Of a stretch of DNA of 36,796 nucleotides, positions 1-36,796 are shown in pieces. This DNA comes from an uncultured Acidiferrobacteraceae bacterium (GTDB taxonomy: Bacteria; Pseudomonadota; Gammaproteobacteria; Arenicellales; UBA868). Under the pieces are notes generated by a model. That model worked only from the letters and a program-made list of their open reading frames with translations, did no database searches and was not told the DNA's origin. The stretch's first letter is position 1; each line of letters begins with the position of its first letter. The stretch covers positions 1-36,796 of the forward strand of contig CAJWEF010000009.1 in NCBI GenBank assembly GCA_913031305.1, read 5' to 3'. Both the position numbers and the translations under genes were made by a program.

Positions 1-1
1 A

Positions 2-58
2 ATTCAGCGCTTCGACCATTACCCGGCGATGAAAAACGCATACCTCCCGTTCGCTTAG
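2..58 (+). CDS. possible 3' end of an unidentified plus-strand gene (partial)
   Basis: Reading from base 2, an open frame of 18 codons runs to a TAG stop at 56-58 and ends in AYLPFA. It would be the C-terminal tail of a protein cut by the left edge of the window. The tail is too short to recognise. Frame 1 also stays open through this stretch, so the call rests only on the stop and on plausible residue composition. If real, this gene converges on modC. Confidence 0.22.
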   Translation: MQRFDHYPAMKNAYLPFA

Positions 59-359
59 GTTTGAGGTTGTGGACTCTTCACCAAGCCAACGCTTCGTGCA
101 ATCGTGGACCGGGACTCCAGTATTCCGTACAGATATATCGGCGCATGTGCCGGAAACGATCGGTCTTCCTTATTGCCACCGGGCGCCGTCGATTAAGGTT
201 CATGTACGAGTACCGAACCAGGATGGGTTCTGGTGCGCATATCATCCTGTAACCGACAGTTATGTCATGAGTACTTGACTTCCGACTTCGTAACCTTGAT
301 CAGTATTTTAACCAAGACTGCGGCTTGCCAGAAACCGGCTGTGAAAAGGTCGGCCTCGC
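59..359. other. gene-free stretch left of modC
   Basis: About 300 bases between the possible partial gene and the modC stop. Short frames exist on both strands, but none has a convincing ribosome binding site or a recognisable product. I see no tRNA-like fold, no strong terminator and no repeat. It is probably the convergent spacer at the end of the long minus-strand operon. Confidence 0.4.
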
Positions 360-1439
360 TCAGGCCAGAACAATTACCGCCTCGGGATGAAGCGCAATAC
401 GGAGTCGGCAACCGACGTGTACGCCGTGGCGGTGCACAGCACCCGGTCTGAGCCGCATGCGCAACGGCTCACCACCGCTGTGGTCGACCGAAACCGTGAC
501 CAGAATGGAGCCTCCCATCGAGATAATCTCGGTAACCCGGGCACTGGCAAGGATGCCCAGGCTCGACTCATCAGGATGCCCATCCTTTACCAGAAACACA
601 TCCGATGAGCGAATTGTCCATGAGACTGTGGCCCCTGGCTTTGACACCACCTTAGTGGCAGCCCTAAGTACAAGCTCACCCCAGCGCAGGGTTGCTCCCT
701 CGCGGTCTGTGCCAACCCATTCGGCCTTTGCCAGATTGGAAAAATCCATCAGCCGGGCCGCCTCAACGCTCGCAGGCTGGCGAAGCACTTCAGGAGTCGA
801 CCCAGACTGGAGTACGCGCCCACGTCGCAGCAGGCACAGTGTCTGCGATAACTGTGCAGCTTCATCCAGATCGTGCGTTACAAGAACCACGGTCATTCCT
901 AAGCCGGCCTGCAATCGTTTGAGTTCCACGTGCAATCGTTTGCGCGTGCTGCGATCCAGCGCAGAAAAAGGCTCATCCAGCAGCAGCAACCGGGGTTTAC
1001 GCGCGAGTGCCCGCGCCATCGCTACCCGTTGGCATTGGCCGCCCGAAAGTGCTGAGGGGCTTCGGCTCGCCAGGCCGCCAATACCCACGGCATCAAGGCC
1101 GGCCTGGGCCTCACGTTGGCGTTCGGCACCGCGCAGGTGCACTAATGCGGCCGCTACGTTCGCAACGGCACTCAGGTGTGGGAAAAGCGCATATCTCTGA
1201 CCGACAAAACCCAACGGGCGCTGATACGCCGGAAGGAAAACACCCCTTTCCGTGTCAGCCCAGGTATCCCCCTCCAACGAAACCCGCGCAGACCTCGTGG
1301 ACAGCAACCCCGCAACAGCCCGCAGTACACTGGTTTTTCCACTACCCGAGGGGCCCACGATTGCCGACACTTGCCCGCGAGGCAGTTGAAAATCCAACGC
1401 CAGCTTCGGGTGGTCATGTTCGAGTGAAACTGTGAGCAT
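360..1439 (-). CDS. modC: molybdate ABC transporter, ATP-binding protein ModC
   Basis: Cytoplasmic ATPase that powers molybdate import with ModB and ModA. The 359-residue protein has Walker A (GPSGSGKT, residues 29-36), the ABC signature LSGGQ (131-135), Walker B ending in DEP (151-157), the D-loop SALD and the switch His189. The stretch after about residue 230, ending near residue 359, fits the Mop/TOBE-type regulatory domain usual for ModC, at the usual family length. The ATG overlaps the modB stop as ATGA, indicating translational coupling. It is the last gene of the modABC set and of the whole minus-strand run. A sulfate or iron ABC ATPase has a similar core, but the adjoining ModA- and ModB-like genes decide the call. 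The role in supplying molybdenum to the AioA-family enzyme at 20502-23201 is inferred from proximity. Confidence 0.88.
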   Translation of the reverse strand: MLTVSLEHDHPKLALDFQLPRGQVSAIVGPSGSGKTSVLRAVAGLLSTRSARVSLEGDTWADTERGVFLPAYQRPLGFVGQRYALFPHLSAVANVAAALVHLRGAERQREAQAGLDAVGIGGLASRSPSALSGGQCQRVAMARALARKPRLLLLDEPFSALDRSTRKRLHVELKRLQAGLGMTVVLVTHDLDEAAQLSQTLCLLRRGRVLQSGSTPEVLRQPASVEAARLMDFSNLAKAEWVGTDREGATLRWGELVLRAATKVVSKPGATVSWTIRSSDVFLVKDGHPDESSLGILASARVTEIISMGGSILVTVSVDHSGGEPLRMRLRPGAVHRHGVHVGCRLRIALHPEAVIVLA

Positions 1440-2116
1440 CAGCCTTGCCCAGCACCGCGCCGAGCCCGGCCCTCCAGCGCGCCGTAGCCGAGTGCCACAG
1501 TTACCAGTGAGATCAACAACAACAATGCCGCCATACGACCAGCGGCGCCTGGGTCAAACGCCTGGATTCGGTCAAAAATCGCGATCGACAGCGTGCGCGT
1601 TTCTCCGGGGATATTTCCCCCCACCATCAACACGACACCAAACTCGCCAAGGGTATGACCGAAGGTCAGGACCGCCGCCGACAATACCCCGGGCCAGGCC
1701 AACGGCATCTCGATCCGGGCAAAAACCCGCCACGGGTTCATGCCGCAACAGGCCGCCGCATCATGTAATTCCTGAGAGACCCCTTCGAAAGCGCGCTGCA
1801 CCGGCAGAACAGCGAAAGGCAGGTTAACCAGCAGGGAGGCAAACACCAGCCCGGGGAAACTGAATACCAGGGACAAGCCGAACCAGGCGTCTATCGCGGT
1901 GCCCAGCGGTGAGCGCGCACCCATAAAGGTTAACAGGTAATAACCAACCACCGTGGGCGGCAGCACCAGTGGCAGCGCGCAAATGGCCTGCAGCAGTGGT
2001 CGCCCGCGGAATTCGGTTCGGGCCAGCCAGCGACCGATGAGGATTCCGACCGGAAGCAGCAACGCCAATGTCCAAACCGCGAGTTCTAAAGAAAGGCTAA
2101 GTGCACTCCAGTCCAT
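1439..2116 (-). CDS. modB: molybdate ABC transporter permease ModB
   Basis: Inner-membrane permease of the molybdate transporter, about 225 residues with five or so hydrophobic segments. The EAA-type cytoplasmic loop that docks on ModC is visible around 'ELHDAAACCGMNPWRVF', and 'GFGHTLGEFGVVLMVGGN'-like residues near the end are characteristic of ModB. I chose the ATG at 2116 (MDWSALSLSLE) because a GGGAG stands about ten bases upstream and the protein then begins like other ModB proteins. The frame stays open to 2152, but that would add a polar leader close against modA. The stop overlaps the modC start. It lies 37 bases downstream of modA. Confidence 0.87.
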   Translation of the reverse strand: MDWSALSLSLELAVWTLALLLPVGILIGRWLARTEFRGRPLLQAICALPLVLPPTVVGYYLLTFMGARSPLGTAIDAWFGLSLVFSFPGLVFASLLVNLPFAVLPVQRAFEGVSQELHDAAACCGMNPWRVFARIEMPLAWPGVLSAAVLTFGHTLGEFGVVLMVGGNIPGETRTLSIAIFDRIQAFDPGAAGRMAALLLLISLVTVALGYGALEGRARRGAGQG

Positions 2117-2153
2117 TATGACAATTCTCCCGTCCTGCGCCGATGCGGGCAAG

Positions 2154-2951
2154 TCACTCCAAGGCCAAGGTAGGGAGTTTCAGGCCATGGTGAATAAACG
2201 CGGCTTGCGCATCAGTGGATTGCAGGTACTCGAAAAACCGCTGGGTGGCCACATCGCTATTTTGCAGCATGACCATCACCTGGTGCAGCGGCATATCTGG
2301 ATGACTCGCTGCAGGAAGTAACTGAAGGTCTCCCAACTGGGCCAGCGCGGCTGCACGGGCCAGCGACAGGGGGACCAGTGCTGCGTCAACCCCAGCCTGA
2401 ATGGAATACTGCACAGCCTGGCCGGCGTTGGCGCCGAGCAGCAGCAGGGGTCTGACTTTTTCCCACAGACCTGCATCCCCAAGAGCTGCGCGAGCCGCGC
2501 TACCGTAAGGGGCGTGCTCTGGATTGGCAATAACAAAACGTTCAATTCTCCCGGCAGTCAAGGCGCGCCGAAGCGCTGCCAACGGCTTGGTGTTCACATC
2601 GAGTAATCCGTGCCGGGTAAAAAGGGCCAACACCCCGCCAGCATAGACTACCGGCGCCCCACGGGTCCAACCCGCATTGGCAAGCCGTGTGACATAAGCA
2701 CCATTCGCTGAGAGGAATAACCCGAACGGTGCTCCGTTTTCAATCTGCTGTGCCAGCATTCCCGATGACGCGAAGACCAGGCGTACCGATTCACCGGTCG
2801 CCTCAAGATAACGCGCAGCGACGTCTTCCAGCGCCGCTCGCGTGCTCGCAGCCGCTGCCACCAGCGGACCCTCTGCTGCGCTCGCTTCGGCGCCGATTAA
2901 CAGCCCAATCGAAGCCAGTAGCAAAAGAAAGGTTCGCCCTAACCGGGTCAT
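2154..2951 (-). CDS. modA: molybdate-binding periplasmic protein ModA
   Basis: Periplasmic receptor that captures molybdate or tungstate and hands it to ModB. The 265-residue protein begins with a Sec signal peptide (residues 1-26, ending ASA-AEG). The mature start AAASTRAALEDVA and then FASSG are the ModA oxyanion-contact segments. The rest follows the two-lobed ModA plan (NPEHAPYGSAAR near the middle, VPLSLA further on). Length is normal for the family. Its ATG overlaps the stop of the preceding gene (ATGA at 2948-2951), so the nitrate-reductase-associated protein and the transporter are probably co-translated. Whether it prefers molybdate or tungstate cannot be told from the sequence. Confidence 0.86.
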   Translation of the reverse strand: MTRLGRTFLLLLASIGLLIGAEASAAEGPLVAAAASTRAALEDVAARYLEATGESVRLVFASSGMLAQQIENGAPFGLFLSANGAYVTRLANAGWTRGAPVVYAGGVLALFTRHGLLDVNTKPLAALRRALTAGRIERFVIANPEHAPYGSAARAALGDAGLWEKVRPLLLLGANAGQAVQYSIQAGVDAALVPLSLARAAALAQLGDLQLLPAASHPDMPLHQVMVMLQNSDVATQRFFEYLQSTDAQAAFIHHGLKLPTLALE

Positions 2952-3406
2952 GGCTCCAATAATTCAAGGGCGGGAATCTCAGCAACTATCCGACGATTCA
3001 GTGTCAGGTCGTTTTTGCGGGCCGCATGGCACAACAAGTAACGCTGAAAGCGGGTCAAAGCCAGCCAATCCCCATGAATGCCGGTACGCGCCTTGAATGT
3101 CACGATCGACTCGGGCTCCACTTCCTTAAGCCAATCGGTAACAGCCGCATTAACAGGTTCAAATTGCTCGATCACGCCTCGGTTTGCCGAGATCAGCAGC
3201 TCGCGCAGCGCATTGAAATAATGGCGCCCCTGGGCTGAATCGCCAACTTGCAACTCGACCAGAAGCTGGCGGTCATCATCGGCCAGCACCTGCCAGTCCG
3301 CCAGGTGAATTCGTGCTCCAGCGAGATCCAGTTTCATACGCACGACCAGCGGTATGAAATGGTCTTGCGGATCTACCACACGCTCAAACGTAAGCACCTG
3401 GTCCAT
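2948..3406 (-). CDS. nitrate-reductase-associated family protein (Nitr_red_assoc)
   Basis: A 152-residue soluble protein without signal peptide. The N-terminal half, FERVV..FIPLVVRMKLDLAG..IHLADWQVL, then an acid-rich 'DDRQLLVELQV' and YFNALRELL, matches my memory of the small family named for its position beside nitrate reductase and molybdopterin genes, mainly in cyanobacteria. Its biochemical role is not established. Here it precedes modABC with a 4-base overlap, which again places it with molybdenum metabolism although no nitrate reductase is present in the window. A role in molybdenum-cofactor supply to the molybdoenzyme upstream is inference. The family call is from motif memory only. 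Confidence 0.68.
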   Translation of the reverse strand: MDQVLTFERVVDPQDHFIPLVVRMKLDLAGARIHLADWQVLADDDRQLLVELQVGDSAQGRHYFNALRELLISANRGVIEQFEPVNAAVTDWLKEVEPESIVTFKARTGIHGDWLALTRFQRYLLCHAARKNDLTLNRRIVAEIPALELLEP

Positions 3407-3448
3407 ATTCTGTAACCTTTCTTCTTTCCCGCTTCTAGGTTGGCCTAC

Positions 3449-4060
3449 CTACCGAGCCAGCACCTCGCGCACTATTTTGAGTACCTCGTCCGCCGGGGAC
3501 CCATGTTGAATCAACGCGACAGCGCCCCCGCTCCGGCCGAGAAGGTATATAACGCCTGAGTGATCGACACTGTACCCCAATGCGGAGTCAGGAGCGGGTA
3601 CTGCTTGGTAGAGTACACCATACTGTTTAGCGACCTGAGCTATCTGCGCGGCCGTGCCGGTCAAACCTCTGATCTTGGGATGAAAAAAGGCGCTGTACTC
3701 AGCCATGCGCTGTGGCGAATCACGCTCAGGGTCAAGGCTGATAAACAGCACCTGAACATTGTCTAATTCACTGGCGCCTAAAGTCTGTAACACACGACCC
3801 AGCACGGTCAATGTCGTGGGACAGATATCCGGGCAAAAGGTGTAACCAAAAAAGAGCAGTACTACCTTTCCTTGATAATCAGAAAGCGAGGCGGGTCCTG
3901 TGGCCGAAGCCAGGGTGAAGTTACCTCCAAGGTCTGGATAGGGGCTCTGCGTGCCGGCAGGTAGCGGGTCCAGCCACAAGACCTCGGCAAACACTTTCTC
4001 GGTCAAGGCTGCGGCAAGAAGCAGCGCCAACCCCGTCCGAACGCTCCACCGCAAGGCCAT
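3449..4060 (-). CDS. Sco1/SenC/PrrC-family copper chaperone
   Basis: Periplasmic thioredoxin-fold protein that binds copper and normally helps load it into oxidases or periplasmic cupredoxins. The 203-residue protein has an N-terminal signal/anchor (residues 1-25), the Sco copper motif CPDIC (C76, C80) within FGYTFCPDICP, and the conserved histidine H167 in VDHSG. SLDPERDSP is another family hallmark. Length is typical. Its ATG overlaps the stop of the preceding small membrane gene (TAATG-type overlap). Classical clients are haem-copper oxidases, none of which is encoded here. The candidate clients are the bd-like oxidases or the cupredoxin-like protein at 26204-26998. That is inference and makes its presence informative. 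Confidence 0.85.
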   Translation of the reverse strand: MALRWSVRTGLALLLAAALTEKVFAEVLWLDPLPAGTQSPYPDLGGNFTLASATGPASLSDYQGKVVLLFFGYTFCPDICPTTLTVLGRVLQTLGASELDNVQVLFISLDPERDSPQRMAEYSAFFHPKIRGLTGTAAQIAQVAKQYGVLYQAVPAPDSALGYSVDHSGVIYLLGRSGGAVALIQHGSPADEVLKIVREVLAR

Positions 4061-4266
4061 TAAACCCCCTGCCGCACCGCTCCGATCACCAACAGAATCA
4101 GCCCCCCCGAAAAAAGTACCGGGACGATGCCTCCGAGCGCAAACCCGCCACGCCAGGACAACATCGCGTCAAGCATCGCCAGAATCAGAAATACCACCCC
4201 GAGAAGTTTGGTCTTGGTACCTTTACGAGGTTCCGGGCGCTGTGGTTGCGGGAGCGCCGTTCGCAT
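4060..4266 (-). CDS. small two-helix membrane protein, function unknown
   Basis: A 68-residue protein with a polar, proline- and basic-rich head (residues 1-20) followed by two hydrophobic segments (about 22-37 and 43-63). I chose the ATG at 4266 because it overlaps the stop of the upstream cytochrome gene as ATGA. The frame also opens at 4305, which would overlap that gene by 40 bases. The stop overlaps the Sco start. Not recognised. Small membrane proteins next to Sco are often accessory to oxidase assembly, so that role is possible here but unproven. Confidence 0.6.
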   Translation of the reverse strand: MRTALPQPQRPEPRKGTKTKLLGVVFLILAMLDAMLSWRGGFALGGIVPVLFSGGLILLVIGAVRQGV

Positions 4267-5870
4267 CAGCTTCGGACTCGCCGCATGGCGGTACGGGCCC
4301 ACCATATTTCTAATAACAGTATCAGTACAAAAGCGAATCCGGCGAACAGCCAGGGCTTATTGCCCGGCTCGGGCTTGAGCAGCAACCAGTACCAGGTGGT
4401 CAACGTATGGGCACTACCCCGCTCACCGTTGCTGCCGTCCCAGGCAGAGAACGCCACCGGGATGAAAGCCCCTTCGACAAATTGCAGATCCTCCGCGGAA
4501 CCCACCGTGGTCAACGGCCGGCGCAACACCACCTGCCAGGTCCCCTCGTGGTAGCTGCCACGCCCCTGCAGGCCAACCGTGCTCGCATCACGGACAATCT
4601 TGTCTGCTATCCCGCGAGCCGTCACTAAAGCTACGCTCGGATCCTCGGTGGTGCTACCGCTGCGCCATGACCACAGGTTGACCGGGTGACGTGAATCGCC
4701 GTGCAGGAAATACGGCTTCTCGGGGCCAGTAGGAATCTTCACCGGCAACTGAATCGCTACCGCATCCTCGCCGAGGCCTGGTTCGGAAACTTTCTTTGCC
4801 GCCCGGTCCCCGGGAATACTTCGGGTCCGGTCGTCCCATTCCACGTGAAAGCCGATCTCATCCTGGTTATACAGAGCGCGCACCGTGATGGTGTCGTTGG
4901 ACGGGGTAAAGAACCGCTCTGCAGCAATCAACTGGGGTACCAGAAGAAAAGTGCTCGATGGCGCCTCCTGCCACTGCGGGTCGTCAGGGGTAACCGGGAC
5001 CGGCCCGGCCAGCCGCGTCGCCCGTATCACGGTATTCTCCGGGCGCACGATTTTTTCCGTTTTTGCCAATGAATTCACATAGTTGGCTATGTTCCAGCGC
5101 TGCTCGATCGAGAGACGGCCGTCGCTGGCGGGATCATCAAATGAAGGCATTTGGGTACCGGCAATCCCGGTAGTGATGCGGGTGAAAATATCGCGGGGGT
5201 CGTTGCTGCCGCGAAAGGTCCAAGGCTTGGTCAGATTGCGCGGCCAGGTCCGGTAGCCGGAATCATCTTTAAGTTTCTTGACCGCATCACCCTTGCCCGC
5301 CTGCCCATGACACTCGGAGCACCGATCATCTTGGTGAAAGAGTTTGCGCCCTGTTTCGATGCTCTCAGGTGAGATCGGCACCTGCGCGCCATAGTCAATA
5401 ACCTGGCCGGGCTCTTCCTCCTCCAGGCCCGCCAGGGTCTTGAGAAAGGCAACCAGGTCGTTAATGTCCTGCTCGGTCAGTACATCGCCCCAACCAGGCA
5501 TGGCAGTACTGGGCATGCCATCGTGAATCATGCGCACCAGATCGCTATCGACCGGCACAATCTCTTCGAAGGCGGTGGTTCTGATCTTGTACTGTGCCAT
5601 CGTAAAATCCCGAGGGGGCGGGTTGAGTCGCTCTGCCGCCGGACCCATACCATCACCCTCTTCACCGTGGCACAAGGTGCAACGTTGTGCGTAGATCTCC
5701 TCGCCCTTTTCAGCATCACCCGCCGGAAAGGCAGGCCTGGACATGAATCCGAGCACCACCGTCAGAAAGATTACGATCAACCGTAGATACTGCCGTAATA
5801 CCGGTAAGCCACCCTGATCCACGCCCCCTCTGGCCTGAAAGGCCCCTACCTTGAACTTTGGCGTCGCCAT
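4266..5870 (-). CDS. dihaem cytochrome c fused to an ethylbenzene-dehydrogenase-type haem b domain (module B)
   Basis: A 534-residue exported, membrane-anchored protein. A hydrophobic leader (about 29-48) is followed by two cytochrome c domains with CTLCH (64-68) and CSECH (184-188); candidate Met ligands are M124 and M241. From about residue 295 to 500 comes a domain like EB_dh, the haem b gamma-subunit fold of ethylbenzene, dimethylsulfide and related dehydrogenases (ITVRALYN..EIGFHVEWDD, AWDGSNGERG). One transmembrane helix (508-527) ends the protein with a basic tail. Known EB_dh proteins partner molybdoenzymes, but none lies adjacent. It closes a four-gene module (9366-4266). Its paralogue is at 11287-12924 and shares GDS..PV.LW.WRS and AWDGSNGE. 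A role as periplasmic electron relay to or from the oxidase is inferred. Confidence 0.8.
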   Translation of the reverse strand: MATPKFKVGAFQARGGVDQGGLPVLRQYLRLIVIFLTVVLGFMSRPAFPAGDAEKGEEIYAQRCTLCHGEEGDGMGPAAERLNPPPRDFTMAQYKIRTTAFEEIVPVDSDLVRMIHDGMPSTAMPGWGDVLTEQDINDLVAFLKTLAGLEEEEPGQVIDYGAQVPISPESIETGRKLFHQDDRCSECHGQAGKGDAVKKLKDDSGYRTWPRNLTKPWTFRGSNDPRDIFTRITTGIAGTQMPSFDDPASDGRLSIEQRWNIANYVNSLAKTEKIVRPENTVIRATRLAGPVPVTPDDPQWQEAPSSTFLLVPQLIAAERFFTPSNDTITVRALYNQDEIGFHVEWDDRTRSIPGDRAAKKVSEPGLGEDAVAIQLPVKIPTGPEKPYFLHGDSRHPVNLWSWRSGSTTEDPSVALVTARGIADKIVRDASTVGLQGRGSYHEGTWQVVLRRPLTTVGSAEDLQFVEGAFIPVAFSAWDGSNGERGSAHTLTTWYWLLLKPEPGNKPWLFAGFAFVLILLLEIWWARTAMRRVRS

Positions 5871-6659
5871 CTACTCATGCCCCCAGGATCGCGGCTGGTG
5901 ACCGGTGTAGTCATATAGGTACAGGATCACTTGCCAGATCTGTTCTTCGCTGAGAAACTCCTGCCAGGCTGGCATTGATGAAATCCAGGGTGTCGCCTCT
6001 TTGGGCAGGCCTGGGCCGCCAGTCGCGATCCGCCAGAATAAAAATGACTCCTGTAGCTGGGCGATCGTGCCAATATCCTGAAAATTCAGCGGCACTGGAT
6101 TAAGCCCCTGGGCATATGGGCCTTTCCCGTCCAATTTATCGCCGTGGCAATACTGGCAATTGCGGATATACACTTCACCACCGTCAGTTACCAGTTCGCG
6201 GAACTGCTCAGGATCGTCTTTTTCCAGATGCCGGTAAGGATTCTCCAGACTCATCAAATCATAGCGTTTACCAAAAATCTTCGCCGAGGATGGGGGTGCA
6301 GGATGTATAGAACGCAGCTCCAGGGGTGCCTCATCACTAGGCTGCATCTGCAGAAAAACCGCAACCGCCGCCAAACCCGGTACCACAAAAAAGACCACGT
6401 TTCGCATCAGTCGCCGGCCCGGCTCCTCGACCAGTGCTCGGATAGGGTCAACTAACTGCCGGGTGCTTTCTTCGGTTGCGGTGAATACCATCAACACCCC
6501 GGTCACCACAAAGAACATATACATCCGCATCAGACTTGCCGGGATAGGTTGGCCCAAGAGCAAATCGAAGATCAGCCAGAACCCTGCGTAGATACCGCCG
6601 ATCACCAGAACCAACTGCGCCAGGCGTGGGATTTTCGGCATTTTTTTGACTTTGTTCAC
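5871..6659 (-). CDS. membrane-anchored monohaem cytochrome c (module B)
   Basis: A 262-residue protein with three predicted N-terminal membrane helices (about 13-33, 43-61, 87-105) and a periplasmic C-terminal cytochrome c domain. The haem motif is CQYCH (168-172), and the likely Met ligand is in SSMPAW near the end. The phrase GGPGLP.EATPW is shared with the paralogue at 12924-13889. The start overlaps the upstream gene by 4 bases and the stop abuts the next ATG, so it is tightly coupled to its neighbours. The helices have no recognised quinol-site motif. The protein may anchor the complex or carry electrons between quinol chemistry and the dihaem proteins. I do not know a named family for it. 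Confidence 0.78.
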   Translation of the reverse strand: MNKVKKMPKIPRLAQLVLVIGGIYAGFWLIFDLLLGQPIPASLMRMYMFFVVTGVLMVFTATEESTRQLVDPIRALVEEPGRRLMRNVVFFVVPGLAAVAVFLQMQPSDEAPLELRSIHPAPPSSAKIFGKRYDLMSLENPYRHLEKDDPEQFRELVTDGGEVYIRNCQYCHGDKLDGKGPYAQGLNPVPLNFQDIGTIAQLQESFLFWRIATGGPGLPKEATPWISSMPAWQEFLSEEQIWQVILYLYDYTGHQPRSWGHE

Positions 6660-7474
6660 CTTAGCGATGCCAGGTATTGCACCAGCAGTTCGAGTTCACC
6701 GGCGTAGATTTCCCCCGCGTAGGTCGGGGGCATGATGGGCGGAAAACCATCGGCTATTTCTGCTGCGGGATCCAGAATTGCCCGGCGCAGGTAAGCCAGG
6801 TCCCGGGTAGCCCCGATACGGCTGAGGTCCGGACCAAGTTCTCCTCCTTCTCCGGACATCTTGTGACAGGTAACACAGGAGAACTTCGTTATCACTTCAT
6901 CGGCGCTCACCAGTGCAACCCGGGGTGCTGCATCGGGCGCATCGGAATCACTCACTGGCGTTTGAACATCGGTGGGGATCTCAACTGTAACCTCAACGCC
7001 AGCAAGGTCTTGCAGGTAGGCGATGACGGCACTGACCTCGACTTCTGACAGACCAATACTCCCAGCCGTGACACTGGGCATCGGGCTGACCGCATCGCCG
7101 CTTCCTGCTTTGCCGAAGCCAGCGACGACGTAAGCTGATGGCTCAAGCAGAGACTCGGCCAGGTACTCCTGTGCATCAGTGGCCCTACCCTGATAACGGG
7201 CATCGGACAATCGTTCTCCGGCGATAATGCCAGCCCGTTCCAACAACGGGGCACGTCCACCCACATCGTTATGACATAGGGTGCAGGTGCCCTTTCCGTT
7301 GAATAGTTTCTCCCCCAGGATAATGAACTGTTCCGGTGTCATCGCCCCCAAATCCAGCTTTTCTTCGACCGGAGGGGGTGCTGGCTTGATCTCCGGTATG
7401 CCGTAGTTGGAAAATCCAGCGAAGAACCCGATCATCAGTAAGCTGAATATCGTAACTTTGAGGAAATGCTTCAT
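6656..7474 (-). CDS. dihaem cytochrome c with N-terminal anchor (module B)
   Basis: A 272-residue protein with an uncleaved-looking N-terminal hydrophobic segment (3-21), a proline-rich linker and two cytochrome c domains: CTLCH (64-68) and CVTCH (200-204). The second domain begins SGEGGELGPDLSRIG, as in the 'Pirellula/Verrucomicrobium-type' haem-binding domain, but lacks the insert of about 50 residues present in the paralogue at 13886-14890. PM.PSVTAG and PPIMPP supply candidate Met ligands. Start and stop overlap neighbours by 4 bases each. The shortening relative to its paralogue shows the two modules have diverged. Confidence 0.78.
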   Translation of the reverse strand: MKHFLKVTIFSLLMIGFFAGFSNYGIPEIKPAPPPVEEKLDLGAMTPEQFIILGEKLFNGKGTCTLCHNDVGGRAPLLERAGIIAGERLSDARYQGRATDAQEYLAESLLEPSAYVVAGFGKAGSGDAVSPMPSVTAGSIGLSEVEVSAVIAYLQDLAGVEVTVEIPTDVQTPVSDSDAPDAAPRVALVSADEVITKFSCVTCHKMSGEGGELGPDLSRIGATRDLAYLRRAILDPAAEIADGFPPIMPPTYAGEIYAGELELLVQYLASLR

Positions 7475-9366
7475 CCGCCCTGGACTCCTTTCCAGTAACC
7501 CCGGGCATCAGTCCGCCGACTGCTGATCTGACTCAGCCAGAAAACAAATATCACCAGGACCATGAACAGAATAGTGCCAATTGAAACGATGTTGGCGGCA
7601 TAACCCAGTGTCGGCGTGTAAGCATCCGGCGAGGCATCGCGAAAGACATCAGTCACGTGCCAGTGCTGGCGAATCCCGGATCGGATGTAGCCCATCAACC
7701 CCATCAGCCAGGTGAATGCCACGGCCAGCAGAAATAGAGCGTACTGGGCCCGATTGGGCACTCTGCCCCAATTCAGGGGCGCAACCTCGCGCGACCCGCG
7801 GTACATCAGCGAGTCCAGCGTAATACTCACCACAATGATGATTAAAGTCGTCATCACCTGTGGAATCGAAGCCGCCACTTTGTACACGGTGTTGGTGAAG
7901 TACCCGTGGTAGATCCCCAGAAACAACAGGTTCGCTATGCCGGTCGTATAGAGCGCCAACTGAGCCGCATTACCCGCATTGACCCAGGTTACCGTGGCGA
8001 TCCGGTTTGAGCGGCGGTAAAAAAGGAAACTGAGCGCCGTAAACAGAATCATGATATTCACGGCTGTGTTTTTCGCCGGCATAATTCCCAGGGGGCCTAG
8101 ATATTTGTGGTAAGGCCCACCGAGCGCCTTCAGTTCCTCGTTGGTTAATACCAGAGTGTGCGGAGTGAACCAGACCAGAAAGCTTCCGATAATCGCAATC
8201 GCCAGATACTTGATGTAGCCGTTGTAGCGGACTGCACCGTCACTACGGCCCATGCCACACCAGAGGTAATAATTAGCAGACAAAAACAGGGTGCCGATCA
8301 ACACAGCCTGGATAATAAACAGCCAGGCAAAAATGCCGCCCATCAGGGTGATGCCCATCTGCTGGCTGTAAGCATAGATCTCTGCCGCAAGATAATAGCC
8401 TGCGAACGGTAGCGGCAGCAGTGCCAGGATGGCGATAAAGTTGGCGTTGTATCCCATCCAGTCGTAGTGCGCCCGTTCCTCCGGGCGTCCCGCGCTGAGA
8501 AAACGAAAAGCGGCATAGGCGCCAACAATGGATCCGCCATAGGCAATGTTGGCAATGAACCGGTGCAGATTGATCGGATTCCACAGATAGTTATGCATCG
8601 CGACCCAGGTGTCTCCGGAAAACACCCCGCCTGGATCAATGCCAGCGGGACTCATCATGAAGGTTACCCAGCCATTAGCCAGAAACATCAAGGTGGTGCC
8701 GACCGCATTCAGTACTAACCCGATACTAAGGTGCAGCCACTTGCGGAACCCACCCTGCAACCAATGCCAGCCGTAGTAATACAAATACAGAGCCGCGCTC
8801 TCAGCGAAAAACGCCAGCGCGTAATAAAACATACTCTCGCCAAAAATCTCACTGAGGTAGGAAAACAAGTGCGGGTAAAATACGATCAGGCTGAACAGCA
8901 ACAGGCCGCCCAAGATCGCAGTTAACGAGTACGCAGTGATACTGATCTTGATGAATTCGTAAGCCATATCGTCGTAACGCTGATCTCGCGTTTTCATCCC
9001 GATAGCCTCGATGATGAAAACAAAGATCGGCACGGCAAGTACAAACGCGGCAAACCACAGGTGCAGCTGGGCGACCAGCCAGACCGTAACCCGGCTGTTA
9101 ACCCCAGATACCGTCGGATAGTCGGTCGCGATCAGTTCCGGTGCGCTGATACCCGATGGGACGGTGTCCGCTGCCCCCTGCACTGCTCCAGACGCGGCAT
9201 CAACCGCAGCTGCCAGCAGGTCAGTTGACCCCCCAAGTAACATAGCGAACGCGAGAGCCATGAAGCCAAGCAGGCTTCGAACAGAACTCGAGCCAAAGGG
9301 ATTCTTTGCGTTGCAAAAAAGCATATGGCCGTTGATCATTTTTTTTAAGTCACCCACGCCTTTCAT
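7471..9366 (-). CDS. cytochrome bd-like oxidase, single large subunit (module B)
   Basis: A 631-residue polytopic membrane protein related to CydA. The N-terminal half keeps CydA landmarks: AQLHLWFAAF (position of the first haem histidine), FAESAALYLYYYGW (the paired-acid helix), FLANGW and NPINLHRFIANIAYGG. It lacks the GRQPW quinol-loop motif and there is no CydB. Extra C-terminal helices carry GLMGYIRSG..R..WHV..VFRD, shared with its paralogue at 14895-17084 and, from memory, with the bd-like oxidases of nitrite oxidisers such as Nitrospira. I start at the ATG at 9366 because it overlaps the stop of a 38-codon gene as ATGA; the frame is open to 9462. Electron donor and reaction are not known. 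O2 reduction is the family expectation. Confidence 0.8.
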   Translation of the reverse strand: MKGVGDLKKMINGHMLFCNAKNPFGSSSVRSLLGFMALAFAMLLGGSTDLLAAAVDAASGAVQGAADTVPSGISAPELIATDYPTVSGVNSRVTVWLVAQLHLWFAAFVLAVPIFVFIIEAIGMKTRDQRYDDMAYEFIKISITAYSLTAILGGLLLFSLIVFYPHLFSYLSEIFGESMFYYALAFFAESAALYLYYYGWHWLQGGFRKWLHLSIGLVLNAVGTTLMFLANGWVTFMMSPAGIDPGGVFSGDTWVAMHNYLWNPINLHRFIANIAYGGSIVGAYAAFRFLSAGRPEERAHYDWMGYNANFIAILALLPLPFAGYYLAAEIYAYSQQMGITLMGGIFAWLFIIQAVLIGTLFLSANYYLWCGMGRSDGAVRYNGYIKYLAIAIIGSFLVWFTPHTLVLTNEELKALGGPYHKYLGPLGIMPAKNTAVNIMILFTALSFLFYRRSNRIATVTWVNAGNAAQLALYTTGIANLLFLGIYHGYFTNTVYKVAASIPQVMTTLIIIVVSITLDSLMYRGSREVAPLNWGRVPNRAQYALFLLAVAFTWLMGLMGYIRSGIRQHWHVTDVFRDASPDAYTPTLGYAANIVSIGTILFMVLVIFVFWLSQISSRRTDARGYWKGVQGG

Positions 9367-9479
9367 GGCTGAAAGAATAGGGTCAATCCGTTTAACTTCA
9401 TGACCGCAAGATCGAGACCTAGAAACGCCAGCGCGCAGGTTACCAACGTAAGGACAAACCATAGTGGTGCACTATTCAT
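9363..9479 (-). CDS. 38-residue single-helix membrane peptide upstream of the bd-like oxidase
   Basis: ATG at 9479 with a strong ribosome binding site (GGAGAAGAG just upstream) opens 38 codons, and the TGA overlaps the ATG of the oxidase gene (ATGA at 9363-9366). The peptide begins MNSAPLWFVLTLVTCALAFL and continues with a short amphipathic tail, so it is one transmembrane helix. The size and position resemble CydX/AppX, small subunits that stabilise bd oxidases, though I see no sequence similarity to them. A good Shine-Dalgarno plus stop-start coupling makes a chance ORF unlikely. No equivalent exists in front of the paralogous oxidase at 14895-17084. Confidence 0.6.
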   Translation of the reverse strand: MNSAPLWFVLTLVTCALAFLGLDLAVMKLNGLTLFFQP

Positions 9480-9545
9480 TCTCTTCTCCGGGGCTCGCCC
9501 GTTCAGTTCCCGACACCCATAATTGCTACGTGCGCAGCCACTGTT

Positions 9546-10040
9546 TCATTGCAGTGCCGCCAGCATGTAATCGACCGCAGCACGAACTTCAGCCTCGTTC
9601 AGGGCGGCGTTGCCGCCTCGAGGTGGCATAACCCCGGTCGTACCCTGGAAGCCGTTAATCGCATTGCCATAGAGTGCTTCGGCCCCGGCTGCAGCCCGAT
9701 CCCGCCACAACTCCTGGTCGCCCAGTTGCGGGGCACCGGCAATGCCCGCGGCGTGGCACACCGCGCAAGCACTCTGGTAAACAGCTTCTCCCCCCACGGT
9801 CACATTAGCGGCGCCGGCCCCGGGCTCTGCTTTGGTGACCAGCATCTTGCCGACCGGCGCCAATTGCTCGCGCAGGGTTTCCACCTGCAGAGCCTGATCT
9901 TCAGGCGCTGCCGACGGGCTACTAAGGAACCACCAGAAAAACGCAAGCACAGTAATCGCAACCGCGATAAACACGGCAGGCCCGGCCCAGCAGGTGATCG
10001 GTAGGGGGCCCAAGCTGGTTGCGGTTGGTGAGTCTGCCAC
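9546..10040 (-). CDS. membrane-anchored cytochrome c5-type protein
   Basis: A 164-residue protein starting at a GTG. One transmembrane helix (about 20-39) is followed by a short helical linker and a cytochrome c5-like domain: GEAVYQSACAVCHAAGIAGAP with C92, C95, H96, then GDQELWRDR and the Met ligand M138 in GVMPPRGG. It is followed by 66 bases of untranslated sequence before the 38-residue ORF. It sits in the set of small cytochromes between the two oxidase modules and may shuttle electrons to the downstream oxidase (inference). The GTG start has only a weak GGA upstream, so a slightly different start is possible. Confidence 0.8.
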   Translation of the reverse strand: MADSPTATSLGPLPITCWAGPAVFIAVAITVLAFFWWFLSSPSAAPEDQALQVETLREQLAPVGKMLVTKAEPGAGAANVTVGGEAVYQSACAVCHAAGIAGAPQLGDQELWRDRAAAGAEALYGNAINGFQGTTGVMPPRGGNAALNEAEVRAAVDYMLAALQ

Positions 10041-10065
10041 TGTCGTATCCGTTTGCAGGCCCCGG

Positions 10066-10167
10066 TTACAGAACGTAAAAATAGAGAATCAATACAATCA
10101 CTACCAGGTTAATGCCCATGCCAGAAAGGATCACACCGTTCGCCAGACGCTTTTTCCAAAGCTTCAT
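10066..10167 (-). CDS. 33-residue single-helix membrane peptide between cytochrome genes
   Basis: ATG at 10167, 33 codons, TAA at 10066-10068. The peptide has a basic head (MKLWKKRLANG) and one hydrophobic helix ending in YFYVL. This basic-in, hydrophobic design is typical of small oxidase subunits (CcoQ/CydX-like size) and of membrane peptides inserted with N-in topology. It fills an otherwise empty 145-base gap between two cytochrome genes in the same direction. The Shine-Dalgarno is weak (GGCGG about nine bases upstream), so expression probably depends on coupling. Not recognised as a named family. Confidence 0.5.
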   Translation of the reverse strand: MKLWKKRLANGVILSGMGINLVVIVLILYFYVL

Positions 10168-10185
10168 GGTATTGAGACCGCCGGG

Positions 10186-10554
10186 CTAACCTGTCTTGCC
10201 GGTGCAGTTACACAACTGGCGCAGGTATCCCACCAGGGCTTCAATCTCGGCGTCCGTCAGGGTCTTACCCCACGGTGGCATCATCGGTGACTTGTCTGCG
10301 ATCGGCCCACCATCGATGATGACATTGCGAATATCTGCGTCGGAGATTTTCTCCATCTCGGCCGTCTCCGTGAAGTTTCTGGGATCAACCGGAAAATCCC
10401 CGGTAACGTTAGGGCCATCACCCTCACCCTCGGTGCCATGGCACTGCGCACAATAGAACCCGAATAACGCTTTACCATCCGCTGCCTGTGCAGCCCCAGT
10501 GAAGACAGGGCCCAGGGCCACTATCAGTAGAGCCATCAGAAATACTCTGGTCAT
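10186..10554 (-). CDS. small periplasmic monohaem cytochrome c
   Basis: A 122-residue secreted cytochrome c. The signal peptide is residues 1-24 (AQA-ADG). The haem motif is CAQCH (35-39) followed by GTEGEGDGPN, and the Met ligand lies in SPMMPPWGK (about M92). The C-terminus carries an unusual LCNC pair. I chose the ATG at 10554 because GGAG lies seven bases upstream; the frame could also open at a TTG abutting the upstream stop. The form resembles the monohaem electron carriers that feed terminal enzymes. A specific partner is not shown by sequence. Confidence 0.8.
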   Translation of the reverse strand: MTRVFLMALLIVALGPVFTGAAQAADGKALFGFYCAQCHGTEGEGDGPNVTGDFPVDPRNFTETAEMEKISDADIRNVIIDGGPIADKSPMMPPWGKTLTDAEIEALVGYLRQLCNCTGKTG

Positions 10555-10575
10555 GTTCATTCTCCGCGTAATCAA

Positions 10576-11238
10576 TTACTTGAACGTCGCGACGTGCGCT
10601 GCCACGTTCTTCATATCCTTATCACTCAGGACTCCGACGAACACCGGCATCATCTTGACCGGTTTAAATACCTTCGGCTCGCGAAGGTAGGCCAATACCC
10701 AGTCCGGGTTAAGCCTTTCCCCAGCACCGATGAGTGAAGGGCCGGATAACCCGCCGGAGAATTTTTTCTTGGTGGGGAACTGGTGACAACCACTACACGG
10801 CATCTTTTTAATAAAGATTAACTTGCCCTTCAGGTTCTTCTTTTTTACCTTCACTGCACCGTCCACAACGATGTCAGATCTAAGGCTCATAAGATAGTCG
10901 GCCACCGGACCAGCCTGGTCGGCGCTCAACACCGCGTGCCCACCCGGGTTAGGCTCCATGACCGAGTTAAACTTCATTGGTCGGATTGGCTGTGGATCTG
11001 CCAACCAGGTCTCGAGCCACGGTCGCTGAAACTTACTGCCGGCATACCACAGTTCGGGGCCTTTCTTGGCAAGCTGATCCGCAATGGTTTTCTCAGTGGC
11101 AGGCCCTTGCGTGTAGTGACACGACTGGCAGCCGCTGGATTCAAACGCCGCCTGACCCGCCGCAGCGTCGGCCCGGGCGAGGGAACTGGTCATCACCAAC
11201 AGTACCAGCGCGGGGAATACACTTGCTCCTGTTTTCAT
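10576..11238 (-). CDS. periplasmic dihaem cytochrome c
   Basis: A 220-residue secreted protein with a signal peptide (1-23) and two cytochrome c domains: CQSCH (37-41) and CSGCH (148-152). A lysine-rich bridge (VKVKKKNLKGK) joins them. LWYAGSKFQRPWLETWL in the first half and PDWVLAYLREPK in the second show that the two halves share the same design, so this looks like an internal duplication. Met ligand candidates are in MKFNSVMEP and KMMPVF. The ATG at 11238 is preceded by an AGGA. It lies 48 bases after the end of module A and begins the set of intermodule cytochromes. Confidence 0.78.
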   Translation of the reverse strand: MKTGASVFPALVLLVMTSSLARADAAAGQAAFESSGCQSCHYTQGPATEKTIADQLAKKGPELWYAGSKFQRPWLETWLADPQPIRPMKFNSVMEPNPGGHAVLSADQAGPVADYLMSLRSDIVVDGAVKVKKKNLKGKLIFIKKMPCSGCHQFPTKKKFSGGLSGPSLIGAGERLNPDWVLAYLREPKVFKPVKMMPVFVGVLSDKDMKNVAAHVATFK

Positions 11239-11286
11239 CCTAACTGTCCTCTTGCTATTTGGAATCATTTCCCTTCTTCTTACTCC

Positions 11287-12924
11287 TTACACCACCGCTG
11301 CCACACGCCGGCGTTCTTTGCGGACCAGCCATACGCCGAGCGCACCACTGACGACAACTGCCAGCAGGGTGTAGAGGTAGATCTTTATCGGTACCGGCGC
11401 TTCCAGAATGACACTGTGCCAGGTAGAAAGGCTCATAATCAGGCCGTGTTCCCCATTGGAACCATCCCAGGCATTCAGGGCAAGGGGAATAAACCGGCCC
11501 TTGACGAACTGGATATCATTGCGATCGTCGGTCAGGAGGGGGCGGCGCATAATTACACTCCAGCGACCCTGGTTCCAACTCGCTACCGTATCGACCTGCT
11601 GTTGCTCGCCGGGTTGCACCTTGGCAGGTTGTTTCCAGCCGCGTGCATTACTTTCCTGCACTGCCTGCCCCGCATTCTCTGCCCCGTCCGAGCGCCAATG
11701 CCACAGATGGACGGGATTTGAGGAGTCACCACGAAAGAAATGAGGCTTCTTGGTTCCCTCTGGCAGTTTCACCGGAAACTGCAACGCTATCGCGTCCCTG
11801 AAAGTCTCCAGTTGCCGTGGCACCACATCGTTGGCGGCAACATAAGAATTGAAAGCGCCCATACGCGAGATTTCTTGTGGATCGAATTCGATTCCACTTT
11901 GGTGAAGCTCATCTTTAAACGGGTCGTCCCATTCAATCAGAAAGGCGATCTCCTCAAGGTTATACAACGCGCGAACGGTGACCAGTTCGATGCTTGGGTT
12001 CTGCCATCGTGGCGCTGCGACGACCTGGCCGGTCAAGCGGACGTCCATCGGCTCGGCGGCGAGCCAGTTTGCCTCCCCTGGGTCCTGAGAAATCTCCCCT
12101 TCGATCTCCAATGCCCTGAGCACTTGATGGTTCGTCAGTTGATGTTGAAGTGACTTGATGAAATTAGCCAGGGCCCAGCGTTCTTGCTCGGTCAGCGCAT
12201 CAGCAAATGAGGGCATGGGCGTACCGTTTATGCCGGTCGAGAAACGCATGTAAATATCCTCCGCCTCGCTGCCCGCCTTGATCTTCCACGGGTGGGTCAC
12301 GTTACGGATTCGAATTGGGAAGCCCCAGTCATCGGTTCGATCGAAGGATTTCTGGCCGTCGCCGCGGCCCAGTTTGCCGTGGCATTCCCAGCACTTCGCG
12401 TGCTCAAACACCTCTTTACCCTTGGCTACCAGTGCTTCGCTGTACGCCGGGCGCTCGGATGGCAGTGTCACTACCAGGTCATTCTTGACCGGATCAAGTT
12501 CGGGGTCATCAAATTCGATAGCGAAGGTCTTGATGTAGTCGATCACGGCCCAACGTTCATTTTCGCTCAGCCCGTTTTTAATTAAATCGCTGTCAAACGC
12601 CTGCATCGCAGTACCCGACAGGCCCCGGCTGACCGTTCGGAACAGATCCTCATCGCGCGGCAGTTCGCCACTTTGTGTGGTGCGGAACTTGAAGGTGCCA
12701 AGAGTGAAATCCCGTGGCCGGGGGTCCAGAAAATCTGCGGCCGGACCATTTCCATCCCCGAGCAGGCCGTGGCAGAAACTGCAGCGGCGCAAATAAATCT
12801 CTACCCCTTGGTTAAGACTGGCGTCGGTCGCCTCTGGCCTGGGTCCGCTTGGCGCCGATGCCCCCAGCGCAACCCCCCAGTTCAAGATCAATAGGGTGAA
12901 GATTGCGGCCACGCGACATTTCAT
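11287..12924 (-). CDS. dihaem cytochrome c fused to an ethylbenzene-dehydrogenase-type haem b domain (module A)
   Basis: A 545-residue paralogue of the protein at 4266-5870. A signal peptide (1-22) leads to cytochrome c domains with CSFCH (48-52) and CWECH (178-182). An EB_dh-like domain follows (about 300-510: VTVRALYNLEEIAFLIEWDD, GDSSNPVHLWHWRS, AWDGSNGEHG), then one C-terminal transmembrane helix and a basic tail. The ATG at 12924 overlaps the upstream stop as ATGA, and the frame also remains open upstream to 13041. It is the last gene of module A. Compared with its paralogue it has an insert before the FRDAIALQFPVKLPEG segment. In known enzymes the EB_dh fold holds a haem b with Met/Lys ligation; I cannot assign the ligands here. 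Confidence 0.8.
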   Translation of the reverse strand: MKCRVAAIFTLLILNWGVALGASAPSGPRPEATDASLNQGVEIYLRRCSFCHGLLGDGNGPAADFLDPRPRDFTLGTFKFRTTQSGELPRDEDLFRTVSRGLSGTAMQAFDSDLIKNGLSENERWAVIDYIKTFAIEFDDPELDPVKNDLVVTLPSERPAYSEALVAKGKEVFEHAKCWECHGKLGRGDGQKSFDRTDDWGFPIRIRNVTHPWKIKAGSEAEDIYMRFSTGINGTPMPSFADALTEQERWALANFIKSLQHQLTNHQVLRALEIEGEISQDPGEANWLAAEPMDVRLTGQVVAAPRWQNPSIELVTVRALYNLEEIAFLIEWDDPFKDELHQSGIEFDPQEISRMGAFNSYVAANDVVPRQLETFRDAIALQFPVKLPEGTKKPHFFRGDSSNPVHLWHWRSDGAENAGQAVQESNARGWKQPAKVQPGEQQQVDTVASWNQGRWSVIMRRPLLTDDRNDIQFVKGRFIPLALNAWDGSNGEHGLIMSLSTWHSVILEAPVPIKIYLYTLLAVVVSGALGVWLVRKERRRVAAVV

Positions 12925-13889
12925 CAGTGCGACTCCGGTATACGCGGAGTTTTCTGCGCCAGGTCGTATTCCGCAAGAATGATCTTCCAACGCTCTTCTT
13001 CGCTGAGATTCAACTTCCATACCGGCATCGCCGAATCCCACGGTGTCGCCTCGGTTGGCAACCCGGGTCCGCCGTTGCTGACACGCCAGAAGGTATAACC
13101 TTCGACAATTGTTTCGATAGTGCCGTTGTCAGTGAAATTGATGGGGCGCAGTTTGAACCCGTCGGCCATCGGCCCGTCACCGGCCACACTGTCGCCGTGG
13201 CAGGGCCGACAGTTCATCGAATATAGGGCCCGACCCTCAAACAGGTGTTTTTCCATCAGTGCTGCGCGGGCCGAATCACGGTTGACACTGGCCGCCCCTA
13301 ACTCTCGCAAGAAGGCGCGCATCGGCGCAGTCGGGATGGCCTCGAGCATGTGATCGGGCTCGGTGTATTCAGCCCAGCTGTCCAGGTCTGCCTCCAGTTG
13401 GGGGATAAATCCAACCTCGTTAGCCTGAGCCTGCTCAATAAATGCGTCGACCTCGGCGTCGGATGGGCTGGCAAAGGGGTTCTTCAGATCTTCGTTCTTT
13501 TTGGGGAAATTTGACGAGGGATGCTGGATGCGCAGCGACGAGGGCTGTTGCACCTTGGGTATAGTGACATCGTATACCTGCCAGCCGATCAGCGCCGGTA
13601 CTATTACCAGTCCCAGGGTCCGCGTTGTCCGGCCGTACTCGCCGCGCAAAAAACGCTGGATCGGGTAAAGAAATTCCGCCAGGTGCTCCTCGGAGAAAGT
13701 GACCAGTAAAAACAAGGCGATGATCGTCAACAACATATAAATGAACATCAGCGTGCCTGGTACCGTCAGCGGGAATGGCATCCCAGTGATCTCCCGCGAC
13801 AGTGCCGGGATGCCCCACTTCACCAGGGCGTAGATCAACACCAGGGTCAATACGATCGTCCAGAAGCGAAAGGTTGGGGGCTTTTTCAT
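12924..13889 (-). CDS. membrane-anchored monohaem cytochrome c (module A)
   Basis: A 321-residue paralogue of the protein at 5871-6659. Three N-terminal membrane helices (about 8-27, 43-64, 90-107) precede a linker that is about 60 residues longer than in the paralogue and rich in acidic residues. The cytochrome c domain has CRPCH (227-231) and GGPGLPTEATPW..AMPVW, probably with the Met ligand. Both ends overlap neighbours by a few bases. The shared helix count, haem position and the GGPGLP.EATPW motif show common descent of the two genes. The role is probably to anchor or relay electrons within the oxidase-linked complex (inference). Confidence 0.78.
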   Translation of the reverse strand: MKKPPTFRFWTIVLTLVLIYALVKWGIPALSREITGMPFPLTVPGTLMFIYMLLTIIALFLLVTFSEEHLAEFLYPIQRFLRGEYGRTTRTLGLVIVPALIGWQVYDVTIPKVQQPSSLRIQHPSSNFPKKNEDLKNPFASPSDAEVDAFIEQAQANEVGFIPQLEADLDSWAEYTEPDHMLEAIPTAPMRAFLRELGAASVNRDSARAALMEKHLFEGRALYSMNCRPCHGDSVAGDGPMADGFKLRPINFTDNGTIETIVEGYTFWRVSNGGPGLPTEATPWDSAMPVWKLNLSEEERWKIILAEYDLAQKTPRIPESH

Positions 13890-14890
13890 TGTGCTGCTTC
13901 CTTGGCAGAGGCCTCGTCACCTTTTTGCATCATCAGGTAGGCCAGCACGTCCTGAAAGTCCTTCACGGTGAGCATTTCAGTCAGATCATTGGGCATGACG
14001 CTGGCGCCTTCGTCCTGCTCGATCTCGCGGATATCGTCGCGCGGTATTACCGCTACCTCGCCCGTTGCCTTGGTGATCTGCACCTCCGCGGGCGTATCTC
14101 CAGATTTGAGGCCGACATGCTTTCGTTCATCTGACTTGGTCACTACCACCCAGGTCTCATAGCCATCGCTGATCTTTCGCGCCGGGCGGAGGATGGATTG
14201 GGAAATGAACTTCAGGCCCTTTTCACCGATACGGGAAAGGTCGGGACCGATGTCACCGCCGTCGCCGGCGATGCTATGGCAATCAGAGCAGGTATCGGCG
14301 AACATTTCCTCGCCGTTTCCCGGATCGCCGCCACCGGCTGCGCTCGCCGCGGCGATCCGGGCGTAGTAACTCTGGGCCAGTTCACCCGGGTTTTCGATGT
14401 TATCCAGATCCAGATCGCCGCCCTGACTCTGCAGGTAGGCTATTACCGCCTTGATCTCCTTGAGGTTCAGCGAAATCGGTGGTGCATAGACGATCGCCAT
14501 CTCATTTTTGTAGCCTTCCACCAGGTAAGCATCGGGCTTGGCCAGGCTCTCCACCAGGTAATCGGTACTACTGTAGTGAGTGCCTGTTTCTTCGGAACGC
14601 TCCTTGGCGCGCTGTTCAGCCCGGGCGCCAATCGGCAATGGGAACTTCTCACCAAACTGGCCAAGATTGGGGCAACGTACCGCGCTTCCTTCCCCGCCCA
14701 GGCTGTGACAGGTAAAGCACCGGCCCTTACCCCAGAAAATCGCTTCACCTCCTTCCGGCGTGACTTCGACCACGCTGGCCGCCTTTCGTTCACCCCCAGT
14801 CATTGCAGTGATCGCCTGCCCAATCCACATGTAAGTACCCAGCACCACCAGCAGAAACACGAATACCCGCACAATGGCATTGGAGCGCAT
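13886..14890 (-). CDS. dihaem cytochrome c with Pirellula/Verrucomicrobium-type haem domain (module A)
   Basis: A 334-residue protein with an N-terminal anchor (8-28) and two haem motifs, CFTCH (58-62) and CSDCH (201-205). The second domain reads IAGDGGDIGPDLSRIG, then SILRPARKISDGYETW, a beta-rich insert and GASVMPNDL near the end. That order matches what I know as the putative haem-binding domain of Pirellula/Verrucomicrobium type, with SVMP giving the Met ligand. The ATG at 14890 has GGAGG upstream; the frame is open to 15019 inside the oxidase gene, which I reject. The paralogue at 6656-7474 lacks the beta-rich insert. Confidence 0.8.
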   Translation of the reverse strand: MRSNAIVRVFVFLLVVLGTYMWIGQAITAMTGGERKAASVVEVTPEGGEAIFWGKGRCFTCHSLGGEGSAVRCPNLGQFGEKFPLPIGARAEQRAKERSEETGTHYSSTDYLVESLAKPDAYLVEGYKNEMAIVYAPPISLNLKEIKAVIAYLQSQGGDLDLDNIENPGELAQSYYARIAAASAAGGGDPGNGEEMFADTCSDCHSIAGDGGDIGPDLSRIGEKGLKFISQSILRPARKISDGYETWVVVTKSDERKHVGLKSGDTPAEVQITKATGEVAVIPRDDIREIEQDEGASVMPNDLTEMLTVKDFQDVLAYLMMQKGDEASAKEAAQ

Positions 14891-14894
14891 TGTT

Positions 14895-17084
14895 TTACCC
14901 TCCCACTGGCGGGGTTGACGATGCGCCCGACCCATCAGGCACGTCATCGGGTTTATCTGCCGGCTCATCCGGCGCCTTGTTTTTCGCGGCAATACCACCA
15001 AGCCAGAACATGAACGCAACCCCGACCATAAATACCAGTACCGCCAGGCTGACCATCTCAGTCATCGTGTAGTTACTCGGGGTGTATGACCAGGGGGAGG
15101 TGTCACGCATCACCCCAAAAATATGCCAGTCACCGCGCAAGCCGGAACGGATGAAACCCATCAAACCCATATTCATCGTGATCACAAACGTAAGAAGCAG
15201 CAAGGCATACTGGCTGCGCACCGTCATCTTGCCCCACTGCAATTTACCCAGTTCCCGGGCGCCCCGGAAAAGGTAGATATCGATGGCTGTCACCAGGATG
15301 ATGCAGCTGATCAACTGCAAAAATTGGGAGACCGCAATGTTGCGCAGGAACGGCGAGGCCTTCTCCATGACGACAAACCCATACACGCCGAGGAATATCA
15401 CCACACTCAAGGCTGTGGCTGTCATGTACAGGCCCTGGGCGAGTTTTCCTCTATCCCGTAACGCGAGGATGACCGCGAGTACAGCCATCGCGCATTCAAA
15501 AGCCAACAGGTAACCCACCGTTCGAAAATAGTGCACCCGGTCTGCCGGCAAATCGAGTTCAGCCGGATCCAGGTTGAACATCGACAGCGCGTACTGACCA
15601 ACGATGGCGATGGCAACCAGTCCTGCCAGGGAAATCACGATCTGCGGAATGCGGCCTTGTTGACTGATCGGCACAACGTCGCTCTTGTTGCCACGACGAT
15701 AGAGAAGAAAACTAAAGAAGGTCGACAGAATGATCAGGTTCACGACCGCGTTCTTTGCCGGCATCAAGCCCATAAACTTGAGCGTCGGGTGATACTGGCT
15801 ACCGCCCATGTCACCCACTTCTCCGCTGGTCAAGGGCAGGTTGTGCGGCGTGAGCCAGATCGCGAAAGAAATAATCAGCGCCCCGAGAATGAATTTGATG
15901 TATTTGTAGTAACGATCTGAACCGGGTATCCGGGTCATGCCACTCCACAGGTAGTAATTACTGATCAGGAAAAGGGAACCCACTAACATCGCCTGGATGA
16001 TGAAAGTCCAGGAGAAGTCTCCCCCCATCATATTGTTGCCCATCACCGCACTGGTGGAATAAACCTCACGACCGAGGTAGTAACCTGCAAAAGGTAGGGG
16101 AATGAGGCCGCAGATGGCCACAAAGTTAGCGATGTACCCCATCCAGTCGTAGTGGGCTCGTTCAGCTGGGGTCTTCGCGCCAATAAACTTGACCGCGGCA
16201 TAAGCCCCCGCGACCAACCCCCCGAATGCCAGGTTGCCCAACATCCGGTGAATCGCAATCGGTGTGGCGAGGATGTTCTCAAACACCTGCCAAACCGTAC
16301 CAATCAGTTCGCCTTCCTGGTCCACCCCCGCTGGGCTCATCATGAATCCCGCCCAGCTGTTCGCAAGCTGCATGATAGCGGTGCCAGCAATATTGAGCAG
16401 GATGCCTATCAGGATGTGCGAGCTTTTCAGGTCACGAAGAATCAGCAGGCCCACCCCCAGCGGCAGGATGTACAACAGCGCAATGAAGGAGCGCGTATCA
16501 CCGCGCATCTGCAGGCCGAACCCACCGAACAACAGCACCACTGCAACGCCGATAATCAAAATCCCCAGCCCCTTGAACAACCACTGCAACTTGACAGGGA
16601 AAGGGCCGCCCCCTTGCATTCGGTTCCAGCCGTAGTAGTACAGGTATAAGAAAAAAGTCTCAGCAAAAAACAGCAAGGCATACATGAACATGACATCTTT
16701 GAACAAGCCGGCCATGTACCCCATAAAGGTCGGATAAAGCGTGAACAACGCAAACGCGAGCAACCCTCCCAGGGCGGCAGTAGTGGCGTAGGCCACACTC
16801 AAAAGGCTGGTGAATTCGTAGGCGAGCTTGTCCAGTTTCGAGTCGGTACTACGCCAGCCAACGATCTCAACGATCACCGCAAACAGCGGCACCCCGAGAA
16901 CAAAGGCCCCGAAAAACAGGTGCATCTGCGCCAGAAACCAGATCAATCGGCGCGAGTCGATGCCCATGAACTGGCGATATTCGTTGGCCTCCAATGCCAG
17001 GGCTTCCGGCGAAATAAGCACCAGCACCAGCACAGCGACCCAGCCGAAGCGGTTTGGACAGCGGCTGACCCGGGACTGGTTCAT
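14895..17084 (-). CDS. cytochrome bd-like oxidase, single large subunit (module A)
   Basis: A 729-residue polytopic protein related to CydA and paralogous to 7471-9366. A cleavable-looking signal (ending ALALE) precedes helix 1 with FLAQMHLFFGAF. FAETFFLYLYYYGW, QLANSW.GFMMSPAG and ATPIAIHRMLGNLAFGG follow. Compared with the paralogue it has an extra segment of about 50 residues holding two helices after YYYGWNRMQGG. Both share AHYDWMGY.ANF, GLMPAKN and a C-terminal GLMG.IRSG.R..WH...V.RD.SP. No GRQPW loop and no CydB gene are present. The tail is acidic and proline-rich. The start overlaps the upstream cytochrome gene as ATGA. O2 reduction is the family expectation; the donor is probably one of the many cytochromes c rather than quinol (inference). 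Confidence 0.8.
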   Translation of the reverse strand: MNQSRVSRCPNRFGWVAVLVLVLISPEALALEANEYRQFMGIDSRRLIWFLAQMHLFFGAFVLGVPLFAVIVEIVGWRSTDSKLDKLAYEFTSLLSVAYATTAALGGLLAFALFTLYPTFMGYMAGLFKDVMFMYALLFFAETFFLYLYYYGWNRMQGGGPFPVKLQWLFKGLGILIIGVAVVLLFGGFGLQMRGDTRSFIALLYILPLGVGLLILRDLKSSHILIGILLNIAGTAIMQLANSWAGFMMSPAGVDQEGELIGTVWQVFENILATPIAIHRMLGNLAFGGLVAGAYAAVKFIGAKTPAERAHYDWMGYIANFVAICGLIPLPFAGYYLGREVYSTSAVMGNNMMGGDFSWTFIIQAMLVGSLFLISNYYLWSGMTRIPGSDRYYKYIKFILGALIISFAIWLTPHNLPLTSGEVGDMGGSQYHPTLKFMGLMPAKNAVVNLIILSTFFSFLLYRRGNKSDVVPISQQGRIPQIVISLAGLVAIAIVGQYALSMFNLDPAELDLPADRVHYFRTVGYLLAFECAMAVLAVILALRDRGKLAQGLYMTATALSVVIFLGVYGFVVMEKASPFLRNIAVSQFLQLISCIILVTAIDIYLFRGARELGKLQWGKMTVRSQYALLLLTFVITMNMGLMGFIRSGLRGDWHIFGVMRDTSPWSYTPSNYTMTEMVSLAVLVFMVGVAFMFWLGGIAAKNKAPDEPADKPDDVPDGSGASSTPPVGG

Positions 17085-17719
17085 TCTTTCTCTCCGGTGA
17101 TCTGACCTTTAAGCGTGGGCTTGGGAATTTCGCGTAACAAGCGGATCAGCGAGATGATTTCTTCTCGCTGCACTACGTGCTCTACTTCGCTATCGCCGCA
17201 AAACTCCCACGGGCCAGCATAGTGACTCAGTTTTTCCCGACCCTTCGGAATAGCCTCGGAGAGCGCTGGCATGCTCGAGCTGTGGCAGCTTTCGCAATAG
17301 TCCTGGAACAACCCGTCCCCACCGATCACCCGGATATAAGTGAGCACCGCAAGCTGCTCGCGCTGGTTCAGTTCCTTGGCCCAAGGCGGCATGGTCGCCC
17401 GACCCTCAGCGATGCTCCTGAGCAGTTCGGCCTCGGGTTTGTCCAATCGCTCACCCTTGGCGAAATTGGGTGCGCCGGGCAGAATCGGGATGCCATCGTA
17501 GCCGTGGCACATCGCGCAGTTGGCGTGGTATATATCACGGGCTTCGACTAATGCGTCGATATCGGCGGTCGAGATCTCAACAGCCCTGGCCGATACACTG
17601 CCCGAAAGCAATACGCAACACAGCAGCACCCCGACGACGCCAGGCGAGCGTGAGATACACAACTTCAAAGCCGTGATCGGCCAACGCCAGCCCCGTCGCA
17701 CCCCGATCGTTCCGTTCAT
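17081..17719 (-). CDS. dihaem cytochrome c, first gene of the cytochrome/oxidase operon
   Basis: A 212-residue protein with a basic N-terminus, a signal/anchor segment (about 27-46) and two haem motifs: CAMCH (68-72) with MPPWAKELN downstream, and CESCH (142-146). The second half is short and lacks an obvious separate Met-ligand loop. The ATG at 17719 has GGTGG upstream, and the open frame that extends to 17986 holds no plausible leader. It is the first gene after a sigma-54 promoter (17821-17836), giving a leader of about 90 bases. Its 4-base overlap with the oxidase gene suggests it is a dedicated partner of that oxidase. Confidence 0.78.
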   Translation of the reverse strand: MNGTIGVRRGWRWPITALKLCISRSPGVVGVLLCCVLLSGSVSARAVEISTADIDALVEARDIYHANCAMCHGYDGIPILPGAPNFAKGERLDKPEAELLRSIAEGRATMPPWAKELNQREQLAVLTYIRVIGGDGLFQDYCESCHSSSMPALSEAIPKGREKLSHYAGPWEFCGDSEVEHVVQREEIISLIRLLREIPKPTLKGQITGEKE

Positions 17720-17820
17720 TTTTCTGCCACCTGTCTCATTGCATGCTTTGTGCCTTTCACCGCTACCACCTTGCGGGCGGAGTTCGGGGTCGCGGCGTGC
17801 CTGATCCTGGTCTTTTGGTA

Positions 17821-17836
17821 AGCAATATCTGTGCCA
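17821..17836 (-). promoter_or_regulatory. sigma-54 (RpoN) promoter of the cytochrome/oxidase operon
   Basis: On the minus strand this reads TGGCAC-AGATA-TTGCT, which fits the RpoN consensus TGGCAC-N5-TTGCW with GG and GC ten bases apart. The predicted start of transcription is near 17810, about 90 bases before the ATG at 17719. It is in an intergenic region and in the correct orientation. It has the same two hexamers as the promoter at 27082-27097. Confidence 0.75.
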
Positions 17837-17992
17837 ATTCCAAAAAGCAGCGATAGCTTCCCTGTCTACGGTTCCTCTAGGCTCCCTTCGCCGCAGCCGG
17901 CCGATCAGGGCAGAACGATCTGTTCTTTTCACCCGCGAGTGGCTGTGGTCATGAAACGGAATATTCAATTTCTCGTCACTGGGCACGGGTGC

Positions 17993-18015
17993 GTCTGGCG
18001 ATGTCGTGGCCAGAC
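17993..18015. repeat. 7-9-7 inverted repeat, possible activator site
   Basis: GTCTGGC and GCCAGAC flank nine bases. Its centre lies about 190 bases upstream of the predicted start at 17810, a normal distance for an enhancer-binding protein. It does not obviously match the palindrome at 27252-27266, so the link to the regulator is only positional. Confidence 0.3.
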
Positions 18016-18096
18016 AACGAATTATTCCGGTTGTTCTTTCTCCCGGTAGCGCTACGGCTTACTGATACTGTGCCCCTGACGCTGCTGGCTGTGTTA

Positions 18097-20334
18097 TCAC
18101 CCGGCAGCGGCCCCGACCGGTGTCGCATGAATCTCGCCCAGGGCATCAATGCAGATCCAATGGACCGCCTCCTGCTCGTCCTCATGCAACAGGTCCAGCA
18201 GCCACGTTGTGCTGTCCGAATCGTTCAGTCGCCTGAGCGTAGCTGCTGCCTCATGGCGAAGGCCGGCCGAAAAACGGAACAGATTGGCCTGTAACTGCCG
18301 CGAGAGTTGGGGATTCCCCATTGCAGGCGTCAGCCCCGCCATCGCTCTACGACACACGCTGCGATCCTCGTCGGCCAGCATTCGTGGTAGATGCAGTCCT
18401 GCCATTTCGCCACCGGCATCTGCCAGCGCCCTTACAGCCCAATCGCGCACAGTCGCTCCGGGGTCATCTAACAATCTGACCAACGCCGCATTCAGCACCG
18501 GGCTTTCCAGCCCCTTACCAATGCCCACCAGGGCATCGATCGCAGCAAGACGCACTTGTTCCTCATCTGACTCAAGGCAACGCAACACTGGCTCAATCGC
18601 CGCAGTGTCTCCGATCCGGCCCAGTGCCAGCAGCACCTCACGAGTCAGGCGCTCATTAGCTCCCTTAAATGCCTCTACCAGCACCGGTACCGAGATCGAA
18701 CCCGCACCCGGGTAGTCTCCCAACAGGCCCGCTGCCAATACCTGTACCGAGCCAACAGGAGCTGGAACCGGCTTGCCGGCGTCAACCTCCGGGTGGGGCG
18801 ATGGCGGATCAGCATCATCGGATGCACTCAATATGGCAGCCAACGTCGAGCTTTGGGCAGTGTGTCCACCCACCAGTTCACGTAATGGATCAGCTGCAAC
18901 GGTGCCTGCGCTCTTTGACTCCACGGAGTCGGTCGCGTCGTCCGCGGGCTCGGTCAGCACGGGGTTATCCGGTTGCACATCAACTTTGGCGGGCCGCAGC
19001 AGGTCGGATAAGAACTGCACTGCCTTTTCGGGCGTCATCAATTCCACCAGCCCTGTCAGTGCCGCCAGCGCCACCGCCTCATTGCGATCGAACACGGCAC
19101 ACTCAAGGGCTTGTAAGACTTTTTCGTGTTCAAGCACGGTGTCAGCGTCGCACCCATCCGCTTCCAACTGTGTCACCCCGGCGACACGCCCCAAAGCGGC
19201 CGCAGCTCGAGCGCGGGTGTTGGCGTGAATCTTCGGGTCCTGTAGTATCGTCGCCAGATCACGTTCAACCCCCGGCTGGCCCAGGGCGCCCAACGCGTTG
19301 ACCACCTGATAACGCAGCCTTTCATCTTCCGTTGTCAGCAGGTTGCGCAACACCGGCACCGTCTTTGGGTCACCGCTGTCACCGAGAAGCCTGGTTATCT
19401 CGACTTTTAATTCCGGTCCGGCATCCGACAGCATCTCCAGCAATCGCTCGACAACACCGGGTGCGTGCGCGCGGACCAGAATATCGGCTGCCGCAGCCTT
19501 GACCTGGCTGTTCAAATCGGTCAGCAACAGCGTTAACGGCACCGTCACCATTGGATGCTTAACTTCTGCCAGTGCCTGGCCCGCACTGATTCGTACCGTT
19601 GGGTCAACATCCAGCAGTGCGTTGATCAAGGCAAGCACTACGGTACCTGGCCCTTCTGATTTGCTATCGCTGTGGGCCAAGGCACCCAGCGCATGAGCTG
19701 CGCGGCGGCGGGCCAGCGGCTTGGATCCGCCGGCCAGTTGTTCCAGCAAAAAGGTCCGGGCTCTGCTGTCATCCAGTTTTGACAGGACCTCGAAACCGGT
19801 TTCCTGCAGATCTTCGTAATCGGGGTCGGAGAGAACCTCAACTACTGGCGTAGTGGCCCGAGGATCGCCAATATCGCCCAGGGCGTTGAGCGCCTGGCTC
19901 TGGACCTCTAGAGAATCACCAAACTCCATGTCATCGATCGAAAGATCAAGTTGTGGCAGCCCGTCCTCACGTAAGCAACGGATCAACGGCTCGACCGCCT
20001 GTGGCGCGCCCAGTTTGGCCAGCGCCCGCACTGCCTCGATACGCACCTCACCCTCAGGATCATTTAATAGGCTCTCAACTAGGGCAGGAACGGCTTCACT
20101 CTGGCCTGAACTGCCCAGCATCACCGCGACATCCAGGCGTACATCCGGGTCCGGGTCGTGTAGCAAAGCGATCAGGCACTCAAGCGTATCCCTATCGTCT
20201 ACCTGCAGCCGGCCCAGCGCCCGCACTGCACAGCATCGCGAGAGCGAGTTATCCCGCTCCAGAACGCCGCGCAACGCCGCCGCCACGACATCCCGTGCCG
20301 GTTCTGGGTTCACTGACAACTGCTCCTCTTCCAT
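18097..20334 (-). CDS. HEAT-repeat (PBS-lyase-like) protein
   Basis: A 745-residue protein made almost entirely of HEAT-like helical repeats of about 31 residues, with recurring phrases such as DPDPDVRLDVAVMLG, DPEGEVRIEAVRALAKLG and DPGATVRDWAVRALADAG. A disordered acidic and proline-containing spacer (about 465-530) separates two repeat blocks. No signal peptide or membrane segment is visible, so it should be cytoplasmic. It begins 168 bases downstream of the molybdoenzyme gene with no clear terminator between, so it may be the last gene of that operon. HEAT proteins of this type serve as scaffolds or in cofactor attachment. A chaperone role for the molybdoenzyme or its Tat export is a guess. 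Confidence 0.8.
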   Translation of the reverse strand: MEEEQLSVNPEPARDVVAAALRGVLERDNSLSRCCAVRALGRLQVDDRDTLECLIALLHDPDPDVRLDVAVMLGSSGQSEAVPALVESLLNDPEGEVRIEAVRALAKLGAPQAVEPLIRCLREDGLPQLDLSIDDMEFGDSLEVQSQALNALGDIGDPRATTPVVEVLSDPDYEDLQETGFEVLSKLDDSRARTFLLEQLAGGSKPLARRRAAHALGALAHSDSKSEGPGTVVLALINALLDVDPTVRISAGQALAEVKHPMVTVPLTLLLTDLNSQVKAAAADILVRAHAPGVVERLLEMLSDAGPELKVEITRLLGDSGDPKTVPVLRNLLTTEDERLRYQVVNALGALGQPGVERDLATILQDPKIHANTRARAAAALGRVAGVTQLEADGCDADTVLEHEKVLQALECAVFDRNEAVALAALTGLVELMTPEKAVQFLSDLLRPAKVDVQPDNPVLTEPADDATDSVESKSAGTVAADPLRELVGGHTAQSSTLAAILSASDDADPPSPHPEVDAGKPVPAPVGSVQVLAAGLLGDYPGAGSISVPVLVEAFKGANERLTREVLLALGRIGDTAAIEPVLRCLESDEEQVRLAAIDALVGIGKGLESPVLNAALVRLLDDPGATVRDWAVRALADAGGEMAGLHLPRMLADEDRSVCRRAMAGLTPAMGNPQLSRQLQANLFRFSAGLRHEAAATLRRLNDSDSTTWLLDLLHEDEQEAVHWICIDALGEIHATPVGAAAG

Positions 20335-20501
20335 CGCTTTACTTCACTGCAGTCGCGTTATGATTATTGCCAATCGCTACGCAGAAATAGTGCGCTCACC
20401 GTGTAAGAACCACAGCTTTGAACGGCCGGAGCCGGTAACTGCCCGGGGCTGAAACTGCCTTGCCTCCCAGGTTTTTGCTTCGCTCGGGCGGATAACCTCA
20501 C

Positions 20502-23201
20502 CTAGATGATATCCCGCCGTTTGAAACTCATTTGGGAAAATGAGTGCTTGAACGTGGACTCACCGATTCGGGTTACCCGTGCTGAGGCAATCTTGTAACG
20601 GTAGTTCATGGTGATCGGATCAGGTACCCGGGGCGTGATCACATTGGCTGGCATTGAGGGTTTGAGGAATTCGCTGAAAGCCACACCCTGCTTGATCGCC
20701 GGTGTGACCATGGCAATCGCCGAATACGCCCCCGAGACCAGTTCGATATGGCCGTCTTTCATCAACCCGGAAAACCACATATCGTCACTCTTGACGCCCA
20801 GGTTGAAGTCCTTCTGCACCGGCACCCGGCGCGACTCAACAGCGACCAGATCTCCAGACTCAATACCGCGGGCCAACGCATCCGCAGGGTGAATCTCGAT
20901 GAAATTCATCGGCCAACGCTGCTGGGTGTAGGGGCGGCGTTCGTAGTCATCGAAGCCAGACTCCCACAATTCGTTGATACGCCCGTTGGTTACCCACAGC
21001 TCATCACCCTTGGGTTGCATGAACTCGTAAAAATCGGCCCACAGTTTCCAGGGTGACTTCACCAGGTTGAGCTTGCCGGTCTGAGTCTTGAACGCCAGCA
21101 GGCGCTTGTTATGCACCGTGGTGGCTTCTGGCCCACTATCGGGAATATCTTTACGGTTGAAATCGTGCAGTCGCTTGGTCTGGACGATGCGGTCGCCGTC
21201 CAGCAGCAAGGGTGCTTGCAAACCTTTGGTACCAAAGCCCCGCAGGAAATCGTGGGCGCGCATACCTTTACGCCGGGCTACCACGCGAATGGCGTTGTAG
21301 TCCTTGCGCGAGCCGCGGCTGAAGCGACAGGTCTCCTCGAAGACCTCGTTACTATCCTTCCAGTCAAATCCCTTGAAGCCCATCTTTTTGGCCAGTGAGG
21401 CCGCAATCTTCCAGTCGGGCATGGCTTCGCCCGGGGCGTCACAGAACTTGCCGTACTGGCGTACTCGCCGCTCTGAGTTGGCCCGTGTGAAATCTTCCTC
21501 ACCCCAGCCGGCTGCTGGGAATACCAGGTCTGCGTACTGGTTACCGATCGGGTCGCGCAGGTAAATATCCTGATTGGCAATCACCATACCACCCGAGTCG
21601 ACCCGGCGCTTGAGGGTATCGATAATGGTCTGCTTGTCGAAACTGCGCACCTGATTGGGATTGAACTTGGTCAGTTTTTTAAAGGCATCTTCCAATGCCG
21701 AAGAACCGGGCATGGCCTGAATCCAGGTGGTCCCCACCACGTAGGCAAAACGCACGTGGCCATCCTCAAGCCAGCGGTCCAGATCCAGTCGGTGGCGTCG
21801 GCGGCCCGGCACCTTGTACGGTGATTTCCAGGTCGGGTACTTACCGCCACTGACGCCGCCGCGCTGGTGGCCGCCCAGCCGGGTCATAATCTGACCTGGC
21901 CGGCCACCACATCCGAGTATCACACCTAAGGTGCCGATCGATGCTGTATTCAGGTAGTTGTTCGACCAGTAGTTACCCTTCTCAATACAGATCGAGGTCT
22001 TGACCCGCTCGCCGTTGGCTTTGGGTTTGGCCATCATCTCCGCAGCAAGGTAGATCTTCTGTGGGTCGATACCAGCGATCTTGGCTGCTACCTCGACTTT
22101 CGATTCTTCCTGGGCTAACAGCCATTGCTTCCAATCCTCGAATCCTTTCACCTGAAACTTGCCCCAGGTGGTACGCCACTGCCAGGGAGTGTTACGGGTT
22201 CCCTGGCCAAAACCGGAGTCGGTCTCCCACTGATTGGCCACGTGCTTTTTGATAAATTCAGCGTCCTCCCAACCGTTTTCCACGATTACACGCTCGATCG
22301 CCATGTGCACCACGGTGTCCGATCCCGGCACGATATCCAGGTGCAGGCCGCCGTGTTTCTCAGCGTAAGCCACCCCGGCGGTGCGCCGAGGGTTAACCAT
22401 GATGACCTTGGTGTGGTTACCATTAATGCCTTTGAGAATCCAGTGGTTCCACAGCGTGGTCTTGGTCTCGAAAGGATCGGTGCCCGATATCAGCACACAA
22501 TCCGCCAACGCAAAGTCCTCATGAGAGGCGCCAAAAATATCGTAGCCAATATCTACCCACCCGGGGGCTGAATTGACGAACGAAGGATGGTCATGGTGCG
22601 CCACCGCAGGGCTGTTAATTGCTTTTAACGCCAGTTTGGTCAGCGCATAGGTGTTCTCAAAGTATTGGTATGAAAAATACTTCATGGCCCAGGCTGACTC
22701 GCCATGGGCTTTGATTACGTGGTTGGATACTTCGGCCGCGATGTCCAAGGCAAAATCCCAGGTCACCGGCATCAGCAGATCGTTGATCCGCACCATCGGG
22801 TGCTGCAGGCGATCCTGGGTGGGCTTTTGCGGGTTATAGACCTTTTGTGCGATACAACCCCCGCGGATACTGTGGCCCCCGCCTACGTTTACCACCCGCG
22901 ACTTGTGGTCACCGACTACGGCGATATGGTGCATCTTGCCATTCCACTTACCCTGGGTGTATTGGTTGGGCCCCACCCAGCCCCCCTGCCCGGGCCGCAG
23001 CGGGTAATTCAGACCCAGCGCATTCTGGTCTCTTTTCGGGCCCCCGCTGGGAGCACCCACCGGCCAGCGGTACACCTTGAAACCACAGGCCATGACACAA
23101 TAGTCACAGCACGTGGTGATGACATCGGCATCCTTCGGTGGCAGGGGTATCTGGTCCTCTGGTTGATAGAACGGCTGTGAGTCTTTAGCTTTTTTTGACA
23201 T
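20502..23201 (-). CDS. idrA: AioA-family molybdopterin oxidoreductase, probable iodate reductase catalytic subunit IdrA
   Basis: An 899-residue catalytic subunit of the DMSO-reductase superfamily with Mo-bisPGD. The N-terminus has the [3Fe-4S] pattern of arsenite oxidase: C32-x2-C35-x3-C39, with Ser111 about 70 residues later in place of a fourth Cys. NALGL, GG.S.RGG, FENT..L.KL, NHW, ELWESGFDDY and the C-terminal SFKRRDI follow AioA. Against remembered AioA, R441 and H445 (RLGGH) are kept, but the arsenite-contact His and Glu correspond to P213 and I222. The gene has no signal peptide and would be exported with its Tat-bearing Rieske partner 6 bases upstream. Linked dihaem peroxidases point to IdrA, which reduces iodate to iodide in the periplasm. 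An AioA-like enzyme for another oxyanion is the alternative. Confidence 0.75.
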   Translation of the reverse strand: MSKKAKDSQPFYQPEDQIPLPPKDADVITTCCDYCVMACGFKVYRWPVGAPSGGPKRDQNALGLNYPLRPGQGGWVGPNQYTQGKWNGKMHHIAVVGDHKSRVVNVGGGHSIRGGCIAQKVYNPQKPTQDRLQHPMVRINDLLMPVTWDFALDIAAEVSNHVIKAHGESAWAMKYFSYQYFENTYALTKLALKAINSPAVAHHDHPSFVNSAPGWVDIGYDIFGASHEDFALADCVLISGTDPFETKTTLWNHWILKGINGNHTKVIMVNPRRTAGVAYAEKHGGLHLDIVPGSDTVVHMAIERVIVENGWEDAEFIKKHVANQWETDSGFGQGTRNTPWQWRTTWGKFQVKGFEDWKQWLLAQEESKVEVAAKIAGIDPQKIYLAAEMMAKPKANGERVKTSICIEKGNYWSNNYLNTASIGTLGVILGCGGRPGQIMTRLGGHQRGGVSGGKYPTWKSPYKVPGRRRHRLDLDRWLEDGHVRFAYVVGTTWIQAMPGSSALEDAFKKLTKFNPNQVRSFDKQTIIDTLKRRVDSGGMVIANQDIYLRDPIGNQYADLVFPAAGWGEEDFTRANSERRVRQYGKFCDAPGEAMPDWKIAASLAKKMGFKGFDWKDSNEVFEETCRFSRGSRKDYNAIRVVARRKGMRAHDFLRGFGTKGLQAPLLLDGDRIVQTKRLHDFNRKDIPDSGPEATTVHNKRLLAFKTQTGKLNLVKSPWKLWADFYEFMQPKGDELWVTNGRINELWESGFDDYERRPYTQQRWPMNFIEIHPADALARGIESGDLVAVESRRVPVQKDFNLGVKSDDMWFSGLMKDGHIELVSGAYSAIAMVTPAIKQGVAFSEFLKPSMPANVITPRVPDPITMNYRYKIASARVTRIGESTFKHSFSQMSFKRRDII

Positions 23202-23207
23202 ATCCGG

Positions 23208-23768
23208 TCACCCCGTGTTCAGGTTATCGAAGCGGCCGTAGATCAGGCCAAGCATGCCGACGGCATAGATATCGTCGCCTTCCAGTTCCAGCAACACCTG
23301 CGGAAGGCTCTCGGTTGCATGACCGCCAATGACTATGCCGTGGCGCGTCAAATCGAAACTGGTCTGGTGCAATGGACAAGGTCCGAGCGCCTGATCCGGC
23401 GCACTAAACGCACCGGGGCCCTCAAGAGAACCTCCCATATGCGTGCACAGGGCGTTAAACGCGACGATATTCTGGTCTGGGCCAATTCCACCACCAGCCA
23501 ATGCGTCCAACCGGAAAAGCAGACTATTAGAATTCTGGGCCTCATCCGGATAATTGAATTTGTGTGGCGAATTCAACTTCAGTGCGCTCAATTTACCAAT
23601 CAACTTGCGCGGATAACGGGCTACCTCAGCCGCCAGGGCCTTACCATCCAGGCCTGGCAAGCCCGGCAACAGCACCGTGCTGACGACTGCTGCACTGCCA
23701 CCAAAAAGGAATGCTCGACGCGTCATGCAGACGCCTGGTTTTTGAGTATCATCAATCGGATTTGACAT
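23208..23768 (-). CDS. idrB: Rieske [2Fe-2S] subunit, AioB/IdrB type
   Basis: A 186-residue Tat substrate: TRRAFLFGG near residues 16-24 with a hydrophobic run, cleaved around ALAAE. The Rieske ligands are C108 and H110 (CTHMGG) and C131 and H134 (CPLH). The two cysteines that form the usual Rieske disulfide are both absent (G113, L133). GIGPDQNIVAFNALCTH, GGHATESLPQVLL and VGMLGLIYGRFDN match AioB. It passes electrons between a c-type cytochrome and the molybdenum subunit. The TGA lies six bases before the idrA ATG. Loss of the disulfide is expected to affect the cluster potential; how much cannot be told from sequence. Confidence 0.8.
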   Translation of the reverse strand: MSNPIDDTQKPGVCMTRRAFLFGGSAAVVSTVLLPGLPGLDGKALAAEVARYPRKLIGKLSALKLNSPHKFNYPDEAQNSNSLLFRLDALAGGGIGPDQNIVAFNALCTHMGGSLEGPGAFSAPDQALGPCPLHQTSFDLTRHGIVIGGHATESLPQVLLELEGDDIYAVGMLGLIYGRFDNLNTG

Positions 23769-23780
23769 GGCTTTTTCCTG

Positions 23781-25013
23781 TTACTGTTGGCCAGCCGCAG
23801 CCAGGTAGCTTTCGAGGCCGATACGTTTAGCGCGGATTTGGGTTAATCCGGGCACATTCGGCAACACACCGTAAGGCGGTACCTCGGGAAGTTTCATCCG
23901 GATCTCATCACCGCTGATCTCTTCGAGAAAAACCACCAGGGCTTCTTTTTCCTCGTCGCTCAGATTCAACGGCTTTAAGATTGGCGTCTTGTTCTCCAGG
24001 CCATGGGTGCCATCGGTGAACTCATTCTCACCACCACCTTCGTTGTAGAAGTCGATCACTTCTTCCAAGGTGTAGAACTGTCCGGCGTGCATATAAGGTG
24101 CGGTATAAACGAGGTAACGCAGCGGTGCCGTGCGGTGTTTACCTACATCTACTGGCCGCTTGCTAGAAAAATACAGGCCGGCGTCATCCTTCCAATTGCG
24201 GTAGTGTTTCTCGTAAACGCCCTTGGCGTAGTTCTCCCAGCGGAAGGTCACGGTGTTGAGTCCCATCTCTTCCCACTCAAATGGTCGTGGCACACCCAGG
24301 TTGTAATACTTCTCGTCCGTCAGGGTCGAGCCGTTGTGACATTCGATGCAATTTGCCTTACCCTCAAACAACTGTTTACCCATCACCGCCTGCTCGGATA
24401 ATGCATCCAGGTCGCCAGCCAGATAACGATCAAGTGGTGTATCTTGCTGACTCAGGGTCCGTTCAAAGGTGGCAATGGCCATCCACGCGTCCCCTAGGTT
24501 AGGCTGCTGGGTTCCGAAAACCTCACGAAATTTTTCGATGTAGTACGGTGTCTGACGCAACCTGGCTTCCATCACGTCGTCCTCACCGTTGCCTGCCACG
24601 GCCCCTTTGTTGGCGATGGGTGCTTGCGCTTCGAGACTCTTGGCGTTTCCCTGCCAGAACAGCTTGCTCAGATAGGCGGTATTAACAACAGTCTGCGAAT
24701 TACGCCAGTGAACCGCGCCGGGATATCCGCGCGAGATCGGATCGTTAAACCCCCAACCTTGTTTGGGATCATGGCAGTCACCACAACTGAGGCTGGCGTC
24801 ACCGGTCAACTTGGGGTCAAAGAACAGCATCATGCCCAGATCCGCTTTCGCTTGTGTAATCGGGTTATCCGGTGGGGCCGGTGGAGGCGGTAACGGTGCC
24901 AGCGGTGGATCGATGTCTGGGTCACCCGTCGCCAGGGACGCGGGGCTCGCCAGAAACAGTGCCGTAGCCAGAGTCACCACTAACGATAGGGGCATCTGCA
25001 GTTGCGCTTTCAT
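23781..25013 (-). CDS. idrP1: dihaem cytochrome c peroxidase-family protein, IdrP1-like
   Basis: A 410-residue periplasmic protein of the CcpA/MauG family. A signal peptide (1-28) is followed by a proline-rich linker (37-50), then CGDCH (77-81) and CIECH (222-226). RNSQTVVNTAYL, FWQGNAKSLEAQA and APYMHAGQFYTLEEVIDFYNEGGG are family signatures. The ATG at 25013 has GGAG upstream; the frame is open to 25058 across the end of the previous gene. In iodate-reduction clusters two such peroxidases accompany the reductase and are thought to remove H2O2 or reduced iodine intermediates. P1 versus P2 is assigned only by distance from idrB. Confidence 0.75.
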   Translation of the reverse strand: MKAQLQMPLSLVVTLATALFLASPASLATGDPDIDPPLAPLPPPPAPPDNPITQAKADLGMMLFFDPKLTGDASLSCGDCHDPKQGWGFNDPISRGYPGAVHWRNSQTVVNTAYLSKLFWQGNAKSLEAQAPIANKGAVAGNGEDDVMEARLRQTPYYIEKFREVFGTQQPNLGDAWMAIATFERTLSQQDTPLDRYLAGDLDALSEQAVMGKQLFEGKANCIECHNGSTLTDEKYYNLGVPRPFEWEEMGLNTVTFRWENYAKGVYEKHYRNWKDDAGLYFSSKRPVDVGKHRTAPLRYLVYTAPYMHAGQFYTLEEVIDFYNEGGGENEFTDGTHGLENKTPILKPLNLSDEEKEALVVFLEEISGDEIRMKLPEVPPYGVLPNVPGLTQIRAKRIGLESYLAAAGQQ

Positions 25014-25029
25014 GATGTTCTCCACTGGG

Positions 25030-26184
25030 TTAGTTCGGGACTTCGAGCCAGTTGTCAATGATTTCGTACTCCAGGGGTATGCTGACCTTCTCTGCGGTAG
25101 GTGCAGTAGGGCTGCTGAGGCTGCGTAAAAATGCCACCAGTTGTGCCTGTTCTGAACCGTTCAGATCCAGCGGCGCAAGCTCAGTCGCCAGAGGATCATC
25201 ATGGCCGCCTCCGGCGGCATAGAACTCGACCACCTCTTCAAGCGTCTGCAATACGCCGTTGTGCATATAGGGCGCGGTGTAAACCGTTTCCCGCAGTGTC
25301 GGAGTGATGAAACTGCCCACATCCTTGTAATCCTTGCTGACCAGGAAATAGCCCACGTCACGGCGCCAGATATCGGCTTTGGGAACACCATGATTGGTGA
25401 TTACCGCGCGGTAAGCGATGTGTCGCAGGGGGTCGCGGAAGATCTCGAGATTCTCCGGCACACCAGTGTTGTGCGGTCTGCCATCGGAGAAATACGGGCC
25501 GTTGTGACAGGCGATACAACCCGCCTTTCCCTCGAACAGGATGCGGCCCAATTGGGCCTCTCCCGACAGCATCCCAGTGTCGAATGGGGTGTTGCTCGAA
25601 GTGAGCGTGCGCATGAATGCGTCTAGCGCCTTGCGACCCCTGCCCGAACTGCACTCGCCGTTGAAATTCTCCTGACACATCTGGACATAGACCGGGTCTT
25701 GTTTCATGCGCTCGTGCATCATTCGCATGTCCGTGTTCATCATCATGGTTTCAGTTATCTGGTCGCGCACGACATCGTTAAGGTTAGCCCCCATGTGGCC
25801 ATCCCAACCCCATCCGGTATCAGCAAAGTCCTCCTTGTACGCTACGTTGAGAAGCGTAGGTGCGTTTCGGAAATGGCGGGTACCGGGATAGGCGTCCGAC
25901 AGCGCCATGGGCTGGCCTTCCTTATCAGTCTGGCGGGTAAAACCCTGGCGTGGGTCATGGCAGGTTGCGCAACTGATGGCGCCGTCTCCTGAAACCCGAA
26001 CATCAAAAAACAGGCGCTGACCCATCTTTACCAGGTTCGGGTTCGGTGCCTCCTTTTCTGGCAGGGGCCCGATGGTTGGGAAGTTTCCAGCCGGGGCTGT
26101 CGTCCCCAATGCCGGCAGAACCGCCAATAGCAGAGCACTGACTGCCATGCGGGTAATTCGAGAATTGGGCTTTGGTGATGTCAT
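25030..26184 (-). CDS. idrP2: dihaem cytochrome c peroxidase-family protein, IdrP2-like
   Basis: A 384-residue second member of the CcpA/MauG family. The signal peptide (about 1-32) precedes CATCH (72-76) and CIACH (223-227), with APYMHNGVLQTLEEVVEFYAAGGG towards the end. It differs from its neighbour by a Met-rich stretch (ITETMMMNTDMRMMHERM, about 143-160) and an extra cysteine pair (C170, C178). The stop lies 16 bases before the idrP1 ATG. The Met-rich stretch could bind copper or be a simple loop; the sequence does not decide. Role as for IdrP1. Confidence 0.75.
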   Translation of the reverse strand: MTSPKPNSRITRMAVSALLLAVLPALGTTAPAGNFPTIGPLPEKEAPNPNLVKMGQRLFFDVRVSGDGAISCATCHDPRQGFTRQTDKEGQPMALSDAYPGTRHFRNAPTLLNVAYKEDFADTGWGWDGHMGANLNDVVRDQITETMMMNTDMRMMHERMKQDPVYVQMCQENFNGECSSGRGRKALDAFMRTLTSSNTPFDTGMLSGEAQLGRILFEGKAGCIACHNGPYFSDGRPHNTGVPENLEIFRDPLRHIAYRAVITNHGVPKADIWRRDVGYFLVSKDYKDVGSFITPTLRETVYTAPYMHNGVLQTLEEVVEFYAAGGGHDDPLATELAPLDLNGSEQAQLVAFLRSLSSPTAPTAEKVSIPLEYEIIDNWLEVPN

Positions 26185-26203
26185 CTATATCCCCTCTTCT
26201 GGT

Positions 26204-26998
26204 TTACTCGGAGTCGGAGAACGTGAAATCTGCGCTTGCTGTCGCACCGGCAGACACACTGATTTTTGTCTTCTGGATGCCAAAGCGTGGATGCCAAGCC
26301 TTGACGGTGTAATCCCCTGATGGCACGCCATCAATGGAATAACTGCCATCCTCGCCGACGACCACCGCGTACGGGTGCCCCGGGGCCATCATGAAACCGA
26401 ACATGAAATTGTGGGCCTCGCAGTTCAAACTGATGAATGGCGATCGGCGCGGTTTCAGCTTTTTGATGATGTCACCCGGATCAGGTTGGCCGAAATTGAA
26501 CATGGTCCGCTTTACTACCCGACCCTTTTCAACGCCAATCATCTCGCGGGTGTTGATGTTGTGCAGGACTGAATCGGGATCCGCATGGCGTATGGTGATC
26601 TTGCCGGGTCGGACAACCTGCGCCCATGGGCGAAATCGACAACCCTCCTGCAGCACCAGATACCCCTCTCCCTGGGGCTCGCCCCATTGCTTGCCCGAAG
26701 CGATCTTGTCTATAAATACAAAGCTGCCTCGCAACGCGCCGTCTTTGACGTCTACCCATACGACCTCGCGGTAGCCGCTACCATCTTCGTCACACACATC
26801 CGGGTTTTTGTTGATGGCGATTCGATCTATTGCGTCCACCGGCAGTTCTCCAGTGAAAGTGACGCGCCCAGAAATGTTCCCGCCATCGGTTACTTCGATC
26901 TCCTGGTACTGCTTTTTGGCCGCGAGTCCTGCTGGGGGCAACGCCAGCAGTAGGCTCAGGGCCGCCAGCAACTGACCCGAACGTCGAAACATTGACAT
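26204..26998 (-). CDS. secreted cupredoxin-like protein with C-terminal carboxypeptidase-regulatory-like domain
   Basis: A 264-residue exported protein, first gene of the sigma-54-controlled operon. A Sec signal (1-27) precedes a beta-rich domain beginning ISGRVTFTGELP. The middle part holds a possible type 1 copper set: H146 (LHNIN), C193, H196 (NCEAHNFMFGFM) and M199 or a nearby Met. The last 60 residues (EDGSYSIDGVPSGDYTVKAWHP) match the carboxypeptidase-regulatory-like fold often joined to such domains. The ATG has GGAGAG upstream. It may be the periplasmic electron donor to the Rieske subunit, or a copper sensor/carrier. Sco at 3449-4060 is the obvious copper supplier. I know of no published link of this protein to idr genes. 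Confidence 0.7.
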   Translation of the reverse strand: MSMFRRSGQLLAALSLLLALPPAGLAAKKQYQEIEVTDGGNISGRVTFTGELPVDAIDRIAINKNPDVCDEDGSGYREVVWVDVKDGALRGSFVFIDKIASGKQWGEPQGEGYLVLQEGCRFRPWAQVVRPGKITIRHADPDSVLHNINTREMIGVEKGRVVKRTMFNFGQPDPGDIIKKLKPRRSPFISLNCEAHNFMFGFMMAPGHPYAVVVGEDGSYSIDGVPSGDYTVKAWHPRFGIQKTKISVSAGATASADFTFSDSE

Positions 26999-27081
26999 AC
27001 CGTGCTCTCCTGTTTGGATTGGGTATCTGGGCAGTCGGCATCACAATTGCCGCCCACCGGTGTGCATGTATCCTAGGAATA

Positions 27082-27097
27082 AGCAACAAACGTGCCA
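27082..27097 (-). promoter_or_regulatory. sigma-54 (RpoN) promoter of the idr-like operon
   Basis: Minus strand reads TGGCAC-GTTTG-TTGCT, a full match to TGGCAC-N5-TTGCW, with G as the extra consensus base after the first hexamer. The predicted start is near 27071, giving a leader of about 70 bases to the ATG at 26998. A sigma-54-type activator is encoded immediately upstream. Arsenite oxidase operons are also known to use RpoN with AioSR, which supports the logic. Confidence 0.82.
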
Positions 27098-27125
27098 GAC
27101 ACTCCAAAGGCGCACAGATTCAAGG

Positions 27126-27135
27126 AAATTGCCGG
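27126..27135. promoter_or_regulatory. half-site AAATTGCCGG, possible activator site
   Basis: The same 10 bases make up the right side of the palindrome at 27252-27266. This copy lies about 60 bases upstream of the predicted start and its left arm is poorly matched. A third shorter core, ATTGCCG, lies near 27046 inside the leader. Confidence 0.35.
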
Positions 27136-27251
27136 GAAACACAGCCCTGGGCTCCCGAGGCGTGCGCCGTAACCGAGGCTGTGATGAACGTATCGTTCAA
27201 ACTCAGGCGGGATAAGGCTGCACGGCGTTCACTATGGAGACGGCAGACGGC

Positions 27252-27266
27252 CCGGCAAATTGCCGG
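27252..27266. promoter_or_regulatory. palindrome CCGGCAA-A-TTGCCGG, likely upstream activator sequence
   Basis: Seven-base perfect arms around one base, centred about 188 bases upstream of the predicted sigma-54 start. The position and symmetry are those of a binding site for an NtrC-family dimer. The obvious candidate is the response regulator encoded next to it. Confidence 0.5.
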
Positions 27267-27330
27267 CGCCTTGCGCCCAACCTAGACATCCATGCGTGGT
27301 GCGACAAAGGCCCGGACGAAGACCAAAGGG

Positions 27331-28710
27331 TCAGGGGTCGTCAGGCTCAGATGCTGAGGCGGCGCCTGGTTCTTTCAGGTTGTACTGATTAATCAATCGC
27401 CGCAAACGTGGTCTGGAAGTGCCCAGAATCTCACAGGCGCAACCACGATGCCAGCCAGTATGCTGCAGTACCCGCAGCACGTGTGCCCTTTCCACGTCCT
27501 GCAGGCTCAGTCGGGCATCGGTGACCGGCGCAAGCGATGACACCTGTGTGTGCAACTGTGGCGGCAGCAGATCAAGCGTGACTGTGTCACCCGGACACAT
27601 GGCCACCGCTTTCATCAACAGGTTCTCGAGTTCCCGAACGTTGCCCGGCCAAGTGTAAGCATAAAAGGCCTCCATCACCTCTGCGGAGATAGTCGCAACG
27701 CTTTTGTGGAACTCGCGGTTAATCCGCCCAAGCAGGTAGGATATAAGCGATGGGAGGTCCTCGAGCCGGTCTTTCAAAGCGGGCACCGGGATATTGACCA
27801 CCTGAAGCCGGTAAAACAGGTCTTCACGGAAGCGGTTATCGGCAACCAATTGCTTCAGGTTCGCGTTGCATGCCGAGATGATCCTGGCATTCGTTTGCCG
27901 GATTTCCTTGCCTCCCACCGGCAAATATTCTTTCTCCTGGAGCACTCGCAGCAACTTGGCCTGGATGTTGGGAGAAAGTTCCCCCACCTCATCAAGAAAG
28001 ATCGTGCCGTCCTGGGCCAGGGCAAACTTTCCCGGCTGACTGCTGATTGCGCCGGTGAATGCCCCTTTCTCATGGCCGAACATGTCAGACTCCAGCAGGG
28101 TCTCGACCAGTGCTGCACAGTTGATAGCAACAAACGGGCCATCCGGGGTCGGACCCACCCGGTGCAGATTTCGCGCTACCAGCTCCTTCCCGGTACCGCT
28201 GGGCCCCGAAATATGCACGGTCACCGGCTTGTGCGCTATCAGCCCAATAGTCTTGAAAACTTCTTTCATCGGCCGACTATTACCAATCATGGTGTAACCA
28301 CGATGACTTGTCTGGTGTTCCAACACCAGTTGCAGTCCCGCCACATCACTCTGGCGGCGGTTAATCGCCCGCTCCACTGCCTGGTCCATCTCTGAAATAT
28401 CAATGGGTTTGGTGATGTAGTCATCGGCACCGCGCTGCATTGCCGTAATAGTGCTATCCATGTCATCGAATGCAGTGATGATGATCACCGGGGTCTGCGC
28501 AAAGCGGGTCTTGAAACCGGGTAATGCTTCCAAACCACTGCGGCCGGGCATGCGGATATCCAGAATAATCAGGTTGGGTCCAAAAGATTCAGCCACGCTC
28601 ATGCCCGCGGCAGCATCGTGAGCTATCTCGACCTCGTGGGTTGCACGGAAGTGCAGCTGCAACGTACGGCAGCTGGCTACATCATCATCGATGATCAGGA
28701 TTTTAGCCAT
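27331..28710 (-). CDS. sigma-54-dependent response regulator (NtrC/AioR type)
   Basis: A 459-residue transcription activator. The receiver domain (1-115) has the acidic pocket DDD (8-10), phospho-acceptor D51 and K101. The AAA+ domain holds Walker A GPSGTGKE (169-176), the sigma-54 contact loop GAFTGA (216-221) and the DEVGELS Walker B region. A Fis-type helix-turn-helix (about 405-445) ends it. The ATG at 28710 (MAKILIIDDD) overlaps the kinase stop, so the two are coupled; the frame is open to 28839. All functional motifs are intact. Two sigma-54 promoters in the window (27082-27097 and 17821-17836) are its likely targets. Confidence 0.88.
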   Translation of the reverse strand: MAKILIIDDDVASCRTLQLHFRATHEVEIAHDAAAGMSVAESFGPNLIILDIRMPGRSGLEALPGFKTRFAQTPVIIITAFDDMDSTITAMQRGADDYITKPIDISEMDQAVERAINRRQSDVAGLQLVLEHQTSHRGYTMIGNSRPMKEVFKTIGLIAHKPVTVHISGPSGTGKELVARNLHRVGPTPDGPFVAINCAALVETLLESDMFGHEKGAFTGAISSQPGKFALAQDGTIFLDEVGELSPNIQAKLLRVLQEKEYLPVGGKEIRQTNARIISACNANLKQLVADNRFREDLFYRLQVVNIPVPALKDRLEDLPSLISYLLGRINREFHKSVATISAEVMEAFYAYTWPGNVRELENLLMKAVAMCPGDTVTLDLLPPQLHTQVSSLAPVTDARLSLQDVERAHVLRVLQHTGWHRGCACEILGTSRPRLRRLINQYNLKEPGAASASEPDDP

Positions 28711-31690
28711 CGGCCTTGGTGATCCTCGCCTCACCGGCAATGCCCCCAGGCCCTGCGACGAGAGCAACCGGTGTATCGGCTTGTTTGTCAGGCTTTTGTA
28801 ACGGCCGCGTCGGCAAGATAATGGATGCCCGCGCACCACCGACAGGCTCGTTTTCCAGAGTCACAATGCCGCTGTGGGCTCCGATGATCTGGCGAACGAT
28901 GGTCAAGCCAAGCCCGGTTCCCTTGGCCCGACTGGTAAAAAAGGCATCAAATGCACGACGGCCGGTTTCGGCGTCCAATCCGGGCCCATTATCTATTATC
29001 TCGATCCGGATCACGGGAGTTTCCTCACCCAGATCCAGGTGGGTTCGGACGCTAATCCGGGGGTTCACCGTTCCTGCTTCAACACAGGCCTCAATCGCAT
29101 TCATAATCAGGTTGGAAACGACTTGTTGCAATCGGTGCGAATCACCATAGATGGTCGGCAGTGAAGGCTGATTCCAGGCGTTCAGTTGTACCTGGTGACG
29201 TTGAAGTTGCTCTTGGCAGAGGAGAATGGTCCTTTCTATGGTTTTGGTGATATCAAACCACTCCCGTTTGAGCACCGGCGGGCGCGAGTAGGCAAGCAGT
29301 TCGTTCAGGATATTTTCCATGTACTGTACCTGTTCCAATGCAATAACGCGCAATTCCTCATCGCCAGAATCAGCGCCCTTGTCAGAGGAGCGGCTCATGA
29401 TTTGCAATCCCATCTTCACCGAAGACAAAGGATTGCGAAGATCGTGAGCGACCATCGCGGCCATACGACCCACCGTAGCGAGGGCGTGAGTTTCAACAAC
29501 CTGCCGGTTGCGCTCCTCCAGTTTGTGCTTCAGTGTTTCGTGCACGGTCAGGTCAATAATGGAGCTAAGCACCATGATCCCGTCTTCGGTGTCTATCGGA
29601 TTAAGGCCAATATCCACCGGGATTCGGTGTCCGTCACGGTGTTCACCAAAAAGAGCTACTCCGGTTCCCATTTCCCGGGTCGCCGGCGCGCGCCGATATT
29701 CTCGGCGCAGGCCTGCATGATGTTTACGTGCCTGCTGGGGCACTAATATCTCTATCGGCTGGCCGAGGATTTCCTCGCGACTGTAGCCAAACATCTGCTC
29801 GGCCCGAGAATTAGCCAGGACAATCAGGCCATCAGAATTGGACAGCACCATCGCGCTCGGCGCAGCTTCCACCGCCAGTTTGAAATTTTTCTCCAGTCGG
29901 GTCCGCTCAGTGATGTCCTCTTTCGTAGCCAAAAAATGAGTTATCTCACCGGCCTCGTTACGCAGTGGCGAAATCCGAGCTGTCTCAGAATAGACTTGAC
30001 CACTCTTTTTCCGGTTATAAAAAACCCCCTTCCAGTCACGACCCGCTTTGAGATTTGCCCAAAGTTGCCGGTAATCCTCTGACGGAGTCTTACCGGATTT
30101 GAGAATACTCGGTTTACAGCCGAGAACCTCCGCGCTGCTATAACCTGTCAACTCACTGAATCGTGCATTAACGTATTCAATGTGGCCGTCGGTATCGGTA
30201 ATCATCACCGATACCGGGCTTTGCTCGGTAGCAACAGCAAGCCTGCGAAACCGCTCATCCTCCGGCAACTCCTGCCGCGGCACAGCACCGAGATAGACCA
30301 CGCCCGTAACTACACCGGCGCTGTTACGCTGTAACGACTCACTCCAATTCAACCGATAGTTATCGCCGCCGCGCCCATAAAGACCGGCGTCCAGCAAGCC
30401 GGAGTCCCGTTTACCCTCGGATAATTCCCGAAGGCGCGCACGGCAGGTCTCACCTGCCGTCGGGGCGACCAGGGTGTCAATCCGGGACTTGCCCAGCAGG
30501 TGCGCTCGAGAATAGCCCGAATACTCCAACACCGAATCGTTCACAAAAACGATATGGTCAGAAAGGTCTGTAGCAATCACGGGATTAGGTGCATATTTGA
30601 GCGCCTCAACCAATGGTTCACACTGTCCAAGCCATACCCGGGCACCCAACTGTGCTGCCCGCACAACACCGTAGCCGACAGTTGCGAGCATTACCAGGAG
30701 AAGCAGAAGTCCATAGGCTATAAGATAATTTCCCAAACCCAACTCCTGGCGCAGTAACCCGGCGGGAAAGAGCGACACCACAAACCAGGCCGGCGAAGAA
30801 GTTTCGAGTACACCAGCCGATGAGAGGGAGTTAAGCCGGGTAAAAGTAAACATGCCGCGGCGGTTGAGGTAGGTACCAGAAGCCTGTTGCGCCATCTGTC
30901 GCCAGATTGTGGGGTAGTGATTCTGGAACCGGGCATCTGAGTCGTAGGCGAAACCCCATTCGAGTTCCTGGCGTGGATTACTGAGCCAGTAACCCCGCTG
31001 ATCCAGTACCGTCAGCCGATCACCGGCTGCCCCCATACCCGCCCTGAAGATCTCGGCCAGGGCCTCACCACGGTAATTAATCAGGACTACGCCACGGGGG
31101 TGGCCACCATCATCAAATACCGGCGTCGCAACCCGGAACATGGGGCGCGGAACCGCTTCGGACTCACCCCATTCGACATTGACATCAACCGGCGAAATAT
31201 AGATCTGGCCCGCCTCCAGATCACGAGCTTGAGTAAAATAGTATCGCTTGGACTTGTCCTGAAGATCCTGTCGCTCTACCACCTCGAGTCCCTCCGGACT
31301 CAGGTTGATTCGCACAATTTCCCGGCCGGGGTAGTTGAGGAGTCGAATCTGGTCGTACATTGGCCGTTCCCGACCTAGTATGCTGAAGTACTCAGCCAGG
31401 GTCCCGGCCCGTGCATCCCCAAGAGACGCGGGAACGCCGACCCGTTCCACAATCTGGGCTAATACCCGTATGTCAGAGACGGCGCTGGCGAGTGCCCCTT
31501 GAATGACCAAGCGAGCCTGATCCACCACCAGGCGCTCTTGCTGGCGCTGGTCTTCCCGGAATCCTTTAAGGTCCAGGAAGTACTGGCCGACCCCAATCAG
31601 GATGACCGTCGATGCAATAACCAGCAACAAGACCGCCGACTCGATCAGAGCTCGATTACGCGGATTCTGTACGGTCGGCTCCGTTCTCAC
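28703..31690 (-). CDS. membrane sensor histidine kinase with double-Cache-like sensor and three PAS domains
   Basis: About 995 residues from a GTG at 31690. Helix 1 (14-35) and helix 2 (321-343) enclose a periplasmic sensor of about 285 residues resembling a double Cache domain (ISPVDVNVEWGE, then RVATPVFDD..HPRGVVLINYRGEAL). Then come three PAS domains (about 358-470, 480-598, 602-716), the second with a PAC tail DITERTRLE. The HisKA box AHDLRNP carries H749; the ATPase has N860, DNGPG (900-904) and GTGLGL (924-929). The start is uncertain: the frame is open to 31999 inside the preceding gene, and an ATG at 31807 is possible. It partners the regulator at 27331-28710. The ligand is unknown; an oxyanion or iodine species would be a guess. 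Confidence 0.85.
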   Translation of the reverse strand: MRTEPTVQNPRNRALIESAVLLLVIASTVILIGVGQYFLDLKGFREDQRQQERLVVDQARLVIQGALASAVSDIRVLAQIVERVGVPASLGDARAGTLAEYFSILGRERPMYDQIRLLNYPGREIVRINLSPEGLEVVERQDLQDKSKRYYFTQARDLEAGQIYISPVDVNVEWGESEAVPRPMFRVATPVFDDGGHPRGVVLINYRGEALAEIFRAGMGAAGDRLTVLDQRGYWLSNPRQELEWGFAYDSDARFQNHYPTIWRQMAQQASGTYLNRRGMFTFTRLNSLSSAGVLETSSPAWFVVSLFPAGLLRQELGLGNYLIAYGLLLLLVMLATVGYGVVRAAQLGARVWLGQCEPLVEALKYAPNPVIATDLSDHIVFVNDSVLEYSGYSRAHLLGKSRIDTLVAPTAGETCRARLRELSEGKRDSGLLDAGLYGRGGDNYRLNWSESLQRNSAGVVTGVVYLGAVPRQELPEDERFRRLAVATEQSPVSVMITDTDGHIEYVNARFSELTGYSSAEVLGCKPSILKSGKTPSEDYRQLWANLKAGRDWKGVFYNRKKSGQVYSETARISPLRNEAGEITHFLATKEDITERTRLEKNFKLAVEAAPSAMVLSNSDGLIVLANSRAEQMFGYSREEILGQPIEILVPQQARKHHAGLRREYRRAPATREMGTGVALFGEHRDGHRIPVDIGLNPIDTEDGIMVLSSIIDLTVHETLKHKLEERNRQVVETHALATVGRMAAMVAHDLRNPLSSVKMGLQIMSRSSDKGADSGDEELRVIALEQVQYMENILNELLAYSRPPVLKREWFDITKTIERTILLCQEQLQRHQVQLNAWNQPSLPTIYGDSHRLQQVVSNLIMNAIEACVEAGTVNPRISVRTHLDLGEETPVIRIEIIDNGPGLDAETGRRAFDAFFTSRAKGTGLGLTIVRQIIGAHSGIVTLENEPVGGARASIILPTRPLQKPDKQADTPVALVAGPGGIAGEARITKADG

Positions 31691-31748
31691 AACACCAACC
31701 GGAGCCAGTGCCCCAGTCCCGATCGAAGTTGGCGCGCCAAGCCAGGCA

Positions 31749-33179
31749 TTACGACAACACTGGCCCAGGTACCTGGGCAACAAAATGTTTATCTTCCTGG
31801 CTGGCATTACCGCCCCGCACGGGCCGGTAGCGCGCGGCGGCATTATGCGCTTCATCGGCGATCCGTTCTGCCAAAACCGCACCCTGAGCCAACCGGTCAC
31901 GCACCGACACGCCACCGCTGTAGGCGCCACACAGGTGCAAGCCTGGAGCGCCCCGCAGCCGCTGATGAATTGCCTCAAGACGCTGCGAATACGTACCAAA
32001 ATACAATGGCAGGCCCTGGGGATGGCGATCGATCCTGGTCATCGTTGGGTTGGCGCGTAATCCCAGAAGGGAAGATAGATCTGTCGCGACCTTATCGATG
32101 ACTGTTGTATCGCCATCGGCCAACGCTTGCGGTTGGCGTGCTCCGCCGAGGTAACAGCTAAGGAGCACATGGCCACTCGGCGCCCGCCCTGGCAACACGC
32201 CGGCTGGCCAAAGGCAACCATTGATTGATCGGCCTTCACAACCTGGCACCAGGAAACCTGTTCCGTCCAGCGCATGTTCCACGTCACCGCGCTTATACCC
32301 CAGATGTGCCACCATCACTGGCGCATAGCGGATTCCCGCCAATAGTCCAGCAAGCTGCGGGTCAACGCTCGCCAGAAGTTGGGCTGCAGCTGGTGCCGGT
32401 GCGGTCAAAACCAAATGCCGGGCCTGCACCACGGTGCCGTCCGCCGCCTGCGCCTGCCATCCCTCAGTGCTGCGACTGATCACTGTAGCGCTACGGCCCA
32501 GTTGCGGTCGAACTGTCGCTGCGAGAGACTCGGCCAGACTTTGCATTCCACCCTGAAAACTCACCGCCGTGCCAATCGATCTTCGACCGCGCCGTGCCAG
32601 GCGTTGACACACGATCCCGGCAGCAATACTGCCGTAACGTGTTTCCAACCCGGTTAGTCGCGGCAGGGTTGTACGAGCCTCGGCCCGCTCCGGGTCTGAT
32701 GCCAACGACGCGGCAACATAAGGCTCGATTCCATAGCGCAGGACTTCCCCACCGAATCGTCGACGCACGAAGTCAGCTACGGTTTCGCCCAGTTGGTCTC
32801 GCCGCGGCATAAACGGCTCAAGTGCCATACGAATCTGTCCCGTGGTGCTGAAAAGCCCCGACCCCAGGGCTCGGGCAACCGACACCGGCACGCGCCTCAA
32901 CACCCCATCTCGCAACAAGTATCGCGCCGCATCCGGTTGTTTCTGTAACAGTAGCGGGCCGAGCCCTAACGATTCGATAACGTGAGTTGGATCTCCAGCG
33001 GGATCCATCAGCCACGTCGCACCTGCTTCGGTAAGCCAGCCGTGTCGACGTAGCGACCGGATCTTGCCTCCAGCGCAGGGTCCTTTTTCCCACAACGTTA
33101 CCTCCAGTCCGTGACCCTGCAAATGCCAGGCTGTCGCCAGACCGGAGATTCCACCCCCGATAACAAGTACGTCCTGCAT
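31749..33179 (-). CDS. protoporphyrinogen-oxidase-like FAD amine-oxidase family protein
   Basis: A 476-residue soluble flavoprotein. The FAD dinucleotide motif GGGISGLATAWHL lies at residues 8-20 and is followed by EKGPCAGGKIRS. The end, HLCGAYSGGVSVRDRLAQGA, matches the second FAD contact of HemY/PPOX proteins. PPOX oxidises protoporphyrinogen IX to protoporphyrin IX late in haem synthesis. Carotene desaturases are a related alternative, but the G.YS.G...RD...A ending favours PPOX. I chose the ATG at 33179 (MQDVLVIGGG) with GGGTGA just upstream; the frame is open to 33203. It follows the radical SAM gene by 14 bases and precedes the sensor kinase. Haem supply for about twenty haem sites nearby would make sense of its position. 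Confidence 0.75.
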   Translation of the reverse strand: MQDVLVIGGGISGLATAWHLQGHGLEVTLWEKGPCAGGKIRSLRRHGWLTEAGATWLMDPAGDPTHVIESLGLGPLLLQKQPDAARYLLRDGVLRRVPVSVARALGSGLFSTTGQIRMALEPFMPRRDQLGETVADFVRRRFGGEVLRYGIEPYVAASLASDPERAEARTTLPRLTGLETRYGSIAAGIVCQRLARRGRRSIGTAVSFQGGMQSLAESLAATVRPQLGRSATVISRSTEGWQAQAADGTVVQARHLVLTAPAPAAAQLLASVDPQLAGLLAGIRYAPVMVAHLGYKRGDVEHALDGTGFLVPGCEGRSINGCLWPAGVLPGRAPSGHVLLSCYLGGARQPQALADGDTTVIDKVATDLSSLLGLRANPTMTRIDRHPQGLPLYFGTYSQRLEAIHQRLRGAPGLHLCGAYSGGVSVRDRLAQGAVLAERIADEAHNAAARYRPVRGGNASQEDKHFVAQVPGPVLS

Positions 33180-33193
33180 TTCACCCACAGCGC

Positions 33194-34447
33194 TTACCGC
33201 CACTCCCGTGGCGGCCCTGCCGGACCAAAACGCCGAGCTGCCAGGGTTTTCAGATGATTAGGGGTCACACAGTTGTGTCCCTGCTCCTGGGCAAAGACTT
33301 CGGCACGGCGACGAATCATCTTGCGCAATGGTGCGGGAATCCGGGCAAGGCGCTGTTCGGCCGCCACCGTCCAGCGTACAGCCCCGCCGGCGTCCCGTGG
33401 CAATGGTGCAATAGCGCCTTCCTCAACCGGTTGATAACCACAAGCGGGGTCCTCACCCATGAGCCCGTTACCTTGTGCCAACGCCCCGGCCCGGCAACCA
33501 CCGCAGAGCAAGCGGTATTCACAAACACCGCACTTTCCCGAGAAGTCCCCCTGGCGCAGTTGTTGAAGTGTTGGCGACTGCTGCCACAGATTAGCGAGAT
33601 CGCTGTCGCGCACGCTACCCAGCACATCCGGTATGTACGGGCAAGCCGTCAGTTCTCCATGGCTGGTCACCCGGCAGTAATGGGTGCCCGCTATGCAACC
33701 GTCACCTTCCGACCCACTGATCAGATTCGTCGCAGAAGGCGCGGACTGGGACAAAGCGACCCGTTTAAACTGTGGAGCGCAACGCGGTCGAATGATAAAT
33801 TCCGGGTACTGCCGCTGCAATTCCACCAGTTGTTGTAGTACCTGTTCATGTTGGGCCCAACTCAGGCGACTCGATGCCGTACCCCGGCCCGTACAGATAA
33901 CGAAGAACACGTTAAGCACCCGGGCACCGCTTCGTGCCGCAAACCCGGCCATACCCGGCACCTCGTCAACAGTGTCAGGCGTTACTGTGAAGTGCAACTG
34001 AAAATCGAGGTCGCGTTCCCGGCAATGTTTAATCGCAGCCATGGTCCTGTGCCAGGCGCCCGGTAGACCCCGGAAACGGTCGTGCCGTTCCGGATCCATT
34101 GAATCTAGGCTGATACCTATTCCGGTGACACCTGCTGCTTGGAGCGCCGCTGCCCGCCTGCGGGTCAGCATGACGCCATTAGTGCCCACCACCATGACCA
34201 AGCCACTGGCGACGCCGTGCCGGCATATCGTCTCCAGATCCGCCCGCACCAACGGTTCGCCACCGGTCAGCACAACCATGGTCGAATGACCCATTGCGCC
34301 AACCTGGTCGAGCACTTGGCACACCGCCTCGGTATCCAGTTCATCCGGATCTGGTTGCTGCAGCGAATCTGCATCCAGATAACAATGGGGGCAGGCAAGA
34401 TTACATCGGCGGGTCAGATTGAAAGCCAGTAGCCGCAGTTCGTTCAC
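33194..34447 (-). CDS. radical SAM/SPASM protein with C-terminal PCP_red-like domain
   Basis: A 417-residue protein. The radical SAM cluster motif is C15-x3-C19-x2-C22 (RRCNLACPHCYLD), with TGGEP at 61-65. A SPASM region has Cys at 251, 258, 269, 306, 309, 315, 318 and 336 for extra Fe-S clusters. Residues 357-405 (W..AAEQRLARIP..LRKMIRRRAE) match PCP_red, the small domain of protochlorophyllide reductase subunit B. I chose the GTG at 34447 because GGGAGGAC precedes it; the frame is open to 34561 inside the previous gene. Relatives include the haem-pathway enzymes NirJ and AhbC/AhbD and peptide-maturing SPASM enzymes. The neighbouring PPOX-like gene favours a tetrapyrrole role, but the exact reaction is not shown. 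Confidence 0.8.
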   Translation of the reverse strand: MNELRLLAFNLTRRCNLACPHCYLDADSLQQPDPDELDTEAVCQVLDQVGAMGHSTMVVLTGGEPLVRADLETICRHGVASGLVMVVGTNGVMLTRRRAAALQAAGVTGIGISLDSMDPERHDRFRGLPGAWHRTMAAIKHCRERDLDFQLHFTVTPDTVDEVPGMAGFAARSGARVLNVFFVICTGRGTASSRLSWAQHEQVLQQLVELQRQYPEFIIRPRCAPQFKRVALSQSAPSATNLISGSEGDGCIAGTHYCRVTSHGELTACPYIPDVLGSVRDSDLANLWQQSPTLQQLRQGDFSGKCGVCEYRLLCGGCRAGALAQGNGLMGEDPACGYQPVEEGAIAPLPRDAGGAVRWTVAAEQRLARIPAPLRKMIRRRAEVFAQEQGHNCVTPNHLKTLAARRFGPAGPPREWR

Positions 34448-34466
34448 ACTGTCCTCCCTACCGGGC

Positions 34467-36428
34467 TTAACTCGGCGTACCAGAGTCGTCAACAGGTCGG
34501 TACTGACTCGGATGGTGTTCGCTGTGAAAACTACCATTGCCGGCCCAGGTAGCACGGGCATGACGCAGCACCTCAGGGGTCACTTCGGCAAGCCCCAGAT
34601 CATGGGCACAACGTTCCATCTCCCGGATGACCATTCCCCGCACAAAATCTGGAATCTTTGCTACCGTAGCTTGTGCTTGTGCCTGCCACGGCAAGGTGGT
34701 AGCCAGCGCCTCCGACCCGGCCGCCCACTGCGCATACTTTCCTTCGATCACCTCCTCGGTAATCTCGGTTTGGCCCTCACGTGCAGCAAAAGCCTCAATA
34801 CGATGGCGCGTCAGATCCCGCATAAAACCAGCCGGGACCTTTTTCAACCGTTGTTGGGCGTCCTCACTCCAGTCCATCTGAGCCGCGCCGACGGCTGCCG
34901 ATCGGTCGACCCTGTCATGGCCGAAGGGACACTTGGGCTGACCCGGCTCCCCGGCCCCTCCGATAAAATGCGCGACGTGCTCCGGCAATACCCGTTCGGC
35001 ACCCCGACGGCGGGCATACTTCTGTGAGCGTGCGCGGATATTGTCCTGCTCTCCAGGGTCACTGATCTTATTCAATTGTGCCTCGGCCTGCGACGACCAA
35101 GGCATCGGACCCACCGCTGCGGGCTGCTGTAATTCACCCCGCGCGTCGGCCTCAACGATATCGCGCATCGCCCGGGTGGCATGGGCCGGACACAGTGTGG
35201 CGGTGATCTCCTCCACCATCCCGGCCGTAATTACGGTATGACCACGCTGACTCGCCTCGCGCAAAATCGCGGTCCGGGCCATAGCCTGGGCGAAATCCGG
35301 AACCCGGGAAATACTTTGTTCCGCCTCAACGGTCCAGGATGTGGTTACCTCCGCCACCGCTTCTACCGGCGGCTGGTATTCACGTTGGCTAACCAACACA
35401 GCACAGTCCGCATCGCGCAACAGATGTTCCGTGTTGCCACCGATATCCAGACCCGGGTCCGCATGTACGCCGAGCTTTCCCATGATCAGCAGTGAGGGTT
35501 TAACAGTTTGAAGATACCGGGCGATGGCATCATGCGGTTTGCCATCCAGCAGTTGTACGGTCACTTCGATACCGTGCCCCGCCACGATAGTCTCGGCCAC
35601 ATTGAGATGGCCCTGGTAAATCTTGGCCAGGCCAGAATCAATGATCTCCTCATGTAATTTTTCCTGCTCCTGGAACCGGAATATCTTGCTGGCCCGCTCC
35701 GACAACACCCCGGCAATGCGATTAAACGCAACGTAGTGGTAATAAGGATCGAATGCCGCGACCACATGCAACGGGCAGTGCCAATAGCGAGCCAGGTTGA
35801 GCGCGGTCAGCAATCCGCCCCAAGCCCGGCTGGAACCATCTACCGCCACCACGATCGGGCCGGTTGCCAAACTCACCTCCGGGTTCTTGACCACCAGGGT
35901 GTCAATCTGCGCCCTGCGGACTACCCGGGAGCAAACAGTACCCAGGCGCTCCCCGGGAACTGCTCCAAGGCCACGCGCACCTATTACTAATAAGTCATGG
36001 TTACCGCTGTTGGTGGCCGCTGTGAGAGCCCGGTAGTTCTTACCTTCCAGCGCCTCACGATGAAACTCCACCTCGGCCTCTCCACAAACCTGTGCCGCGT
36101 GGTCGAGATACGAGTCGGTGATGATGGCCAAACCCCGGCTAATGAGGTCATCGTGAACATCCCGTTGCCGTTCCAGCTCCTGCTCCACAAGGAACTGCTC
36201 AGGCAGCCCTCCTTCCATCTGCCGGAAACGCCGGTCATGCAGCATCGCGGCGTAGGCGTGAGTTCCGGTCACCCGGGCGTTCGACAAAGCTGCGATTCCG
36301 GCCGCCTCGACAGTGGCACGATTGGCGTGATCGGAAGCGTCCAGCGCCAACAGTATGTTCTGGTATTCAGGGAGGGTTGTTGTCTCGGGGTGCGGCCGCA
36401 ACGCCGCGGCGGCAGTCGGAGCGCTCAT
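34467..36428 (-). CDS. fusion of two universal-stress-protein domains and four PCP_red-like domains
   Basis: A 653-residue cytoplasmic protein. The first USP domain (about 22-183) has an intact ATP-type motif, GARG..G x9 GT (150-164). The second (190-348) has GKLG x9 GG (317-331). Four copies of a 45-residue domain follow at about 365-408, 444-489, 520-564 and 581-625, each starting W..EAE..(I/L)..(I/V)P and containing R....A...G...T...V. They match PCP_red, also present in the radical SAM protein downstream. The ATG at 36428 has AGGA upstream; an earlier ATG at 36503 is possible. An FNR-type box lies about 165 bases upstream. I do not know a described protein of this architecture. A tetrapyrrole or Fe-S sensing role under low oxygen is inference. 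Confidence 0.78.
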   Translation of the reverse strand: MSAPTAAAALRPHPETTTLPEYQNILLALDASDHANRATVEAAGIAALSNARVTGTHAYAAMLHDRRFRQMEGGLPEQFLVEQELERQRDVHDDLISRGLAIITDSYLDHAAQVCGEAEVEFHREALEGKNYRALTAATNSGNHDLLVIGARGLGAVPGERLGTVCSRVVRRAQIDTLVVKNPEVSLATGPIVVAVDGSSRAWGGLLTALNLARYWHCPLHVVAAFDPYYHYVAFNRIAGVLSERASKIFRFQEQEKLHEEIIDSGLAKIYQGHLNVAETIVAGHGIEVTVQLLDGKPHDAIARYLQTVKPSLLIMGKLGVHADPGLDIGGNTEHLLRDADCAVLVSQREYQPPVEAVAEVTTSWTVEAEQSISRVPDFAQAMARTAILREASQRGHTVITAGMVEEITATLCPAHATRAMRDIVEADARGELQQPAAVGPMPWSSQAEAQLNKISDPGEQDNIRARSQKYARRRGAERVLPEHVAHFIGGAGEPGQPKCPFGHDRVDRSAAVGAAQMDWSEDAQQRLKKVPAGFMRDLTRHRIEAFAAREGQTEITEEVIEGKYAQWAAGSEALATTLPWQAQAQATVAKIPDFVRGMVIREMERCAHDLGLAEVTPEVLRHARATWAGNGSFHSEHHPSQYRPVDDSGTPS

Positions 36429-36585
36429 GATATTTATCCTTTGTGTGGTAGGTAACTGACGCGACTGCACCGTCGCGTTCTTCAGTTTGGATGCAAGAAA
36501 CATGCCAATTGCCGAGAACTCTAGTAACGCCTGCTTCCCACCGTTTTCAGGACCCCTAAATGAACACTCTATTCAATATCGTGTC

Positions 36586-36599
36586 TTGATCTCGATCAA
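36586..36599. promoter_or_regulatory. FNR/Anr/Dnr-type box TTGAT-CTCG-ATCAA
   Basis: Perfect match to TTGAT-N4-ATCAA, centred about 164 bases upstream of the USP-fusion ATG and about 180 bases upstream of the ubiU-like ATG. Leftward control is most likely, but the class II position does not give a good -10, so the exact promoter is not settled. Confidence 0.72.
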
Positions 36600-36674
36600 C
36601 TGAAACGAAATGTTCAATAAAGATTTGTTCGGGCACCGCTCGGCCAAAAAAGGGAAAAAAGCGATTGGCTTTGC

Positions 36675-36688
36675 TTGACCCGAGTCAA
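36675..36688 (+). promoter_or_regulatory. FNR/Dnr-type box TTGAC-CCGA-GTCAA of the ubiU-like gene
   Basis: Symmetric CTTGAC/GTCAAG arms with a 4-base spacer. Its centre at 36681.5 is exactly 41.5 bases before a start at 36723, which places the TAGAGT at 36711-36716 at -12 to -7. This is the classic class II activation geometry for FNR-family regulators. Confidence 0.68.
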
Positions 36689-36710
36689 GTTCCTACCTGA
36701 CCAGCTGTCC

Positions 36711-36716
36711 TAGAGT
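36711..36716 (+). promoter_or_regulatory. -10 element TAGAGT of the ubiU-like gene
   Basis: Four of six bases match TATAAT, and the spacing to the FNR-type box is the standard one. No -35 hexamer is evident, as expected for an activator-dependent promoter. Confidence 0.45.
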
Positions 36717-36772
36717 ACAGTGAGCGAAAATTCAGCTATTTCAAGCACGCAAACGGGAGACGCGTACGACTG

Positions 36773-36796
36773 ATGGAACTTGTCTGTCCGGCCGGC
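36773..36796 (+). CDS. ubiU: start of a UbiU-like (peptidase U32 family) gene, partial
   Basis: ATG at 36773, with GGGAGA 14 or so bases upstream, gives MELVCPAG before the window ends. UbiU proteins start almost exactly so (MEL-x-CPAG), and few other proteins do. UbiU works with UbiV and UbiT in O2-independent hydroxylation during ubiquinone synthesis and carries an Fe-S cluster. The upstream FNR-type box agrees with an anaerobic gene. Only eight residues are visible, so another U32 member such as UbiV or RlhA is possible. Confidence 0.55.

Follow-up and report, generated by a model that had tools for sequence, protein, structure and literature searches.

In this study, we found that a bd-like oxidase/cytochrome module is linked to an Idr-type gene cluster for a periplasmic molybdoenzyme. 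This link is what is new here; no paper connecting idr genes with bd-like modules was found in our partial coverage of the literature. The occurrence of the two systems together in many bacteria suggests that they belong to one electron-transfer chain. We consider it an even chance that the modules encode a bd-like, cytochrome-c-linked membrane complex moving electrons between the Idr-type enzyme and O2, presumably towards the latter.

The window, the whole 36,796-nucleotide stretch of DNA analyzed, comes from an uncultured Acidiferrobacteraceae bacterium, and its kin are marine MAGs labelled Arenicellales/Acidiferrobacteraceae. All of its genes lie on the minus strand, from the Usp/PCP_red protein gene (36503) to modC (360). 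Going upstream from the modules, the Idr genes are followed by the cupredoxin-like gene, a sigma-54 two-component system and the flavoprotein, radical SAM and Usp/PCP_red genes. Downstream of module B lie SCO1 and then modABC. The features are as follows, in the direction of transcription.

34467..36503 (-): protein with two Usp and three PCP_red domains, conserved with the CydA-B module
33194..34561 (-): radical SAM/SPASM protein with a C-terminal PCP_red domain, best matches NirJ2/AhbD-like but below cut-offs
31749..33203 (-): Amino_oxidase-type flavoprotein (PF01593)
28703..31999 (-): PAS sensor histidine kinase
27331..28839 (-): sigma-54 response regulator
26204..26998 (-): cupredoxin-like protein with a CarboxypepD_reg domain; His/Cys/His/Met pattern recognized by eye
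25030..26184 (-): IdrP2-like dihaem peroxidase/MauG-type protein, order as in Azonexus
23781..25058 (-): IdrP1-like dihaem peroxidase/MauG-type protein, order as in Azonexus
23208..23768 (-): IdrB-like Rieske protein (TIGR02694)
20502..23201 (-): IdrA-like molybdopterin oxidoreductase (AioA/IdrA family, Idr clade)
18097..20334 (-): HEAT-repeat protein, a conserved neighbor
17081..17986 (-): c301, dihaem cytochrome c upstream of A1 (Pfam, CxxCH)
14895..17084 (-): A1, CydA-like protein of OR-N type, 729 aa (PF01654), in the A clade with Nitrospirota/Nitrospinota members
13886..15019 (-): A2, dihaem cytochrome c, likely start ~14890 (Pfam, CxxCH)
12924..13889 (-): A3, three-helix monohaem cytochrome c (Pfam, CxxCH and TM count)
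11287..13041 (-): A4, dihaem cytochrome c with EB_dh domain, alt-NxrC-like, C-terminal TM, likely start ~12924 (PF09459, 8e-22)
10576..11268 (-): c230, dihaem cytochrome c between the modules, place conserved
10186..10575 (-): c129, monohaem cytochrome c between the modules, place conserved
9546..10040 (-): c164, monohaem cytochrome c, poorly conserved
7471..9462 (-): B1, CydA-like protein of OR-N type, 663 aa, nearest to the Nitrospira bd-like_2 module (PF01654, fold match, tree)
6656..7474 (-): B2, dihaem cytochrome c (Pfam, CxxCH)
5871..6659 (-): B3, three-helix monohaem cytochrome c (Pfam, CxxCH and TM count)
4266..5870 (-): B4, dihaem cytochrome c with EB_dh domain, alt-NxrC-like, C-terminal TM (PF09459, 1e-21)
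3449..4060 (-): SCO1/SenC copper chaperone (PF02630), also after B4 in Sedimenticola, Thiodiazotropha and one Burkholderiales
360..2951 (-): modABC, molybdate uptake, from a reading of the sequence

A Nitr_red_assoc gene (PF09655, 2948-3406) adjoins modA. The cupredoxin-like gene is conserved beside A1 in Alphaproteobacteria.

The eight genes that the first-pass annotation had assigned to two modules are all present on the minus strand. Pfam and CxxCH searches recovered one order in both module A (17084-11287) and module B (9462-4266), in which the gene for a CydA-like protein comes first, those for a dihaem cytochrome c and then for a monohaem cytochrome c with three helices come next, and the gene for a dihaem cytochrome c carrying an EB_dh domain comes last. 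The two CydA-like proteins gave hits to PF01654 (E = 4.5e-12 and 4.2e-18); the six other proteins have cytochrome c domains, and the last one of each module also matches PF09459. The proposed five c haems per module agree with the CxxCH motifs (2+1+2 in A, 2+1+2 in B), and A3 and B3 each have three TM segments. Identity between A and B partners is 44-46% for CydA, ~35% for the dihaem c, ~30% for the monohaem c and 35-36% for the c+EB_dh protein. The genes are tightly packed, with 4-base overlaps at 7471-7474, 6656-6659 and 13886-13889 and abutting ends at 5870/5871. The annotation was right in families and order but omitted three c-type cytochromes between the modules (2+1+1 haems, 9546-11268) and one more dihaem c ahead of A (c301). 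Some ORF starts, those of A2 and A4, lie upstream of the likely true ones. The annotation's four-gene unit also stops short of the conserved neighbors, which include idrABP1P2 and the SCO1, cupredoxin-like, HEAT, radical SAM, flavoprotein and Usp/PCP_red genes.

The predicted model of CydA-B (pLDDT 75) matched E. coli bd-II CydA with a VIA Z of 32 over 350 residues, and its next-best fold matches were the membrane subunits of alternative complex III (Z 17-21). The fold comparison covers CydA-B only, the CydA-A model being poor (pLDDT 58). Both CydA-like proteins retain counterparts of H19, E107 and H186, the register of H186 being that of the phmmer alignment (hhalign moves it one turn), and the position of E99 is occupied by Tyr. 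No alignment to canonical CydA was obtained for the C-terminal haem ligands (M393, E445), nor for the Q-loop, which lies beyond the end of the profile alignment to E. coli CydA. Judging from the model and alignments, the proteins have a predicted CydA-type fold with the core haem ligands except E99, as in the OR-N branch of the cytochrome bd superfamily, which was reportedly defined by Murali in 2021. In the tree they nest among Nitrospira-type paralogues, which were assigned by phylum and synteny. Canonical cytochrome bd (CydAB, qOR) shares the CydA fold and some of the haem ligands with these proteins, which differ in their extra helices and c-haem partners. The window has no CydB among its annotated genes and no alignable quinol loop, and a canonical CydAB quinol oxidase was rejected on these last two grounds. 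As regards alternative complex III, an act operon with ActB/ActC is absent among the annotated window genes and the resemblance is confined to the fold of CydA-B.

The first-pass annotation considered that this unit had not been described. This was wrong, because a Nitrospira arrangement with the same four genes is already known: bd-like_2 (NIDE0901) with two cytochromes c and alt_NxrC_1 (PMC6606698, PMC3578206). A further set, bd-like_3 with two cytochromes c and alt_NxrC_2, is found in Nitrospira and also in Nitrospina and anammox bacteria, and the strictly anaerobic anammox bacteria also have related clusters (PMC6606698, PMC3578206). NIDE0901 bd-like_2 is OR-N2, a proposed complex IV (PMC6606698, PMC12342949). 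OR-N is described as a proposed cytochrome-c-oxidizing bd-like oxygen reductase, of which OR-N1 and OR-N2 are proposed to form CydAA'. Putative copper ligands have been reported for NIDE0901.

In our data, Nitrospira-type loci were equated with bd-like_2 by phylum, synteny and published description. Two of them (L225, L229) have CydA-c2-c1TM-c2EB beside a second CydA; the sequence of a third (L227) is cut after c1TM. They share the four families and their order with the window and, in the trees of c1TM and c2, are the closest to module B, but their CydA is 48% identical to that of the window and their context is complex III and NXR, not Idr. No A-type module was found in the Nitrospira-type regions examined. 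The bd-like_3/4 sets with two cytochromes c and alt_NxrC_2 (Nitrospira, Nitrospina and anammox bacteria) are clusters of the same kind with a duplicated bd-like gene nearby, but they form distinct clades (L226, L228), with smaller cytochromes and an EB_dh protein without a c-haem motif. By its gene content, the window module follows the bd-like/alt_NxrC pattern of nitrite-oxidizing bacteria, that is, a bd-like protein, two cytochromes c and a membrane-anchored EB_dh cytochrome in this order.

A contig scan with CydA-B gave at least 562 relatives, and 80 loci were kept, many of them on MAG contigs with a risk of mis-binning. The order B1-B2-B3-B4 was kept in all 58 related loci with enough downstream sequence; L119 and L133 are among the few loci in which unrelated ORFs interrupt the B order. 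A complete A module in the same order lay upstream in 21 of the 47 loci with enough upstream sequence, and a partial A module in none of these 47. The first-pass annotation would have given up the unit if the four families did not co-occur elsewhere. They were found together in this order in many phyla, so that objection falls, and a stable multi-haem unit is plausible from the gene order. In the Thiotrichales/Sedimenticola/Thiodiazotropha group (L144-L166), B3 and B4 are fused into one three-haem EB_dh protein of ~800 aa. A contig 98% identical to the CydA-B of the window is filed under a Dehalococcoidia MAG (L088) and is probably mis-binned. In the window's own genome, contig C30 (L013) carries a second AB cluster without idr; it was rejected as a second copy and left out of the counts because it is probably mis-binned: along 18.7 kb it is 98.97% identical to a contig binned with another genus (G021). 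Contig C218 (L014) carries a second idrP2-P1-B fragment, likely from mis-binning or a shared element, as for C30.

The two modules had been read as a tandem duplication. The homology of the two sets was borne out, but not the event. In the trees of all four families (CydA, c2EB, c1TM and c2), A genes and B genes form separate clades (support 98-100 for A and 93-97 for B), each including Pseudomonadota and Nitrospirota/Nitrospinota members, although these are quick trees with some long branches. A recent tandem duplication within the window's lineage would account for the shared families, the shared order and the adjacency of the sets. It is nevertheless very improbable, since the A and B clades part before their Pseudomonadota and Nitrospirota/Nitrospinota members do, and three Nitrospirota/Nitrospinota genomes (G062, G064, G065) have A and B on different contigs. 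These observations point to an ancient split, and barring artefact the four trees reject a local duplication. On this phylogenetic evidence, A and B are best described as ancient, co-inherited and separately distributed paralogues, and their neighboring placement would then be a later or retained linkage.

The molybdoenzyme of the window falls in the Idr-type set, apart from AioA, with 100% tree support (the references being plasmid idr-cluster homologues). The arsenite-binding residues of AioA are His195, Glu203, Arg419 and His423. In every Idr-type sequence covering the position of His195, the window included, it is replaced by Tyr and a 4-residue gap, and the other three are kept; an arsenite oxidase (Aio) was rejected on this replacement. 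The order P2-P1-B-A with a sensor kinase and a sigma-54 regulator is that of the Azonexus plasmid cluster, with which the window shares the four idr genes and the two-component regulators. The cluster is 50-55% identical to plasmid homologues of Vibrio, Azonexus and Thiothrix. The window has the idrA-B-P1-P2 synteny, a published marker of likely iodate reducers, and the same four genes as Pseudomonas SCT and Denitromonas (PMC8692401). It differs from the known idrABP1P2 clusters in being joined to bd-like modules. In Nitrospirota and Delta-lineage MAGs (L277-L286; G062, G231, G232, G234, G235), IdrA homologues ~60% identical match in two pieces, which suggests an insert near residue 667.

The linkage extends beyond the window. 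An IdrA-clade gene was present in 42 of 49 Pseudomonadota genomes with a B module and in 5 of 26 such Delta/Nitrospirota/Nitrospinota genomes; the other 21 lack idr, so Idr is not the only partner of B. Among 370 random Gammaproteobacteria, IdrA occurred in 17, CydA-B in 16 and both in 11 (expected ~0.7), with about nine families involved; the Fisher p of 1.3e-13 (1.9e-12 without the window's genome) is only a guide because genomes are not independent draws. Among the window's relatives, CydA-B was found in 5/6 IdrA-clade genomes vs 3/55 others. In Sedimenticola, Thiodiazotropha and other gammaproteobacteria, P2-P1-B-A follows module B, often with SCO1 between, and Idr genes also adjoin the module in an alphaproteobacterium (L099) and a Burkholderiales (L112). 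It is also possible, but rather unlikely, that an OR-N oxidase module and idr merely share mobile or accessory islands without cooperating, the oxidase serving sulfur or other lithotrophy. The presence of the genes is patchy inside genus g1, many hosts belong to sulfur-oxidizer lineages, and Idr and the module lie on different contigs in several genomes. However, the linkage spans classes, its arrangements vary while the partners stay constant, and IdrA and CydA-B co-occur at the genome level.

In the reading that we prefer, each module would supply a CydA-like haem-b subunit with its own c-haem chain, consisting of the dihaem c, the anchored monohaem c and the anchored dihaem c with its NxrC-like haem-b (EB_dh) domain. 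A and B might assemble into one CydAA'-like complex, which would carry about ten c haems, although co-inheritance is what the trees give. Since no quinol site was recognized, we propose that this complex trades electrons either with a cytochrome c of the periplasm or, by way of its EB_dh subunit, with the molybdoenzyme itself. The diheme CydA site would reduce O2, and the island would be a respiratory chain from Idr-type chemistry to O2, by analogy with the homologous Nitrospira complex, which is thought to link nitrite oxidoreductase to O2. Homology makes O2 reduction the best-supported function, while the sequence leaves the direction of flow undecided. Several observations stand against our preferred reading: E99 is Tyr, the C-terminal ligands could not be aligned, characterized Idr enzymes are reductive and the anammox relatives are strictly anaerobic.

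In characterized Idr enzymes, cytochrome c is the electron donor for iodate reduction (PMC8692401). If both work in the forward direction, a reductase next to a proposed O2 reductase makes an odd pair, which leaves three alternatives. The O2 reductase and Idr may draw on one cytochrome c pool at different O2 levels, the module may hand quinol electrons to Idr, or Idr may be oxidative with O2 as acceptor, as NXR is in nitrite oxidizers.

In the second case, the module would be a quinol:cytochrome c bridge resembling alternative complex III rather than an oxidase, and it would be the quinone-linked partner of IdrAB in iodate respiration. The Denitromonas idr cluster has no quinone oxidoreductase (PMC8692401), and the next-best folds and the anaerobic anammox relatives noted above are also in keeping with such a bridge. 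For bd-like proteins, a role like that of canonical bd oxidase without a quinol site has been called unlikely and a role like that of alternative complex III suggested, but the same work reports that the canonical quinol-binding residues of CydA are absent (PMC3578206), and no Q-loop was alignable here. In addition, descriptions of characterized iodate reducers mention no need for such a module, and 6 of the 17 IdrA genomes among the 370 Gammaproteobacteria lack it. We regard the bridge as possible but fairly unlikely, and less probable than O2 reduction.

In the third case, the Idr-type enzyme of these mostly lithotrophic hosts would oxidize iodide towards iodate, and the bd-like pair, cytochromes and copper proteins would pass high-potential electrons to O2. 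We consider this improbable. The energy of iodate respiration lies between those of O2 and nitrate (PMC8692401), so iodide oxidation by O2 would give a small yield. If true, the bacterium would be a respiratory iodide oxidizer and could be the biological source of marine iodate that is still missing. The Idr link thus bears on the partners of the idr cluster and on the maker of seawater iodate, an open point (PMC12335899).

The terminal oxidases of the main nitrite oxidizers are proposed to be bd-like complexes of OR-N type, and we found no purification, measured activity or complex of any OR-N enzyme in the literature consulted. That many Pseudomonadota have the unit, and have it linked to another periplasmic molybdoenzyme, speaks for a general role as an adapter that connects molybdoenzymes of high potential to the membrane chain. 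These Pseudomonadota may be more tractable hosts for studying OR-N complexes.

The radical SAM, flavoprotein and Usp/PCP_red genes (31749-36503) travel with CydA-B across classes, also without idr. Of 31 loci with wide flanks, 26 have Usp/PCP_red and radical SAM genes close to the module, and this also holds in Delta lineages without idr nearby. PCP_red is a protochlorophyllide reductase domain, and the radical SAM protein scored best, though below the cut-offs, against tetrapyrrole models (NirJ2/AhbD). Our guess is that these genes, a candidate tetrapyrrole modification set, make a modified haem for the complex, and their conservation is a concrete lead for haem modification. L068-L069 (G033), which lack both idr and the A module, show a further variant: CydA is fused to a cytochrome c domain and is followed by a c3+EB_dh protein and the UspPCP, radical SAM and flavoprotein genes. 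In Gallionellales/Nitrosomonadales MAGs (L117, 15150-18007, and L114), a 611-aa protein of unknown kind and a small c protein lie between B4 and UspPCP.
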